From Stenotrophomonas sp. 364 (GTDB lineage: Bacteria; Pseudomonadota; Gammaproteobacteria; Xanthomonadales; Xanthomonadaceae): a DNA stretch of 64,000 nucleotides. Position numbers and translations under genes: made by a program. Where the stretch lies: assembly GCF_009832905.1 (NCBI RefSeq), contig NZ_CP047135.1, positions 908,001 through 972,000 on the forward strand, in the 5' to 3' direction. Shown here piece after piece: positions 1 to 64,000 of the stretch. The notes beneath the pieces were generated by a model. It was not told the origin of the DNA, searched no databases, and worked only from the letters and a program-made list of their open reading frames with translations. The number at the start of each line of letters is the position of its first letter. Position 1 is the first letter of the stretch.

Positions 1-2
1 AC

Positions 3-473
3 TCTTATCGGGTGGAGCTCTCCGCCAATGGAGGAGCGTGGGGGCAGGTGGCCATCGCTGACACGCTGTGGCACGTGATCAATCGCCCTGACACGGGTTC
101 GTATGGAATACGCATCCAGGCATGCAATCTGGCTGGATGTAGCGACTACTCCAACGTGGTGGGGCTCAATATTGCGCCTGAGCCTATCCCGGCAACGCCA
201 TCGATCACCTATTCCGTGAAGACGCAGCGAAAGGTGGGGGCGACGCTGCAGGTCAGTTGTTCAGTGCGTTGGACGGTATCGCAGGGTACGACACGCTACG
301 AGTTGGTATCGGTGCCCACGAGCCAGATCCAATATTCGGGTCCGTTGAACGACCTGACGCGGTCCGGCAGTTACTACTGTGCCTCTTCGCATGTCGTCAG
401 GGCCTGCAACGCGACGGGTTGTTCGGCCAACTCTGTTCCGTTCCGGCAGGAGACAGTGAATATTGCGCAGTAA
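3..473 (+). CDS. Fibronectin type III-like surface protein, C-terminal part (5' truncated by window)
   Basis: The reading frame is open to the first base of the window, so the gene starts upstream and only about 156 C-terminal residues are visible. Two copies of a beta-strand pattern ending in ACNxxGCSxxS can be seen (IQACNLAGCSDYS near residue 40 and VRACNATGCSANS near residue 135). This is the typical last strand of Fn3-like repeats in large secreted or cell-surface proteins of Xanthomonadaceae. No catalytic motif lies in the visible part. A Cys pair in each repeat suggests disulfides and an extracytoplasmic location. The GTG at 12 is not a believable start because YRV, a usual Fn3 strand, reads through it. 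The family assignment rests on pattern only. Confidence 0.6.
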   Translation, partial: SYRVELSANGGAWGQVAIADTLWHVINRPDTGSYGIRIQACNLAGCSDYSNVVGLNIAPEPIPATPSITYSVKTQRKVGATLQVSCSVRWTVSQGTTRYELVSVPTSQIQYSGPLNDLTRSGSYYCASSHVVRACNATGCSANSVPFRQETVNIAQ

Positions 474-700
474 GTGTCACGACGTGGAGAGCTTGCCGAC
501 AGTGCACCGTCGGCAGTGCTCGCCGGTGCAGTGGAGCCTTTGGGTGGGTGCTGTAAATCGCAGTTCGACGAATGCGGGATCTGCGACCTCCCTTAAGAAC
601 TGACGAGGCGCCAGACTTTAAGGTCACGCGCTGAATGGCCTGAACAACCGGGCTCACGATTGAAGCGAGATTGACGGTGCGTCGAAACGGAGAGCATCTC

Positions 701-1063
701 ATGGGCGTCAGAAAGCTGTTGGCTGTAGCTGCACTGGTGATATGTGCCACATCGTGCAGAACCCACGTCCCCGCTGTTCAGGGCGAAACAACACTTCGCG
801 GGGTCATGACGGTGTACGTCGGTGGGCATGGATTGGGCTCACTCCAGACGCAGTCGGGCGAGTGCGTTGATCTCGCCCTACCCAAGAATGTCCTGCGCAG
901 ATCTGGTACGTGGGATGGAAAGGCCGTGGTACTCAACGGGACCATGGACTCTCGGCCGCGGTCTCTGAATCTTCTGTGGTACGACATCAGAGACAGACGG
1001 ATTGAAGGCGGTGGTTGCTCCGACGACGTTCTGTATGTTCAGACCATCGAGGCACTGAGGTGA
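701..1063 (+). CDS. Small lipoprotein-like secreted protein, unknown function
   Basis: 120 residues. The N-terminus has a basic residue pair, a hydrophobic stretch and a Cys at residue 19 (ATSC), which looks like a lipoprotein signal although Ala replaces the usual Leu at -3. The ATG at 701 is preferred to the TTG at 671 because a GGAGAG ribosome site sits 6 bases before it and the signal peptide begins there. The mature part is rich in short beta-like segments (VMTVYVGGHGLGSLQ, AVVLNGTMDSR), resembling small OB-like or beta-barrel periplasmic proteins. Two further Cys residues (GECVD, GGCSDD) could form a disulfide. No family is recognised. It stands alone, with about 200 bp of gene-free sequence on either side. 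Confidence 0.55.
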   Translation: MGVRKLLAVAALVICATSCRTHVPAVQGETTLRGVMTVYVGGHGLGSLQTQSGECVDLALPKNVLRRSGTWDGKAVVLNGTMDSRPRSLNLLWYDIRDRRIEGGGCSDDVLYVQTIEALR

Positions 1064-1267
1064 CCGGCGGATGGTCTTCAATAGGCATCTATCCTACGTT
1101 CGATGGCAGAGCGCTGTTCTATCCGATTCCTGAGGCTTGGTGATGAACGCTAGAGATCTATAGCGCTACCGATGCCGCAAGGAAGCGGTTCGCAGAGGCC
1201 GTCCTTCTGTGCCCCCCAGCCTCGCATGCGGCGATCCCGCTTCTCAAGCCCTGCATCGAACACCCAC

Positions 1268-1574
1268 ATGCGCCAAACCACCCGCGCACCTTCGCCACCG
1301 CCACCGCCACCGCCACCGCCCCGATGATTCTGCTCACCGCCTGCGGCAAACCCGCGCCGGATTCGGCCGCTGCCAGGACCGCCGCGCGCCGCATTGCGGA
1401 TGAAAAAGTCCGCGCCTGCGCGCTTGCCAGGACCGGCAGCGAAACGGGCATGGCCTTCATCAGCGACGCGCGTTCGGACACCGCCTGGTCGTACGAGTAC
1501 GAAGGCGATGGCCGGCTGTGCATGGTGTGGGTGGGGATGACGGAAAGGTCGAGATCGATCCGCCCGGGAACTGA
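1268..1574 (+). pseudogene. Frameshifted small lipoprotein gene
   Basis: The best-preserved part, from about 1290 to 1535, reads FATATATATA-PMILLTACGKP, a lipoprotein h-region with an LTAC lipobox, followed by a mature domain ending in GDGRLCMVW. The only suitable N-terminus (ATG at 1268, MRQTTR) lies in another frame, and an ATG at 1324 would leave the signal peptide with no basic n-region. A second shift is evident in the GGGG run at 1533-1536. One extra G would give VWVGDDGKVEIDPPGN and a stop at 1572-1574, whereas the uncorrected frame runs to 1611 with low-quality sequence. A GCCACC hexamer repeat encodes the Ala-Thr h-region. Either the gene is broken or the assembly has two indels. Function unknown. 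Confidence 0.45.
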
Positions 1575-1616
1575 GGCCTGCGCAATCAGTGCGGGTGAAG
1601 GTCGGGGCTGATCAGC

Positions 1617-2927
1617 CTACGCCGCCATGCTCACCCGGTTACGCCCGGCCGTCTTCGCCTGGTAAAGCGCCTCATCCGCACGCGCTACCAAGCCCTCCAG
1701 CAGCGTCGCATCGCAGCCCGGCAGCGCTTCGCCCACCGCACCGCCCACGCTCACCGACACCGCAATGCGGGTGCCACCCACGGTGATCGGCTCGGCGGCA
1801 ATCGCATGGCGCAGGCGTTCGGCGGCGGCGGGCACTTCATCAATCACAGGCGCCGACAGCAATGCAATGAACTCCTCGCCGCCGAACCGCGCGAACAGGT
1901 CGCGGTCGCGCAGCGCGTCGCGGCAGCGCCGGGCCACGATCTTGAGCACTTCATCGCCTACCGGGTGGCCGTGCGTGTCGTTGATCGCCTTGAAATGATC
2001 CACGTCGACCATGAGCACCGCCACCGAATGTCCGCTGGCTTCGCGGGCGGCGATGATCTGCGCGGAGCGCTCCTCGAAATGACGTCGGTTGGGAACGCCG
2101 GTCAACGGGTCCGACGACGCCAGGCGGCGCAGTTCGGCGGCCATCAGCAGGTCGGCGGTGACGTCGGTGAACAGCCAGATGCGGCCATGTTCGCCGTTGC
2201 CGCGCACCGGGTGGGTGTCCACTTCGAAGGTGCGTTCGCCGAACGTCCAGTTCAACGTCGCGGCAAAGTTGACGTTGCCCATCTGCGCGGCGTAGGCCTG
2301 TTCGAGCTCGGCGTGATTGTCGCTGCGCAGGCGCAGTGCCCGCATCGGGCCGGCCAGGTCGGCGGCGCGGTGGTTGCCTGGGGCACAGCCCAGCAGTGCG
2401 GCTGCATGTTCATTGATCACCGCGCCCACGCCATCGCCGTCGATCAGCACGATGCTGGCCGGCACGCTTTCCACCAGGTCGATGAACTGATTGTGCGCGA
2501 TGAGCTGGCGGGTGGCCTCGCGGCGCGCGGAGAGAAGTCCGGCCACGCTGCTGGACAGCAACGGCAGCTGGGCCGTAATTCCCTCGGCAGGGGCATGGTG
2601 TTTCCAGAGCAGCAACAGGCCGCTGTGCGGGCTGCCCACCGACGGGGCCGGCACATACAGCAGGTGGGTGGGGGCGCCCTGCAGGGCATGCAGGACGGCC
2701 GTCGGCAGGCGGAAGCCGGCCGCGTCTACGGGCTCCCCGTGCCAGGCGCGCTCGAGAATGCCGCTGCGCGCCAGGTTGAACCCGGACAACGGCAGCGCGG
2801 GCGACCCGGTCGACCACGTCGAGCGGCCCTGCGCATCCAGTTCAACGGCCAGGGCCAGGTCTGCGTGGGTGGCGAGCCGGGCGAAGCTGCACAGGGCGGC
2901 AAGCGCCTCGCTGCTGGGCGCGTTCAA
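1617..2927 (-). CDS. GAF/PAS-GGDEF diguanylate cyclase paired with an RsbQ-like hydrolase
   Basis: 436 residues starting at a TTG (2927) that shares bases with the TGA of the upstream hydrolase gene (TTGA overlap), implying translational coupling. Residues about 1-140 look like a GAF-type region, about 145-265 a PAS domain (ASIVLIDGDG to WLFTDVT), and about 270-436 a GGDEF domain. The active site is GGEEF within ARFGGEEFIAL, and RDRD five residues before it fits the RxxD product-inhibition site. DPLTGVPNRR marks the domain start. It should make c-di-GMP from two GTP in the cytoplasm. In Bacillus, the hydrolase RsbQ works with the PAS domain of the phosphatase RsbP; here the PAS partner carries a cyclase output, so the hydrolase probably supplies the input signal (inference). 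Confidence 0.88.
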   Translation of the reverse strand: MNAPSSEALAALCSFARLATHADLALAVELDAQGRSTWSTGSPALPLSGFNLARSGILERAWHGEPVDAAGFRLPTAVLHALQGAPTHLLYVPAPSVGSPHSGLLLLWKHHAPAEGITAQLPLLSSSVAGLLSARREATRQLIAHNQFIDLVESVPASIVLIDGDGVGAVINEHAAALLGCAPGNHRAADLAGPMRALRLRSDNHAELEQAYAAQMGNVNFAATLNWTFGERTFEVDTHPVRGNGEHGRIWLFTDVTADLLMAAELRRLASSDPLTGVPNRRHFEERSAQIIAAREASGHSVAVLMVDVDHFKAINDTHGHPVGDEVLKIVARRCRDALRDRDLFARFGGEEFIALLSAPVIDEVPAAAERLRHAIAAEPITVGGTRIAVSVSVGGAVGEALPGCDATLLEGLVARADEALYQAKTAGRNRVSMAA

Positions 2928-3724
2928 GGCGCCGTCTCGATCAATCGCCGTTCCAGGATTCGGGTCACCTCGTCGGCGGCGGTCATATGCGGCAGGTGCC
3001 CCGAGGCATCGATGATGTCCAGCGTTGCCCCGTCGATCGTATCGGCCAGCCACTGGGCCACCTCGACCGGAACCGCCATGTCCACCGCGGTCTGGATCAC
3101 GTGCACCGGCATGGACAACTGCGGCGCCAGCGTGCGCATGTCCGAGGTGAAAATGGTGCGCGAGGTGTTGAGCGCGATGTCCGGCTGCATCTGGAACAGC
3201 GTACGCGAGAAGTCCGCCAGCACGCGGTTGTCCTCCACGCCCACCACCATGGGCGCGAACCCGGCCACCCAGGCCTGATAGTTGGCGCGCATGCTCTCGA
3301 ACAGGTTGTCCAGGTCCGCCGGCTTGAAGCCGCCGGTGTAGCCGTCATCGTCGAGGTAGCGCGGCGAAGCGCCGATGGTCACCACGCGTTCGAACAGGTC
3401 CGGGCGTGCAACCGCGGCAGCCGCGCCGATCATGCCGCTCATCGAGTGCCCGACATACGTAAACCGGTGCAGGTCGAGCTCGTCGACGATATCGAGCAGG
3501 TCGTCGGCATAGCCGAACATCGTGCCGTGCCGATCAACATCATAGGTGTCCGCGCCGTTGGGACCGCAGCCGGCGAGATCAAACGTGACCACGTCGAACC
3601 GTTGGTCGAACCAGGGCCGCAATGCAGTCCACGCGGTCTGGTCGGTGCCGAAGCCGTGGGAAAGGATGACGACCTCGTTGCCCTGACCGCCGCGGCGGCC
3701 GTTGAAGCGCTCAAAACTGCCCAA
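2924..3724 (-). CDS. RsbQ-like alpha/beta hydrolase (sensor partner of the diguanylate cyclase)
   Basis: 266 residues of alpha/beta hydrolase fold. The oxyanion region is HGFGTDQTAW, the nucleophile Ser lies in GHSMSG, the acid is probably the Asp in TAVDMAVP, and the His is in SGHLPH. Overall it resembles RsbQ of B. subtilis and the related D14/KAI2 receptors, including the SPRYLDDDGYTGGF segment after strand 5. Family members bind or hydrolyse small hydrophobic ligands and signal through a PAS partner, which fits the coupled PAS-GGDEF gene just downstream. The start is uncertain. TTG at 3724 follows an in-frame stop closely and has no good ribosome site, while a nearby ATG (3750) is in another frame. 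A 5' indel is therefore possible. Confidence 0.85.
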   Translation of the reverse strand: MGSFERFNGRRGGQGNEVVILSHGFGTDQTAWTALRPWFDQRFDVVTFDLAGCGPNGADTYDVDRHGTMFGYADDLLDIVDELDLHRFTYVGHSMSGMIGAAAAVARPDLFERVVTIGASPRYLDDDGYTGGFKPADLDNLFESMRANYQAWVAGFAPMVVGVEDNRVLADFSRTLFQMQPDIALNTSRTIFTSDMRTLAPQLSMPVHVIQTAVDMAVPVEVAQWLADTIDGATLDIIDASGHLPHMTAADEVTRILERRLIETAP

Positions 3725-3869
3725 GTACGTTTACCCATGGCGTTTCCCAAGGGGCGAATACTAGGGCAGGTGGGCAGCGGGGTCCATGGTGGGGGCTGGC
3801 ACTTGCCGCGTGTTTCCGCTTGTCATCCCGGAGCGGTATGGTGGTGCAGGAATTCCCGGAGAGCCCGTC

Positions 3870-4874
3870 ATGCGAACTGCCGTCTTCAGCGCCCGGCCCT
3901 ACGACCGCCGCTTCCTCGAGGAGGCCACCCAGCGTGCCGATGCGGCCCGGCCGGTGGAGTTCCTTTACTTCGACGCCACCCTGGACGTGCATACCGCGGC
4001 GCTGGCGCAGGACTGCGAGGCGGTCTGCGTGTTCGTCAACGACCGTCTGGACGCGCCGGTGCTGCAGGCCCTCCACGCCCTGGGCGTGCGCGCGATCCTG
4101 CTGCGCTGCGCCGGCTTCAACAACGTGGACCTGGCCATGGCCGGGCAGCTGGGCTTCTTCGTGGCCCGGGTGCCGGCGTATTCGCCCGAGGCGGTGGCCG
4201 AGCACGCCCTGGCGCTGGTCATGACCCTCAACCGGCACACCCACCGCGCCTACAACCGGGTGCGCGAGGGCAACTTCATGCTCGACGGGCTGCTCGGGCG
4301 CACTCTCTACGGTAAGACGGTGGGCATCGTGGGCACCGGCAAGATCGGCCTGGCCACGGGCCGCATCTTCAAGGGCATGGGCTGCACCGTGCTCGGCCAC
4401 GATCCGTACCCGTCGTCCGCGTTCGATGCGATCGGTACCTTCGTCGCGCTTGACGAACTGCTGGCGCGCGCGGACATCGTGTCACTGCATTGCCCGCTGA
4501 CCCCGGACACCCACCACCTGATCAACACCGCCTCGCTGGCGCGGATGAAGCCCGGGGCGATGCTGGTCAACACCTCGCGCGGTGGGCTGGTCGATACGCA
4601 CGCAGTGATCGGTGCGCTCAAGGCGCGGCACCTGGGGCACCTGGCCATCGACGTGTACGAGCAGGAAAGCGCGCTGTTCTTCCAGGACCGCTCCGGGGAA
4701 ATCATCGATGACGATGCCTTCCAGCGCCTGATGACCTTCCCCAATGTGCTGGTCACCGGGCACCAGGGCTTCTTCACCGTGGAGGCGCTGCAGGAAATTT
4801 CCGAGATCACCCTGCGCAACCTGGGGGATTTCGCCGCTGGCCGGCCGTGTGCCAACGCGGTGCCGCTGCCCTGA
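3870..4874 (+). CDS. ldhA: D-lactate dehydrogenase, LdhA type
   Basis: 334 residues, the usual length. It reduces pyruvate to D-lactate with NADH in the cytoplasm. It follows E. coli LdhA closely: EAVCVFVND, LRCAGFNNVDL, VPAYSPEAVAEHA, the NAD-binding VGTGKIG, the catalytic Arg in NTSRGGLVDT, the Glu in DVYEQES and the His in TGHQGF. The ATG at 3870 is chosen because GGAGAG precedes it by six bases and the sequence then aligns with LdhA from its first residue. The lactate permease begins 48 bp downstream on the same strand, so the two probably form a lactate export/uptake unit. Homologues annotated as general 2-hydroxyacid dehydrogenases are the alternative, but the match to LdhA is strong. 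Confidence 0.93.
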   Translation: MRTAVFSARPYDRRFLEEATQRADAARPVEFLYFDATLDVHTAALAQDCEAVCVFVNDRLDAPVLQALHALGVRAILLRCAGFNNVDLAMAGQLGFFVARVPAYSPEAVAEHALALVMTLNRHTHRAYNRVREGNFMLDGLLGRTLYGKTVGIVGTGKIGLATGRIFKGMGCTVLGHDPYPSSAFDAIGTFVALDELLARADIVSLHCPLTPDTHHLINTASLARMKPGAMLVNTSRGGLVDTHAVIGALKARHLGHLAIDVYEQESALFFQDRSGEIIDDDAFQRLMTFPNVLVTGHQGFFTVEALQEISEITLRNLGDFAAGRPCANAVPLP

Positions 4875-4922
4875 TCCACGCGTGATGCTGTTCTCCGTCC
4901 TTTCCCACCGCAGGGGCTGACC

Positions 4923-6545
4923 ATGTGGCATCAGAACTACGATCCGCTCGGCAATGCGAACCTCTCGGCGCTGCTGGCCGCGCTGCCGGTGCTGGTGTTC
5001 CTGCTGGCGCTCACCGTGCTTCGCCTCAAGGGCCTCACCGCGGCGCTGCTGGCGGTGGGGGTTTCGGCACTGGTGTCGTCGCTGGTGTTCGGCATGCCGC
5101 TGGACACCCTGCTGGGGGCAGCGTTGCTCGGCATCGCCAACGGCGTGTTCCCGATCAGCTTCATCGTGCTGATGGCGGTCTGGCTGTACAAACTGGCCAT
5201 CCGCAGCGGCAAGTTCGAAGTGATCCGCGGCAGCATCGCGACCATTTCCGAGGACCAGCGCATCCAGGTGCTGCTGATCGCCTTCTGCTTTGGTGGCTTC
5301 CTCGAAGGCGCCGCCGGTTTCGGCGTCCCCATCGCGATCTGCGCCGCGCTGCTGGTTGAGCTCGGTTTCCGCCCCCTGAAGGCAGCGATGCTGTGCCTGG
5401 TCGCCAACGGCGCGGCCGGTGCCTACGGCGCGATCGGCATTCCGGTACTGGTGGGCGCGCAGCAGGGTGGGGTGGGGCTGGACGAGATGTCGCAGATGTT
5501 GATCCCGCTGGTTCAGTTCTGCGCGCTGCTGCTGCCGGCGGTGCTGGTGCTGCTTTTGGACGGCTGGCGCGGGGTGCGCGAGACCTGGCCGGTGCTGCTG
5601 GTGGTCGGCGGGGTGTTCAGTGGCAGCCAGACACTGGTGCTGTACCTGCTGGGGCCGGAACTGGTGGACATCATCGGCCCGCTTGCCGCGATGGGCAGCC
5701 TGGCCGCCTTCATGCAGGTCTGGCGACCGCGCCGCATCTATCGGGAGGCGCAGGCGCCACCGGTGTCCAGCCAGCGCTGGTCGCTGAAGCAGGTGCTGCT
5801 GGCCTGGTCGCCGTTCTACATCCTCACCGCCACCATCCTGGTCTGGAGCCTGCCGGCGTTCAAGGCGCTGTTCGCCGCCGATGGCGCGCTCGGGACCACG
5901 GTGCTCCATCTGCCGGTGAGCCTGCTCGACCAGCGTATCCAGGAACTGCCGCCCCTGGTGGCTGTCGCGCACACGCTGCCGGCGGTGTGGACCGTGGGCT
6001 GGCTCAACGCCTCGGGCACCGCGATCCTGATCGCCGCGCTGCTCACGGTGGTGCTGTCGCCGAAGCTGGGCCTGCGCGCGGCCGGCGAGGAGCTGGCCCA
6101 GTCCGGCCGGGAGATGTGGAAGCCGCTGGCCACCGTGGCGCTGGTGATGGCCGTGGCCTACATCACCAATTACTCGGGCGCGTCGTCCACGATCGGGCTG
6201 GCGCTGGCCCAGGCCGGTGGGGTGTTCCCGGCGCTGGCGCCGGTGATCGGCTGGACCGGCGTGTTCATCACCGGCTCGGTGGTCAACAGCAACACCCTGT
6301 TTGCCCACCTGCAGGCGGTCACTGCCGCCCAGATCGGGGTCAGCCCGGCGCTGCTGGTGGCCGCCAACACCGCCGGCGGGGTGATGGCCAAGCTGGTCTC
6401 GCCCCAGTCGATCGCCATTGCGGCGGCGGCGGTAAAGCTGGTGGGCCAGGAATCGGCGATCATGCGCACCACCCTGGCGGTGAGCCTGGCCCTGCTGGGG
6501 TATGTCTGCCTGTGCACCCTGCTGCTGTCGTGGCTGGTCGGGTGA
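4923..6545 (+). CDS. lldP: L-lactate permease, LldP/LctP family
   Basis: 540 residues with about a dozen hydrophobic segments spread along the chain, as in LldP (about 550 residues). Family signatures include MWHQNYDPLGN at the N-terminus, FGGFLEGAAGFGVP around residue 125, and the C-terminal VVNSNTLFAHLQ and NTAGGVMAKLVSPQSIAIA. It is an inner-membrane symporter for lactate (and often glycolate) with protons. ldhA lies 48 bp upstream on the same strand, so the two genes probably share transcription. No L-lactate dehydrogenase (lldD) gene accompanies it here. Confidence 0.93.
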   Translation: MWHQNYDPLGNANLSALLAALPVLVFLLALTVLRLKGLTAALLAVGVSALVSSLVFGMPLDTLLGAALLGIANGVFPISFIVLMAVWLYKLAIRSGKFEVIRGSIATISEDQRIQVLLIAFCFGGFLEGAAGFGVPIAICAALLVELGFRPLKAAMLCLVANGAAGAYGAIGIPVLVGAQQGGVGLDEMSQMLIPLVQFCALLLPAVLVLLLDGWRGVRETWPVLLVVGGVFSGSQTLVLYLLGPELVDIIGPLAAMGSLAAFMQVWRPRRIYREAQAPPVSSQRWSLKQVLLAWSPFYILTATILVWSLPAFKALFAADGALGTTVLHLPVSLLDQRIQELPPLVAVAHTLPAVWTVGWLNASGTAILIAALLTVVLSPKLGLRAAGEELAQSGREMWKPLATVALVMAVAYITNYSGASSTIGLALAQAGGVFPALAPVIGWTGVFITGSVVNSNTLFAHLQAVTAAQIGVSPALLVAANTAGGVMAKLVSPQSIAIAAAAVKLVGQESAIMRTTLAVSLALLGYVCLCTLLLSWLVG

Positions 6546-6556
6546 GGGGCAGGGTA

Positions 6557-6574
6557 TTCATGTCTATACATGAA
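6557..6574. promoter_or_regulatory. Inverted repeat just after lldP
   Basis: TTCATGT and ACATGAA form a perfect 7-bp inverted repeat around CTAT, beginning 11 bp after the lldP stop. There is no T run and the stem is AT-rich, so it looks more like an operator than a terminator. It lies about 240 bp upstream of cyoA. The regulator is unknown. Confidence 0.35.
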
Positions 6575-6609
6575 CGTGTTGGCGTGCCGAATCGGGCGTA
6601 TTGCGCGCA

Positions 6610-6628
6610 CTGCGACAACGTGTCGCAG
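6610..6628. promoter_or_regulatory. Perfect palindrome upstream of cyoA, like a RegA/RoxR-type site
   Basis: CTGCGACA-ACG-TGTCGCAG is a perfect 8-bp inverted repeat with a 3-base centre. Its core GCGAC-N5-GTCGC fits the general GCGNC-N5-GNCGC pattern reported for redox response regulators of the RegA/RegR/RoxR group, which control terminal oxidases in several proteobacteria. It lies about 185 bp before the cyoA start. The regulator assignment is inference, and the palindrome could instead be an lldP 3' hairpin. Confidence 0.4.
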
Positions 6629-6650
6629 CTAAAACGGGGCTTTCCTGCGC

Positions 6651-6664
6651 TGGATCATTGTCAA
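6651..6664. promoter_or_regulatory. FNR/ANR-like box upstream of cyoA
   Basis: TGGATCATTGTCAA matches the TTGAT-N4-ATCAA consensus at 8 of 10 defined positions. It lies about 150 bp before the cyoA start, where oxygen-dependent control would be expected. The match is imperfect, so it is tentative. Confidence 0.3.
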
Positions 6665-6811
6665 TGCCTTTCTTAAATGATGCATGACGGCCTAAAATTA
6701 GAGGGCTGACATGATCGTCCCCTGTGCCTGTCCCCCTGGACCGGCACAACCGGCCTTTGGCCGGGACGGGGCGCGCTTGAGCTGGCATTCCCTACGCAAT
6801 TGGATCGACCG

Positions 6812-7900
6812 ATGATTCCGTTGAAACCCCTTGGACGCTTTTTGCGTCCGGGCCTGCTGTTCGCGTTGTCCGTGTTCCTGACGGGCTGCAACTCGGCCAT
6901 CCTCAACCCCAAGGGCCAGATCGGCCACGATGAGAAGACGCTGCTGATCACGGCTACCGTGCTGATGCTGCTGGTCGTCGTGCCGGTCATCATCATGACC
7001 CTGACCTTCGCCTGGAAGTACCGCGCGACCAACACCAAGGCCCGTTATGAGCCGAAGTGGTCGCACTCCACCGCGATCGAAGTGGTGGTGTGGTCGATCC
7101 CGTGCATGATCGTGCTGGTACTGGCCGTGCTGACCTGGCGTTCCTCGCACGCGCTGGACCCGTACCGTCCGCTGGACTCGGACAAGAAGCCGGTGGTGAT
7201 CGAGGCCATCTCGCTCGACTGGAAGTGGCTGTTCATCTATCCGGAAGAGAAAATCGCCACGGTCAACGAGATCACGTTCCCGGTCGATACCCCGCTGAAC
7301 TTCAAGATCACGTCCGATTCGGTGATGAATGCCTTCTTCATCCCGCACCTGGGCAGCATGATCTACTCGATGACGGCCATGGAGACCAAGCTCCACCTGA
7401 TCGCCAACGAGACCGGTGAATTCCCGGGCATGTCCTCGCACTACAGTGGCGCGGGCTTCAGCAAGATGCATTTCAGCGCCCATTCGGTGACGGATGCGCA
7501 GTACCAGGAGTGGCTGGCCAAGGTCCGCGCCGACGCGGCGACCCTGGACAAGACCGCGTTCAATGCCCTGGTGGCCGAAAAGAACCACGACTGGCACCCG
7601 GTGACGTACTTCGGTACCGCCGAAGCCGGCCTGTTCGACTGGGTCATCGCCAAGCACATGGGCGACAACCAGCACTACGGCATGAAGCACGACCACGCTG
7701 CGATGGGCCATGACGGCGCCGAGGGCGAAAGCCACGCCGGCCACGACATGCCTGCCGCTGAAAGTCCTGCCCAGACGGACGTGCACGCCGACGACACGCA
7801 CGCGGCGCACGCCGCGGGTGCTGACGCCGCGCACGCCGAACACACTGCAGACGAGCATGCCGCCGCCGGTCACACCGGCCACGCAGGCTCGGGAGAATAA
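6812..7900 (+). CDS. cyoA: Cytochrome bo3 ubiquinol oxidase subunit II
   Basis: 362 residues. An N-terminal lipoprotein signal ends at LTGC, followed by two membrane helices (about residues 45-65 and 85-105) and a periplasmic cupredoxin domain (about 120-280) without the Cu-A ligands, as expected for a quinol oxidase. IDWKW-type LDWKWLF and [12 protein letters not shown] are family motifs. The last 70 residues are unusually rich in His, Ala and Asp and have no counterpart in E. coli CyoA. The ATG at 6812 is preferred to the TTG at 6800 because the n-region [12 protein letters not shown] starts there. It is the first gene of cyoABCD, with cyoB two bases downstream. Confidence 0.95.
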
Positions 7901-7902
7901 GC

Positions 7903-9906
7903 ATGAATCTGTTGGGTAAACTGACATTTGCCGACATCCCGCACGATCCGATCATCATCACCACGTTGATCGGTGCTGGTATCGGTGGCCTGCTGGTGCT
8001 GGCCCTGATCACCAAGTTCAAGCTGTGGGGCTATCTCTGGAAAGAGTGGTTCACCTCGGTGGACCACAAGAAGATCGGCGTGATGTATCTCATCATCGCC
8101 TTCGTCATGCTGCTGCGCGGCTTCGCCGACGCGATCATGATGCGTGCCCAGCAGGCCATGGCGGCCGGCGGCAACGAGGGCTTCCTGCCCCCGCACCACT
8201 ACGACCAGATCTTCACCGCCCACGGCGTGATCATGATCTTCTTCGTGGCGATGCCGCTGATCACCGGCCTGATGAACGTCGTGGTGCCGCTGCAGATCGG
8301 CGCCCGCGACGTGGCCTTCCCGTTCGTCAACTCGCTCAGCTTCTGGCTGTTCGTGGCGGGCGCGGGCCTGGTGATGATCTCGCTGGGCGTCGGTGAGTTC
8401 GCGCAGACCGGTTGGCTGGCCTTCCCGCCGTTGTCGGGCAAGGAATACAGTCCAGGGGTAGGCGTCGACTACTACATCTGGGGCCTGCAGGTAGCAGGCC
8501 TGGGTACCACGCTGAGCGGCATCAACTTCTTCATCACCATCTTGAAGATGCGTACCCCGGGCATGAAGCTGATGCACATGCCGGTGTTCACCTGGACCGC
8601 GCTGGTCACCAACGTACTGATCATCGCCGCCTTCCCGGTGCTGACCGTCACCCTGGTGCTGCTGACCCTGGACCGTTACCTGGGCACGCACTTCTTCACC
8701 AATGACGGTGGCGGCAACGCCATGCTGTACATCAACCTGATCTGGATCTGGGGTCACCCGGAAGTCTATATCCTGGTGCTGCCGGCCTTCGGCGTGTTCT
8801 CCGAGGTGATCGCCACGTTCTCGCGCAAGGCGCTGTTCGGCTACAAGGGCATGGTCTACGCCACCGCCTGCATCGGCGTGCTGTCGTTCATCGTGTGGCT
8901 GCACCACTTCTTCACCATGGGCTCGGGTGCCAACGTCAATGCCTTCTTCGGCATAACGACGATGATCATCTCCATCCCCACCGGCGTGAAGATCTTCAAC
9001 TGGCTGTTCACCATGTTCCGCGGTCGCGTGCAGTTCACCACGCCCGTGCTGTGGACCATCGGCTTCATGGTCACCTTCACCATCGGCGGCATGACCGGCG
9101 TGATGCTGGCGATCCCGGCCATCGACTTCGTGCTGCACAACAGCCTGTTCCTGATCGCCCACTTCCACAACGTCATCATCGGCGGCGTGGTGTTCGGTAT
9201 GTTTGCCGGCATCACCTACTGGTGGCCGAAGATGTTCGGCTTCCGCCTCAACGAAACCTGGGGCAAGCGCGCGTTCTGGTGCTGGTTCATCGGCTTCTAT
9301 GTGGCCTTCATGCCGCTGTACATCCTGGGCTTCATGGGCATGACCCGCCGCATGCAGAGCTACCCGAACCCGGAATACCAGCCGCTGCTGGTGATTGCGA
9401 TGTTTGGTGCGTTCATCATCGGCGCCGGCATCCTGTGCCAGGTGATCCAGATCGCCGTGTCTATCCGCGATCGCAAGAAGACCGCCGACCTGACCGGCGA
9501 CCCGTGGGACGCCCGTACGCTGGAGTGGGAAACCTCTTCGCCGCCGTCGTTCTACAACTTCGGCTCGCTGCCGCGCGTCACCGAACTGGACGAGTTCTGG
9601 GAGCGCAAGCAGCGTGGTGAAGCGTGGGAGCGCCCGGCCAAATACACCGACATCCACATGCCGCGCAACACCGGCACGGGCGTGGTGATCGGCGCCTTCA
9701 GCCTGGTGCTGGGCTTTGCGATGATCTGGCACATCTGGTGGCTGGCCATCGTCGGCATCGTCGGCATGATCGGTACCTTCATCTGGCGCACCTTCGACAA
9801 GGACACGGATTACTACGTGCCCGCGGCCGAAGTGGAGCGCATCGAAAACGAGCACCGTCGCCACCTGGTGGCGCAGGGCCTGGTGAAAGCGGAGCTGAAG
9901 GCATGA
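7903..9906 (+). CDS. cyoB: Cytochrome bo3 ubiquinol oxidase subunit I
   Basis: 667 residues, about 15 membrane helices, the proton-pumping catalytic subunit that reduces oxygen to water. Haem and copper ligands are visible: His in [10 protein letters not shown], the HPEVY motif in [14 protein letters not shown] in WLHHFFTMG, and the pair in AHFHNV. Quinol-site residues match E. coli CyoB: Arg and Asp in LLRGFADA, and His and Gln in HHYDQIF. It starts two bases after cyoA and its TGA overlaps the ATG of cyoC (ATGA), consistent with a tightly coupled operon. Confidence 0.97.
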
Positions 9907-10544
9907 GCAGCACTACCTCCAACGCCATGAACCATGGGCACGCCGCGCACGCGGCGGCCCACGGCCATGATGACCACGAGCACCACGACACCGGCGGCAA
10001 CACCGTCTTCGGTTTCTGGGTGTACCTGATGAGCGACTGCCTCATCTTCGCCAGCCTGTTTGCCACCTACATCGTGTTGGCCGGCGGCACCAACGGTGGC
10101 CCGGGCCCGAAGGATCTGTTCGACCTGACCTTCGTTGCCTGGGAAACCACGCTGCTGCTGGTCTCTTCGCTGACCTTCGGCCTGGGCATGATCGCCCTGC
10201 ACAAGCACAAGGTCGGCCAGATGTACCTGTGGCTGGGCCTGACCTGGCTGTTGGGCTTCGGCTTCATGGTCATGGAAGTGTGGGAGTTCAACCACCTCAT
10301 CCATGAGGGCTTCGGTCCGGACCACAGTGCGTTCCTGTCGGCGTTCTTCGCGCTGGTGGGCACCCACGGCCTGCACGTCAGTGCCGGCCTGCTGTGGCTG
10401 CTGATCATGTTCATCCAGATCAAGCAGAACGGCCTGACGCCGACCAACAAGACCCGCATGGCGTGCCTGAGCCTGTTCTGGCACTTCCTGGACCTGATCT
10501 GGATCGGCGTGTTCTCCGTCGTCTACCTGAAGGGAGCGCTGTAA
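9903..10544 (+). CDS. cyoC: Cytochrome bo3 ubiquinol oxidase subunit III
   Basis: 213 residues with five membrane helices after a cytoplasmic N-terminus. [20 protein letters not shown] and the later [12 protein letters not shown] are subunit III signatures. The first 30 residues are strikingly His-rich ([18 protein letters not shown]) compared with enterobacterial CyoC. The ATG overlaps the cyoB stop as ATGA. The stop TAA overlaps the cyoD start as TAATG. It has a structural role next to subunit I. Confidence 0.95.
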
Positions 10545-10888
10545 TGGCCGCACATGACAATCACGCACACGACCATGGTGCCGGCGGCGAAAGCCACGGC
10601 AGCGTCAAGTCGTACCTGGTCGGCTTCGCGCTGGCCGCGATCCTGACGATCATCCCGTTCTGGCTGGTGATGCACGGCAACCTGCCGACCTTCACCACCG
10701 GCGTGATCATCGTGATCGCCGCGGTGCTGCAGATCCTGGTGCACCTGGTGTTCTTCCTGCACCTGAACCGTTCCTCGGAACAGCGCTGGAACGTCAGCGC
10801 GGCGGCCTTCACGGTGGTGGTGATCGGCATCATCGTCGCCGGCTCGCTGTGGGTCATGCACAACATGAACGTGCACATGATGCACTGA
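10544..10888 (+). CDS. cyoD: Cytochrome bo3 ubiquinol oxidase subunit IV
   Basis: 114 residues with three membrane helices (about 25-45, 50-72 and 85-105), the small subunit that supports assembly of subunit I. IPFWLVMHGNLP and LVHLVFFLHLNRSSEQRWN are typical. Like CyoA and CyoC it has a His-rich end (AAHDNHAHDHG). The start overlaps the cyoC stop (TAATG). A strong terminator follows 22 bp downstream, so the haem O synthase gene cyoE is not part of this operon here. Confidence 0.95.
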   Translation: MAAHDNHAHDHGAGGESHGSVKSYLVGFALAAILTIIPFWLVMHGNLPTFTTGVIIVIAAVLQILVHLVFFLHLNRSSEQRWNVSAAAFTVVVIGIIVAGSLWVMHNMNVHMMH

Positions 10889-10910
10889 CGTCTCGAGACG
10901 TTGCTGCATG

Positions 10911-10940
10911 CAGAAAGGCCGCCTTCGGGCGGCCTTTCTG
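10911..10940 (+). terminator. Rho-independent terminator of the cyo operon
   Basis: The arms CAGAAAGGCCGCC and GGCGGCCTTTCTG form a perfect 13-bp stem closed by a TTCG tetraloop, with three T bases inside the descending arm. It begins 22 bp after the cyoD stop. Confidence 0.85.
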
Positions 10941-11174
10941 CGTCTGGTCGCGTCCCAGGCAGGGGCGGTTTCCAAACGACTGCCGATATCCCTTCCACGC
11001 CTAGCGAGCGCATGACAATCATCGAGGCCGCGCGGGGCAAGTGCAGGGCCTGCGTCGTTCATTGGCACGGAAAGGCCCGCGTCGTTCAATAGCCATGTCG
11101 CCACCGCGCGTTGCACCGCTATCGGCAGTCGACCAAGGTTCGACCCTACCGGCGGACGCGACGCGTGCGGCGTC

Positions 11175-13238
11175 CTATGCCGCCTGTGCCAAACGCAGGA
11201 ACGCGTCGGCCGCCACCGGCCGGCCCAGGTGGTACCCCTGCAGCAGGTCGCAACCGAGGTCGCTCAGGTACTGGCGCTGTCCGTCCGTCTCCACGCCTTC
11301 GGCGACGATCTGCAGCTGCAGCGAACGCCCCAGCGCGATGATCGAGGACACGATCGCGGCGTCTTCGGCGTTGTCTTCCAGATCACGCACGAACGCGCGG
11401 TCGATCTTCAGCTCGGTGGCCGGCATGCGCTTGAGGTAGAGCAGGCTGGAATAGCCCGTGCCGAAATCGTCGATGGAGATGTTCACGCCCATGGCGGTCA
11501 GGCCGTGCAGGATCTGCAGGCTGGCTTCCACGTCCTTCATCGCGGTGGTTTCGGTGACTTCCAGGGTCAGGTGGCGCGGGTCCAACGCATGCTTTTCCAG
11601 CGTGCGCCGCACCGTCTCCAGTAGGGTGCTCGAGCCGAACTGCAGCGGCGACAGATTCACCGCCATGGACCACTCCGGGTGGCCCGCATCGTGCCACTGC
11701 CGCAGCTGCGCGCAGGCCCGGTCCAGTACCCAGTCGCCCAGCGGCAGGATCAACCCACTGCGTTCGGCCACGGGGATGAAGGTGTCCGGGCTGAGCAGAC
11801 CCAGCTCCGGGTGCTGCCAGCGCACCAGGGCTTCGGCACCGATCAACGCCTGGCCATTGGCCGGGAATTTGGGCTGGTAGTGCAGCACCAGTTCGTCGCG
11901 CTGGATGGCGCGGCGCAGTTCCTGCAGCAGCTTGAGCTGGCGGTTGGCGCTGACGTGCATCGATTCGGTGAAGAACGTATAGCCATTCCGGCCCGAATCC
12001 TTGGTGTGGTACATCGCCGCGTCGGCGTGCGCCATCAGCGCCCGCTCTTCAGTGGCGTCGGCCGGGTACAGCGCGATGCCCAGGCTGGCGGTGACCTGCA
12101 GTTCCAGCGCGTCGATCAGGAACGGTTCGGCCACGCAGGCAATGATGCGTTCGGCAACCACGGCGGCATCTTCGGGATCGTCGACCTGGAACACAATCAC
12201 GAACTCGTCCCCGCCAAGGCGAGCAAACGTGTCCTGGCTGCGCAGCAATGCGCTCACGCGCTCGCTCATCTGGATCAACAGCTTGTCGCCGAGCTGGTGG
12301 CCGTAGGCATCGTTGATGGCCTTGAAGCCGTCCAGGTCGCAGAACATCACCGCAAAGCTGAACTGCCGCCGCTGCGCCTTTTCGATGGCCTGTTCGATGC
12401 GATCCTGCAGCAGCATGCGGTTGGGCAGCTGGGTCAGCGGGTCGTGCAGGGCCGCCTGCAGCAGCTTCTCGTTCGCGTGGGCCAGTGAATCGGCCAACAG
12501 GCCGGTACGGGTCCGCATCTGGCGGTCGAACACCGAGGCCAGCAGTGCAATGCCGAGCGTGGCCAGCGTGGTCACGATGACCAGCACCGCCAGCCACTTG
12601 CTGTCCAGCCCGGCGTCCATCACCGCGCCGCAGATGCTGCCGGCGGGGAAGTGCGCTGCGGCCATGCCGGTGTAGTGCATGCCCACGATGGCCAGGCCCA
12701 TCACCACCGACGCCATGCCACGCAGCAGCAGGGCGCGCTGCTGTTCCAGCCGCAGCCGGAAGGCGATCCAGAGGGCTGCACCGGCGGCACCCACGGCAAT
12801 CAGCAGCGACAGCGTGAACCAGAACGGGTCGTACTCTATGCCCGGCTGCATCTGCAGCGCGGCCATCCCGAGGTAATGCATCGCAGCGATGCCCAGGCCC
12901 ATCAGTACCGCACCGGCGCACAGCCGCGTCCACGGCAGGACCGGGCGCGAGACCAGCCACAGCGCGTAGGCCGAGGCGCCCACCGATACCGCCAGCGAGA
13001 ACAGGGTGATGCCCAGGTCGTAGCCCACCGGGATCGGCAGGTGGAAGGCCAGCATGCCGATGAAGTGCATCGACCAGATGCCGAGCCCCATGGCGGCAGC
13101 GCCACCGGCCAGCCACCAGCGCGCCACGCGCCCCTGGGTGCTGGCCAGCCGGCCGGCCATGTCCAGCGCGGTGTACGAGGCGAGGATGGCAACCAGCAGC
13201 GAGAACACGACAAGACTCTGGCTGTAGGTGCCGGTCAT
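11175..13238 (-). CDS. MHYT-GGDEF-EAL c-di-GMP protein
   Basis: 687 residues from the ATG at 13238, where the first membrane helix starts; the frame stays open upstream but reads antisense to radA. Residues 1-250 hold the seven-helix MHYT sensor, with MHFIGM, MHYLGM and MHYTGM, proposed to bind metal and sense a diatomic gas. A GGDEF domain (about 260-420) has intact ARLGGDEF with RSQD five residues before it as a possible inhibition site. The EAL domain (about 430-687) has EALVRW, NLSPLQF, EVTETT, DDFGTGYSS and VAEGVET, so both activities look possible. Which one dominates cannot be told from sequence. radA starts about 150 bp away, divergently. Confidence 0.92.
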   Translation of the reverse strand: MTGTYSQSLVVFSLLVAILASYTALDMAGRLASTQGRVARWWLAGGAAAMGLGIWSMHFIGMLAFHLPIPVGYDLGITLFSLAVSVGASAYALWLVSRPVLPWTRLCAGAVLMGLGIAAMHYLGMAALQMQPGIEYDPFWFTLSLLIAVGAAGAALWIAFRLRLEQQRALLLRGMASVVMGLAIVGMHYTGMAAAHFPAGSICGAVMDAGLDSKWLAVLVIVTTLATLGIALLASVFDRQMRTRTGLLADSLAHANEKLLQAALHDPLTQLPNRMLLQDRIEQAIEKAQRRQFSFAVMFCDLDGFKAINDAYGHQLGDKLLIQMSERVSALLRSQDTFARLGGDEFVIVFQVDDPEDAAVVAERIIACVAEPFLIDALELQVTASLGIALYPADATEERALMAHADAAMYHTKDSGRNGYTFFTESMHVSANRQLKLLQELRRAIQRDELVLHYQPKFPANGQALIGAEALVRWQHPELGLLSPDTFIPVAERSGLILPLGDWVLDRACAQLRQWHDAGHPEWSMAVNLSPLQFGSSTLLETVRRTLEKHALDPRHLTLEVTETTAMKDVEASLQILHGLTAMGVNISIDDFGTGYSSLLYLKRMPATELKIDRAFVRDLEDNAEDAAIVSSIIALGRSLQLQIVAEGVETDGQRQYLSDLGCDLLQGYHLGRPVAADAFLRLAQAA

Positions 13239-13389
13239 GGAAAAGCCTGGAGAGGAATGGAAGGGGCAATCGCCCGCTGTGGTATCGGCATCGCCGGCAG
13301 GATCTTGAGCGATGGGGATGAGGCGGCGTCTCGGTTGCTGCGACGCGGCTCGGCTATCCTGCCCGACAACCGATGAAGTGGAAGTGGAC

Positions 13390-14772
13390 ATGGCCAAGCG
13401 ACTCACCGCGTACGTCTGCAGTGAATGTGGCGCCGAATACAGCAAGTGGCAGGGCCAGTGCACCGAATGTGGCGTCTGGAACGTGCTGACCGAGATCACC
13501 CTGGAAAGCGCGACCCCCGCCAGCAAGTCCTCGCCGGCGTCGCGCCGCTCGGGGTGGGCGGGCAAGGTCGATGCACCCAGGATCATGGCGCTCAAGGACG
13601 TGCAGCAGACCGAACACCTGCGGGTGAGCACCTGCATCGGCGAGTTCGATCGCGTGCTCGGTGGTGGCCTGGTCGAGGGCGCGGTGATCCTGGTCGGCGG
13701 CGATCCCGGCATCGGGAAGTCGACGCTGCTGCTGCAGGCGGTGGCGAAGATGGCCGCCACCCTGCCGGTGCTGTACATCACCGGTGAGGAGTCGCTGTCG
13801 CAGGTCGCCGGCCGCGCGGTGCGGCTGGACCTGCCGCTGGACAACGTCAACGCCCTGGCCGAAACCCAGGTGGAAGCGATCCTGCAGCACGCCAGCGTGG
13901 CCCGGCCCAAGCTGATCGTGGCCGACTCCATCCAGACCCTGTGGACCGAATCGCTGACCGCCGCGCCCGGCTCGGTCAGCCAGGTCCGCGAGAGTGCCGC
14001 GCGGTTGGTGCGCTTCGCCAAGGAAACCGGCACCGCCGTGTTCCTGGTCGGCCACGTCACCAAGGAAGGCGGTATCGCCGGGCCGCGGGTGCTCGAGCAC
14101 ATGGTCGATGCGGTGCTGTACTTCGAAGGCGAGAGCGGCAGCCGCTTCCGCCTGCTGCGTGCGTTCAAGAACCGCTTCGGCGCGGTCAACGAACTGGGCG
14201 TGTTCGCGATGGGCGAGAAGGGCCTGAAGGAAGTCTCCAACCCGTCGGCGATCTTCCTTTCCGGCGGCAGCACGCAGCAGCCCGGCAGCTGCGTGATGGT
14301 CACCCGCGAGGGTACCCGGCCACTGCTGGTGGAAGTGCAGGCGCTGGTGGACACCTCGCCGCTGTCCAACCCGCGCCGCGTCGCGGTGGGGCTGGAGCAG
14401 AACCGGCTGGCGATGCTGCTGGCAGTGCTGCACCGCCACGGTGGCGTGCTCACCGGCGACCAGGACGTGTTCGTGAACGTTGTGGGCGGCATCCGGGTGC
14501 AGGAAACCGCGGTGGATCTGCCGGTGCTGCTGGCGGTGCTGTCCTCGCTGCAGGACCGGCCGCTGGCCGAGAAGACCATTGCCTTCGGCGAAGTCGGTCT
14601 TTCCGGCGAGATCCGCCCGGTGCCCAACGGCGAAGATCGTCTGCGCGAAGCGGCCACCCATGGGTTCAAGCGCGCGATCGTGCCCAAGGCCAACGCGCCC
14701 AAGACCGGCAGCGTGAAGGGCATGGAGGTGATCGCGGTGGAGCGGCTGTCCGAGGCGATTGAAGCGGCCTGA
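13390..14772 (+). CDS. radA: DNA repair protein RadA
   Basis: 460 residues, normal length. An N-terminal four-Cys zinc finger (CSECGAEY, CTECGVW) is followed by a RecA-like ATPase with Walker A GGDPGIGKST, then the RadA-specific motif KNRFG, and a C-terminal Lon-protease-like domain (FLSG to the end). It drives branch migration during recombinational repair. The ATG at 13390 is chosen because the zinc finger begins eight residues later. Convergent or divergent neighbours are unrelated, and it appears monocistronic. Confidence 0.95.
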   Translation: MAKRLTAYVCSECGAEYSKWQGQCTECGVWNVLTEITLESATPASKSSPASRRSGWAGKVDAPRIMALKDVQQTEHLRVSTCIGEFDRVLGGGLVEGAVILVGGDPGIGKSTLLLQAVAKMAATLPVLYITGEESLSQVAGRAVRLDLPLDNVNALAETQVEAILQHASVARPKLIVADSIQTLWTESLTAAPGSVSQVRESAARLVRFAKETGTAVFLVGHVTKEGGIAGPRVLEHMVDAVLYFEGESGSRFRLLRAFKNRFGAVNELGVFAMGEKGLKEVSNPSAIFLSGGSTQQPGSCVMVTREGTRPLLVEVQALVDTSPLSNPRRVAVGLEQNRLAMLLAVLHRHGGVLTGDQDVFVNVVGGIRVQETAVDLPVLLAVLSSLQDRPLAEKTIAFGEVGLSGEIRPVPNGEDRLREAATHGFKRAIVPKANAPKTGSVKGMEVIAVERLSEAIEAA

Positions 14773-14899
14773 ACGCGGTGTTTCCGAGGCACCCGCCGCG
14801 CAGGCAATGCGCGGCCGGGCTGTGCTAGTTTTCCTCCCCTGAAATCCTCGTTCCAGCGCGTATCCCGGCCGGGGTGCGCCCGCCAGAGAAAACGATTCC

Positions 14900-16756
14900 A
14901 TGCAAGAGACTCCCCTGGATGTACAGGGCGCCAGCGAGATCCGTCGCGCGGGTGTCGACCTCAACGGATTGATGACTGTCCTTGGCAAGCATCTGTATTC
15001 CACCCCGGTGGTGGCACTGCGCGAACTGGTGCAGAACGCGCACGATTCGCTGGTGCGACGGCGCCTGGAACAGGCCGACTGGCAGGAGCCGGGCCGGATC
15101 GAGGTGCACGGCGATGCGGTCAACGGCATCGTGCGCATCATCGATACCGGCGCCGGGCTGACCCAGCAGGAAATCCACGATTACCTGGCCACGGTCGGCG
15201 TGGGCTATACCCGTGGCCTGCGCCAGGCCGGCGAGGACGACGAAGGCCTGATCGGCATGTTCGGGCTGGGCTTCCTGTCCGCGTTCGTGCTGGCGCGCCG
15301 GGTGACCGTGCGCACCACCTCCTACCAGCAGCCGATGCTGGGCCACTGCTATGTCTCCAGCAACGCCGAGCAGTACACGGTGTCCCCGATGCCGGCGCGC
15401 GCGGTCGGCACCGAAGTGGTGCTGGAACTGCATGGCAGTTACGTGCACCTGGCGCAGGAGCAGAACCTGCGCGATATCCTCGGCCGCTATTGCGCGCTGC
15501 TGGGCGAGCCGATCCACATCGGCCAGGATGCGCGCGCGATCAACCCCGAGCCGCCGCCATGGCGTCCGCAGGCCGGCGTGGTCATGCACCCACTGCAGGC
15601 GCAGCGCCGTGGCCTGGAGTTCGCCGCGCACTTCGAGCGCAGCTTCGAGCCGATCGCCTGCATGCCGCTGCGCGCCGATGGCGGCAGCGATGCGGTGGGC
15701 CTGCTCTGGGTACAGGACGGCGCCACCTACGGCACCAGCGACAACCGCAATCTCTCGGTGTTCGTGCGCGGCATGCTGCTCGACGACGACGCACGCGACC
15801 TGCTGCCGCCCTGGGCCGGTTTCATCGGTGGTGTCATCGAATCCAGCCGGTTGACGCCTACCGCCAGCCGCGAGGACCTGCAGCGCGATGAAACCTACAG
15901 CGCAGTCCAGCACGCATTGGGCGAGGCGCTCATCGATGGGCTGGTGGAGATCGCACGGCAGCAGCCGGAGGCCTGGCGACGCATCCTGGCGCGGCACAAC
16001 GAAGCCCTGCTGGGTGCCTCGCTGTGCGATGAGCGCCTGTTCCAATTGCTGCTCGAACACGTGCGCGTGCCAAGCTCGCAGGGCGACATCAAGGCAAGCG
16101 AACTGCCGTCGCGCGGTGCGGTCCACGTGATCCTGGACAACGGCGGCGGTTTCGAGGAAATGCTGTTCCGCGCGATGGGCGTGCCGGTGGCGCATGGCAA
16201 CCGTTACGCGGTGGTGCCGTTCCTGCGCCGCTGGACCCAGGCCAAGGGCATGCGCCTGGTGGAGCTGGGCACCGAACAAGGCAACCGCGCGCTGTTCCGC
16301 ACCGATACGCTGCCCGAGGCGGACATGGAGTGGCTGCAAACCCACCTGGGCGACGGTGAGCACTTGTTGCCGGCGCATTTCAGCCCGGCCGAGCTGCCGG
16401 TGGTGGTGGTGCCCGACCGCGAAGCCGAGCTGAAACGCCGCCTGGAAGACGACGAAAACGACAAGCGTGTATCAATGGCCGCGCTGCGGCTGGCGCGCCA
16501 GTTCACCGCCCGGATCGTCGCGCGCGCACCCTCGCGCCTGTATCTCAACCTGGACAACCCCGCCGTGCAGGCGTTGTTGGCGGCGATGCGCGCCGGCAAC
16601 CCGCAGGCCGCGTCCGCCGCGCGCCTGCTGCGCTCGCTCAAGGTGATCGTCAGCGCGCAGGGGCGCGCCCAGGACGGCGGCGCGGCCAGCAACGACCTCA
16701 ACCGCGCGTTCGGCGACATCGCCGATGCCCTGCAGCAGATGCTGCAGGCGCGCTGA
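14900..16756 (+). CDS. Hsp90-family ATPase (HtpG-like, non-canonical)
   Basis: 618 residues, close to HtpG in length but divergent. The GHKL ATP site is intact: ELVQNAHDSL (N box with the catalytic Glu), DTGAGL (DxGxG), GMFGLGFLSAF (lid) and GTEVVLEL. The middle region contains SRLTPTASRED, like the Hsp90 middle domain, and LYLNLDNPAVQ lies near the C-terminus. It is probably a cytoplasmic chaperone. A 768-residue TPR-like protein begins 45 bp downstream on the same strand, as if cotranscribed. In eukaryotes Hsp90 works with TPR cochaperones, so a functional pair is an attractive inference. This is not the housekeeping htpG. Confidence 0.85.
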   Translation: MQETPLDVQGASEIRRAGVDLNGLMTVLGKHLYSTPVVALRELVQNAHDSLVRRRLEQADWQEPGRIEVHGDAVNGIVRIIDTGAGLTQQEIHDYLATVGVGYTRGLRQAGEDDEGLIGMFGLGFLSAFVLARRVTVRTTSYQQPMLGHCYVSSNAEQYTVSPMPARAVGTEVVLELHGSYVHLAQEQNLRDILGRYCALLGEPIHIGQDARAINPEPPPWRPQAGVVMHPLQAQRRGLEFAAHFERSFEPIACMPLRADGGSDAVGLLWVQDGATYGTSDNRNLSVFVRGMLLDDDARDLLPPWAGFIGGVIESSRLTPTASREDLQRDETYSAVQHALGEALIDGLVEIARQQPEAWRRILARHNEALLGASLCDERLFQLLLEHVRVPSSQGDIKASELPSRGAVHVILDNGGGFEEMLFRAMGVPVAHGNRYAVVPFLRRWTQAKGMRLVELGTEQGNRALFRTDTLPEADMEWLQTHLGDGEHLLPAHFSPAELPVVVVPDREAELKRRLEDDENDKRVSMAALRLARQFTARIVARAPSRLYLNLDNPAVQALLAAMRAGNPQAASAARLLRSLKVIVSAQGRAQDGGAASNDLNRAFGDIADALQQMLQAR

Positions 16757-16801
16757 TATTCCCTTTCTTCATCATTACGCACGGCAGGACGACACGATCG
16801 C

Positions 16802-19108
16802 ATGGATATCTGGAACTGGGTGGAAAAACTGCAGGACGATCTTGGCGAAGCCGGGCAGGCGCAGAGCGCACAACTGCTGACGCGCTTGACCGACGACGTC
16901 TGCGAACTGCGCCTGGACCGTGTGGATGCCCTGCTGCCCGAAGCGCATGCGTTGGGCAAAACGCTGGGCAATCCGTGGCTGGACGTGTTCGTCGGCCATT
17001 GGGACATGCGCAACCGCGTCGGCAACCGCCTGGAAGGCGAGTCGGCGCTGGGTGACGCCGTGGCGCTGTTCGAGCGCGCGCACCGTGCCGACACGGTGGA
17101 GTGCCCGCAGTCGGTCTGCGTAACCCAGGACCTGGCGGCCTGTTACGGCAACATCGACGGCCCCGGCTGGGTGCCCGAGCGCATCGAGGTCTGCGAGGAA
17201 ACGCTGGCGCGGATCGATCCGAGCTGGGCGTGCTTCCAGTGCCTGAGCTGCGAGAAGGCCGATGCGTTGTTGGACGACGGCAACAGCCAGGGCGCCCTGG
17301 ATTACCTGGACGTGCAGGCCGGCACCGTGCTGGCGCATGGCGGCAAGGTGTATGACAGCTTCCCGGAAATGCGCATCAAGATCCTGCTCGCCAGCGGCCG
17401 CGCGGCCGAGGCGCTGGCATTGATCGACGCGCGCCAGGCCGAGGTGGATGCCGAGGGTGACTACGAGCCGGCAAACTGCACCCTCCCGCGCAAACTGTCG
17501 CGCGCATGGGCGCTGGCGCAGCTGGGTCGCGATGAAGAAGCGCTGGAATCGCTGGTGCCATGGAACCAGTTGTCGCCGAACTACCGCCGCATGTGGGCGC
17601 ATACGGTGGCGCTGCTGGTGCGCAACGCACCCGAGCGCAACAGCTGGGACCTGGGCCGCCGGCTCAGCGCGACCCTGGCGCATTACGCAGCGGTCGGTGC
17701 GCATCGCTTCGTGATCGAGATTGCCGGACTGTGCGTGGACATGGCGCTGCAGCGTGGCGCGGTGTGGACCGCACGGCGCCACCTGGCGCTGGCCCGGGAG
17801 CACCTGGCCAGCCTGCGCCAGGACCGCGGTGCAAGCGAGGCCGTGGCCGCGATGGCTGCGCGCCTCGATGCCGCCCCCGGCGCGGCGGCGTTGCCGGTGC
17901 CCGCCGAGGGCCTGCTGGACTGGCTGGTCGAACAGGGCGAGCAGGGCGACGGGCGCGACCCGGAACGCGAGGCGCAGTGGTTGCTGCAGGGCGTGGAGCA
18001 GCGTCCCGACGACGCGGCGATGCTGGATGTCGCCGCCTCGGCGCTGAATGCCTGCGGCGCCGAGGATGACGCGATTGCGTTGCTGTGGGCGTTCGTCGAG
18101 CGCCACGGACATGAGGATGCCCCCCCGGCGTACTCCTTGATGGGCCTGCTGGTGCAGCGTGGCGACCAGGCCGGGCTGGATCGCCTGGCGCAGCATTACC
18201 AGGCGCGGGTGCCGGTGTTCGCACTGTGGTGCCAGGCGCAGATGGCGCACAAGCTCTCCGATTGGCCCGCGCTGGAGCAGGCGAGCAGCGCGCTGCTGGC
18301 CCTTTCGCCGCAGTCGCATGGCGCCCGCAACCTGCTGGCGATGGCCCTGATGGCCCAGCAGCGCTTCCAGGACGCGGCCGCGCAGTACCGTCACCTTACC
18401 GAGGTACTGGAAGAGCCGCGCAGCGCGCACTGGGACCACATGACCGCCGCCAGTGCCGCCGGCGAGTGGGCCGCCGTGCGTGGTTCGGCAGCGGCCATCG
18501 GCATGGAACTGGAAAGCACCGACGGCCCGGTCGAGGAATCCTTCGGCTGGGTGATCATCCGTTGCATGGAGGGTGGCGAGCCGATCGAATACTATGCGCG
18601 CCGCACCGGCCCGGTCACCGCGCGCATCGTCGAGAACGCACCGGCCAACCGCCGCCAGCGCGTGAATGACTGGGTGGTGTTCGACGCCGAGCTGGTCCAT
18701 CCGGCACCGGAGGACGAGCAGGAGCGCGAGCGCTTCATGCCCACCTACGCCGAAGTCCACCTGCTTCAGCGCGGTGGCTATGCAGGCAGCTGGCTGGTCG
18801 ACGGCGTGCACCCCGGTGAAGACGCGTGGGCCGCATTCTCCGAGGCCGTGGAGGCCCGGGGCTGGAAGCTGTGGACGCACAGCCCGGACGATTACCAGCT
18901 CACCGATGCCCAGGGCGACGATGCGCCGCTGCCGGGCGTGCTGTTCACTCTGGCACAGCCGCTGGAACAGCCGCCGCTGGACCTGCACCGGTTCCTGCTC
19001 GAGGCCACCGCGCACTGGCCGCACCGGCTGTGCTGGCTGCGCCTGGCCGAGGCCTGTGGCCAGGACGAGCAGCGTCATGTGGACGTGATCGAGCGCTACG
19101 GTCTGTAA
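16802..19108 (+). CDS. Large TPR-like protein next to the Hsp90-like gene
   Basis: 768 residues, predicted soluble and alpha-helical over residues 1-560, with degenerate tetratricopeptide-type pairs (for example GDAVALFERAHRAD, ALALIDARQAEVD, DEEALESLVPW, AAAQYRHLTEVLEE). Residues about 560-768 look alpha/beta (EESFGWVIIRCMEGGEPIEYY, YAEVHLLQRGGY) and form an unrecognised domain. Several CxxC-type pairs (ACFQCLSC) occur near residue 145. The gene starts 45 bp after the Hsp90-like gene with no terminator between. A role as client adaptor or cochaperone is inferred from context only. Confidence 0.7.
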   Translation: MDIWNWVEKLQDDLGEAGQAQSAQLLTRLTDDVCELRLDRVDALLPEAHALGKTLGNPWLDVFVGHWDMRNRVGNRLEGESALGDAVALFERAHRADTVECPQSVCVTQDLAACYGNIDGPGWVPERIEVCEETLARIDPSWACFQCLSCEKADALLDDGNSQGALDYLDVQAGTVLAHGGKVYDSFPEMRIKILLASGRAAEALALIDARQAEVDAEGDYEPANCTLPRKLSRAWALAQLGRDEEALESLVPWNQLSPNYRRMWAHTVALLVRNAPERNSWDLGRRLSATLAHYAAVGAHRFVIEIAGLCVDMALQRGAVWTARRHLALAREHLASLRQDRGASEAVAAMAARLDAAPGAAALPVPAEGLLDWLVEQGEQGDGRDPEREAQWLLQGVEQRPDDAAMLDVAASALNACGAEDDAIALLWAFVERHGHEDAPPAYSLMGLLVQRGDQAGLDRLAQHYQARVPVFALWCQAQMAHKLSDWPALEQASSALLALSPQSHGARNLLAMALMAQQRFQDAAAQYRHLTEVLEEPRSAHWDHMTAASAAGEWAAVRGSAAAIGMELESTDGPVEESFGWVIIRCMEGGEPIEYYARRTGPVTARIVENAPANRRQRVNDWVVFDAELVHPAPEDEQERERFMPTYAEVHLLQRGGYAGSWLVDGVHPGEDAWAAFSEAVEARGWKLWTHSPDDYQLTDAQGDDAPLPGVLFTLAQPLEQPPLDLHRFLLEATAHWPHRLCWLRLAEACGQDEQRHVDVIERYGL

Positions 19109-19167
19109 GAGCCAGGCCGGGTGCGCCGCTGGGGCGTCCGGCCCATTCACAGGGAAGGAAATGGGAT

Positions 19168-19638
19168 ATGCGGACATTTGGTTGGAAAATGTGCGGTGGC
19201 ATGGTGCTGATGGCGCTGTGCGTGCCGGTGGTGCAGGGCGCGCCGGCGTGTGGTGATCCGGTGGCAGTGGGGCAGGCCTTCCTGAAGGCCAGCGCGGACG
19301 ATTTCCTTGCCACCTCCCCGAGCGTGCTTACGTCCGGTTTCGCCCAGTTGCTGGCGGCCGAACGCGAATGCCAGCGGGTGGAAGAGGGCATCTGCCGGTT
19401 CGACAGCGATCCCTGGCTGGATGGGCAGGACGGTGAGATCGATGCGCCGCCGGTATTCACGGCCACGCCGTCGACGCAGGCCACGCGCGTCACCGTGGAA
19501 GCGCGCTACCGGGTGTGGAGGGCCGCGCGGTTGACCCGCCTGACGCTGGCGCGCGCCGACGATGGCTGCTGGCGGGTGGATGACATGATCACCGACAGCG
19601 GGCAATCGCAACGCGCCTTGTTGTCGGCGCCCATGTAA
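19168..19638 (+). CDS. Secreted protein of DUF3828-like type
   Basis: 156 residues with an N-terminal signal peptide (hydrophobic to about residue 24, cleavage near VQGAPA). The mature part has short helices and a beta sheet of the kind found in DUF3828 or NTF2-like periplasmic proteins (VAVGQAFLKASADDF at the start, VTVEARYRVWRAARLTRLTL and DGCWRVDDMI at the end). The ATG at 19168 follows AAGGAA by seven bases. It lies 59 bp after the TPR gene on the same strand, so it could be the third gene of that unit. The family name is a guess from shape. Confidence 0.65.
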   Translation: MRTFGWKMCGGMVLMALCVPVVQGAPACGDPVAVGQAFLKASADDFLATSPSVLTSGFAQLLAAERECQRVEEGICRFDSDPWLDGQDGEIDAPPVFTATPSTQATRVTVEARYRVWRAARLTRLTLARADDGCWRVDDMITDSGQSQRALLSAPM

Positions 19639-19675
19639 ACCATTGCCCGGCTCCCGCCCAGCAATGGGAACACCC

Positions 19676-19822
19676 GTAGTGCCGGGCTCTGCCCGGCAAC
19701 CCTGGATCACGCAGCCGGGCAGAGCCCGGCTCTACGAGGCAACCCTGGATCAGCAGCCGGGCGTAGTGCCGGGCTCTGCCCGGCAACCTTGAATCACGCA
19801 GCCGGGCAGAGCCCGGCTCTAC
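19676..19822. repeat. Cluster of four SMAG-type (GTAG) palindromic repeats
   Basis: Four copies of a 23-bp palindrome starting GTAG-TGCCGGGCTCTGCC lie in alternating orientation: 19676-19698 (+), 19713-19735 (-), 19763-19785 (+) and 19800-19822 (-). Each folds into a hairpin with arms GCCGGGC/GCCCGGC. The GTAG end is the mark of SMAG repeats described in Stenotrophomonas maltophilia, a REP-like family. The last copy runs into the end of the ypjD-like gene and supplies its stop codon. The array may act as a transcription end for both converging genes. Confidence 0.85.
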
Positions 19823-20613
19823 CGCGCATGCCCGAACACCAGTTCGATCACGAACTGGCTGCCGAAGAACGCCAGCAGCAGCAGCGCCATCGCGGTCAGC
19901 GTCCAGTGCACCGCCTTTGCACCGCGCCAGCCGTAGCGGCGGCGGCCGATCAGCAGCGTGCCGAACACGATCCACGACAGCACGCTGAGCACGGTCTTGT
20001 GCACCAGCTTCTGGGCCAGCAGGTCATCGACGAACAGCACGCCGGTGACCAGGGTCAGGGTGAGCAGCGCGAAGCCGACCGTGATCACCCGGAACAGCAG
20101 GGCTTCCAGGTCGGCCAGCGGCGGAAGGGCTCGCAGCCAGGGGCGGAAGTCTCGGCGGCGCAGCGCGCGTTCCTGCAGCCACAGCATGATCGCCAGCAGC
20201 GCGGCCACGCTCAGGGTGGCGTAGGCCAGCAGCGCCATCCACGCGTGCGTGGCCAACTGCCAGCCCAGCGGCTTGCTCGGCTCATGGCCATACCCGTGGT
20301 AGATGCACAGCACCGCCGCGGCCATCGGGAACACCAGCACGCCCAGCGCGGCCATGCGCCCGCGCGCAGCCACCAGCGAGGTCAGCCAGGCCATGCCCAG
20401 GCCCACCAGCGACAGCGCGGCGAAGAAGTGCATGTCCGGGCCGCCGGTGGTGCGCATCGCCACCAGCACGTGGTAGCCGCCGTGCAGCAGCATCGCCGGC
20501 AGCGCCGGCCACAGCCAGGCGGGTGAGCGGATCGCGTCATCGCGGCCGACGGCGCGCACCAGCAGGGCGGTGGCGGTCAGGTACAGCAGGGTCGCGATGA
20601 GAACGATTGTCAT
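19819..20613 (-). CDS. ypjD: Cytochrome c assembly-type membrane protein (YpjD/CcsA family)
   Basis: 264 residues with about eight membrane helices. The CcsA/CcmC-family region includes GWQLATHAWMALLAYATLSVAAL around residues 135-160 and WLQERALRR. YpjD of E. coli has the same size and also lies divergent to ffh, so position and fold agree. Its exact role is not established; it is often named an inner-membrane cytochrome-assembly homologue. The start is placed at the ATG 20613 where the first helix begins. The TAG stop falls inside a SMAG repeat, so insertion of the repeat probably set the C-terminus HAR. Confidence 0.85.
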   Translation of the reverse strand: MTIVLIATLLYLTATALLVRAVGRDDAIRSPAWLWPALPAMLLHGGYHVLVAMRTTGGPDMHFFAALSLVGLGMAWLTSLVAARGRMAALGVLVFPMAAAVLCIYHGYGHEPSKPLGWQLATHAWMALLAYATLSVAALLAIMLWLQERALRRRDFRPWLRALPPLADLEALLFRVITVGFALLTLTLVTGVLFVDDLLAQKLVHKTVLSVLSWIVFGTLLIGRRRYGWRGAKAVHWTLTAMALLLLAFFGSQFVIELVFGHAR

Positions 20614-20744
20614 CGTGGCAGTTTCGCATACCCCCGGGGTGCTGGCGATGCCTGCGGCCACGGGGCGCAGGTGCGGTCCGGGGTGCTTGGCGGACCCGCT
20701 ATACTGTGCGTCTCTCTGTCTTTCGTTCTGAACAGGTTGCCTCC

Positions 20745-22124
20745 ATGTTCGAGTCCCTGACCCAGCGCCTCTCCGGCACCATCGAGCGGCTGCGTGGCCG
20801 CGGTCGCCTCACCGAGGAAAACATCCGCGAGGCCACCCGCGAAGTGCGCATCGCGCTGCTTGAGGCCGACGTCGCCCTGCCGGTCGTGCAGGCCCTGGTC
20901 GAGCGCATCAAGGTGCGCGCCGTCGGCCAGGAAGTGCTCAAGTCGCTGACCCCCGGCCAAGCGCTGATCAAGGTCGTGCGCGACGAGCTGACCACGGTCA
21001 TGGGCTCGGCGGCGTCGGACCTCAACCTCAACGTGCCGGCCCCGGCGATCATTTTGATGGCCGGCCTGCAGGGTGCGGGCAAGACCACCACGGTGGCCAA
21101 GCTTGCCAAGCACCTGAAGGAAAAGCGCAAGAAAAAGGTGATGGTGGTGTCGGCCGACGTCTACCGTCCGGCCGCGATCGAGCAGCTCAAGACCCTGGCC
21201 GACCAGGTGGGCGTGCTGTTCTTTGCCTCCAGTGCCGACCAGAAGCCCGAAGCGATCGTGCGCGCGGCCATCGATGACGCACGCAAGTCGTTCGCCGATG
21301 TGCTGATCGTCGATACCGCCGGCCGCCTGGCCATCGACGACGCCATGATGGCCGAGATCAAGGCGCTGCACGCGGCGGTCAACCCGGCTGAAACCCTGTT
21401 CGTGGTCGACGCCATGACCGGCCAGGACGCGGCCAACACCGCCAAGGCCTTCGGCGAAGCGCTGCCGCTGACCGGCGTGGTGCTGACCAAGACCGACGGT
21501 GACGCCCGTGGCGGTGCCGCACTGAGCGTGCGCTACATCACCGGCAAGCCGATCAAGTTCGTCGGCGTCAGCGAAAAGCCCGACGGCCTGGACGTGTTCC
21601 ACCCCGACCGTATCGCTAGCCGCATCCTGGACATGGGCGACGTGCTGTCGCTGGTGGAGCAGGTCGAGCAGCAGGTCGACAAGGACAAGGCCCAGAAGCT
21701 GGCCGAGAAGGTCGCCAAGGGCAAAAAGTTCGACCTCAACGACATGCGCGACCAGCTCGAGCAGATGCAGAACATGGGCGGCATCGGCGGCCTGATGGAC
21801 AAGCTGCCGGGCCTGGGCAACATTCCCGAGCACCTCAAGCAGCAGGTCAGCCAGGGCAAGGAAGTGCCGCGCATGATCGCCATCATCAACTCGATGACCA
21901 AGAAGGAACGCCGCAACCCGGGTCTGCTCAACGGCTCGCGCCGTGCACGCATCGCGCGCGGTTCCGGCCTCACCCCGGCCGACGTCAACAAGCTGATGAA
22001 GCAGTTCCAGCAGATGGAAAAGATGATGAGCAAGATGGCCGGCGGCGGCATGAAGGGCATGATGCGCAGCATGAAGGGCATGATGGGGGCCATGGGCGGC
22101 CGCGGCGGCCTGCCGTTCCGCTGA
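20745..22124 (+). CDS. ffh: Signal recognition particle protein Ffh
   Basis: 459 residues. The N domain helices come first, then the GTPase G domain with GLQGAGKTTT, DTAGRL and TKTDGDARGGAALS, and the Met-rich M domain (about 300-459) ending in repeats of KMAGGGMKGMM. It binds 4.5S RNA and signal peptides of inner-membrane proteins during translation. The ATG at 20745 aligns with MFESLTQRLS of other Ffh proteins; the upstream open frame is excluded for that reason. It is divergent from ypjD with 131 bp between. A TATACT at 20700 may be its -10 box. Confidence 0.97.
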   Translation: MFESLTQRLSGTIERLRGRGRLTEENIREATREVRIALLEADVALPVVQALVERIKVRAVGQEVLKSLTPGQALIKVVRDELTTVMGSAASDLNLNVPAPAIILMAGLQGAGKTTTVAKLAKHLKEKRKKKVMVVSADVYRPAAIEQLKTLADQVGVLFFASSADQKPEAIVRAAIDDARKSFADVLIVDTAGRLAIDDAMMAEIKALHAAVNPAETLFVVDAMTGQDAANTAKAFGEALPLTGVVLTKTDGDARGGAALSVRYITGKPIKFVGVSEKPDGLDVFHPDRIASRILDMGDVLSLVEQVEQQVDKDKAQKLAEKVAKGKKFDLNDMRDQLEQMQNMGGIGGLMDKLPGLGNIPEHLKQQVSQGKEVPRMIAIINSMTKKERRNPGLLNGSRRARIARGSGLTPADVNKLMKQFQQMEKMMSKMAGGGMKGMMRSMKGMMGAMGGRGGLPFR

Positions 22125-22133
22125 GTGCCCTGT

Positions 22134-22160
22134 GCGCGGTCGGCCTTCGGGCCCCCGCGC
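22134..22160 (+). terminator. Hairpin after ffh
   Basis: The arms GCGCGG and CCGCGC, with an inner GGCC-TTCG-GGCC stem, start 9 bp after the ffh stop. There is no downstream T run, so intrinsic termination is only possible. Confidence 0.4.
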
Positions 22161-22275
22161 AGCCTCTGTTCCACTGTAGTGTCCGCACGCGTCACCGGCC
22201 TGCGCCGGTGCCTCTTGCCAGTGTCCTGGCCGGGTGATTGACTAGCCCGCTGTTGAATCTCTCAAAGGAATGCCC

Positions 22276-22710
22276 GTGAACAAGTCGATCGTGGTGGTGG
22301 CGCTGGTCCTGGCGCTGGCCGCCTGCAAGGACGACACGTCGATGTCGCAGAAGGCAGGCAGTGCGATCAGCGGCACCGCCGCCGATTTCGTCGCCGGCCT
22401 GGGCGAGGGCGTGGACAAGCGCATGAGCGTGACGCTGCAGACCGACCCCGGCCTGGCCGCGCGCGGCCTGACCGTGACCCAGGGCAAGAGCCGTGGCATG
22501 GGCTCCAAGGACGCGGCGGTGTACGTGGTGGCCGACAAGCCGTTCAAGGGCAAGCTGGTGGCACGCGCGCTGGATGCCGAGGGCACCGAGATCGGCCGGG
22601 CCGTGGTCGAAGAAGAATTCGCCGCCGACGACGCGCGCTATGTGACCTTCACTTTCAACGAAGAAATGGACAGCCAGCTGGTCCGCACCTACGCGGTGTC
22701 GGCGCGCTGA
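22276..22710 (+). CDS. Lipoprotein, unknown function
   Basis: 144 residues. NKSIVVVALVLALAAC is a textbook lipoprotein signal with an LAAC box at residue 17, so the protein should sit in a membrane facing the periplasm. The GTG at 22276 is chosen because AAAGGA ends six bases before it. An ATG at 22270 lies directly on the ribosome site and is less likely. The mature part has a two-strand beta pattern (AAVYVVADKPFKGKLVARALD, YVTFTFNEEM). No family is recognised. The nitronate monooxygenase gene starts 75 bp downstream. Confidence 0.75.
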   Translation: MNKSIVVVALVLALAACKDDTSMSQKAGSAISGTAADFVAGLGEGVDKRMSVTLQTDPGLAARGLTVTQGKSRGMGSKDAAVYVVADKPFKGKLVARALDAEGTEIGRAVVEEEFAADDARYVTFTFNEEMDSQLVRTYAVSAR

Positions 22711-22785
22711 ATCCTGCCGGGGTGCATGCCGGGCAGGGCGGTGCGGCGTATGCTGGCCGGGTCTGACCCTACAGGTGCGCCGCGC

Positions 22786-23862
22786 GTGAGTCTTTCGCCG
22801 ATCCTCGAACGCGCCGACAGTTTCTGTCGGCGTTTTGCCTTGCAGGCCCCGATCCTGCTCGCCCCTATGGCCGGCGCCTGCCCGGTGCCGCTGTCGGCCG
22901 CGCTGGCCACGGCCGGCAGCATGGGGGCGATGGGCGCGGTGCTGTCCCAGCCGGCGGACATCGTGGCGTGGATGGACGATTTCCGCGCGCAGTCCAGCGG
23001 GCCGGCCCAGGTCAATGTGTGGGTGCCTGACGCGCCGCCGCAGCGCGATGCCGAGGCCGAAGCGGCCACGCGCGCCTTCCTGGCGCAGTGGGGGCCGGAG
23101 GTGCCGGCCAGCGCCGCCGATGCCGGCCCGGCCGATTTCGATGCGCAGTTCGATGCGCTGATCGCCGCGCGTCCGGCGGTGGCCTCGACCATCATGGGCG
23201 TGTTGAGCGACACGCAGGTGCAGCGTCTGCAGGACGCCGGCATCGCCTGGTTCGCGTGCGCCACCACCTTGTCCGAAGCGCTGGCCGCGCAGGCGGCGGG
23301 GGCCGATGCAGTGGTGGCGCAGGGTTTTGAAGCGGGTGGGCACCGTGGTGCCTTCGACCCCGACGCGGCCGAGCGCCAGCTGGTGGGGCTGTTCGCCCTG
23401 CTGCCGCGCCTGGCCGACCGCCTGCAGGTGCCGGTAATCGCCGCTGGCGGCATTGCCGATGGGCGCGGCGTTGCTGCCGCATTGCTGCTCGGTGCCAGCG
23501 CGGTGCAGGTAGGCACCGCCTTCCTGCGCACCCCCGAATGCGCGATCGACCCGGCCTGGTCGCAGGCACTCGCCGCGGCCGAACCCGAAGACACCTGGCC
23601 GACGCGGGCATTCAGTGGCCGGCTTGGTCGCGGGCTGGCCACCGCCTACGTGCGCGCCGCCGCCGGTCCTGACGCGCCGCCGCCGCGGCCGTATCCGGTG
23701 CAGCGCGGGCTCAGTGCATCGATGCGCGCGCAGGCCAACCGCGAGCACCGCATCGATGCCATGCAGGCCTGGGCCGGGCAATCGGCCTGGATGGCACCGG
23801 CGCGCCCAGCCACCGAGGTGCTGCAGCAGATGTGGTCCGACGCGCGGGCGCTGCTGGAATGA
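22786..23862 (+). CDS. Nitronate monooxygenase (NMO / 2-nitropropane dioxygenase family)
   Basis: 358 residues, FMN-dependent TIM barrel. [13 protein letters not shown] at the N-terminus, [10 protein letters not shown] (FMN and catalytic-His region) near residue 180, [32 protein letters not shown] near 220-250, and [11 protein letters not shown] follow the family. It oxidises propionate-3-nitronate or alkyl nitronates. The GTG at 22786 is preferred to the ATG at 22726 since homology starts with PILERAD. Its TGA overlaps the ATG of the next gene, so the two are coupled. Confidence 0.88.
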
Positions 23863-24665
23863 CGCTCTACTGCAACGGCCAGCGCGCCAGCGTCGAGGAT
23901 CTTGCCGGCGCGTTGACCAACTACGGCCACTTCACCTCGCTGCAGGTGCGCGGTGGCGCGGTGCAGGGTCTGGACCTGCACCTGCGGCGGTTGCAACAGG
24001 GGACCGAAGCCTTGTTCGGCACCACGCTGGAGGCGGCGCAGGTGCAGGCCTGGATGCAGCACGCGCTGCACGCCGAAGAGATGCGCGATGCCGCGTTGCG
24101 GGTGACGGTGTTCTCGCGTGCGTTCGATTTCCGCCAGCCGCTGCGCCCGGTTGCGGTGGATGTGCTGGTGGCGGTCGCGCCGCCGGTGACGATGCCGGCC
24201 ACGGCGCGGCGCGTGCGTTCGGTGGTGTACCAGCGCGAGCTGCCGCACCTCAAGCACGTAGGCACCTTCGCGCTGTTCGAACAGCGTCGGCGGGCGGTGC
24301 AGGACGGGTTCGATGATGCGCTGTTTGTCACCGACGACGGGGAGGTCAGCGAGGGAAGTACCTGGAACATCGCCTTCCTGCAGGGCGACCAGGTCGTGTG
24401 GCCGCAGGCGCCGGCCCTGCGCGGTACCCACGAGCGGCTGCTGCAGGCCGGGTTCGCACCGGCGCAGCAGCAGGTGCGCCCGGTGGCGCTGGCCGAACTG
24501 GACCGGTTCAGCGGGGCCATCGCCTGCAATTCGGCCGGGGTCTGGCCGATAGAAGCCATCGACGGGGTGGCCTTCACCCGGTCCGAGATGTTCTGCCAAT
24601 GGGCGCGGGGCAGCCTGGAGGCCGCCCCCTGGCAGCCTCTGGGGGCCATCAGTAGCGCAGGTTAG
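23859..24665 (+). CDS. pabC: Class IV PLP aminotransferase, aminodeoxychorismate lyase-like
   Basis: 268 residues. The PLP-lysine is in [12 protein letters not shown] (near residue 136), and [18 protein letters not shown] with the [10 protein letters not shown] segment are fold-type IV landmarks. Aminodeoxychorismate lyase makes p-aminobenzoate for folate. D-amino-acid or branched-chain aminotransferases share the fold, so the name is likely but not certain; no pabB is adjacent. The ATG overlaps the nitronate monooxygenase stop (ATGA), a conserved-looking coupling whose meaning is unclear. Confidence 0.72.
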
Positions 24666-24697
24666 CGCGCTATTCAGCTTGACCGGTCTTCACAGGC

Positions 24698-24726
24698 TTG
24701 GAATGGCGGCAGGCCGCCGCTATAAT
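24698..24726 (+). promoter_or_regulatory. Sigma-70 promoter of the rpsP operon
   Basis: TTGGAA at 24698-24703 and a consensus TATAAT at 24721-24726 are separated by 17 bases. The rpsP start codon follows about 50 bases later, which fits a ribosomal-protein operon. Confidence 0.8.
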
Positions 24727-24777
24727 CGCGGGCTTACCGCGCCATCCTGGCGACTGGGCAATTGAGGAAACAACACC

Positions 24778-25038
24778 ATGGTCAAGATTCGACTGACCCG
24801 CGGCGGCGCCAAGAAGCGTCCCTTCTACCACATCATCGTGACCGACTCGCGCAGCGCCCGTGATGGCCGCAACATCGAACGCGTCGGTTACTACAACCCG
24901 GTGGCCCAGGGTGCGGAATCCCGCATCGTGCTGGACCTGCCGCTGGTCGACAAGTGGGTTGCCAACGGCGCCCAGATGACCGACAAGGTTCGCAACCTGT
25001 ACAAGGAAGCGACCAAGGCCCAGGCCTCGGCGGCCTGA
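24778..25038 (+). CDS. rpsP: 30S ribosomal protein S16
   Basis: 86 residues. [19 protein letters not shown] and the later [12 protein letters not shown] are diagnostic of S16, a primary assembly protein of the 30S body. It is the first gene of rpsP-rimM-trmD-rplS, the standard order, with rimM 43 bp downstream. GAGGAAA before the ATG is a good ribosome site. Confidence 0.98.
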
Positions 25039-25081
25039 TCCTGACGGGCCGCGCCCGCCGCGGCCCATTCGGTCTATTCAG

Positions 25082-25594
25082 ATGAAAGATACCGAGCGCC
25101 GGATCCTGCTGGGCAGGATTGTCGGCGCTTTTGGTGTGCGAGGCGAGATCAAGCTCGAGTCCTGGACCGAGCCGCGTACCGCCATCTTCAACTATCAGCC
25201 CTGGATCCTGCGTACGCCCGCCGGCCAGGAGAGCACCCTGACCGGGGCACGCGGACGTCAGTCCGGCAAGCATCTGGTCGCGGTGTTTCCGGGCATCACC
25301 GACCGCGATGTGGTCGAGTCGATGTACGGAACCGAAGTCTATGTGTCGCGCAGCGCGCTGCCGCCGCCGAAGGCCGACGAGTATTACTGGGTCGACCTCG
25401 AAGGCTTGCAGGTGCGTACCGTTGACGGCGTCGAACTGGGGCGGGCGTCGCACCTGTTCTCGACCGGCTCCAACGATGTGCTGGTGGTGCAGGGCGACCG
25501 TGAGCGGATGATTCCGTTCGTGCAGCCCGAATTCGTTGTCTCGGTGGATTTCGAGGCCAACCTGATCGTGGTCGACTGGGATCCGGAGTTCTGA
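25082..25594 (+). CDS. rimM: Ribosome maturation factor RimM
   Basis: 170 residues. [19 protein letters not shown] opens the N-terminal barrel, and the PRC-barrel C-terminal half has [13 protein letters not shown] and [15 protein letters not shown]. It assists 30S head assembly with S19. It stands four bases before trmD in the conserved operon. Confidence 0.97.
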
Positions 25595-25598
25595 TCCG

Positions 25599-26357
25599 GT
25601 GAGAATCGACGTCATCACGTTGTTCCCCGAGTTCATGGCACAGTCGGCCGCGCTGGGCGTGGTCGGCCGTGCCGCCGAGCGCGGCCTGCTCGACCTGCAT
25701 GGCTGGAATCCGCGGGACTATGCCGAAGGCAATTACCGCCGGGTGGACGACCGTCCGTTCGGCGGCGGCCCCGGCATGGTCATGCTGATCGAGCCACTGC
25801 GCGCCTGCCTGGCCGCGGCCAAGGCGGCCGACCCGGCGCCTGCGCCGGTGATCTACCTCAGCCCGCAGGGCGCGCCCCTGACCCAGGCCAAGGTGCGTGA
25901 ACTGGCCGCGTTGCCGCGCATGATCCTGCTGTGCGGGCGGTATGAAGGCATCGATGAGCGCTTCCTCGATGCGGAGGTCAGCGAGGAAATCTCGATCGGC
26001 GATTACGTCCTGTCTGGCGGTGAGCTGGGCGCGGCGGTGATCGTCGATGCTGTGACCCGGTTGCAGGAAGGCGCCCTGGGCGATGCCGAATCGGCCGCCC
26101 AGGACAGTTTCGAAGGCCCGCAAGGGCTGCTGGACTGCCCGCATTTCAGCCACCCTGCCCAGCATGAATGGGGCAGTGTCCCGGACGTGCTGCGCTCGGG
26201 CAACCATGCCGCCATCGCGCGCTGGCGCCGCCAGCAGTCGCTGCTGCGGACTGCAACCCGGCGGCCGGACCTGCTTGACGAGGCCCAGCTGTCCAAGGCC
26301 GACCGGATTCTGCTCGCGCAGGCCCGGCAGGCCCTTGCCGACGACCCTTCCCCCTAG
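25599..26357 (+). CDS. trmD: tRNA (guanine-N1)-methyltransferase TrmD
   Basis: 252 residues, trefoil-knot SAM enzyme that makes m1G37 in t[51 protein letters not shown] and [12 protein letters not shown] are all present. Translation starts at GTG four bases after the rimM stop. The next gene, rplS, begins 154 bp later. Confidence 0.97.
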
Positions 26358-26511
26358 CGCGGGGCAGGAATCTTCGGTTATCATTGGCGATTCCCATCAG
26401 GCCGTTGCGCCCGGTGGTGGAAACCCTACAAAAAACGTGCAGCACAGTCCGGTGACTGCATGAGCCCACGTTGTCGAACGACACGACCACCCGAACACTA
26501 TCGGTGCACCC

Positions 26512-26922
26512 ATGAGCAAGCTGAACAAAACCATCCTTGCGGATTTCGAATCCGCCCAGATCACCCGCGAGCTGCCGAAGTTCAGCCAGGGTGACACCGT
26601 CGTCGTCAACGTGAAGGTCAAGGAAGGCAACCGTGAGCGCGTCCAGGCTTACGAAGGCGTCGTGATCGGCACCAAGAATGCCGGCCTGAACTCCGCGTTC
26701 ACCGTCCGCAAGATCTCGCACGGCTACGGCGTCGAGCGCGTCTTCCAGACCCACAGCGCCATCATCGACTCGGTCGAAGTGAAGCGTCGTGGTAAGGTCC
26801 GCGCCGGCAAGCTGTACTACCTGCGTGGCCTGGAAGGCAAGGCTGCCCGCATCAAGGAAGATCTGGCTGCCGCTGCGCAGGCCAAGCAGGCCCGCCTGGC
26901 TGCTGCCAAGGCTGCCCAGTAA
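26512..26922 (+). CDS. rplS: 50S ribosomal protein L19
   Basis: 136 residues. [22 protein letters not shown] and the central [15 protein letters not shown] are L19 signatures; it lies at the 30S-50S interface. The C-terminus is extended by a Lys/Ala-rich tail ([17 protein letters not shown]), common in Xanthomonadaceae. It is the last gene of the rpsP operon and a strong terminator follows. Confidence 0.97.
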
Positions 26923-26955
26923 TACCGCGCCGACAACCCCGGTTGTCGCGCAACG

Positions 26956-26984
26956 AACGGCCACCCTCGGGTGGCCGTTTTCGT
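26956..26984 (+). terminator. Rho-independent terminator after rplS
   Basis: AACGGCCACCC pairs with GGTGGCCGTTT around a short loop and is followed by TCGTTT. It starts 34 bp after the rplS stop. A weaker hairpin (GACAACC/GGTTGTC) lies just before it. Confidence 0.85.
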
Positions 26985-27069
26985 TTGTGGCGCATGCCAA
27001 CGGCGTGTGGAGTTGCCCTGGCGGCCACGCACCCATTACGGTAATCCCCCCACTCAGGTCAGGACGACG

Positions 27070-27438
27070 ATGCCCCATTACCCCGCCAAGGTCCGCACCG
27101 CACTGCAGCTCATGCACGATGCCGGTGTTCCGCAGGCGCTGCGCGCACCGCCGTTGCACCGGCTGCTGTGGCGGTTGGGGATCGCGATGCCGCCACCGCT
27201 GCTGGCCGGGTTCGCCGCCAACGCGCTGCTGATGGGCGTGTTCTTCGGCGTGGCCTGGGGCGTGTTGATGCTGCCGCTGTTCGGCTTGCTGGTGCCGCTG
27301 AAAACGTGGGGGATCGTGGGCAGCGCCGGCGTCGCCGGCGTGATGTTCGGCGTGATCATGGGGCTGATCATGCGCGCCCAACAGCAGCGCTACCGGCTGC
27401 CAGCGTGGCGCAGCCTGCCGGATGGGGGTGCCGCTTAA
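27070..27438 (+). CDS. Small membrane protein, DUF6404-like
   Basis: 122 residues with a soluble N-terminal helix region (AKVRTALQLMHDAGVPQ) and two membrane helices (about 45-65 and 75-98). The opening and the P-x-HRLLWRLG segment resemble proteins annotated as DUF6404, whose function is unknown. AGGA lies five bases before the ATG. Its end overlaps that of the MATE gene by four bases on the other strand. Confidence 0.7.
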   Translation: MPHYPAKVRTALQLMHDAGVPQALRAPPLHRLLWRLGIAMPPPLLAGFAANALLMGVFFGVAWGVLMLPLFGLLVPLKTWGIVGSAGVAGVMFGVIMGLIMRAQQQRYRLPAWRSLPDGGAA

Positions 27439-28925
27439 CCGGTGCGGTGTGGCACCGGTTGCGGGGCCGCCGTGGGCGGCGCGTCCGGGTTGAGGTCGGC
27501 CACCGGTGACGGCGGCATGGCCGGCACTTCGGCCGGGGCCGCCATCTCTTCGCGACGGGTCGGCAGCATGTGCGCTTTGCGCCAGCCGCCCCAGCGGTAA
27601 TACGCCAGCGACAGCAGCATCGCGCAGAACGAGCTGACCGGGAAACTCCACCACACCGCGTCGGCGCCCCAGCTGTCCTGCAGCAGTTCGGCGAACGGCA
27701 CGCGGATGCCCCACAGCGAAACGGCCAGGATCAGCAGCGGCGGAATCACCGCGCCGGTGGAGCGCACCACGCCGGAAATGACGAAGTTCACGCCGAAGAA
27801 CAGGAACGACCACACCGCGATGTGGTTGAGGTGGCGGGCCACCTCCAGCGACTGGCTCGCCTCGGGCAGGAACAGCGCCAGCGTGTAGCGGTCCAGCAGG
27901 ATCAGCGGCAGGATCAGCACGCCGGTGAGCAGGAAGTTGTACAGCACGCCACTGCGCGCCGTGCCGCGCACGCGGTCCCAGTTGCCGGCGCCGACGTTCT
28001 GCGCGGCCATCGACGAACAGGCCGCGCCGATCGCCATCGCCGGCATCTGCACGTAGGTCCACAGCTGCAGCGACGCGCCATAGGCGGCGGCCGTGTCGGT
28101 GCCGTAGCCGTTGACCATGCTCATCATCAGGATCATCGACAGCGAGATCAGCACCATCTGCAGGCCCATCGGCACGCCCTTGACCACCAGCGCACGCAGG
28201 ATGGTGGTGTCGATGCGGAACATCGCCATATCCTTGCGTCCCAGCCACAACACGTGCCGCTTGTTGCGCATGTACCAGAGCAGGCCGATCAACGACAGGG
28301 TCTGCGCGATCAGCGTGGCCCACGCGGCGCCGGCGATGCCCAGCTGCGGGAACGGGCCGATGCCGAAGATCAGCAGCGGGTTGAAGCCGATGTCCAGCAC
28401 CACCGACAGCAGCAGGAAGCGGAACGGCGTGCGCGAATCACCGACACCGCGCAACGCCGAGCTCAGGAACGCGAACGCGTACAGCGTGGGCATCGCCAGG
28501 AAAATGATGCGCAGGTAGGCCTCGGCCAGCGGCAGCGACTCGGCCGGGGTGCCCATCGCGGCCAGCAGCGGGTGCGACAGCCACCAGCCGGCGATGGCGA
28601 TCACCACCGACAGACCGATGAAGAAGGTGGCGCTGGTGCCCATCACCCGGCGTGCCTGGGGAATGTCGCGCGCGCCCATGGCCTGGCCGATCAGGATGGT
28701 GGCGGCCATGCCGATGCCGAACACCGAGCCGATCAGGAAGAACATGATGTTGTTGGCGTTGGCCGTTGCGGTCAGCGCGGCCTCGCCGAGGAAGCGCCCC
28801 ACCCAGATCGCATTCACCGACCCGTTCAGCGACTGGGCGATGTTGCCGGCCAGGATCGGCAGCGCGAACAGGAACAGGTTGCGCCCGATGGGGCCGGTGG
28901 TCAGGTCAAGCGGCGCCTTGGCCAT
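27435..28925 (-). CDS. MATE-family multidrug/toxin efflux pump
   Basis: 496 residues with twelve predicted membrane helices in two related halves. LTTGPIGRNLFLFALPILAGN at the start and the AMGARDIPQARRVMG loop are typical of MATE proteins. They export cationic drugs or metabolites with sodium or protons. The C-terminal 50 residues are Pro/Ala-rich and cytoplasmic. It appears monocistronic, divergent from the small lipoprotein gene. Confidence 0.92.
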   Translation of the reverse strand: MAKAPLDLTTGPIGRNLFLFALPILAGNIAQSLNGSVNAIWVGRFLGEAALTATANANNIMFFLIGSVFGIGMAATILIGQAMGARDIPQARRVMGTSATFFIGLSVVIAIAGWWLSHPLLAAMGTPAESLPLAEAYLRIIFLAMPTLYAFAFLSSALRGVGDSRTPFRFLLLSVVLDIGFNPLLIFGIGPFPQLGIAGAAWATLIAQTLSLIGLLWYMRNKRHVLWLGRKDMAMFRIDTTILRALVVKGVPMGLQMVLISLSMILMMSMVNGYGTDTAAAYGASLQLWTYVQMPAMAIGAACSSMAAQNVGAGNWDRVRGTARSGVLYNFLLTGVLILPLILLDRYTLALFLPEASQSLEVARHLNHIAVWSFLFFGVNFVISGVVRSTGAVIPPLLILAVSLWGIRVPFAELLQDSWGADAVWWSFPVSSFCAMLLSLAYYRWGGWRKAHMLPTRREEMAAPAEVPAMPPSPVADLNPDAPPTAAPQPVPHRTG

Positions 28926-28989
28926 GTGCGATGGAGATCGGGCTCGGGGAGAGGCACACTAGCATCAAGCCCGTCAGCGAGATATCGCG

Positions 28990-29277
28990 ATGCAGACGCT
29001 CAACCGCAGCAGGTGCCGGCGCGCCGCACTGGCTGACCGGTTCATTCCCGTGCTGGCGCCGCTCTTGATTGCCGCGGTGCTGCCCGCATGTTCTTCGGGT
29101 ATGGACCGCCTCGGCGATGCGCAGGTGCGGCCCATGGACCGACCGGAATGCCAGGTCGGCAGCGAGCGCCGGGATCTTGATGCGGGCGTACCCGTGCTGA
29201 TCGGTGGCACCGGCTGCCGCGGTAATCCGGCGGCGCCGCACCCCCTGAACCGACGACCGGCAGAGCCGGGGAGCTGA
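28990..29277 (+). CDS. Small lipoprotein-like protein upstream of hslR
   Basis: 95 residues. An N-terminus with several Arg is followed by a hydrophobic stretch and LPACSS, a plausible lipobox at residue 34. The rest is short and Pro/Gly/Arg-rich with three Cys. It ends nine bases before hslR on the same strand. The long n-region is unusual, and a chance frame is possible. Confidence 0.5.
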   Translation: MQTLNRSRCRRAALADRFIPVLAPLLIAAVLPACSSGMDRLGDAQVRPMDRPECQVGSERRDLDAGVPVLIGGTGCRGNPAAPHPLNRRPAEPGS

Positions 29278-29286
29278 ACAACCCGC

Positions 29287-29691
29287 ATGATCGAAGCAAC
29301 GCCGTTGGCCGCCGTGCGGCTGGATGTGTGGCTGTGGGCCGCACGCTTCTTCAAGACCCGCAGCCTGGCCAAGCAGGCCGTGGAGACGGGCAAGGTGGAC
29401 GTGGCCGGGCAGCGCCCCAAATCCTCGCGCGCGGTGCGCGTGGGCGAGCAGCTGCAGATCAGCCGGGGCGACGACGTCTACGACGTGCAGGTGCGTGGCC
29501 TGAGCGAGCTGCGCGGGCCGGCGCCGGTGGCCCAGCAGTTGTATGAGGAAAGCGAGGCGTCGCGTGCGCGACGGGCGGAGGCGCATGCCCAACGCCAGGC
29601 CGCGCGCAATGGCTACCTGCCGCCGGAGCATCGGCCGGACAAGCGCGCGCGTCGGTTGATCCGTGCGCTCGGGGACATCGATTCGCTCTAG
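29287..29691 (+). CDS. hslR: Heat-shock-type S4 RNA-binding protein HslR (Hsp15)
   Basis: 134 residues. The S4 fold is clear: VRLDVWLWAARFFKTRSLAKQAVETGKVDVAG, then a basic C-terminal helix. Hsp15 binds 50S subunits that carry a stalled nascent chain. It follows the small lipoprotein gene by nine bases. Confidence 0.93.
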   Translation: MIEATPLAAVRLDVWLWAARFFKTRSLAKQAVETGKVDVAGQRPKSSRAVRVGEQLQISRGDDVYDVQVRGLSELRGPAPVAQQLYEESEASRARRAEAHAQRQAARNGYLPPEHRPDKRARRLIRALGDIDSL

Positions 29692-29803
29692 CGGATTCCG
29701 GGTTTCCGCGCATTGTTGCTATGGATGGCGGAAACACGCGCACAGTCACGGTGCGCTCCAGAGGCATGCTTCAGGCTGCTGCTTCGTTCAAGGAGTCGCG
29801 CCC

Positions 29804-31000
29804 ATGCGCCCGCTGTTGATCCGCCTCTGTTGTCTGTCTTTGTGCCTGTTCGCCTTCGGTGCGCAGGCGGCCGCCGGTGCTTTCTGGAGCCAGCCGCAAC
29901 GCGGTGGCAACAGCTTCAATGAACAGCCACCCGACCGCGGCTATTTCGATGCGCTGCGCGCCACCGGTGCCACCTGGGTACGGTTGACCCCGGACAAGTG
30001 GCGGTCGGCGGGCGGGCGCGATTTCCTGATGGGCAACGCCGATCGCTACCAGGGGCTGGTGCCGGCCGACGTCGCCACCCTGCGACGTGTGCTGGACGAT
30101 GCCGATGCTGCCGGCATGAAGGTGGTGCTGGTGCCGCTGTCGCTGCCGCTGCTGCGCTGGAAGCAGAAAAACGACGGCGTGGTCGACCAGCGGCTCTGGC
30201 AGTCGTTCGACAACCACCTGCCGGCGCAGGCCTTCTGGCGCGACCTCGCGCGCGCGCTGCACGGGCACCCGGCGCTGGTGGCCTACAACCTGATCAACGA
30301 GCCCGCGCCGGAGTACGGCACCAGGCTGCGCGAACACGCCGACCCGGCCGCGATGCGTGCCTGGTATGCCACGGTGAAGGACGGGCCGCGCGATCTGCCG
30401 CGTTTCTACACCGGCCTGATCGCGGCCGTGCGCGAGGTCGACGCCGACATGCCGCTGATGCTGGACCCGGGCTGGTATGCCGCGGCCGACGCGTTGGCGT
30501 ACTGGCCTGGGCCGCTGAAAGATCCCCATCTGCTGTACAGCGTGCACATGTATGAGCCGTACGCGGCCACCAGTGCGCCCAATCAGAAGCGGAGCCCGCC
30601 GTATCGATATCCGGCGGTGCTGCCGTTCGGGTCCGGGAAGGAACGGTGGGATGCTGGGCGTGTGGCCAGCTACCTGCAGCAGCCCATTGCCTGGGCCGAC
30701 CAGCATGGCGTGGCGCGGAGCCAGATGGTGGTCGGCGAGTTCGGTTGCATGCGCCGTTGGGCGGATTGCCCGGCCTACCTGGAGGACGTGCTGCGCGTGC
30801 TTGAGGCGCAAAAGGTGCATTGGGCCTTCTACGCGTTCCGCGAGGATGCGTGGGATGGCATGGACTACGAACTGGGCGATGCCGCGCTGCCCTGGACCTA
30901 CTGGCAGGACGTGGAGGCGGGCAAGGTGCCGACGCCCAAGCGCACTGACAGCCCGCAGTTCGCCCCGATCCTCAAACGCCTGCGCGCCGCTGGTCATTGA
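29804..31000 (+). CDS. Secreted GH5 glycoside hydrolase (cellulase-like)
   Basis: 398 residues with a signal peptide (MRPLLIRLCCLSLCLFAFGAQA, cleavage near AQA-A). The TIM-barrel carries the acid/base Glu in NLINEPAPEYG and the probable nucleophile Glu in VVGEFGC, the two catalytic glutamates of family GH5, and HMYEPY on strand 7. Substrate cannot be told; endoglucanase activity on beta-glucans is the usual annotation. No carbohydrate-binding module is attached. AAGGAG eight bases before the ATG fixes the start. Confidence 0.85.
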   Translation: MRPLLIRLCCLSLCLFAFGAQAAAGAFWSQPQRGGNSFNEQPPDRGYFDALRATGATWVRLTPDKWRSAGGRDFLMGNADRYQGLVPADVATLRRVLDDADAAGMKVVLVPLSLPLLRWKQKNDGVVDQRLWQSFDNHLPAQAFWRDLARALHGHPALVAYNLINEPAPEYGTRLREHADPAAMRAWYATVKDGPRDLPRFYTGLIAAVREVDADMPLMLDPGWYAAADALAYWPGPLKDPHLLYSVHMYEPYAATSAPNQKRSPPYRYPAVLPFGSGKERWDAGRVASYLQQPIAWADQHGVARSQMVVGEFGCMRRWADCPAYLEDVLRVLEAQKVHWAFYAFREDAWDGMDYELGDAALPWTYWQDVEAGKVPTPKRTDSPQFAPILKRLRAAGH

Positions 31001-31051
31001 CCCGCGCGTGCGACCGCCTCCCGTCGAAGGGCATGTCGACGGGCGCCGCAA

Positions 31052-31075
31052 GGGACCAACCCGCAGGTCGGTCCC
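31052..31075. terminator. Hairpin between the converging GH5 and katG genes
   Basis: GGGACC and GGTCCC pair around an imperfect inner stem (AACC/GGTC) 50 bp after the GH5 stop and just before the katG stop. It could end transcription from either side. There is no clear T run. Confidence 0.4.
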
Positions 31076-31084
31076 CTGGATGGC

Positions 31085-33316
<2,232 letters not shown>

Positions 33317-33537
33317 CTACCTGTGTACTTGCGAATGTGGGCACCTGCCGCGATTGGGCAGGGCGATCGGAAAGAGCGCATCGCTCAGGGCGAGGAGCAT
33401 CCGGCACGGTCGATGGGCAGGGATTGGACGCGCGTGCGCGATGGGGTCAATCGATGCATCCGACGATCTCCTGCGGGAATGCCTCTACGTTAAGCACGTT
33501 CAGGCATTCGGTAAATTCGAACGAATCAACCAAAATG

Positions 33538-33552
33538 ATAGGCCTGCCCTAT
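33538..33552. promoter_or_regulatory. OxyR-type motif upstream of katG
   Basis: ATAG-GCCTGCC-CTAT fits the outer bases of the OxyR half-operator (ATAG-N7-CTAT). It sits 228 bp before the katG start codon. The usual second copy ten bases away is not seen, so it may be a weak or chance site. Confidence 0.35.
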
Positions 33553-33564
33553 AGCGAGGCGCGG

Positions 33565-33589
33565 GTAGTGCCGGCCGGTGGCCGGCTCC
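33565..33589 (+). repeat. Single SMAG-type palindrome
   Basis: GTAGTGCCGGCC-GGT-GGCCGGC, a GTAG-led hairpin of the same family as the cluster at 19676, lies in the katG upstream region. Confidence 0.7.
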
Positions 33590-33632
33590 ACGCGCCCTTG
33601 CCAGCGGCACCCCCCCCAAGGTCCGCGCGAGA

Positions 33633-34238
33633 TCATCGCTTGCCGAGCAACCCGCCGCCCAGCTTGAGCAGGTCGCCGATGCCCAGCTGGCCATCGCCGT
33701 CCTGGTCGAGCACCGAGGTGAGCAGGCCGCCGCTGCTGGCCGCTTGAGCTTCCTGGCCGAGTGCCTGGCTGAGCTGGCCGGCATTGCCGCCGTTGGCGAA
33801 GCGCTGCGCCAGGTAGGACATGACGATCGGGGCGAGGATGGCCAGGAGCTGGCTGGTCTTGCTGCTGTCCAGCCCGGTGGCCTGGCTCAGGCCTTGGGCC
33901 GCACGGTCGCTGTTGCCGCCAAAGACATGGCCGAGGATGCCGGCGCCGTTGGTGGCATTGCCACCGCCGCCGCCGAGCACGCTGCCCAGCAGACCGCCCA
34001 GGTCGAAGCCGCCTCCGGCGGCCGGCGCGTGATCGCGCTGCAACGCGCCAAGCAGTGCATCGGCACCTTCCGGTTGCTGGGCGTTGCGGCCCATCGCGCC
34101 GAGCAGCAGCGGCAGGGCCGCGCCCACGGCGCTGCTGGCCTGGGCAGGTTCGATGCCCAATTGCCGGGATACCTGCTGCAGGCCTTGGCCCTGCTGCAGT
34201 TGTTGGAAGAGGGAGGCGGCAAGCGATGCGTTGTTCAC
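33633..34238 (-). CDS. DUF937 (YidB-like) protein with an EF-hand-like C-terminus
   Basis: 201 residues. The N-terminal half is a DUF937 helical domain (SLFQQLQQGQGLQQVSRQLG, ALPLLLGAMGRNA), with a Gly-rich linker (GGLLGSVLGGGGG) in the middle. LDQDGDGQLGIGDLL near residue 180 is a calcium-binding EF-hand-type loop. The function of DUF937 proteins is not known. It reads alone, with two strong hairpins between it and mutS. Confidence 0.8.
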   Translation of the reverse strand: MNNASLAASLFQQLQQGQGLQQVSRQLGIEPAQASSAVGAALPLLLGAMGRNAQQPEGADALLGALQRDHAPAAGGGFDLGGLLGSVLGGGGGNATNGAGILGHVFGGNSDRAAQGLSQATGLDSSKTSQLLAILAPIVMSYLAQRFANGGNAGQLSQALGQEAQAASSGGLLTSVLDQDGDGQLGIGDLLKLGGGLLGKR

Positions 34239-34307
34239 GACGGACTCCAGTCAGGTGGATGACCGCCCGAGCATACCGCCGGATTTACTACGGCAACGCG
34301 AAGGGAC

Positions 34308-34382
34308 CACCCGACCAATGGTCGGGTGCCGCCGGCTGGGCGATGCCGCATCACCCGGTGGGGCACGACCGTTGGTCGTGCC
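34308..34382. repeat. Two perfect hairpins between the DUF937 gene and mutS
   Basis: CACCCGACCA pairs with its exact complement around one base (34308-34328), and GGCACGACC pairs with GGTCGTGCC around GTT (34362-34382). They lie directly after the mutS stop and may terminate or protect its transcript. They resemble dispersed REP-like elements. Confidence 0.6.
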
Positions 34383-34391
34383 GGGCGAAGG

Positions 34392-37004
34392 TCAGATCAG
34401 CGCCTTCAACCGGTACAGCGCTTCCAGCGCCTGCTTTGGGGTGAGCTCGTCGGGGTCGATGGCTGCCAGCGCGTCTTGGGCAGCGGTGTTGGGGGCGTTG
34501 AACAGGCCGAACTGCTGCGGTGCATCCAGCGCTTGCGGGGTGACCGTGGCGACATGGGTTTCCCCGCCCCGCTGCTCCAGTTCGGCCAGGCGACGGCGGG
34601 CCTGGGCGACCGTCGATTTCGGCAGGCCGGCCAGTGCGGCCACCTGCAGGCCGAAGCTGCGGTTGGCCGGGCCATCCTTCACTGCATGCATGAACACCAG
34701 CGCGTCGCCGTGCTCCACCGCATCCAGGTGCACGTTGGCGATGCCGCTGGGGCCGCCTTCGTGCTGCTCGTCGGCCAGTGCGGTCAGCTCGAAGTAGTGG
34801 GTGGCAAAGAGCGTGTAGCAGCGGTTCTGGTAGGCGAGGTGGCGCGCCACCGCATCGGCCAGGGCCAGGCCGTCGTAGGTCGACGTGCCGCGACCGATCT
34901 CGTCCATCAGCACCAGCGAGTGGGCGCTGGCGTGGTGCAGGATGTAGCTGGTTTCGGCCATTTCGACCATGAAGGTCGACTGCCCGCGCGCAAGGTCGTC
35001 GCCGGCACCGATGCGGGTCAGGATGCGGTCGATCGGGCCGATCACCGCGCGGCTGGCCGGCACGAAGCTGCCGATGTGGGCCAGCAGCACGATCAGCGCG
35101 TTCTGGCGCATGTAGGTGGATTTACCGCCCATGTTCGGGCCGGTGATCACCAGCATGCGGCGGTCCGGGTGCAGGTCCAGGTCGTTGGGCTCGAACGGCT
35201 GCTCGCGCACGGCTTCCACCACCGGGTGGCGGCCACGTTCGATGCGCAGGCACGGCGCGGTCTCCAGCTCCGGGCGCGCCCAGTCCAGCGCCTGTGCGCG
35301 CTCGGCGAAACCGGCCAGCACGTCCAGCTCGCTCAACGCACCGGCGCATTCCTTGAGCGGCTCCAGCTGCCCGCCCAGCGTGTCCAGCAACTGCTCGTAC
35401 AACACCTTCTCGCGCGACAACGAACGTTCGCGCGCGGACAGCACCTTGTCCTCGAACGACTTCAGCTCTTCGGTGATGTAGCGCTCGGCATTGGTCAGGG
35501 TCTGGCGGCGGGTGTAATGCACCGGCGCCTTGTCGCTCTGTCCCTTGCTGATTTCAATGTAGTAACCATGTACGCGGTTGTAGCCGACCTTCAGCGTCGC
35601 GATGCCGCTGCTGATGCGCTCGCGCTGCTCCAGGTCGATCAGGAACTGGTCGGCATGGGTGGACAGGCGGCGCAGTTCGTCCAGCTCGGCATCGAAGCCT
35701 TCGGCGATCACGCCGCCATCGCTCAGCTTCATCGGCGGCGTCGGCGCGATCGCACTGGCCAGCAGGTGCGCGCATTCGTCATGCTCCCCCAGCGCTGCAT
35801 GGAGCGCCACCAGCCGCGGCGAATCCAGCGGCGCCAGTACCGCGCGTACCTCGGGCAGCAGGCCCAGGCCGTCGCGCAGGGTGGAAAAATCGCGCGGGCG
35901 CGCCGAACGCAGCGCCACGCGGGTGAGGATGCGTTCCAGGTCGCCGAGTGCCCGGAAGGCATCGCGGATGTCGCCCTCGGCACCCCGGTCGATCAGCGTG
36001 GCCACTGCATCGTGGCGGTGCACCAGCACATCGCGCAGCCGCAGCGGGCGATGCAGCCAACGGCGCAGCAGGCGCCCGCCCATGGGCGTCACCGTGGTGT
36101 CGAGCACGCCCAGCAGGGTGTTGCGGGTATCGCCGTCAACGCGCGTGTCCAGTTCCAGGTGGCGGCGCGTGGCCGCGTTCATCGCAATGGCTTCGCTGGC
36201 CGTTTCGGTGGCGATCGCGGTCAGGTGGGGCAGGCGCTGCTTCTGGGTCTCTTCGACATAGCCCAGCAGCGCGCCGGCCGCGGCGGTGGCGCGCGGCTTG
36301 TCGTCGATGCCGAAGCCGGTCAGGTCGTGCAGTTTGAAGAAGGCGAGCAACTGGCGGCGGCCGCTGTCGGCATCGAACAGCCACGGCGCACGGCGGCGGA
36401 TGCCGTTGCGGTGCTTGAGGAACTCGGGCCAGTTTTCTTCATCGGGCACCAGCAGCTCGGCCGGCTCCAGCCGGGCCAGCTCGGCTTCCAGCGCGTCTTC
36501 CGAATCGACCTCGTTGACCAGGAAGCGGCCACCGGCCAGGTCGGCCCAGGCCAGGCCATAGCCGTGCTTGCCGCGCGACAGCGCCATCAGCAGGGTGTCG
36601 CGGCGCTCGTCCAGCAGCGCTTCGTCGGTGACCGTGCCAGGGGTGACGATGCGCACCACCTTGCGTTCCACCAGGCCCTTGGCCAGGGCCGGGTCGCCGA
36701 TCTGCTCGCAGATCGCCACCGATTCGCCCAAGGCCACCAGCCGTGCCAGGTAGCCTTCATAGGCATGCACCGGCACACCGGCCATCGGGATCGGCGCGCC
36801 GCCGGAGCTGCCGCGCTGGGTGAGGGTGATGTCCAGCAGCCGCGCGGCCTTGCGCGCGTCGTCGTAGAACAGCTCGTAGAAATCGCCCATGCGGAAGAAC
36901 AGCAGCAGGTCCGGGTACTCGGACTTTGCGGCGAAGAACTGCTTCATGAGCGGGGTATGCTCTGCCGCGCTTCCGGATTTCTGCTGCTTTTCAATTTTTG
37001 ACAT
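34392..37004 (-). CDS. mutS: DNA mismatch repair protein MutS
   Basis: 870 residues. The mismatch-reading [11 protein letters not shown] is near residue 40, and the ABC ATPase has GPNMGGKST, the signature region [15 protein letters not shown] and Walker [14 protein letters not shown]. It recognises mispairs and recruits MutL. From about residue 15 ([11 protein letters not shown]) the sequence is standard. The first 12 codons are AT-rich (14 GC of 36 bases), and no Shine-Dalgarno motif precedes the ATG at 37004 (bases before it read AGCATTGATTGAT). A TTG at 37040 is in frame but also lacks a site. A tyrosine recombinase gene starts 146 bp upstream, so the 5' end has probably been replaced by an integrated element. 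Confidence 0.95.
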
Positions 37005-37149
37005 ATCAATCAATGCTTTAAGTAATCTGTGTGGCAGCAACTGTGAACGAGTAGGGACATCTATTCCCGTCTTTGGACAGTCACCTGTAGCGCCAAAGTA
37101 GCACCCTAGGATAACGTCCAGCGAAACAGGGTCGACCCGGAGCTACACG
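36940..37149. other. Probable attachment junction (attL) at the 5' end of mutS
   Basis: Between codon about 20 of mutS and the recombinase start, the sequence turns from GC-rich core to AT-rich DNA (for example 36990-37035). The recombinase is the first gene on the other side and points away. This is the usual layout of an element integrated at the 5' end of a gene. The matching right-end repeat was not found in the window, so the exact core is unknown. Confidence 0.4.
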
Positions 37150-38637
37150 ATGGAAAACAAGGCCTCTCGACGTCTGGCGCTCACGGCGACCATGGTCAAA
37201 GAGCAGCTGTCCTTCACGCGCGTGCCGGAGGTCAACGCCGACGGCAAGATCGTCAAGTTTGCCCCGAATACGGATCAGAAGCGCTATGTGGTGTTCGACA
37301 GCCACCGAGATGCGCCGGTTGGCTTTGGGGTGGCGGTGAACAGAACCGGGATGAGCTACATCTTGCAGCGGCGCATCGGACCCCGTGTGCTCAAAGCGAC
37401 GTTGGGGAACTGCCGGGACATCACCCTTGCCAAGGCCCGTGAAGACGCCAAGGTTGCACTGGCCTCCATGCAAGCCAGCGGAAAGACGCCCGCCCAGGCC
37501 AAGCAAATCGACAAGGACGAGATCCGGGTAAGCCTGATGACGGTGGAGGCGTGCTTCGCGCTCTATCGCCGTCACCTGATCGAGCGGGCAAGGCCCGCCA
37601 AGGACAGCAGTCTTCGGGGGCTCGAATACGCGGAGAAGCGGCTCGGTCGGGCTGAGGTGGATCTGTTGGATTTGCCTATCGGTGACTTGGTCAACGAACA
37701 GCGGATCTTGGACGCGTTTGACGAAATCGCCAAGGGCAAGCGCCATCTGGCCGAGGGGACGAAGCGTGCAAATGCCACAACCACGGCTTTTGATAAGCCA
37801 ACCGTTACCACCGCAGAACTGACCTTCCGCTGGGCCAGCCGCGCGGTGGGCTATTGCATGGATCGGGAAAAGCGAATTGCCGCCAACGCGGGCCGGTCGC
37901 CTTCGTTGCAGATCAATCCGTTTACGGTGCTTCACCAAGAAGGGCGGTACCGAACGCGGGAGCAGTTGGAGGCGGACTATGAAGCAAGCCAAGCTCGCAA
38001 CCCGATGCAGCTTCGCGATGGTTCACTCGGGCGCTTCTTGGCGGCGCTTTGGGAGCGGCGAAAGGTTGATAACTACCGCACGGCGTGCGACTACCTGCTT
38101 TTGACGCTTCTCTGGGGCACCAGGCGGGGTGAGGCAGCCCCGTTGAAATGGCGCCATCGGATCGATAAGCGAGATCTTTCGATCAGCTCTTGGGTGGATC
38201 TGGAAGGCGGGTGGGTGTCGTTTGCCAATACCAAGAACGGCTCCACCCACACGCTCCCGCTTGCGCCAGGCGCCAAACGCCTTTTGACCCTGCGCGAGGA
38301 GGCGTCTCAGAAGAGCCAGTCTCCCTGGGTCTTCCCCGCTCGGAGCAGCAGGGCCGCGCGAGGCCACTACTTGGACAGTAAGGCGATCTTGCAGGGTTTG
38401 AAGAAGGCTGGCGAGATCGAGGCGCTTCGGACCCACGACCTGCGTCGGACCTTTGCTACAGTGGCCGAAGAAGTGGCTTCGTATGCGGTGGTGAAGCGGC
38501 TCCTCAATCATCGTAACAGCCGGGACGTTACCGGCCGCTATACCAAGGTGGACGATGCGCGATTGCTGGAAGAGATGACGCGAGTTGAGCGAGTGATGCT
38601 GGGAGCAGATCCTCTGCTCATTTCCGTTTTGACTTAA
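37150..38637 (+). CDS. int: Tyrosine recombinase (integrase) of a genomic island
   Basis: 495 residues. The C-terminal catalytic domain has the first Arg in TLLWGTRRGEA, HDLRR (H-x-x-R), LLNHRN for the second His, and the nucleophile Tyr in VTGRYTK. The N-terminal 330 residues hold the arm- and core-binding regions. It catalyses site-specific integration and excision. GC content is lower than that of the neighbouring core genes. An excisionase-like wHTH gene lies 900 bp downstream. The ATG at 37150 follows GGAG with little spacing, so the start could differ slightly. Confidence 0.93.
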   Translation: MENKASRRLALTATMVKEQLSFTRVPEVNADGKIVKFAPNTDQKRYVVFDSHRDAPVGFGVAVNRTGMSYILQRRIGPRVLKATLGNCRDITLAKAREDAKVALASMQASGKTPAQAKQIDKDEIRVSLMTVEACFALYRRHLIERARPAKDSSLRGLEYAEKRLGRAEVDLLDLPIGDLVNEQRILDAFDEIAKGKRHLAEGTKRANATTTAFDKPTVTTAELTFRWASRAVGYCMDREKRIAANAGRSPSLQINPFTVLHQEGRYRTREQLEADYEASQARNPMQLRDGSLGRFLAALWERRKVDNYRTACDYLLLTLLWGTRRGEAAPLKWRHRIDKRDLSISSWVDLEGGWVSFANTKNGSTHTLPLAPGAKRLLTLREEASQKSQSPWVFPARSSRAARGHYLDSKAILQGLKKAGEIEALRTHDLRRTFATVAEEVASYAVVKRLLNHRNSRDVTGRYTKVDDARLLEEMTRVERVMLGADPLLISVLT

Positions 38638-38669
38638 GCGCTTTAACCTCAAATATCAAGGAATAGATG

Positions 38670-39251
38670 ATGAGTAGCTTTTTCTTCATTAGTTTGGCTA
38701 AGGCAGGGCTGAATGATCCGATCTGTGGGACAGGCCTTGAAGATGACGCGCAGCGAGGGGGAAGTCAGTTCGCCGTCTTGGATTATGAGCCCCGAAATTC
38801 CGGCAACAATGCGCCCGATTTCAATCTCTTGATGCATCCTGATGGCTTCACCGGACAAAAATCATTCGATGCCTTCGCTAAGTATGCTCACAGTGACTGC
38901 GGGTGCAAGATCGCAGCAGCCGGAACTGATCCCGCAACCATAGAGTCAGTATGGAGTGATCTTAGTGACTCTTTTTCCGTAAACACGTATGAGGGGATGG
39001 AAGAGTTTGCCGGTTCTCCCGATAACCGGTTTCAAGTGATGTTTATGACCATTTTTCTCCCGAGCGGAGAGAGGGCGCCGTGGCAACCCGGTGCGAGATA
39101 TGTGTTATTCGCGAGAGATCAGGGTCTCGTCTTAAAGGCATTTCTCAACCCGGTAGCCGCTTATCATGCAGCGATGGTGCAGGAAAAGAAAGAGCATCAG
39201 GCCGATGATGGCATCAAGGCCCGTGTTCGGAGGCGGCGGAAGAGTATTTGA
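38670..39251 (+). CDS. Unknown island protein
   Basis: 193 residues, no recognised domain. It is probably soluble, with a mixed alpha/beta pattern (FMTIFLPSGE, YVLFARDQGLVLKAFLNP) and a basic tail (RVRRRRKS). The second of two adjacent ATGs (38670) is chosen because AAGGA lies seven bases before it. It starts 32 bp after the integrase on the same strand, so the two may be cotranscribed. Confidence 0.65.
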   Translation: MSSFFFISLAKAGLNDPICGTGLEDDAQRGGSQFAVLDYEPRNSGNNAPDFNLLMHPDGFTGQKSFDAFAKYAHSDCGCKIAAAGTDPATIESVWSDLSDSFSVNTYEGMEEFAGSPDNRFQVMFMTIFLPSGERAPWQPGARYVLFARDQGLVLKAFLNPVAAYHAAMVQEKKEHQADDGIKARVRRRRKSI

Positions 39252-39259
39252 GATGGGGT

Positions 39260-39469
39260 CTATTTCGCGGAATTTGCGTCAGGGAAGGCCCGAGAAATAT
39301 CCTGATCTTTCCAGTGAACTAAGTAGGCCGGTTCCCAATGCCGTTGATGCGACCGCCAATGTTCAATACAGAGTTCAGTGGCAAGGTCTGCCTCGCGGCG
39401 GGCGTCTCTGGCCGGCAAGCGAGTGAGTGCGGCGATGTATGCGCTGTTCCAAAATTCTTCGATGTTCAT
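39260..39469 (-). CDS. Small island/phage-type protein
   Basis: 69 residues. EEFWNSAYIAALTRLP followed by EADLATELCIEHWRSH resembles small proteins of unknown function common beside integrases in Xanthomonadaceae prophages and islands. The ribosome site is poor. It lies between two plus-strand genes and is divergent from the wHTH gene. Confidence 0.55.
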   Translation of the reverse strand: MNIEEFWNSAYIAALTRLPARDARREADLATELCIEHWRSHQRHWEPAYLVHWKDQDISRAFPDANSAK

Positions 39470-39555
39470 AAATAGTTGAGAAGTTGAAGTTCTCCGTGTT
39501 TAAGGCAAAGCGCGCACCTGTCAAGTATGAATGCTTGGCAGGAGTGGAGGCTCTT

Positions 39556-40155
39556 ATGAACGAAAGCAGTGACATCCCATTCCGATTGACCCAGGTTGCG
39601 CAAAAGCGCCTGACCGCTGATCAGCTCGCGGAAGTGCGGCGCCGTTTGGAAGAGCGTCCCGAAAACGCCGACTTCAATGCTGTAGAAGCGGCGATCTATG
39701 TGGGTAGAAGCACCAAGACCTTGAAGCGCGCGATTGATGCGGGAGTCGGACCGGCTCGGGCGAAGAACCCTGACGCCAGTGGCCTTTACGCAACCAATCG
39801 TCATACGCGCTACCGAAAGGGAGACCTCGATGCGTGGCGTTCGAGCTTGATTGGCTTTGCGGTCGAGTTCAAGCGATTCGACGACCTCACCTCTGATGCA
39901 CCTTGGATCGTGACAAGCGAGGGAAAAATCTGGGGACACCTTTGGGACGCTGAAAGCGTCGATGACGTCCTGCGCGCGCTGAGCGAGGAAGCGGTAGTCC
40001 TTGTCCCTCTCCATGAAGCACTGAGAGAGGCATGGTCGAACATGCCTGCGCGCCGGGCCTACGAGGCGGTCTTTGATGACCTTGTGGAGCATGAGTGCGC
40101 TGCCATCAAAGCAGCAGGCCAGCGTGACGAACTTCGTTTAGATATCGGTGCTTAG
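39556..40155 (+). CDS. Winged-helix (excisionase/AlpA-like) DNA-binding protein
   Basis: 199 residues. Residues about 40-100 (FNAVEAAIYVGRSTKTLKRA, then RHTRYRKGDLDAW) form a MerR/excisionase-type winged helix. The C-terminal 100 residues are unrecognised. The ATG at 39556 is preferred to a TTG at 39484 because GGAGG stands five bases before it. Its place close to the integrase suggests a role in excision or island control (inference). Confidence 0.7.
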   Translation: MNESSDIPFRLTQVAQKRLTADQLAEVRRRLEERPENADFNAVEAAIYVGRSTKTLKRAIDAGVGPARAKNPDASGLYATNRHTRYRKGDLDAWRSSLIGFAVEFKRFDDLTSDAPWIVTSEGKIWGHLWDAESVDDVLRALSEEAVVLVPLHEALREAWSNMPARRAYEAVFDDLVEHECAAIKAAGQRDELRLDIGA

Positions 40156-40162
40156 ATCAATA

Positions 40163-40618
40163 TCAGTCAGTCGCAGCAGTCTTTTCAGAACGCTGGGCTG
40201 GGAAAGCTGTCGCCAGCGCAATGCCGTTCATCGCGTACCCCCACTTTCCAGGCGACTTGTGCGGCTTGACTGCAAGTGCCTCACGATCAAACGCGTCGCC
40301 CGCAGCACCAATGAGGTGAAGCGGCAAGTTATGCGTTTTCGCGCCCGTGATGAGTGACTCGATTTCGGTGGTGGTATCTAGATGGATGCCGTAGATCATC
40401 CCGAAGGAAACGACAGCGGAGCGGTCAGAAATACTGTCCCGAATGGCGCCGTGCTCCACGTTGTCGCGGCTGATGAGAAGCCGCATCAGTCGATTTCGAA
40501 GCGGGTGAATCGTTCCCGATGTGTAGCAAAGATAGAGTGAGATGCAGGGTAGCGTCAGCAATGTCACGGCCGCTTCAAGCAGCGTGAACATCTCGTTCCA
40601 AGTCGCAGTCGTTTCCAT
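40163..40618 (-). CDS. Membrane protein, short relative of the 47 kb gene (DUF6216-like)
   Basis: 151 residues with one clear N-terminal membrane helix (AAVTLLTLPCISLYLCY), then a conserved soluble part (IHPLRNRLMRLLISRDNV, MIYGIHLDT, LPLHLIGAAGDAFD). This part matches the gene at 47013-47917 almost position by position. That relative continues with a second helix and about 150 more residues, whereas this one stops soon after its second hydrophobic stretch, so it may be a truncated copy. The family resembles proteins labelled DUF6216; the number is from memory. It converges on the wHTH gene with 7 bp between the stop codons. Confidence 0.6.
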   Translation of the reverse strand: METTATWNEMFTLLEAAVTLLTLPCISLYLCYTSGTIHPLRNRLMRLLISRDNVEHGAIRDSISDRSAVVSFGMIYGIHLDTTTEIESLITGAKTHNLPLHLIGAAGDAFDREALAVKPHKSPGKWGYAMNGIALATAFPAQRSEKTAATD

Positions 40619-40916
40619 CGTGCGTCCATGCAGTAGCGGTAGCTCGTTAGCGACTGCTGGCGCGAAATATTGAGGTGCAAAACGACAGTTCTCGATGCGT
40701 GCGCTGGGACGGGAGGCGCTTAACCGCGAGTGGCATTGCCTACCCCGAATTTTGCCAACTCGCTAAGCCCCCTTAACACGTGTCGACGAGGCCAAGTGAG
40801 GTGTGAGTCAGAGCTTTTGGAGGCGCCAGATAAATCTGCCAGCCATTGCTTAGACCGTCACAAGTGCTAGTAGTTCGCTCTCAGACAGTGCGGAGGCCCA
40901 ACTGGCGCAAGTGCGC

Positions 40917-41654
40917 TCACTTGCCAGTAAGTGGCGCTTTCCCTGATCGGATTTCATACCCAGTGCGTTCGAGCGTGCGAACCAAGTCAAGATCTTGGTC
41001 ATAGATGGCAACCAGCGCCTCAGAAGAGGCGATGATCTTGCCGCTGACCTCCTTCTTTCCGTCTCGCCAGAGTTCAGCAGAAGGAAGCTTGGCGCCGTCC
41101 TCGTTTTTGATCGCTTCGCGCTCTTTCAAGGCTTGATGATGCCCGGCCCGTTCACCAAGCCACCCAGGGATGAGGGCGAGAAGTGTGCCGATCAAAGTCA
41201 TCGTTAGCGCCACATAGAGCACGGCGGCGGATCCCGCCATCGCTTTGACTGGCTCGCGGACCCAGAATGGTCGTGCTGCGAACCAATCGTGAAAGGCTGT
41301 GCGTTGAACGGTGGGCAGGTTTGCGACAAAGATGGCTATCGTCATGCCACAGAACGCGTAGAAGACAAGAAGCCAAGGGATATCAGAGATCAGTTGGCTG
41401 CCTTGGAGCACGATGGCGTAGTAGCCCCTAACGACCTTCCAATCCGCTGTTTGCGGGAACAAGCCCTCTTGCACGCCCCAGTCGTTGAGGTAAGTGCTGT
41501 ATGCCACATGGCCGCAGCCATGAAGAACAAATCCAAGCAGCGTGGCTAATGCCACCAGGCCGCCGGCAATGGTGGCCAGTGTCATCAATGCACTGGGGCT
41601 TGGCTTCTCAGAGGGGGCGGTTGGCTTGGCGGCAGGTGTCGCGGGAGCGTTCAT
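40917..41654 (-). CDS. Multi-pass membrane protein, unknown
   Basis: 245 residues. A Pro/Ala-rich cytoplasmic start is followed by three to four membrane helices (LMTLATIAGGLVALATLLGFV, DIPWLLVFYAFCGMTIAIFV, AVLYVALTMTLIGTLLALI), then a soluble C-terminal domain of about 70 residues (SAELWRDGKKEVSGKII, ALVAIYDQDLDLVRTL). The ATG at 41654 has ACGG six bases upstream; an ATG six bases earlier is possible. No family is recognised. About 300 bp without a gene separate it from the DUF6216-like gene. Confidence 0.65.
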   Translation of the reverse strand: MNAPATPAAKPTAPSEKPSPSALMTLATIAGGLVALATLLGFVLHGCGHVAYSTYLNDWGVQEGLFPQTADWKVVRGYYAIVLQGSQLISDIPWLLVFYAFCGMTIAIFVANLPTVQRTAFHDWFAARPFWVREPVKAMAGSAAVLYVALTMTLIGTLLALIPGWLGERAGHHQALKEREAIKNEDGAKLPSAELWRDGKKEVSGKIIASSEALVAIYDQDLDLVRTLERTGYEIRSGKAPLTGK

Positions 41655-41758
41655 TGGCATCCGTCCGTGGAATGGGAGGGCAACAGTAGGGAGGTTCACG
41701 CGTGTGGCCTCCCTTTACACATGGAGCACTGATCAGCACCCCATACTAATGCGAGTAA

Positions 41759-42421
41759 CTACGGGTTGATGTTGCGCTCAACATAGCCAATGTTGAGTGC
41801 CTCTCCAATGACCTCGATTGTGAGGTCTTCCAGCGAGGCAATGTCGATGACACGAGCGTTTTGCTCGGGATGTCGCGGACCGACATTCAAGACGACGGCT
41901 CCTGCGGCAAGGCCAGCCTCTATCCCAGCGCGAGCGTCTTCAATGACCACACAGTCCATGGCGTCGAGTCCGAGCCGCTTTGCGCCGAGTTGATAGCAAA
42001 AAGGGTTGGGCTTGCCAGGATTGGCATCCTCAGCGAAGACCGCCGTCGTCGGCAGTTGGAGCCCTGCTGCGTTCATTCGATTTTGCGCAAGCTTTTAGCC
42101 GGCCGAGGTCACCAGAGCGACTTGATGCGATGGAAGCGAGCGGAGCAGCGCGGCAGCACCGGGGGTGGCGACGATCCCTTCGACGTGTTCTTCCTCATAG
42201 CGCTCCAATATTTTGGCTTCTTGCCACGCCGCCTCTGTGTCGCCCAAGTAGTGCCTGACAAGATCGATGGTTTGCATGCCGTGAGCCCTTGCTCTCACTT
42301 CCTCATATTCCAAACCGTGCTTGGCGGAGAACAATCCAAGAACGTGCTCTACAAGGACCAGGGAGTCGATGAGGGTTCCGTCCATGTCTAGGAGGAGGGC
42401 TTTGCAGTGCAGGGTTGGCAT
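41759..42421 (-). pseudogene. HAD-family phosphatase gene interrupted by an in-frame stop
   Basis: The frame begins at ATG 42421 with LLLDMDGTLIDS (the nucleophile motif DxDGT) and runs to VALVTSAG, where a TAA at 42095-42097 interrupts it. The same frame then continues KLAQNRMNAAGLQL to GKPNPFCYQLGAKRLG and VVIEDARAGIEAGLAAG, the remaining HAD motifs, ending at 41759. Intact, it would be about 220 residues, like beta-phosphoglucomutase or YfbT-type sugar phosphatases. One base change explains the stop. Without readthrough the protein is inactive. Confidence 0.85.
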
Positions 42422-42742
42422 AAGGCGATCCAGGTGGGGTAGCACAGAATAGCGGGGCTCCGTGCCGCTGTCCTTGCACGGAAGGCCCGTTCTCAGACAA
42501 GGGCATCCGTAAGCGGATCGGATGCCTTCAACCCGGAAAGGCGAGGAAGCGCTCGTTTGGGTGGTTCTTCTTCCAGTCGCTGTGCGCAACGGTCCCTTCC
42601 CAAGCGAGAAACGCCTTTGGCGGACGGCCCCGACCTGACGGCGCTGGAGGACCAGGCCGCCTGACAGTGACCCCAAATCGACCCAACCTACAGGCAACCC
42701 GTTGTACGCTCAGCGATCTCATCGGTTGCGTCGGAAGGGTAC

Positions 42743-43366
42743 ATGTTGGAGCTTTATGGGAAGTCCACCTCGATCAACGTGCGCAAGGTCCTGTGGCTGT
42801 GCGATGAGCTGGGGCTCGGGTACCGCCACGTGGTCGGCAACGCTTCTTCGGACGCCTACTTCGATGCCCGCCTAGCCCGAATCAATCCCAATCGGCAGGT
42901 GCCCGTACTGCGTGACGGTGACTTCGTGCTGTGGGAATCCAACAGCATCTGCCGCTACCTAGCCGCGCACGCGCAGCGCCACGACCTATTGCCGACCACG
43001 CCGCGGGCAAGGGCTCTTGTGGAGCAATGGATGGACTGGCAGGCCACCGATCTGAACTCGGCGTGGCGGGGCGCATTCATGTCCCGCGTGCGAAATCACC
43101 CTGACTACCCGGACGGCCCGGCGGCCGAGGCAAGCTTGGCTCGCTGGAATACATTGATGGGCCTGCTGGACCAGCAGCTCACGCGGACCGGTGCCCACGT
43201 CGTGGGTGCGTCCTTCACACTTGCCGACATCGTGCTGGGACTGTCGACCCAACGCTGGCGGATGACCCCAGGTAATAAACCCGACCTGCCGGCCGTGGAG
43301 GCGTGGTTTGCGCGCTTGGCTGGTCGCGCCGGCTTTTCCCAGCACGTCGACAACGGCGTGCCGTGA
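42743..43366 (+). CDS. Glutathione S-transferase
   Basis: 207 residues. The thioredoxin-like N-terminal half has ELYGKSTSINVRKVLW (active Ser region), NRQVPVLRDGDFVLWESNSICRYLA (cis-Pro and glutathione-binding ES). The C-terminal helical half ends with ASFTLADIVLGL, the N-capping box. It resembles theta/beta-type bacterial enzymes that conjugate glutathione to electrophiles. AAGGG lies before the ATG. It stands alone on the plus strand. Confidence 0.88.
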   Translation: MLELYGKSTSINVRKVLWLCDELGLGYRHVVGNASSDAYFDARLARINPNRQVPVLRDGDFVLWESNSICRYLAAHAQRHDLLPTTPRARALVEQWMDWQATDLNSAWRGAFMSRVRNHPDYPDGPAAEASLARWNTLMGLLDQQLTRTGAHVVGASFTLADIVLGLSTQRWRMTPGNKPDLPAVEAWFARLAGRAGFSQHVDNGVP

Positions 43367-43877
43367 CCGCACCGGAAGCCGTTCGAGGAAGATCAGGCGG
43401 CCTGATCCGGGCGGAGCGGCACCACGTTGCCGGTGCGCAGCCGGCCCCAGGTGGTCCGCCCATCCTGCATCACGCGGTCAGTCATATGAGGGTGTGTTGG
43501 CTAATACGCTTACGAGGTATGTGCGGCCGCATGCCCCGCACCTGCTTTTCCTACCATCAGGATTCGCAGCGAGCGGGTGTTCCAGCCAGGCGCTACGCGG
43601 CGAACCCCTGGTGGTGCTGAGCAACAACGACGGGCGCGCGGTCGCCCGAGCTGGAACTCTGACTGTGCGTTGTCTCATGAAGGATAGGCAGGCTGATCAG
43701 CGGCCGACCGGCGACGTATCAGCCTCTACGACGAGGCCTCAGAATTGAGCCATGGGAAAGACTGTCGGGGAAAAACTCCGCTGGGGACGTGGTAAGGCGG
43801 CCGGGCTCTGGGAGCGGCTGAACGCTCTACTCGTCGTTGAGTCTTGACGAAGTCAATTATGGCGATACGTTGGAAGG
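43367..43877. other. Gene-free stretch with relics
   Basis: No intact gene. A minus-strand relic at 43395-43485 (MTDRVMQDGRTTWGRL) is open for only 30 codons, and a umuC fragment lies near 43560. The 5' half is GC-rich like core DNA. Confidence 0.5.
43560..43655 (+). pseudogene. umuC: umuC (DNA polymerase V) fragment
   Basis: SSQALRGEPLVVLSNNDGRAVARAG matches the N-terminal region of UmuC (usual form ALRGEPLVVLSNNDGCVVARA). Only about 30 residues remain and the sequence after it is not UmuC. An upstream MCGRM at 43519 recalls the start of an SRAP/YedK peptidase, another SOS gene, but is too short to name. Confidence 0.6.
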
Positions 43878-44960
43878 ATGAGCAATAAGAACAGAGAAAA
43901 GTTCTATCGAGGACTTAAGAAAGCGATCTATGAGGGCGATTTGGGCACGATCGTATCCCTCTGCGAGAAGCAAAAGGATGTAGACGAGGCGGCTCGAAAT
44001 GCCATCGTCTTGGCGATCAGGCTGGATCGTGACAATGTGATCGAACAGCTCCTACCGCTGCTGACGGGCTCCTGGCAGAGCGAGCCACTGAACGAAGCCG
44101 CTAAGTCTGGCAGGACAGAGTGCGTGGCGAGACTAATCCCGTTCTGCAACGTCGAAAGTGGAGATGCGCTTATCCACGCAGCCAGGCATGGGCACGTTGA
44201 CGCGGTCAAGCTGCTTATGCGCTCTTGCAGCCCTTTGGAGGGAGACTCCCAAGCGCTATATGAGGCCTCGCTTCATGGCCACGCCGATGTCGTTTTCCAG
44301 TTGGTTCTATTCTCGAATGCCAAGGTCAGGGGCAGTCGAGCACTCATCGCTGCTTGTAGGGCAGGTCATCTAGAAGTGGTGAAGCACCTTCTACCGTTTT
44401 CTTCCAAGATCCAATGCGCGCAGCGGGGATTTGAAGCTGCGGCGGAGCACAACCATGAGACCATTATCAAGTTCCTGATCGGGGCCGGACTTCCCGATCC
44501 AGAGGATACGTACAGCGTAGGATTGAACATCGCAGCTGCAAGGGGGCATGTCTCGTTGGTCCGAACTCTGCTTTGGGCCATTGTCCGAACTGGCTTTGCG
44601 CCGCGCGACTTCGGCCAAGAGGCCTTATTCGTTGCCGCCAAGAACGGTCATGCCGAGGTGGTGAAGTCGGTAATGGAATTTGCGCATAAAACTGCTTATC
44701 CCGAAGCGGCCCTATACGCCGCATTGCTCGGCGCACACGATGCGGCGGCCGATCTATTGGTTCGCCGGGTCAATCTGGATCACGTGCGTGAACTGATTTC
44801 AGACGAGGACGTTGAGGTGAGGCTCGATCGATCAATCGCGAGAGTTGCTGCCGCAGCGCAGAACAAAGAACTGCGATTCAATGAGAAGAGTCGGCAAAGA
44901 GAGCGTGAGGCGGCGGCGGGAGGTCTGCCTAAAAAGTCCCATCCTGCGCGCAGACTCTGA
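43878..44960 (+). CDS. Ankyrin-repeat protein
   Basis: 360 residues, predicted soluble. About eight ankyrin-like repeats of some 32 residues run from residue 40 to 320 (for example LNEAAKSGRTECVARLI, LIHAARHGHVDAVKLLM, LYEASLHGHADVVFQLV, LIAACRAGHLEVVKHLL, LFVAAKNGHAEVVKSVM). The C-terminus is a charged helix with many Arg and Glu. No catalytic domain or signal peptide is seen. It heads a run of four plus-strand genes. Protein binding is likely; the partner is unknown. Confidence 0.85.
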   Translation: MSNKNREKFYRGLKKAIYEGDLGTIVSLCEKQKDVDEAARNAIVLAIRLDRDNVIEQLLPLLTGSWQSEPLNEAAKSGRTECVARLIPFCNVESGDALIHAARHGHVDAVKLLMRSCSPLEGDSQALYEASLHGHADVVFQLVLFSNAKVRGSRALIAACRAGHLEVVKHLLPFSSKIQCAQRGFEAAAEHNHETIIKFLIGAGLPDPEDTYSVGLNIAAARGHVSLVRTLLWAIVRTGFAPRDFGQEALFVAAKNGHAEVVKSVMEFAHKTAYPEAALYAALLGAHDAAADLLVRRVNLDHVRELISDEDVEVRLDRSIARVAAAAQNKELRFNEKSRQREREAAAGGLPKKSHPARRL

Positions 44961-45026
44961 TGTGAAATTTAAGGCATAATTTACGCAGATTTGGAGTGGC
45001 GTTGGGGCAAGGGAGGGCTCGAACTA

Positions 45027-45695
45027 ATGACACTGATTAGCAATCAAGACAGCTTGGAAGAGGGGTTCATTCGCTCCGCCTTAGAGATCATTGCCAACCC
45101 TGGCAAAAGATCGTCCGTTGTAGCGCGATCAGACCATCAAACGGTCCGCCAGCTCTTGGATCAGGCGCCAAGGACCACACTCTTCACGCAGTCAATGGCC
45201 GAGTTCTATTTGGCCATCCCACGGCGACAATTCGAGGCTCTAAAACGCGCACATTCCAACCCGTTCGCCAAGAGTGTTGGCCGGCCCAAGATGATCAGCA
45301 AGGACGACCTCTTAACCTGGTTCGGGCTGGTCAACAAGTCTGTGCATGCCATGCCTGAAAAATTTGAAGGGCGTCTTGGCAGAACGGCAAACGGGACGCC
45401 CTTCATCGTGATGCGCGACAAGCATAAGAAGATCAATCGCATCATCTCGCATGCCGGCATCACAACCCTTGATCTAGACGCGATAGAAGAGGCCTTCGCC
45501 CGTGGCGCCAAGATCGCCGCGCTCGGTGTTGATCAAGCATTGATGCTCCCCTGGGCTAATCTTCCCGAGAAGTGTCTATGGCGACAGGCCTACCGAATCC
45601 ATATCGACCGCACTCATTCAGAAACAGTGGCGCTCTTGGATAGGCAGGAGCTCGATGAAGCAACGGTCATTTCGCCTGAATCGACGGTCAGCTAG
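45027..45695 (+). CDS. Unknown protein with a possible DNA-binding segment
   Basis: 222 residues. The segment AIPRRQFEALKRAHSNPFAKSVGRPKMISKDDLLTWF looks like a small helical DNA- or protein-binding unit, with a loop of the sort found in HTH proteins. The later part has strands (GTPFIVMRDKHKKINRI). No family is recognised. The ATG at 45027 follows GGGAGG by ten bases. It is 66 bp after the ankyrin gene, probably in the same transcript. Confidence 0.65.
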   Translation: MTLISNQDSLEEGFIRSALEIIANPGKRSSVVARSDHQTVRQLLDQAPRTTLFTQSMAEFYLAIPRRQFEALKRAHSNPFAKSVGRPKMISKDDLLTWFGLVNKSVHAMPEKFEGRLGRTANGTPFIVMRDKHKKINRIISHAGITTLDLDAIEEAFARGAKIAALGVDQALMLPWANLPEKCLWRQAYRIHIDRTHSETVALLDRQELDEATVISPESTVS

Positions 45696-45783
45696 TCGGT
45701 ACGGTTCCGTACTCGATGGTCCAAGCAACTCACTGTAACTTTTGCTCCGAAGCCGGGCAGGGTGCTCGGCAAGGAGAAGCTCC

Positions 45784-46017
45784 ATGAAGTACGAAGTTGA
45801 GTTCAATGGCTTTGCGCAGTGCGCGTATTATTTGGAACTCGAAGCTGAAAGTCCGGAAGACGCCTTGAGGATGGCCAAGGAGGCGGTCCTGTCGGATGCG
45901 TCATTTGCCATCGAGGAATGGGTGAATAAGCCCACGATTGAGAGCTTGAGCGAAGATGGCATGCCCATCGCAAGCAACTACGAGTTGGACATCGCGAACG
46001 TGGAAGACTACGAATGA
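45784..46017 (+). CDS. Small DpnD/PcfM-like protein
   Basis: 77 residues, acidic. MKYEVEFNGFAQCAYYLELEAESPEDALRMAKEA has the strand-strand-helix pattern of the DpnD/PcfM N-terminal domain, small proteins found on mobile DNA. The role is unknown. AAGGAG stands seven bases before the ATG, a strong ribosome site. Confidence 0.65.
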   Translation: MKYEVEFNGFAQCAYYLELEAESPEDALRMAKEAVLSDASFAIEEWVNKPTIESLSEDGMPIASNYELDIANVEDYE

Positions 46018-46175
46018 CAGAGGGACTCTTGCCCGCATCGGTCCCAAGGGTTGAATTGAAAGCCCTTGCCGTGCATGTCCTCGCGTTGCGGCTCTCTTTT
46101 TCCGGCAGGTCGCAGCTTTCAGGAGGGCGCTGGAGCACACGTTGACAGTTAAGGACGTTAAGCTAACGTGGATGA

Positions 46176-46838
46176 ATGGATCAAGCTTCGAATTCTGACA
46201 GATCGGCGACTCCGTCTGATCTTGAGCAAGGCCAAGATGAGGAACAACGCCGCTGTCTGTTGATTGCAGTGTTGAGGGGCGACTGTTGTGCTGTGAGACT
46301 GGCGCTGGCATCTCTGTCGGATGGGAAGAGCGCGCAACACGCGCTGAGAGTGGCCGCAGGTTTGGGTCATGCCAATATTGCTTCGATGATCATTCAAAGT
46401 GCGCTTCCCGATGCTGCCGATGCCTTGGATGCGGCGTTGGCGGCAGCGATCAAAGACAGTCAGGCCGCGACCGTCCGCCAATTGCTTTACGAGGCATCAC
46501 GGTTCGCTGAGCCCCCCGCGTTGATGAAATCGCTTTGTGCCGCTGGAAGTGTCGGCGCTGTGGATCTAATCGATGAGATCATGTTCACGTATCGCCCGTC
46601 CAACAAGTCGCTTATCACCGCTTTTCGTTTCGCGCTGGTCGAGAAGAGATGGCCGGCTGCTGTGCATATCTTCGATGCGGCCGATGCCAGGCTATTTGAT
46701 CGGTGGATAACGGAGACCGATCGGAGTTGCATGAATGCATACCGCGCAATTCGGCAGTCCGATACTGTCCGGAAAGAGTTGGATCATTGCACCAAGCCTC
46801 TGGCAGTAAAGCATAAGCTGCCTCAGCCGAGATTTTGA
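46176..46838 (+). CDS. Ankyrin-like helical-repeat protein
   Basis: 220 residues, soluble. The repeats are weaker than in the 43.9 kb protein but of the same kind (CLLIAVLRGDCCAVRLAL, ALRVAAGLGHANIASMII, ALAAAIKDSQAATVRQLL, SLCAAGSVGAVDLI). It may be a divergent paralogue of that protein. It ends the plus-strand run of four genes. No enzymatic motif is seen. Confidence 0.65.
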   Translation: MDQASNSDRSATPSDLEQGQDEEQRRCLLIAVLRGDCCAVRLALASLSDGKSAQHALRVAAGLGHANIASMIIQSALPDAADALDAALAAAIKDSQAATVRQLLYEASRFAEPPALMKSLCAAGSVGAVDLIDEIMFTYRPSNKSLITAFRFALVEKRWPAAVHIFDAADARLFDRWITETDRSCMNAYRAIRQSDTVRKELDHCTKPLAVKHKLPQPRF

Positions 46839-47012
46839 GCGCCCCCCAAAGATGCGTGAGCAGCGGCCGCCAGTGCTCTTGCTGCGAGGCTCAGAGACAG
46901 CAGCCTGACTCCTCGATCGCTGACAGCGCTTTCCAGGCGCGCCGAAGTCGGGCCACATGCTCCCATCTCGGTAGCGTGACGAGTACCCAACAATCGCTTG
47001 GGCTGCCTTGAG

Positions 47013-47917
47013 TCAGTTTCCGCGATGAGCGTCGCTGGCGGTAGGCTTAGGGATGTGCGTTCTGATGCCAACTCGCCAATCGAGCCAATCTCCGCACTTC
47101 AGCAGCATGACGAGCTTATAGCGGCTTTTCCCCGAAGGGGCGTCGGCCTGTATCGAGGGCCGCGGCAGGGAACGAGCAAGAGCGCGGATTGCAAAAGCGC
47201 GCCTGAGCGCGTCGAAAAGCATGAGACAGGTCCACGCCAGAAACGCTGAGGCAAACAAGAAAGTCAGGCGTTGTTCGCGAACCGATCTTATCAGTTCCAC
47301 GGACGTCCTCGGATCTGCCCAGATGTCGCAGAGGATATCTGGGTCGGCTGGACGAAATCCATCCGCGCCTTGGTCTTCGTACTTTGTTCCTGAGGTATCG
47401 GTGCACGACGCGACGGAGAAGATCGGGCGCTCTCCTGAAAGGGTAGGCTTGGCAATCTGTGCTTGATCCTTCCCGAGCCAAAGCCAAGTTCCCGTGGCAT
47501 TGAGTGAGACAAGTAGTCTCTGCTCGGTCGCACCGTACGCGAGGATCAACATAAGCCAGAAGCACGCAAAGAGCATCAGGCCGCAAAGGGCGACACCGAT
47601 TCCGCGTGGGCGTTTCCTATCGATGACCGTAAAGTTATCGAGATCGAACGCCCCCCGGCCAAGCCCACGAGGGCAAGCGGCACGTTGCGCGCTTCTGCCT
47701 TCCCGATGATCTTCTTCGCGTCAGCCAGCGTTTGGGCATGAATTCCGTAAGTGAGCCGAAAAACCGTAAGCGCGGAATAATCCGAGAGATTCTTCTTAAC
47801 CAAGGGATCCTGGATGTCGTCGCGGCTAATGAACAACCTCAGCAAACGATTGTTCAATGGGTGCAAGGAACCGGCTCGCCAGCAAATATGAAGTGCTGCC
47901 CCGACTAGCCCGATCAC
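47013..47917 (-). pseudogene. Membrane protein gene (DUF6216-like) with a one-base frameshift
   Basis: The 5' part (GTG at 47917) reads LHPLNNRLLRLFISRDDI and VPLALVGLAGG, matching the gene at 40163. It then leaves frame at a run of six C (47651-47656; G on the coding strand). Adding one G gives AFDLDNFTVIDRKRPRG, which again matches the relative, and leads straight into a membrane helix (LMLFACFWLMLILAYG) and a 160-residue C-terminal part ending at 47013 with another helix. The full protein would have about 300 residues with helices at its start, middle and near residue 240. The run may be a genuine mutation, a phase switch or a sequencing error. Confidence 0.75.
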
Positions 47918-48845
47918 CGAGAGCCACTCTGGGGCTCCAGAGTAAATGCTATCCTAATTCATCCTAACGTCCTGTTTGTTCTGCGATTGGAAGGTTTATC
48001 TCCTCTCGCTATCGGCATAGGACAGGCGAAACTTGAGATGGTCTTCGGGGAGGCGACTGGGTACGTGGACCGCGTTGGTGTGGAGAAGGCGATCGTTTTG
48101 GCTAACGTTATGTGCGTGAGGAGAGGCTTGCCATGGACCTACGTCCGCCTTTGGCCTTTTCACCGTGGCTCCGCCAGATCAGTGCTTTCTCAGCGCGCTG
48201 TTCCACTGGTTTCAGTTAGGCGCCAACCGCGCTGACACCGATTAAAACGAGGACGGAGGAAAATCTGGGTGGACAGTTAAGTCAGTTGGGCGATAGTCTC
48301 CGTGTTTTGATCAGTGGCGATCTGATGAGCATCCTCAATGTGTTGCTTCGCGCCGACCAACTGCTCGTCGCGGTCGATACGTGGGCTGAGGACGCGCCGA
48401 CTCAGAAGCCATCGGTGGGCGCCAAGCTCTTGCTCATCCCTCAGCACAACCTTGCCAACTTGCCCTTGGCATCATCGTTAGGCCTCCGCAGCCGCAGGGG
48501 AAAGCCCAGCCTGCCAGGGGAAACCTTGTTTTCATCGTTCTTCCCTTAGGGATGAAGCCCCCCACCGCACGCGGCCTATAGCTGGACCAGTCGAGGTGCG
48601 CCGCAGATGACCGCACAGAGTCAAGCCGACCTGGCAGTGAATAATAATCGCCATTGCTCGGGCGAGCTGGGGTTGCTTCCGCTTTCAAGTTGGGCGCTCT
48701 TTCGTACCGCGGCCAGCCGGAGCATAAAATAATCGGTGAGATCCGCCTGCCTTTCGCCTTCTAGCAGGCAACCCAGAACCCGCCCGCCATCTATCCCCAT
48801 TCATTATTCCCGCCACCGAAAGGCTTGACGAGGGGATGGACATTG
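47918..48845. other. Gene-poor stretch
   Basis: No convincing gene. A plus-strand frame from about 47987 to 48235 contains AIVLANVMCVRRGLPWTYVRLWPF, like the end of a small island protein family, then degenerates; it may be a gene fragment. Nothing recognisable lies between 48240 and 48840. Confidence 0.4.
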
Positions 48846-48861
48846 TGTGATATGCATCACA
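48846..48861. promoter_or_regulatory. Perfect CRP/Clp-type palindrome
   Basis: TGTGATATGCATCACA is a perfect 16-bp palindrome and matches the TGTGA-N6-TCACA consensus of CRP and of Clp, its xanthomonad homologue. It ends 60 bp before the start of the small YjzC-like gene. Confidence 0.75.
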
Positions 48862-48921
48862 TTATTGGTCCGCCGGGAGCCTCCTGGCGGGTTGTCCCAC
48901 ATTCGATAGAAGGAGCTTGCG

Positions 48922-49089
48922 ATGGCTGGTGGTAACTATTGGTCGGGCCAGGAGTGCCAGAAGACAGCAACCTATGGGCAATACAACGATGCGAGTGGAA
49001 CGTATGCGGGCAATGCGAATGACCGGCGCGTCGAGAAGGGGGAGCGGTTCCCCCCAAGTTTGAACAACCATCACTTTAGGGAGAAGTGA
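48922..49089 (+). CDS. 55-residue YjzC-like protein
   Basis: 55 residues: MAGGNYWSGQECQKTATYG, then a Gly/Asn/Asp-rich middle, and the end KGERFPPSLNNHHFREK. The C-terminal half has the same order of residues as YjzC of Bacillus (TGGxxxxxxxxxxLxxGEKFPxxxxNxxHWRxK). Function unknown. AAGGAG seven bases before the ATG, a CRP-type site upstream and a clean terminator downstream show it is a real, separately regulated gene. Confidence 0.75.
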   Translation: MAGGNYWSGQECQKTATYGQYNDASGTYAGNANDRRVEKGERFPPSLNNHHFREK

Positions 49090-49098
49090 TGAAACGGA

Positions 49099-49122
49099 GG
49101 GAGGGCTTAGGCCCTCCCTTCT
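49099..49122 (+). terminator. Terminator after the YjzC-like gene
   Basis: GGGAGGGC and GCCCTCCC form a perfect 8-bp stem around TTAG, followed by TTCT. It begins ten bases after the stop codon. Confidence 0.75.
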
Positions 49123-49185
49123 CAGCGGCACTCGTCAGGCAGCGTTGGCCTCAGTGCGCCGTCCTCGAGAATCAAAAAATCCTCT

Positions 49186-49791
49186 TCAGATCTCCAGCAG
49201 TTTTTTGCAGTTTTCCACCAGCCGTTCGCCGTACTCAGGCGTCAGGGGAGTCACCTTGAGCAGCAAGTTGAAATAGAGGCTTCCGAAGATTGCATCGACC
49301 ACAAGCTCTGGATCGACGTGTGCAGGCACCAACCCCTGATTCTGGGCGGCAACGATCTCGTTGACCGTCCCCGCTCGCCGCGGCTTGATGTATCGCTCAC
49401 TGAACTCGCGGAGCACCTCGGGATCGCTCTGCGCCTCGGCAACAATCTCCGCGATTACTTTCCCGAAAAAGCCGTTGAAGGCCGAGATTAGGTTGCCCAC
49501 CTTCTGGCGGATGGCGTCTTCGACGGACGTGGCCATGGGGGCATCCAGCGCCGGAATGATTCGCTCCTCAAACATTGCGATGACCAACGCGGCCTTCGTT
49601 TTCCACCAGCGATAAAGCGTCGGTTTGCCGACGCCTGCACGTTTGGCCACGCGTTCCATCGTGAGTTCGCGCAATGACATCTCCTGCAGCAGGTCATACA
49701 CCGCCGTCAGGATCGCCTCATGGGAGTCTGCGATAGCGGCGGGAGGTCGGCCGAGGCGAGTTCCCGCGCTTGTCTTCGTATTCATGCACAT
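49186..49791 (-). CDS. TetR-family repressor
   Basis: 201 residues. The helix-turn-helix is ELTMERVAKRAGVGKPTLYRWW (residues about 40-62), and the ligand domain follows. A TetR_C-like region with VSVDAIFGSLYFNLLL-type sequence near the end fits the AcrR-like group. Starts at 49791 and 49785 are both possible. It is divergent from two dehydrogenase genes with a 109-bp spacer containing their promoter, so it probably represses them. Confidence 0.88.
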   Translation of the reverse strand: MCMNTKTSAGTRLGRPPAAIADSHEAILTAVYDLLQEMSLRELTMERVAKRAGVGKPTLYRWWKTKAALVIAMFEERIIPALDAPMATSVEDAIRQKVGNLISAFNGFFGKVIAEIVAEAQSDPEVLREFSERYIKPRRAGTVNEIVAAQNQGLVPAHVDPELVVDAIFGSLYFNLLLKVTPLTPEYGERLVENCKKLLEI

Positions 49792-49844
49792 GCCACCCTG
49801 TTTAAGCGATCCACGTTAGCATGACGGTACGTTTCAAAAAAGTG

Positions 49845-49872
49845 TTGACGTCCAACCTTCGTCGCCTACGAT
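49845..49872 (+). promoter_or_regulatory. Promoter of the dehydrogenase pair
   Basis: TTGACG and TACGAT lie 16 bases apart in the TetR/dehydrogenase spacer, about 30 bases before the ribosome site GGAGGGAG. The partly symmetric TGACGGTACGTTTCA at 49822-49836 could be the repressor site. Confidence 0.5.
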
Positions 49873-49900
49873 CAGTTTCAATATATGGAGGGAGAAGAAG

Positions 49901-50641
49901 ATGACGACCATCAGATCCAAGGTAGCGCTGGTCACCGGCGGCTCGCGCGGCATCGGTGCGGAAATTTCCAGGCGTTTGGCAGGCGAGGGCTTCGCAGTGG
50001 CCATCAACTACGCCAGCAACCCCGACGCCGCTCAAGCGGTAGTGAGGAAAGTCCAAGCGTCAGGAGGCCAAGCGTTCGCGATCCATGCAGACGTCAGTGA
50101 CGCACATGCTGTGGAGACCATGTTTGCCGAGGTTGCTAAGTCGCACGGGGAGGTCTCGGTCTTGGTCAACAACGCAGGAATCATGGAGCTCGCTCCGATT
50201 GCCCAGATGGATGGCGAGACGTTTGATCGGATGCTGGCCATCAACTTCAAGGGCAGTTTCAACACCTTGCAGCAAGCGGCAAAACGGATGGAAAGCGGTG
50301 GGCGGATCATCAACCTGTCTACCAGCGTCACCAAGCTCAAGCTTCCCAACTATGGCCCGTATGCGGCCACCAAGGCCGCCATTGAGACCCTGACGGCGAT
50401 TCTTGCCCGTGAGTTGCGTGGCCGTGGCATCACGGTCAACGCCGTCGCGCCTGGTCCGACGGCGACCGAGCTGTTCTTCAAGGGCAAGTCGGACGAGCTG
50501 ATCGGCAACATCCAGAAGATGGCCCCCTTGGAGCGCTTGGGTGAACCCCGGGATATCGCGGCTGTTGTGTCCTTCCTAGCCGGTCCAGACGGGGCGTGGG
50601 TCAATGGACAGACGATCTTTGCTAACGGCGGCGCAATCTGA
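49901..50641 (+). CDS. Short-chain dehydrogenase/reductase 1
   Basis: 246 residues. The classical SDR fold has TGGSRGIG (nucleotide binding), NNAG, the catalytic Ser in INLSTS and Tyr-x3-Lys in YAATK. An Arg/Ser-rich pocket after strand 2 (NYASNP) suggests NADP(H). The substrate is unknown. It lies directly after the TetR-controlled promoter, with a second SDR gene seven bases downstream. Confidence 0.9.
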   Translation: MTTIRSKVALVTGGSRGIGAEISRRLAGEGFAVAINYASNPDAAQAVVRKVQASGGQAFAIHADVSDAHAVETMFAEVAKSHGEVSVLVNNAGIMELAPIAQMDGETFDRMLAINFKGSFNTLQQAAKRMESGGRIINLSTSVTKLKLPNYGPYAATKAAIETLTAILARELRGRGITVNAVAPGPTATELFFKGKSDELIGNIQKMAPLERLGEPRDIAAVVSFLAGPDGAWVNGQTIFANGGAI

Positions 50642-50648
50642 GCGGGGT

Positions 50649-51392
50649 ATGGGCATCCTGAAACCACAGAAGACTGCGCTCGTGACTGGTTCCTCCCGCG
50701 GTATCGGGGCCGCCATCGCTGCACGGTTGGCGCAGGATGGTTTTCTGGTGGTGGTCAACTACGCCAAGGGCGAAGATGCCGCCCAAGAGGTCGTCGAGCG
50801 AATCGAGGCCGCCGGCGGCCAGGCCGTGTCGGTCCGGGCGGATTTGACCAAAGATGACGAGCTCGTGCATTTGTTCGAAAGGACCGCCGGCCTGGGTGGA
50901 CCGCTGCAAGTTGTCGTCCACAACGCCGGCATTCAGTTGCTGGGATCGCATGCAGAGATGAGCGGTGAAGACTTAGACCGCCTGATCGCCGCCAACCTGA
51001 GAGCAACGTTCTCTGCGGTTAGTCAAGCTGCGAGAAGGGTCGTGGAGGGCGGACGAATCATTGCGCTCTCCTCGGGAACGTCGGTGGTACTTCCGCCCCG
51101 GTATGGCGTTTACGCCGCCACAAAGGCGGCGACGGAAATCCTCATCGGGGTGTTGGGCAAGGAGCTGCGGGGGCGAAACATCACCGCCAACGCCGTCTCC
51201 CCCGGGCCCGTTGCCACAGACCTGTATTTGAAGGGAAAGAGCGCGTCGGATCTGGAGGCCGCGGCTTCTCGCTCGCCGCTAGTGCGCATTGGGAAGCCGG
51301 ACGACATCGCTGGCGTCGTGGCCTTTTTGGCCAGTCCCGATGGGCAGTGGATCAATGGGCAAACCCTGCTCGCCAACGGCGGCTTTGCCTAA
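50649..51392 (+). CDS. Short-chain dehydrogenase/reductase 2
   Basis: 247 residues, clearly related to its upstream neighbour: TGSSRGIG, HNAG (His replaces the first Asn of NNAG), ALSSGTS and YAATK. The ends ASPDGQWINGQTLLANGG and GPDGAWVNGQTIFANGG show that the two arose by tandem duplication. It starts seven bases after the first SDR stop, so the two are cotranscribed and may work on the same or linked substrates. Confidence 0.9.
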   Translation: MGILKPQKTALVTGSSRGIGAAIAARLAQDGFLVVVNYAKGEDAAQEVVERIEAAGGQAVSVRADLTKDDELVHLFERTAGLGGPLQVVVHNAGIQLLGSHAEMSGEDLDRLIAANLRATFSAVSQAARRVVEGGRIIALSSGTSVVLPPRYGVYAATKAATEILIGVLGKELRGRNITANAVSPGPVATDLYLKGKSASDLEAAASRSPLVRIGKPDDIAGVVAFLASPDGQWINGQTLLANGGFA

Positions 51393-51428
51393 TCAAGGCG
51401 GCATCCCGCGCAACTGCTCAGCGCTTGG

Positions 51429-51702
51429 CGTAATCCCTCCCCAAGCCGTGAGCCAAGACAATCACGGCGCGAGCCTCGAGAAGTGAGCGTCCGTCCGTTG
51501 TTAGATTGTTGATCAGGGATTCGCCGAGCTTCAGGATATCCACGTTGATCTCCGTCATATATGCAAAGTTGCTGTATCCACTTCCAAAATCATCCACGGC
51601 GAGGCCGATCCCGCAAAGCCATGATCTTGAGGTGCCGGCCCGCCAGCGATTTTGCCCGCAGCAACTCCTCTTCAGTGATTTCTATTTCGACGTCTTTACA
51701 GG
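51429..51702 (-). pseudogene. EAL-domain fragment
   Basis: On the minus strand VEIEITEEELLRAKSLAGRHLK and, after a 2-bp deletion, LAVDDFGSGYSNFAYMTE and ILKLGESLINNL match the EAL gene at 56052-57854 in both protein and DNA. The start of the EAL domain and everything after AHGLG is missing. It is a dead partial copy, not a gene. Confidence 0.85.
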
Positions 51703-52172
51703 GATGCAATGGGCGCATCCAATCAGCTGACGCCGTAAGCTGTGATGGAATTGGCCTCGGAAGCAGTGGTGGTGCGGTTGCCGCCCGCTTGGGCGCGATC
51801 CCAACTGCCACCACGACCAGACCAACGGGGACAAGGTTAGATCCTGCTTTGGAGGTTCCAGGGCCAAAGACGAACGCTCAGCCTTTCGCTGATTGGAACA
51901 GCTTCCCAATCCCCAGCGTCCCGCGCGTCGTATCAAGACTTTCACCGAAGTTTGGCTGGCCCTCGCTGGGCGATGTGGTATCGAATCGCTTGGAGCGCGG
52001 GCCTCTAGCCTCCCACACAACTTGTACTCGGACTGGTTCGTTCCCCCGCTAAGGCGGTCGAGTAGTTCGCCTGATCGAATTAGCTAAGCGCCGCGAGTTT
52101 GATGCCGCCAATGCGGGGCGTTACGATGCTCTGGGGCTGCCGCATTTCACGGGGGCTTGGAGGAGTGTGAGG
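51703..52172. other. Gene-free stretch
   Basis: No supported gene between the EAL fragment and the membrane protein. Open frames are short, without ribosome sites or recognisable motifs. Confidence 0.4.
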
Positions 52173-52685
52173 ATGCGCTTTGAGCGCTTGAGGTTCTATT
52201 TGTCAGGTCTGGCGGCTGTTGTTTTTTATTTTTACATGTTTCATGCGTTAGAGCGGATCGTCAATCGATGTGGAATTATTACCAGAATCCACTATTCGTC
52301 GCCCAAGAAAAAATGGACCTACATCGGTGACAACTGGTATTTTGACGAAGTAACGGATGATTTCACTAGCGTTGTGGTCTTTCTTTTTGTACCTGCGTTG
52401 GTGCTGAGCTACTATTTTGCAAGGCTGGTATATTTTTGGGACCTCAAGCGCGTATTTTCGACGTGGTGCGATGCGGGGCTTGCATCGGGCTGGATAGTTG
52501 GGTCAGCCGTACTCATCGCAGAGCAGACGCTTCTTGCGAATCTATCGTATGAGTGGGGACTGCTGGAACGGTGGCCGAACGCTACCGGTTGGGCGATCCT
52601 CGGCATCCTCGTTGTATCGGTTCGCCTCATCGTAGATGGCTGGACGGCGATGCTGCGGAATTGCGCGCGATCAAGTGCAAAGTGA
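52173..52685 (+). CDS. Four-helix membrane protein, unknown
   Basis: 170 residues. Hydrophobic segments lie near residues 10-28, 65-85, 105-125 and 140-158. The loop after helix 1 is charged (SSPKKKWTYIGDNWYFDEVTDD). GGAGGAG seven bases before the ATG fixes the start. AT content is higher than in core genes. No family recognised. Confidence 0.65.
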   Translation: MRFERLRFYLSGLAAVVFYFYMFHALERIVNRCGIITRIHYSSPKKKWTYIGDNWYFDEVTDDFTSVVVFLFVPALVLSYYFARLVYFWDLKRVFSTWCDAGLASGWIVGSAVLIAEQTLLANLSYEWGLLERWPNATGWAILGILVVSVRLIVDGWTAMLRNCARSSAK

Positions 52686-52838
52686 TCCTGTCTGCGGGCC
52701 TCAACGCGGAATTTTCCGGGTGTCGTCAGAAGTGGTAATTACTTCCTTGGTGTCATCATCGGGCAGTTATGCCTGGACGAGTACTTATGCTCATCCTGGA
52801 AAGGAACTAAACTCGGAAATCAATTTGAAAAGAGTTGC

Positions 52839-53165
52839 ATGCGTGTTCGGCTGCGGCCATCAAATGGTGGAAATCTAACAGGGACGTATCAAGGGCCGAC
52901 GGCTCGTTTCATTCTGCCCACCGGAAAAACGGTATCGGCTCACTTGCCAGCGCAGCCAAGGTCGCCCGTTTGGGCCGAGCTCAGCAAATTGGACGCGGCT
53001 TTAACGTCGTCACATTGCCCTGTGGGAGGGCTGACCTACCTCGAGTCTCTGGGCTCAAGGCTCTTGTCTTTCGATCCGAGGGACGCATCGCCGGAAAAGA
53101 GCGGGAAGCTACTCGACGCGCCCGCCGCCGTGCGTTTTCTACTTAGAGCGAGAAAAGCCGATTGA
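52839..53165 (+). CDS. Possible small protein
   Basis: 108 residues, basic, no recognised domain. Composition is plausible for a gene (LTYLESLGSRLLSF, APAAVRFLLRARK) but the ribosome site is weak. It overlaps the end of the convergent gene by 27 bp. Could be chance. Confidence 0.35.
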   Translation: MRVRLRPSNGGNLTGTYQGPTARFILPTGKTVSAHLPAQPRSPVWAELSKLDAALTSSHCPVGGLTYLESLGSRLLSFDPRDASPEKSGKLLDAPAAVRFLLRARKAD

Positions 53166-53672
53166 TTGCGTTCCGCGTTTCTGTGACGGCTTCATCGTCT
53201 CGTTGCCTTTATCATCGGAAGTCGCGCCCAGCGATTCTGGGCGCCAAGGGGCGAGCATTGGTGGTTCCTGCCATAAGATGCGGCGCAGATCTTCCAGCGA
53301 GAACTGAGCATTGAGCATCGTGCACGCCAAAGCGTAGATGACATCGTCTCCGCATATGAAAAACAGCGCATCCTTTCTCTCTGCGGCAGCGAAAGCATCC
53401 CTCATTCTCACGGGGACCTCCCAGCCGGACGAAAGCTCAATGTGCGTGGCGTTTAATGCGGCGCGCTCAAGAGTCGTCAAGGCCAAGAATGCATTGCCCC
53501 CGACTTCTAGCTTGCCTCGTCCGCCACCCTTGCCCACAGCGCAAGCAACCCGCACGAGCTTGCCTTTGAAGCGGGTGTGGAAAACAGTGGCTTCCGGAGT
53601 GCCATTGGCCGGAAAACGATGAGAAAAGGCGCTCCAGATCACCGGTGATCCCAGGGTAGTGCAGTGCCGCAA
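53139..53672 (-). CDS. Unknown soluble protein
   Basis: Up to 177 residues; the TTG at 53672 is the first possible start and the true one may lie further in. The middle has VGGNAFLALTTLERAALNATHIELSSGWEVPV and FFICGDDVIYALACTML, a mixed alpha/beta pattern. No family recognised. Confidence 0.5.
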   Translation of the reverse strand: MRHCTTLGSPVIWSAFSHRFPANGTPEATVFHTRFKGKLVRVACAVGKGGGRGKLEVGGNAFLALTTLERAALNATHIELSSGWEVPVRMRDAFAAAERKDALFFICGDDVIYALACTMLNAQFSLEDLRRILWQEPPMLAPWRPESLGATSDDKGNETMKPSQKRGTQSIGFSRSK

Positions 53673-53975
53673 AATGCTATCACGTTCGCGTGCCTACGGT
53701 TTTTGCATCGCAAGGCCTATCACCGATATCGCTACGACACCGCTAGGGGGCGGAACACGGACGATCTGTTGTAGTGCCCGGTGTATTTCAGGGGAGCCAA
53801 GAGGTGCAGTGGCATGGCGAGGGTGCGAGGCCCGTGTTGAGCAAAGAACCCCGCCATGGCCGCTCGTGACGCTCTTCCTGCTTTGGGTAGCTGTCGCCCT
53901 AATGGCCTTTTTGGGGCTGGCATCCGTCGTCGTGGCAAGGTGGAAAAAGGTGGATATGACCTGTGGCACGCGGGG
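53673..53975. other. Short stretch without a firm gene
   Basis: A plus-strand frame (53659-54036) contains one hydrophobic helix (LVTLFLLWVAVALMAFLGLASVVVA is about 25 residues in total) but ends in the opposite gene and has no ribosome site. It may be part of a lost membrane protein. Confidence 0.3.
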
Positions 53976-54437
53976 TCAGCGAGAGGGCTGTACCAAGAGG
54001 ACGGACCCACTGATCGCGTCGATATCAACCCGATAGATTGCTTGGTCGCGTTTCTTGGTGTACATGCAGCTAAACACACTCTTCGAGTCGTGGGGGAAGT
54101 ACTCAAGCCATGAGAAAGTACCCTCTTCAAGCTTGTCGTTGATAGCTAGACGATCGGGAATTTTCGTCAGCGATTGAGTGCTGCCGTCAACCACGTGGAG
54201 CGTAGCAATCAACCGTGACTCATCGGTGTTCAAAAGAATCGCGAGCCGCTCACGGTCCGGTACGACGATCGCTAAGAGGCCGAGTGGGTTCGCCAAGCTT
54301 AGGCTTTCACCTCCCCATTTCCAGCGAGCCTCTACCACGAGAGATGGCTTCCATCCCAAAGCACTCATCCGATCAACCGTTATGCCTTCGTCGATGATCT
54401 TGCCGTCTTCGCGAAGAAGCAAAAAATCGGTTATCAC
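53976..54437 (-). CDS. Unknown protein, beta-rich
   Basis: 153 residues. FLLLREDGKIIDEGITVDRM, WKWGGESLSLANPLGLLAIVVPD and YRVDIDAISGSVLLVQ suggest a beta-rich soluble protein. The GTG at 54437 follows GGAG by nine bases. Similar in size and style to immunity-type proteins of islands, but no family is recognised. Confidence 0.55.
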   Translation of the reverse strand: MITDFLLLREDGKIIDEGITVDRMSALGWKPSLVVEARWKWGGESLSLANPLGLLAIVVPDRERLAILLNTDESRLIATLHVVDGSTQSLTKIPDRLAINDKLEEGTFSWLEYFPHDSKSVFSCMYTKKRDQAIYRVDIDAISGSVLLVQPSR

Positions 54438-55733
54438 AAGTTCTCACTCCAATTCGTCAACCGTGGCACCGTGCAGCGGGTGTAAGCTGCGGCGGCGGGG
54501 ACTGTAGCCTACACTGCCTCGGTATCTTGGGTGCGAATCAGGAACCGCGACGGAGGATAAAATGGCCTGTATGGGGCATGGCGGAACCTCTGATTTGCGG
54601 GACTCATGCTGCGACCTAATAAACGCTCCTTCCACTAGGTTGCCGGTGATTGATTCATCACTGCGGCGTGGAGCGAAGAGTGGGCCATTTTGATTCCATT
54701 GCGTAGCGACCTCTGAAGCACCTTCGATATCCAAGATCCTCTACTCCGATGGGAACTCAAGGGAGCTGGAGGAATGGAACGTGCCTTATGGCTACCCAAG
54801 ATCCGAACTGCGAGTCGGCCCTCTCTTCCGCGCGGCTGCGACCCGGGTCCGAGGCGGGGTGGGCGGGGCGGTATCGCAGGGATGGGGGTCAAAGCGAACG
54901 GGCCGCAAATGGACTAACTCGTACTCTGGGCACGCGGTGTTCGCTTCGCACCGCAAACGGTGGTCACCGAAGACGGGGCGGACGATGGCGACGACCCGCT
55001 CTAAGGATCCGCGTATTGGCCCAGCACGGATGCAGCCGCTGGAAGGCGGCGTGGCCTAACCTGGGGAGCCGCTACGCGGGCGGCAATAAAGCTTCAAACT
55101 TAGGGCCGACTTGGAGGCTGGACGGCTGCAGACGGCCTACCTCAACAGGAGCCCGGGGCGGACCGTTGCTGGAGGGGAGGGGGGCTGCTGGTTGCCGATA
55201 TGCGCAAGGGACAAGTGATCATCACCGATGTGGCGGGGCTGTAATCTCACCGTCACGCCTCAATCGGGTGCATGTGCTCGTAGGCGGACTTGCAGGTTGA
55301 TGGGAGTTCCCTGCGGATAGACTCTGGGCACCTTATTAGAGGTCCAACAAGTTGTCCCCACTTGGGGTCCGAAGCTTGGCTCGCTTCCCTTTGGCATGAT
55401 TATTGGGCTACAGGCGGCTACTGTGAACGCGGTCGCCTGGCTGGCGAGGACAGGCCTGGTTTGTTTTCCACACTTGAGGCCGGAAGGCCGTGATTGAGAG
55501 CGGGCGAGGGTCAAATGACGCGCAATTTCCATGACCAGCGTTCGGGCGGCCAATCCACCTCCCAAAGCCTGCTTGGGGGAGGTATTCATGTCCGTCCCCT
55601 AACAGAAGGGGTGCGGGAACCTTATACAGCGAGCGATCAAGCCGATTCGAGCCGTCGCGTATTCACGCCCAGGACTCTGATCTCAAGAGATGATGCTCAG
55701 GAGAAAGGAAGTCGAGAGGAAAGGAGAACAGCC
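54438..55733. other. 1.3-kb stretch without a recognisable gene
   Basis: The stretch from 54830 to 55250 is G-rich with several short GC palindromes. Long open frames on both strands here have Arg/Gly/Ser-rich translations typical of chance. A GTG frame at 54780-55059 has a GGAGG before it but no recognisable product. A structured RNA or degraded genes are both possible. Confidence 0.4.
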
Positions 55734-56024
55734 ATGAACCGCGCGAATGAGACGGAGGTCCGCTGGCTCAGTTTTCGCCTCCGGAACGGCCAGTCGATTG
55801 GTCCAGAGAAGCTGCGGGCTGCTTGGGAACAGGCCGCGGAGACAAGGAGGTGTGCCGTCCGAAGAGAGGTCTTGCCGGGCGGTCTAGCTGTTTACTCGCT
55901 CTACGGCCCAGGGTTTCTCATCTCACCTCAAAAGGCAGAAGAAAGCATTCGGGCGTTTCTTATAAAAGAAGGCTATCTTTTCACCATGACACACGTGGTT
56001 GGGAAAGAAAGAAGCCCCACCTGA
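55734..56024 (+). CDS. Small soluble protein, unknown
   Basis: 96 residues. VRWLSFRLRNGQSIGPEKLRAAWE and GLAVYSLYGPGFLISPQKAEE look like a compact alpha/beta fold. AAAGGAG before the ATG is a strong ribosome site; the frame is open further upstream but without one. It converges on the EAL gene. Confidence 0.6.
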   Translation: MNRANETEVRWLSFRLRNGQSIGPEKLRAAWEQAAETRRCAVRREVLPGGLAVYSLYGPGFLISPQKAEESIRAFLIKEGYLFTMTHVVGKERSPT

Positions 56025-56051
56025 CCTAAACTAATCTTGTAAATCCTACGA

Positions 56052-57854
56052 TTATGAAGAGCCAAAGCCGGACACGAGCCGATCTGCGAGATCCGTTGCG
56101 CTCATGGGCTTGGCTAAGGCAAAACCCTGTATTTCGTCGCAGCCTAAGCTCTGCAATAAAGAGACTTGCTCCTCGGTTTCGGCTCCCTCGGCCACCGTGA
56201 TGTATCCCAAGCCGTGAGCCAAGCCGATGATGGCGCGAGCCTTGAGAAGTGAGCGTTCGTCTGTTGCCAGATTGTCGATCAGGGATTTGTCGAGCTTCAA
56301 GATGTCCATTGGAAGCTCTGTCAAATATGCAAAGTTGCTGTATCCACTTCCGAAATCATCCACGGCGAGGCGGATCCCGGCCAAGGCCATGAGTTTGAGC
56401 TGCCGACCTGGCAGCGAGTCTGCCCGAAGCCACTCCCCTTCAGTGATTTCTATTTCTACGTCTTCGCAGGAAAGGCCTTTCGATTTGATCTTTGCGATGA
56501 GCCGTTCGGCGGCGTCGGCGCGGGCTACATCTTTGGCGGACAGGTTGATGGAAAGCCCCAGCGTCAAGCCGAGCCTTCGCCAGGCGGACAGTTGGTCGAG
56601 CGCGTGGTCAACGACCCACTCAGTGACGCCCTCCATCAATGCGGTTCTCTCAAACACGGGAATGAACTCCGCCGGGCTGACGGAGCCCAGACGAGGGTGG
56701 TTCCACCTGATGAGCACCTCGGCAGAGACCGGCTGCAGGTCGCTGGATCGAAATCTCGGCTGGTAGACCAGATGGAATTCGTCTTCCTTCAAGCCGCGCT
56801 GGGCGTCGGCGGCAAGCCGATAGCCCCGTCTCAGCCCGTCATCCCTGCCTGCCGAGTACCAGGCAAAGGAGACTTGGTCCGCTATGGATGCATGCAAGCC
56901 AATGAGCATCCTTCGGATCACGTCATCCGCACCGTCCACACCCAGCGTCACCGCACAGATCCCCGCATGAAAAAGAGGGGACATCGGGACAGCCGCAGCG
57001 ACCAGCGGCCGAAGCATCCGCGAACGCAGCTCCTCGACTAGCCGCTCCACATCTTCAGCAGTGGGTAGGTCGACGAGAAAGGCAAAACGCGTCACGCCAA
57101 CGTGATAGACGACCGCCAAGCCTTCAAGCGCAACGTTGAAGCGCACGCCTGCCCGCTTAATGAGGGCCTCTAGTGGGCCCATCCCGAGCACCTGGCCAGC
57201 TTCGTTTGCCCTTGGAAGATCAAAGATGTCAACGAGCACGGCATAGAGCGCCTTGTTAGGTTCTCTCTCCGACCAACCTGCATAGTCGATCGTGAACTGG
57301 TGGCGGTTGGGCAGCCCGCTCACGGGCTCTCGCCGCCCTGAGAGCACCCGCAACTCCAGTTCATTCATCGCAGCACGGGCCAACGTCTCAAGCTGTCGCG
57401 TTTCTGCCGTTGTAAATACCCGAGCCACCTTGTCCATGACGCAAAGGGCGCCGATCGGCGTGCCGTTCTGGGCGATCAGCGGGCACCCCGCATAGAACCG
57501 TAAGTGAGGCTCGCCATCGACGAGCGGGTTCTTCGCGAAGCGCTCGTCCTGTTGAAGGTCGCTGACGACCAGGGTTCTTCCCTGACTAATGGTGTGCGAA
57601 CAAATCGAGTCGTGGATGGTGGTTTCTGTGACCTCTAGCCCACGGCGCGAGATCAACCTCTGTCTATCGGCATCGACTAGTGAGACGAAGGCGACCGGGG
57701 CATCGAGGGCGTAGGTGGCCAGCTCAATGAGCCTGTCCAAGGAAGCGCCCGCTGCATAGTCCAGGACGTTTAGCCCTTCCAGCGCAGACATCCGTTCTTC
57801 AGAGGCAGTGGGGGCCATGCGCAGTTTGAAATGTGGGAGGGTGATTGCAACCAT
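56052..57854 (-). CDS. GAF - degenerate GGDEF - EAL phosphodiesterase
   Basis: 600 residues. The GAF domain (about 20-165) has APVAFVSLVDADRQRLIS and PIGALCVMD. The central GGDEF-like domain (about 175-330) reads VTRFAFLVDL where the active-site motif should be, so it cannot make c-di-GMP. The EAL domain (about 345-600) starts AEVLIRW (EVL for EAL) and keeps the metal and substrate residues in NLSAKD, EIEITEGE, DDFGSGYSN, ILKLDKS and EGAETEEQ, so hydrolysis of c-di-GMP is likely. A broken partial copy lies at 51429. The GAF may bind a small ligand. Confidence 0.88.
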   Translation of the reverse strand: MVAITLPHFKLRMAPTASEERMSALEGLNVLDYAAGASLDRLIELATYALDAPVAFVSLVDADRQRLISRRGLEVTETTIHDSICSHTISQGRTLVVSDLQQDERFAKNPLVDGEPHLRFYAGCPLIAQNGTPIGALCVMDKVARVFTTAETRQLETLARAAMNELELRVLSGRREPVSGLPNRHQFTIDYAGWSEREPNKALYAVLVDIFDLPRANEAGQVLGMGPLEALIKRAGVRFNVALEGLAVVYHVGVTRFAFLVDLPTAEDVERLVEELRSRMLRPLVAAAVPMSPLFHAGICAVTLGVDGADDVIRRMLIGLHASIADQVSFAWYSAGRDDGLRRGYRLAADAQRGLKEDEFHLVYQPRFRSSDLQPVSAEVLIRWNHPRLGSVSPAEFIPVFERTALMEGVTEWVVDHALDQLSAWRRLGLTLGLSINLSAKDVARADAAERLIAKIKSKGLSCEDVEIEITEGEWLRADSLPGRQLKLMALAGIRLAVDDFGSGYSNFAYLTELPMDILKLDKSLIDNLATDERSLLKARAIIGLAHGLGYITVAEGAETEEQVSLLQSLGCDEIQGFALAKPMSATDLADRLVSGFGSS

Positions 57855-58146
57855 ACGCCCGAGAGGTCACGTTCGGGAAGGGGCCCCCCGGAAGAGCGCT
57901 CAGTCCGCACGTCTAAATTGAAACCGTTCCTGCTGTCCGTCGAGTGAATGGGGCGCAGCGCTCGTTCCTGGCATGCTACTCCGCATCTTCCCAGCACCTA
58001 GAGGGTCGCTGTCGACTGATCTCATCGCGGCGTTGACACCTCCGGGGCTTGGCTTACTCCAAGTGCCAGCAGGGCCGCGGCATCTGATGCTCGCTGGATG
58101 AGAGGCAATTCCCTAGCCAACGAGGCATCTCTTTGGCTCTCGTGCC

Positions 58147-58443
58147 CTAAAAGACAAAGACGACCATCTTCTCGGCAGGCACGCCGGGCGGGGCAGGCAC
58201 CGAGCTCAGCAAGCGCTCAAACTCTGCAGTGTCCGAGTGGTGGATCACCAACGGATGGTAGTCGGTGCAACTTGCGGACGGCACTCGGCTTGATGTGTCC
58301 AGATGGCAGCTGTTGACGATTGTGATGCTTATCCGCAGCTCTTCCTCATGGGCCTGCGCATGCAACACAGCCGGGCAAAAGCCGAAGAGAAGTGCGGTGT
58401 ACAGGGCCGTCCGATTGCCCGGCGCAGTCGTGTTAGGTTTCAT
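58147..58443 (-). CDS. Small secreted protein with a Cys pair
   Basis: 98 residues. The signal peptide ends near LHAQA-HEEE. The mature part is LRISITIVNSCHLDTSS, with a second Cys in SASCTDYHP, probably disulfide-bonded in the periplasm, and resembles small pilin-like (Csu-type) domains only in outline. It starts inside the end of the zinc-ribbon gene (11-bp overlap), so the two are coupled. Confidence 0.65.
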   Translation of the reverse strand: MKPNTTAPGNRTALYTALLFGFCPAVLHAQAHEEELRISITIVNSCHLDTSSRVPSASCTDYHPLVIHHSDTAEFERLLSSVPAPPGVPAEKMVVFVF

Positions 58444-58702
58444 GCGATTGTCCCGTATCGAGCCTCTTCATCAGGGAGGCAAAGCGCGCCCCTGAGATGG
58501 CCTGCCGATTGCAGCATTTTGGACAGCTGAGCACGACTCCCCGACTGATTTGTTCCAAGCCGCTGGATGGAGATGTTGCAGTGAACTCAGCGGAACATCC
58601 CTGGCACTGTGCGGTCACCGACCTGAGTTCTTCCAAGACTTCGTCCCTGTAGCTGGCCTTACCTACAACAGAAAGCAAACGGAATGCGCCAGTATTTGGC
58701 AT
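58433..58702 (-). CDS. Small zinc-ribbon protein
   Basis: 89 residues. CQGCSAEF and LSCPKCCNRQ form a CxxC-CxxC zinc ribbon, presumably cytoplasmic. AAGGAG precedes the ATG by nine bases. Its stop overlaps the start of the secreted-protein gene. Function unknown. Confidence 0.7.
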   Translation of the reverse strand: MPNTGAFRLLSVVGKASYRDEVLEELRSVTAQCQGCSAEFTATSPSSGLEQISRGVVLSCPKCCNRQAISGARFASLMKRLDTGQSHET

Positions 58703-59079
58703 GGCTCGCGGCTCCTTGGCGAGATCGACTGAGTGGGCAATTGGTTCGGCTCATGACCGACACCACGGCGCTATGTTATGCGTCGACGACCTCTTCACCG
58801 GTGAAAGGCCCGTCGAGACGGCGTCTAAGTCTGGACCAAGGGGCAGGGGCCAACAGTGAGTGAGGACGTGGATGTGGCCTACAGGTCGTTCGCGCAGTCG
58901 CTCAGGCAGCGCCCAGCAATTGGGGATGGTTCCTCGACGCTCTGGGCTTTGCGTGCGCGCAATGGCCGGCGGAGGGAATCGTCCCAATAGTTAAGTCGCC
59001 CTTCTGCTGCGCACGTCCGCAGCACGAAACCCAGGCCGGACGTGACTAAAGCTCGGCCCTATCCGGCCGCTATTCGTGT
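58703..59079. other. Gene-free stretch
   Basis: No supported gene; it contains the upstream regions of the zinc-ribbon gene (minus) and the 59-kb gene (plus). Confidence 0.4.
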
Positions 59080-59808
59080 ATGGAGGATACATATCAGGAC
59101 GCCAGCCCGCATAGCCCACGCGAGTCGGCGGCCTTGCGCACCCTCGACGTTGAGCTATTGTTTCGGCTGGAAATGACGGCCAGGCAAGTTAGGGTGCTAT
59201 TTGCTCACCCCGGTTGGGCGGGGCAGGAGGCCCAGAGTTCGGAATGGGTCGTTGATGAGGTCTGGACGGGCCCAGCTTGGGGTGGGCAGCTACTGAAGGA
59301 CGCTGTGGAGGTGATACAGAATTCTTTCGAAGAGGTGGCGAGAGCGCCCATTTTTGGGCCTGCTTCGAAAGCAACCGCATTGGAACGTGAGAGCCTGCTT
59401 CGAGCCCGCCTGCTGGCCTATCCTGCGGGACGCGCGATCTTCATGCCGTCGGGACTAAAAGATGGCGAGGAGAGATTCTTCACCATCGTCGTTGGGTATA
59501 TTGCGAGGCATCAGATCAGCGTCAAAAAGGACGTATTCGTTGCCAATTGGCTTTTGCAACATCCGGAACAGCTTCAGCAGCTTTTTGAGCTGGTCCGACG
59601 CTCCCAATCAGCTGGTATGGATCCTACGGTGGTTGCGGACGCATTCTTAGGTCCATTCCTTCAACGACACCGCCACGTTGTTGTGGCTAGTACGCGCGGA
59701 GACAGTGGTACGTCGGTTGGTAGGTTTCCTTGCCCGCAGCAATCGGCTGGTTTCGCGATTCCTTGTCGAGCACTCTGCCGCCCGGGGGAGCGAAAGAGGC
59801 ACCAATGA
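59080..59808 (+). CDS. Unknown soluble protein, possibly altered at its end
   Basis: 242 residues. The first 200 residues look like a real alpha-helical protein (LRTLDVELLFRLEMTARQVR, ESLLRARLLAYPAGRAIF, LLQHPEQLQQLFELVRR). The last 40 are Cys/Arg/Gln-rich and may lie beyond a frameshift. No family recognised and the ribosome site is weak. Confidence 0.5.
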   Translation: MEDTYQDASPHSPRESAALRTLDVELLFRLEMTARQVRVLFAHPGWAGQEAQSSEWVVDEVWTGPAWGGQLLKDAVEVIQNSFEEVARAPIFGPASKATALERESLLRARLLAYPAGRAIFMPSGLKDGEERFFTIVVGYIARHQISVKKDVFVANWLLQHPEQLQQLFELVRRSQSAGMDPTVVADAFLGPFLQRHRHVVVASTRGDSGTSVGRFPCPQQSAGFAIPCRALCRPGERKRHQ

Positions 59809-60001
59809 TAGTCCATAGCTACGCCAAGTCACCGTGCGTGCGAAAAGCGTAGACGGCGCCGAATAGGCCGGCAGGCGGTGGCCTTGTGGTGGTTTCCTCC
59901 TAAAGCTCAGTCGAGAAACCATCACGATCGCGGCTACTCTTTTGGTGTTCTTGTTTGCTCTCGATGTGCTCCGGTAAAGGTTGCCCGTCCTAGCCGAGTA
60001 G

Positions 60002-60487
60002 TCACCTGCCCTCTGCCCGATCTTGCGTGAGCGTCATTACAATGCTGGTTGCTGTAGCGACGGTCATGCCGTCCTCGCGCTGGATATCGCATCTATAGTG
60101 GCTAATCGTCCGACCGCGATGCGTGGGCCAAGCGTGAGCCCTTAGCCTGGCTTTCCACACAGGGCGCAAAAATGAAATGGACAGCTCGATGCTTGTGAAG
60201 CTCGTTGCTGGCTCGATCAGGGTGGAGTGAGCGGTGCCAATTGCAGCATCAGCTAGCTCGGCCAAAATGCCACCATGGACCGTGCCTTGCTGGTTGCCGT
60301 GTTTGGCCGAATCCGCTTCAAGCTCTAGAGTTGCCATTGCCTCTCGTATGGCGATGAGCTTGAATCCGAGAAGTGCCGATATAGCGGTGGGATAGCGAAG
60401 GTGAGTAGTTTGCGCTGCCGATAAGGTTCCATTGAGTTGCTTTTTCAAAAACTCAAGGACCGGTAAGTGTTGGGAACCTGCTTTCAC
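60002..60487 (-). CDS. PaaI-like hotdog thioesterase
   Basis: 161 residues from a GTG at 60487 preceded at four bases by AAAGGAGGG, a very strong ribosome site. The hotdog core has GTVHGGILAELADAAIGTAHST, the active-site segment of PaaI/YbgC-type acyl-CoA thioesterases, and FTSIELSISFLRPV on the next strands. It hydrolyses acyl- or aryl-CoA in the cytoplasm. It is divergent from the MocR gene and may be its target. Confidence 0.82.
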   Translation of the reverse strand: MKAGSQHLPVLEFLKKQLNGTLSAAQTTHLRYPTAISALLGFKLIAIREAMATLELEADSAKHGNQQGTVHGGILAELADAAIGTAHSTLIEPATSFTSIELSISFLRPVWKARLRAHAWPTHRGRTISHYRCDIQREDGMTVATATSIVMTLTQDRAEGR

Positions 60488-60613
60488 GCTGCCCTCCTTT
60501 AGCCTTGTCTGGGTTAGACGAATTTTTAACGGCCTGCCACGCTCGCCCACGTTGCTGTAGCTTTAGCTAGCCGGCCAGCTGAGGTCTTTAGGTTGGGAGT
60601 TTGTAGGTGTAAT

Positions 60614-60639
60614 TTAGGACAATCAATTTATTGTCCTAA
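60614..60639. promoter_or_regulatory. Perfect 10-bp inverted repeat in the MocR/thioesterase spacer
   Basis: TTAGGACAAT at 60614-60623 and its exact complement ATTGTCCTAA at 60630-60639 flank the six bases CAATTT. The repeat ends ten bases before the MocR start codon, as expected for an autoregulatory operator. Confidence 0.7.
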
Positions 60640-60648
60640 GGACGCCGC

Positions 60649-61992
60649 ATGAGATCCCGTTCCATCTCATCAGTGACGGAAGCGCTTGTTAACCGAATTG
60701 ACAGTGGCGACTTGGCGCCCGGGGTGCAGCTTCCGACGCACCGAAAGTTGGCCGCCCAATTCGGCATAGCAGTGGCGTCCGCCACCAAGGTCTATGCCCA
60801 ATTACAAGCGTCCGGACACGTTATAGGCGAAATAGGCAGGGGGATGTTTGTCCGTGCACGCCGAAGAGAAGTGGCCTGGGACCCGGAGAACGAAGCGAGG
60901 TCAAGTTCTAGTGCGATCGACCTGTCATTCAATCACCCCACGTGGCCAGGGCAGGAGGCGATGGTGAGATGCATGTTGCGCGAGTTGGCAGCTTCCGCGG
61001 AGGCAAGGTCACTCCTGCATCAGCAGCCGCCCGGTGGACGCGGACGGGAGCGGCAGATCATGGGCGAGTTCTTGTCCGACCAGCGTGGAGTCAAATGCGC
61101 GGTTGGCCGGACCTTCTTGGTTGGTGGTGCTCAGCAGGGCTTGGACGTCGTCGCGAGGGCGGTGCTTGGGGTCCACGACCGTGTGGCCGTTGACGCGCTG
61201 ACTTATCCCGGTTTTAAGATGCTGGCGAGGAGCCATGGGATCGAGTTGATGCCCGTTGCTTGTGCGGCCACTGGCCCGGACCTCGACGCTTTGGACGCTG
61301 TGTGTGATCGAAACCGTATCCGAGCCGTGTACACAATGCCTACGATGCACAATCCCTTGAGTTGGGTAATGAGCGAGTTGCATCGGCGACGGCTCGTTGA
61401 TATCGCCCGCCGCCACGACCTTCTGATCATTGAAGATGCCTCCTACTCTTTTTTGGCCGAGGGGGCGCCAGCGCCGTTGGCCTGCCTAGCCCCTGAAAGG
61501 ACTTTCTACATCACCAGCCTTTCTAAGGGGCTGGGAACCGGGCTTCGCTTTGGGGCCATTGTTTCGCCGATTCAATTTAAGGACCGCGTCACCTCAGCCA
61601 TTCGCGCAAGTTACTGGAGCCTGCCCAGTATTGTTGCGGTGATGGCGACGCGTTGGATTGAGGATGGCACGCTCAGTCGTGTTGAGGGGGATCTTGTCGA
61701 ACAAGCGCGCCGGCGTCAGCTGGTTGCTGCAGAGGTGTTTAGAGGAATGAATACCGTCACCGGTCCAACCTCAATGTGCTTGTGGATGCCTCTACCCGAC
61801 GGGCTCCGAATGGACCAGGTTGCAGCGGCATTGGCCGAACAATATGTGGCGGTCTCTAAAGCTAGCGCATACGCCGCGACCCCGCAGGCGCCACATGCGC
61901 TCCGCATTGGTTTGAGTTCGGTGGAAAGTGAAGGACTTTTGCGAGAGGCCTTGATGACGGTGAGGAAGACTGTAGAGTCCTTTCCAATCTGA
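60649..61992 (+). CDS. MocR-family (GntR-type HTH / aminotransferase) regulator
   Basis: 447 residues. A GntR-type winged helix comes first (LPTHRKLAAQFGIAVASATKVYAQLQASG), followed by a fold-type I aminotransferase-like domain with VGGAQQGLD, HNPLS, DASYSF and the PLP-Lys in SLSKGLGTG. MocR proteins bind PLP and regulate a nearby gene, often a transporter or an amino-acid or vitamin gene. The divergent thioesterase is the only neighbour on that side. A perfect inverted repeat lies just upstream. Confidence 0.9.
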   Translation: MRSRSISSVTEALVNRIDSGDLAPGVQLPTHRKLAAQFGIAVASATKVYAQLQASGHVIGEIGRGMFVRARRREVAWDPENEARSSSSAIDLSFNHPTWPGQEAMVRCMLRELAASAEARSLLHQQPPGGRGRERQIMGEFLSDQRGVKCAVGRTFLVGGAQQGLDVVARAVLGVHDRVAVDALTYPGFKMLARSHGIELMPVACAATGPDLDALDAVCDRNRIRAVYTMPTMHNPLSWVMSELHRRRLVDIARRHDLLIIEDASYSFLAEGAPAPLACLAPERTFYITSLSKGLGTGLRFGAIVSPIQFKDRVTSAIRASYWSLPSIVAVMATRWIEDGTLSRVEGDLVEQARRRQLVAAEVFRGMNTVTGPTSMCLWMPLPDGLRMDQVAAALAEQYVAVSKASAYAATPQAPHALRIGLSSVESEGLLREALMTVRKTVESFPI

Positions 61993-62103
61993 GGGAACAA
62001 CTGAATCTGCCCTCCTCAAATGCGCCGTCATACGTGTGAAGGCGCGCAGAGTGAGTGGGAAAGGGCCGTTTAGGCTCGACCAAGCACTCAGTCATGCGCT
62101 CAT

Positions 62104-64000
62104 TCACCGGGATATCAGTTCCTTTACCCGCTCGGTTAGAACGCCAATATTGAAAGGTTTGGTTAGAACCGACATTCCCGGTCCTAAATGGCCTTCGTTC
62201 AGCATCGCATTCTCAGCGAAGCCAGTGACAAATAGAACTTTGAGGGAAGGGCGCGATACGCGAGCCGCCTCTGCCATCTGACGGCCGTTCATGCCACCTG
62301 GCAGCCCTACGTCGCTGATGAGCAGATCCAGCCTGATATCGCTCTGCAATATGCTCAGCCCAGTCAGGCTGTCTGCAGCTTGGATAACGTGGTAGCCCAT
62401 GTCTTCCAATACATCGGAAAAGAGCATTCGGATGGTAGGCTCGTCGTCGACGATCATCACGGTCTCGCCGGCGTCCGTGGGGACCAGCCGTAGAGGTTCG
62501 GTGCTGTGGTCATTGTCCATTGCACTGCCGCTGTAACGGGGCAGATAGATGCACACGCTCGTTCCCTCGCCGATCTCCGAGTAGATCCGAACGTGCCCGC
62601 CAGACTGCTTGGCGAAGCCATAAATCATTGAGAGTCCTAGACCAGTTCCGGCACCTATCGGTTTGGTGGTGAAGAACGGATCGAAGGCTCTGGCCACCAC
62701 CTCCGGCGGCATGCCCGTTCCATTGTCACTGACGGACATTGAGAGGTATTGTCCTTCTGGGATGGAAAGCTCCTTGCCTACATCTCGGTCGACCCGGCGG
62801 TTGCAGGTTTCGACGGTCAGTAGGCCTCCGTCAGGCATGGCATCCCGAGCGTTGATGCATAAGTTGAGCAAGGAATTTTCAAGTTGAGAGCGATCGACCA
62901 GTACGGTCCAAAGGTCGGCGGCGCGCATACTTTCGACCCGTATCCCAGGACCGACGGTGCGCTGGATCATGTCCAGCATGTCCCCTATAAGTCGGTTCAC
63001 GTCAGTCGCAACGGGCAATAATGTCTGTCGACGTGCGAAGGCGAGCAATCGATGCGTAAGGGCAGCGGCCCGGTCGGCTGCGTCCTGAGCCGTGCTGACA
63101 TATTTTGCTAAGTTTTCAGTACGGCCTTGCTCTACGCGCATGGAAATCAAATCAAGGGCTCCAGATATCCCGGCCAGCAAGTTGTTGAAGTCATGTGCCA
63201 GGCCGCCAGTCAGATGCCCCACTGCCTCCATCTTTTGTGACTGACGCAAGGCTTCTTCTGACTGCATCAGCTCTCGCGTGCGCTCTTCAATCCGGTGTTC
63301 CAAGGCAGCATTGAGATTGCGTAGCTCTTCGATAGCTTGGTCGCGTTGAGCGAGAAGTTCACGCTTCTCGTCGAGATCTAAGATGACGCCTGGGAAGCGA
63401 AGCGGGGTCCCATCATGTGCATGCTCCACTCGCCCGTTGGCTTCCACCCAGTGATAGTCTCCGTCCTGCCTGCGGACGCGATACTGGTGCGCGTATGGAC
63501 CACCTCGGCAGATCGCATCTCTAATGGCGTTGGCCAATCCTTCTTGGTCACTGGGATGCACATTGGAAATGATCCCAGCAAGCGGGATGTCGTCGAGCCG
63601 GTTTAAGCTCTCAAGACCAAAGCTTTCAGAAAATCCTTCGTCGATGGTGAAGCAATCTTGAGTAAGGTCCCAACTCCATGTCCCGACGATGGCGCCAGCA
63701 GCCAGTGCAAGCTGCACGCGTTCTGCATCACGCGCGGCGACGAGTTTGGCTTCAATCGCTTTGTCTCGCTCCAGTGTACGAGAATCGATTGCCTCGGCTA
63801 GGCTGATGTTCTTTCGGCTGAGCAGCTTGTGACGAGCATCTCTTGTGTGGTTGGCGATAACTTGATCGCTGGTTTCGATGGCGACATTCAGTATCCCAAC
63901 GATGGAGCTATCTTCTCCAAAGACCGGGGAGGCCGTGGCATTCCAGTAGGTGGTCTGGCGGACACCCGACCGGGTCATGGGAAGGAGGATCTCGTTGCTC
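62104..64000 (-). CDS. PAS hybrid sensor histidine kinase, 3' part (5' end beyond window)
   Basis: About 630 residues visible, open to the window edge. A PAS domain (the second half of which is VGTWSWDLTQDCF to PGVILDLDEK) is followed by a coiled coil, HisKA with the phospho-His in GGLAHDFNNLLAGI, the HATPase (LLNLCINARDAM, DNGTGM, GTGLGLS) and a receiver domain with VDDEPT and the phospho-Asp in LLISDVGLPGG. The upstream PAS-type sequence (SNEILLPM, TTYWNATASPVFG) continues past the edge. The receptor signal is unknown and no partner regulator lies beside it. Confidence 0.9.
   Translation of the reverse strand, partial: SNEILLPMTRSGVRQTTYWNATASPVFGEDSSIVGILNVAIETSDQVIANHTRDARHKLLSRKNISLAEAIDSRTLERDKAIEAKLVAARDAERVQLALAAGAIVGTWSWDLTQDCFTIDEGFSESFGLESLNRLDDIPLAGIISNVHPSDQEGLANAIRDAICRGGPYAHQYRVRRQDGDYHWVEANGRVEHAHDGTPLRFPGVILDLDEKRELLAQRDQAIEELRNLNAALEHRIEERTRELMQSEEALRQSQKMEAVGHLTGGLAHDFNNLLAGISGALDLISMRVEQGRTENLAKYVSTAQDAADRAAALTHRLLAFARRQTLLPVATDVNRLIGDMLDMIQRTVGPGIRVESMRAADLWTVLVDRSQLENSLLNLCINARDAMPDGGLLTVETCNRRVDRDVGKELSIPEGQYLSMSVSDNGTGMPPEVVARAFDPFFTTKPIGAGTGLGLSMIYGFAKQSGGHVRIYSEIGEGTSVCIYLPRYSGSAMDNDHSTEPLRLVPTDAGETVMIVDDEPTIRMLFSDVLEDMGYHVIQAADSLTGLSILQSDIRLDLLISDVGLPGGMNGRQMAEAARVSRPSLKVLFVTGFAENAMLNEGHLGPGMSVLTKPFNIGVLTERVKELISR

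Follow-up and report, generated by a model that had tools for sequence, protein, structure and literature searches.

Elements that integrate at the 5' end of a conserved gene have been described with different consequences for the gene. According to PMC8409611, IMEVchUSA3 at dusA gives its target a new in-frame N-terminus, together with a new promoter shown by reporter fusion, and the same source cites a new promoter for the ICE SXT at prfC. In Streptococcus, SpyCI is described as splitting mutL from its operon promoter and so silencing it, and in strain Manfredo mutL is rescued from a promoter in the decayed integrase (PMC3430984; PMC4129442).

The locus considered here is mutS of Stenotrophomonas sp. 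364, whose genome is one contig of 4.84 Mb. The window, meaning the whole stretch of 64,000 nucleotides that was analysed, is G000:C1:908001-972000 (G numbers denote the genomes compared, G000 being the window's own). We put at roughly 90% the probability that an integrative, probably mobilizable, element of 133.9 kb has integrated site-specifically at the mutS codons EHTPLMKQ and replaced the 5' end of the gene. As with the dusA islands and SXT in the account of PMC8409611, a tyrosine recombinase inserts at a conserved gene's 5' end and a new in-frame N-terminus results; unlike them, the target is mutS, the integrase family lies beside mutS, and there are stacks and lasting scars. The target gene, mutS and not prfC or dusA, sets the island apart from the SXT and dusA families proper. 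Like SpyCI it is a mobile island sitting where a mismatch-repair gene begins (PMC3430984), but the gene is mutS, which places it outside the elements at the 5' end of mutL, and whereas SpyCI is described as silencing mutL, the elements at mutS generally bring an in-frame start of their own. Judged by sequence, the island is one of the 5'-end-replacing integrative elements, a kind and not one family, and what appears to be new is that one integrase family targets mutS, and that its islands stack and leave lasting scars. A literature search found no island at the 5' end of mutS in these bacteria, which does not establish that none is in print. The features at the junction are as follows.

34392..37004, minus strand: mutS, 871 codons, complete, identified by its open reading frame and five MutS Pfam domains; the native body runs from 36962 down.
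36963..37004, minus strand: element-supplied mutS leader; mutS of G049 and one displaced copy of G008 have it too, native starts do not.
37005..37149, minus strand: element DNA 5' of mutS, with blocks conserved in the Luteimonas, Lysobacter, G049 and G008 elements; includes the integrase start region.
36940..36962, minus strand: attachment core on the mutS side, GAGCATACCCCGCTCATGAAGCA, 23 bp, with a second copy at G000:C1:1078793-1078815.
36940-36947, minus strand: crossover stretch ATGAAGCA, identical in 16/16 pairs of mutS and far cores, with differences on both flanks.
36940..64000, no strand: the part of the island inside the window, running on to G000:C1:1078815 (window-equivalent 170815), the site of the displaced native start.

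In the ORF list, the mutS ATG lies at 37004-37002 on the minus strand, and comparison with element-free relatives identifies the first 14 codons as a leader brought by a mobile island, in frame with the native body. An earlier note on this DNA had pointed to the base composition here, and a recount gave the same figure: 14 of the 36 bases of codons 1-12 are G or C, against 68% in the two neighbouring mutS kilobases. When the upstream regions of element-free relatives were aligned to the window, a check that the note had proposed, homology extended only to 36962 or a few bases past, 36962 being the first base of the Glu codon at which native mutS homology begins. Because homology ends there and a native start was found 133.9 kb away, the anomaly of the leader is more than chance. 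The comparison of leaders took in 87 of the 91 genomes (left out were G018 and G075, with no anchor, G036, with no mutS match at the limit, and G054), and the window-type leader occurred elsewhere only in G049, a Stenotrophomonas nematodicola contig; with one change, it is also found in the displaced copy of G008. The same leader without the recombinase, which the note had named as the finding that would speak against an element, was seen in none of the 87, the G049 gene adjoining a broken copy of the same integrase. The ATG is kept in five of five aligned sister elements and the frame upstream of it is broken in the Lysobacter element, so the ATG at 37004-37002 is likely the true start and not the alternative start upstream.

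The direct repeat predicted for the far end was found as a second core at the position listed above. The island is thus C1:944940-1078815, 133.9 kb bounded by two copies of the 23-bp core, and the displaced native mutS start of the same genome lies at C1:1078845-1078793 on the same strand as mutS. Read on that strand, the far end consists of the native start GATGGACCCCGCGTGACCGAAAAGCAGCCC, the core GAACACACCCCCCTGATGAAGCA and TTAA with a stop (to C1:1078789); what was left there is a GTG and the first mutS codons, with a stop directly after the core. In a homology search of the window's genome, the far flank from C1:1078981 onward proved homologous to what precedes mutS in the close relative G074, and it also matches the DNA upstream of mutS in G027 and G056. 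GC is ~0.53-0.62 in the island part of the window vs 0.68 to its left. With the junction at 36962 and the displaced native end in hand, the note's central proposal of an integrated element substituting its own DNA for the mutS 5' end and upstream region is borne out: two cores and a displaced native start mark a site-specific integration, flanked by direct repeats, in the 5' coding end of the gene. Three other candidates for the far end were rejected: a 13-bp partial core at window 50639-50651, which carries no mutS start; window-equivalent 138228-143619, which has homology to mutS-adjacent genes of G005 and lies inside the island; and a half leader-like stretch near window-equivalent 154461, dismissed on reading its sequence. 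The base just before ATGAAGCA differs between the mutS core and the far core in 13 of 16 genus genomes. Since the paired cores share ATGAAGCA in all 16 and differ on both sides of it, crossover is placed within ATGAAGCA or a few following bases.

A locus without any element, at which the MutS N-terminus is merely variable or the assembly is rearranged, is scarcely credible. Native MutS N-termini do vary between lineages, but such variation would have to produce a duplicated core, a native start displaced without change of strand, and a syntenic far flank, and to do so again in 16 genus genomes and 5 others.

The element that we favour carries an integrase at its mutS end, beside which stands a second gene of interest.

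37150..38637, plus strand: tyrosine recombinase of 495 aa, of the mutS-site family, with Phage_integrase and Arm-DNA-bind_3 Pfam matches over cut-off and a family alignment.
39484..40155, plus strand: HTH_17-like protein, a candidate recombination directionality factor (putative role), with homologues that adjoin the G008, Luteimonas and Lysobacter integrases.

The recombinase gene adjoins the junction and runs divergently from mutS; the earlier note had it right that a tyrosine recombinase starts there, but its distance of 146 bp becomes 145 bp from the mutS ATG to the recombinase start. HTH_17 falls below the Pfam cut-off in the second protein and is over it in the Luteimonas homologue. Pairwise identity among 15 integrases compared ranges from 27 to 99.8%. 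R325, R326, K362, H429, H454 and Y464 are invariant in a ten-row alignment, with R432 replaced by Lys in G055; we presume that these residues, R432 included, are catalytic. By these features, the window integrase looks intact.

The same arrangement recurs in the genus. A long integrase divergent from mutS is present in 16 of the 90 genus genomes with mutS, the identical 16 hold a displaced core, and the remaining 74 have neither. The association has a Fisher p = 4.7e-18, which is descriptive only, the genomes being related. A search of 91 genomes for GARCAYACVCCNYTSATGAAGCA with <=2 mismatches hit 89 of them, 16 of these more than once, and in 15 of the 16 the extra match or matches carry a mutS start; in the sixteenth, G045, the extra match has 2 mismatches and fails the core pattern used for checking. 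The sole match in G006 is its displaced copy, its own mutS core being different, and the 15 plus G006 make up the 16 carriers. The reversed-pattern control gave 0 matches in all 91 genomes. Two of the 74 have integrase remains or relatives beside mutS and a single core: G049, with the broken integrase, and G089, with an integrase-like gene (33% identity, 410-codon frame).

Beyond the genus, a profile search of the order returned 15 integrase matches at E<=1e-60 in 398 genomes (6 genera, 2 families); it scored the three best candidates per genome, so that misses are possible, and 8 of the 15 are genus genomes already counted, while some are rows of the profile itself. All 15 adjoin mutS, each with its leader in frame ahead of HTP. 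Of the 7 non-genus genomes, among which Luteimonas endophytica and Lysobacter enzymogenes are the named cases, 5 have by a strict pattern a displaced core that carries a start (in G364 on another contig); by the same pattern G422 had the mutS core copy only, with no displaced copy, and G448 had no core. Related islands have replaced the mutS start in other species too. Fragments 75 to 90% identical to the window integrase lie away from mutS in G007, G046 and G043, and a restriction of the family to the neighbourhood of mutS would hold for the strong order-level matches and not for such fragments. In 369 class and 398 phylum genomes, thin samples that miss the known non-genus carriers, relatives at E<=1e-30 came only from the same genus; no relative was found in viral contigs, and among plasmids (8 records) and phages (14 records) the only relatives were distant, at <60% identity.

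Displaced copies also record what stood at mutS before each arrival. There are 17 (two in G008; that of G009 on another contig), all with mutS starts: 12 native-type, 3 element-type (G015, G041 and the inner G008 copy) and 2 unclassified (G012 and G047). The DNA upstream of displaced copies matches mutS upstream DNA in genomes without an intact divergent integrase (G015-G032, 96.0% over 1352; G090-G082, 96.8% over 1341; G041-G042, 89.8% over 1339), with a match in only one element-free genome each for G012 and G047. The present mutS of G008 starts with the leader MTDKKEQSKKSTVSS, next to an integrase of one type; an MSKIEKQQ leader and a broken relative of the window integrase lie 82 kb upstream, and 31 kb beyond that leader lies the native mutS start. 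The inner displaced copy of G008 is a start from an element that is sister to the window's, and the displaced start of G147, outside the genus, is likewise element-type. From the G008 stack and the G147 start, we infer that islands land on older islands or their remains; element-type displaced starts would then reflect stacking on, or replacement of, earlier elements. Classed by eye, the 87 mutS starts comprise an approximate 35 element-type, 50 native and 2 others. An intact divergent integrase, which was partly the basis of the classing, accompanies 16 of the 35 and is absent from 19, one of which, G056, has integrase-region-like pieces beside mutS. Element-type starts thus appear to persist where the integrase is broken or gone.

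These comparisons suggest how the element would act on mutS. Its free circle would carry the leader, core and stop as a mini-ORF, and integration into the mutS motif would fuse the leader to mutS in frame, while on the far side the native start would be closed by the stop after the core. Transcription of mutS would now come from an element signal, the new promoter lying in 37005..37149, and excision would restore the native start, making a promoter switch on excision possible.

The leader could be attachment-site DNA only, kept for the integrase, with the altered N-terminus and start as neutral passengers; ACTGAT with A-rich DNA after it is common to leaders of distant elements, and an attachment function accounts for their conservation equally well. 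We think this explanation has some merit but is unlikely to be the whole account, given that every leader read stays in frame with mutS and that silent changes exceed replacement changes in the leaders, albeit in small numbers. Pooled over few leaders that are not independent, pN/pS was 0.31 in 13 LQTT, 0.08 in 3 MSKIEK and 0.34 in 2 TDN leaders; 3 MTDKK leaders were identical, with no changes.

Another explanation is a mutator switch of the SpyCI kind, in which integration lowers or removes MutS, excision in a subpopulation restores it, and the mutation rate tracks the element. The target class and 5' position are those reported for SpyCI at mutL (PMC3430984), and an intact-looking integrase is present. 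The absence of a Shine-Dalgarno motif before mutS, as the earlier note had observed, held up: anti-SD pairing in the 20 bases upstream of the window mutS ATG is +0.6 kcal/mol. The 5 native-type starts scored gave -2.5 to -3.0; of the element starts, 3 of the LQTT type gave -4.2 to -4.5 and another 3 were likewise weak, at -0.2 to +0.4. A sigma-70 consensus scan of 36850-37250 found none. In the displaced native copy TTCGCC-17-TACAAT is retained, spaced from the core as it is at mutS of G074 and G027; the present mutS has no TAnAAT in the 200 bases that precede its core. Across hand-picked starts, and with this looser pattern run without a shuffle control, TAnAAT occurred <=200 bases upstream of the core in 10/13 native, 1/12 element and 4/7 displaced starts. 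Because neither a sigma-70 consensus nor a Shine-Dalgarno motif was found, the new start could be weak, which leaves room for lower expression. Against a switch, the element brings an in-frame start conserved in sister elements, no mutS match has a stop after the start (those of G081 and G054 being partial; two listed stops, in G006 and G022, sit upstream of the mutS ATG), silent change exceeds replacement change in the pooled LQTT leaders, and element-type starts persist in the 19 genomes without an intact integrase. A switch of this kind is therefore improbable in our view. Since an in-frame start is supplied and no stops follow it, replacement of the mutS 5' end fits better than disruption, and leader pN/pS together with in-frame starts free of stops favours a maintained MutS carrying a new N-terminus fused in frame to its target.

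As for the type of element that made this replacement, two MobA_MobL genes over the Pfam cut-off lie near the far end (the MobQ NCBIfam match being below cut-off), so that integrase and relaxase are both present, as in integrative mobilizable elements, and the 133.9-kb island is probably mobilizable. Like those elements it has its integrase at one end and the two relaxase genes near the other; unlike them it is 134 kb long, has much cargo and is possibly composite, its mobility being a prediction. No type IV secretion genes were found among the 41 ORFs Pfam-scanned of 142 picked (101 unscanned). Between the ends lie genes for Ku, LigD, several c-di-GMP proteins and a TonB receptor, as well as metabolic genes, and near the far end a Cap15 gene stands beside a weakly matching cyclase gene, a pair likely to encode CBASS defence. 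A second recombinase also lies in the island, as do genes whose G005 counterparts are neighbours of mutS, from which we infer that the island may be composite.

It is MutS that determines how fast mutations arise and how strongly recombination between species is barred. With an integrase family rewriting the beginning of mutS and leaving its own version behind, control of a core repair gene would rest partly with mobile DNA; because islands have replaced the mutS start here and in other species, mobile DNA may influence mutS control. The core motif and displaced start give a precise rule for locating island ends and stacks in the genomes of the order, and the natural pairs with and without an element would allow a test of whether these elements tune the mutation rate.

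The element-supplied first codons of mutS share a motif even among distantly related elements. In four such leaders (loci L085, L083, L109 and L090), the sequence ACTGAT is followed by A-rich DNA, and together these encode T-D-x-K. This motif may serve the integrase as a site or act as a signal for translation.

At the far end of the 133.9-kb island, the displaced native mutS start (G000:C1:1078845-1078789, on the single contig of the source genome) is now a mini-ORF of about 14 codons that reaches a stop after the core, the 23-bp attachment repeat. Several further displaced mutS starts likewise terminate within a few codons. An exact 13-bp partial core, CATACCCCGCTCA, also lies within the island on the minus strand (window 50639-50651), where it is not accompanied by a mutS start and is possibly a chance match.

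Pieces with 75–90% identity to the window's integrase were found away from mutS in three other genomes of the genus, G007, G046 and G043 (loci L009, L010 and L024). In another, G005, the genes directly adjoining mutS have counterparts deep in the island, at G000:C1 1046228-1051619 (window-equivalent 138228-143619). The island also carries a second tyrosine recombinase, 49% identical to a recombinase of the element in genome G041, and may be composite. This recombinase and the repair and putative defence genes of the island are located as follows.

L131:9589-10980 (G000:C1 about 1057589-1058980), second tyrosine recombinase, within the island
L146:8810-10713 (G000:C1 about 1076710-1078613), Cap15 effector and CBASS-type cyclase (weak match), immediately within the island's far end
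L003:1373-2335 and L003:3321-5918 (G000:C1 about 992373-996918), genes for the non-homologous end-joining proteins Ku and LigD, inside the island and outside the window

The same island combines the end-joining genes Ku and LigD, as cargo, with an altered start of the mismatch-repair gene mutS.
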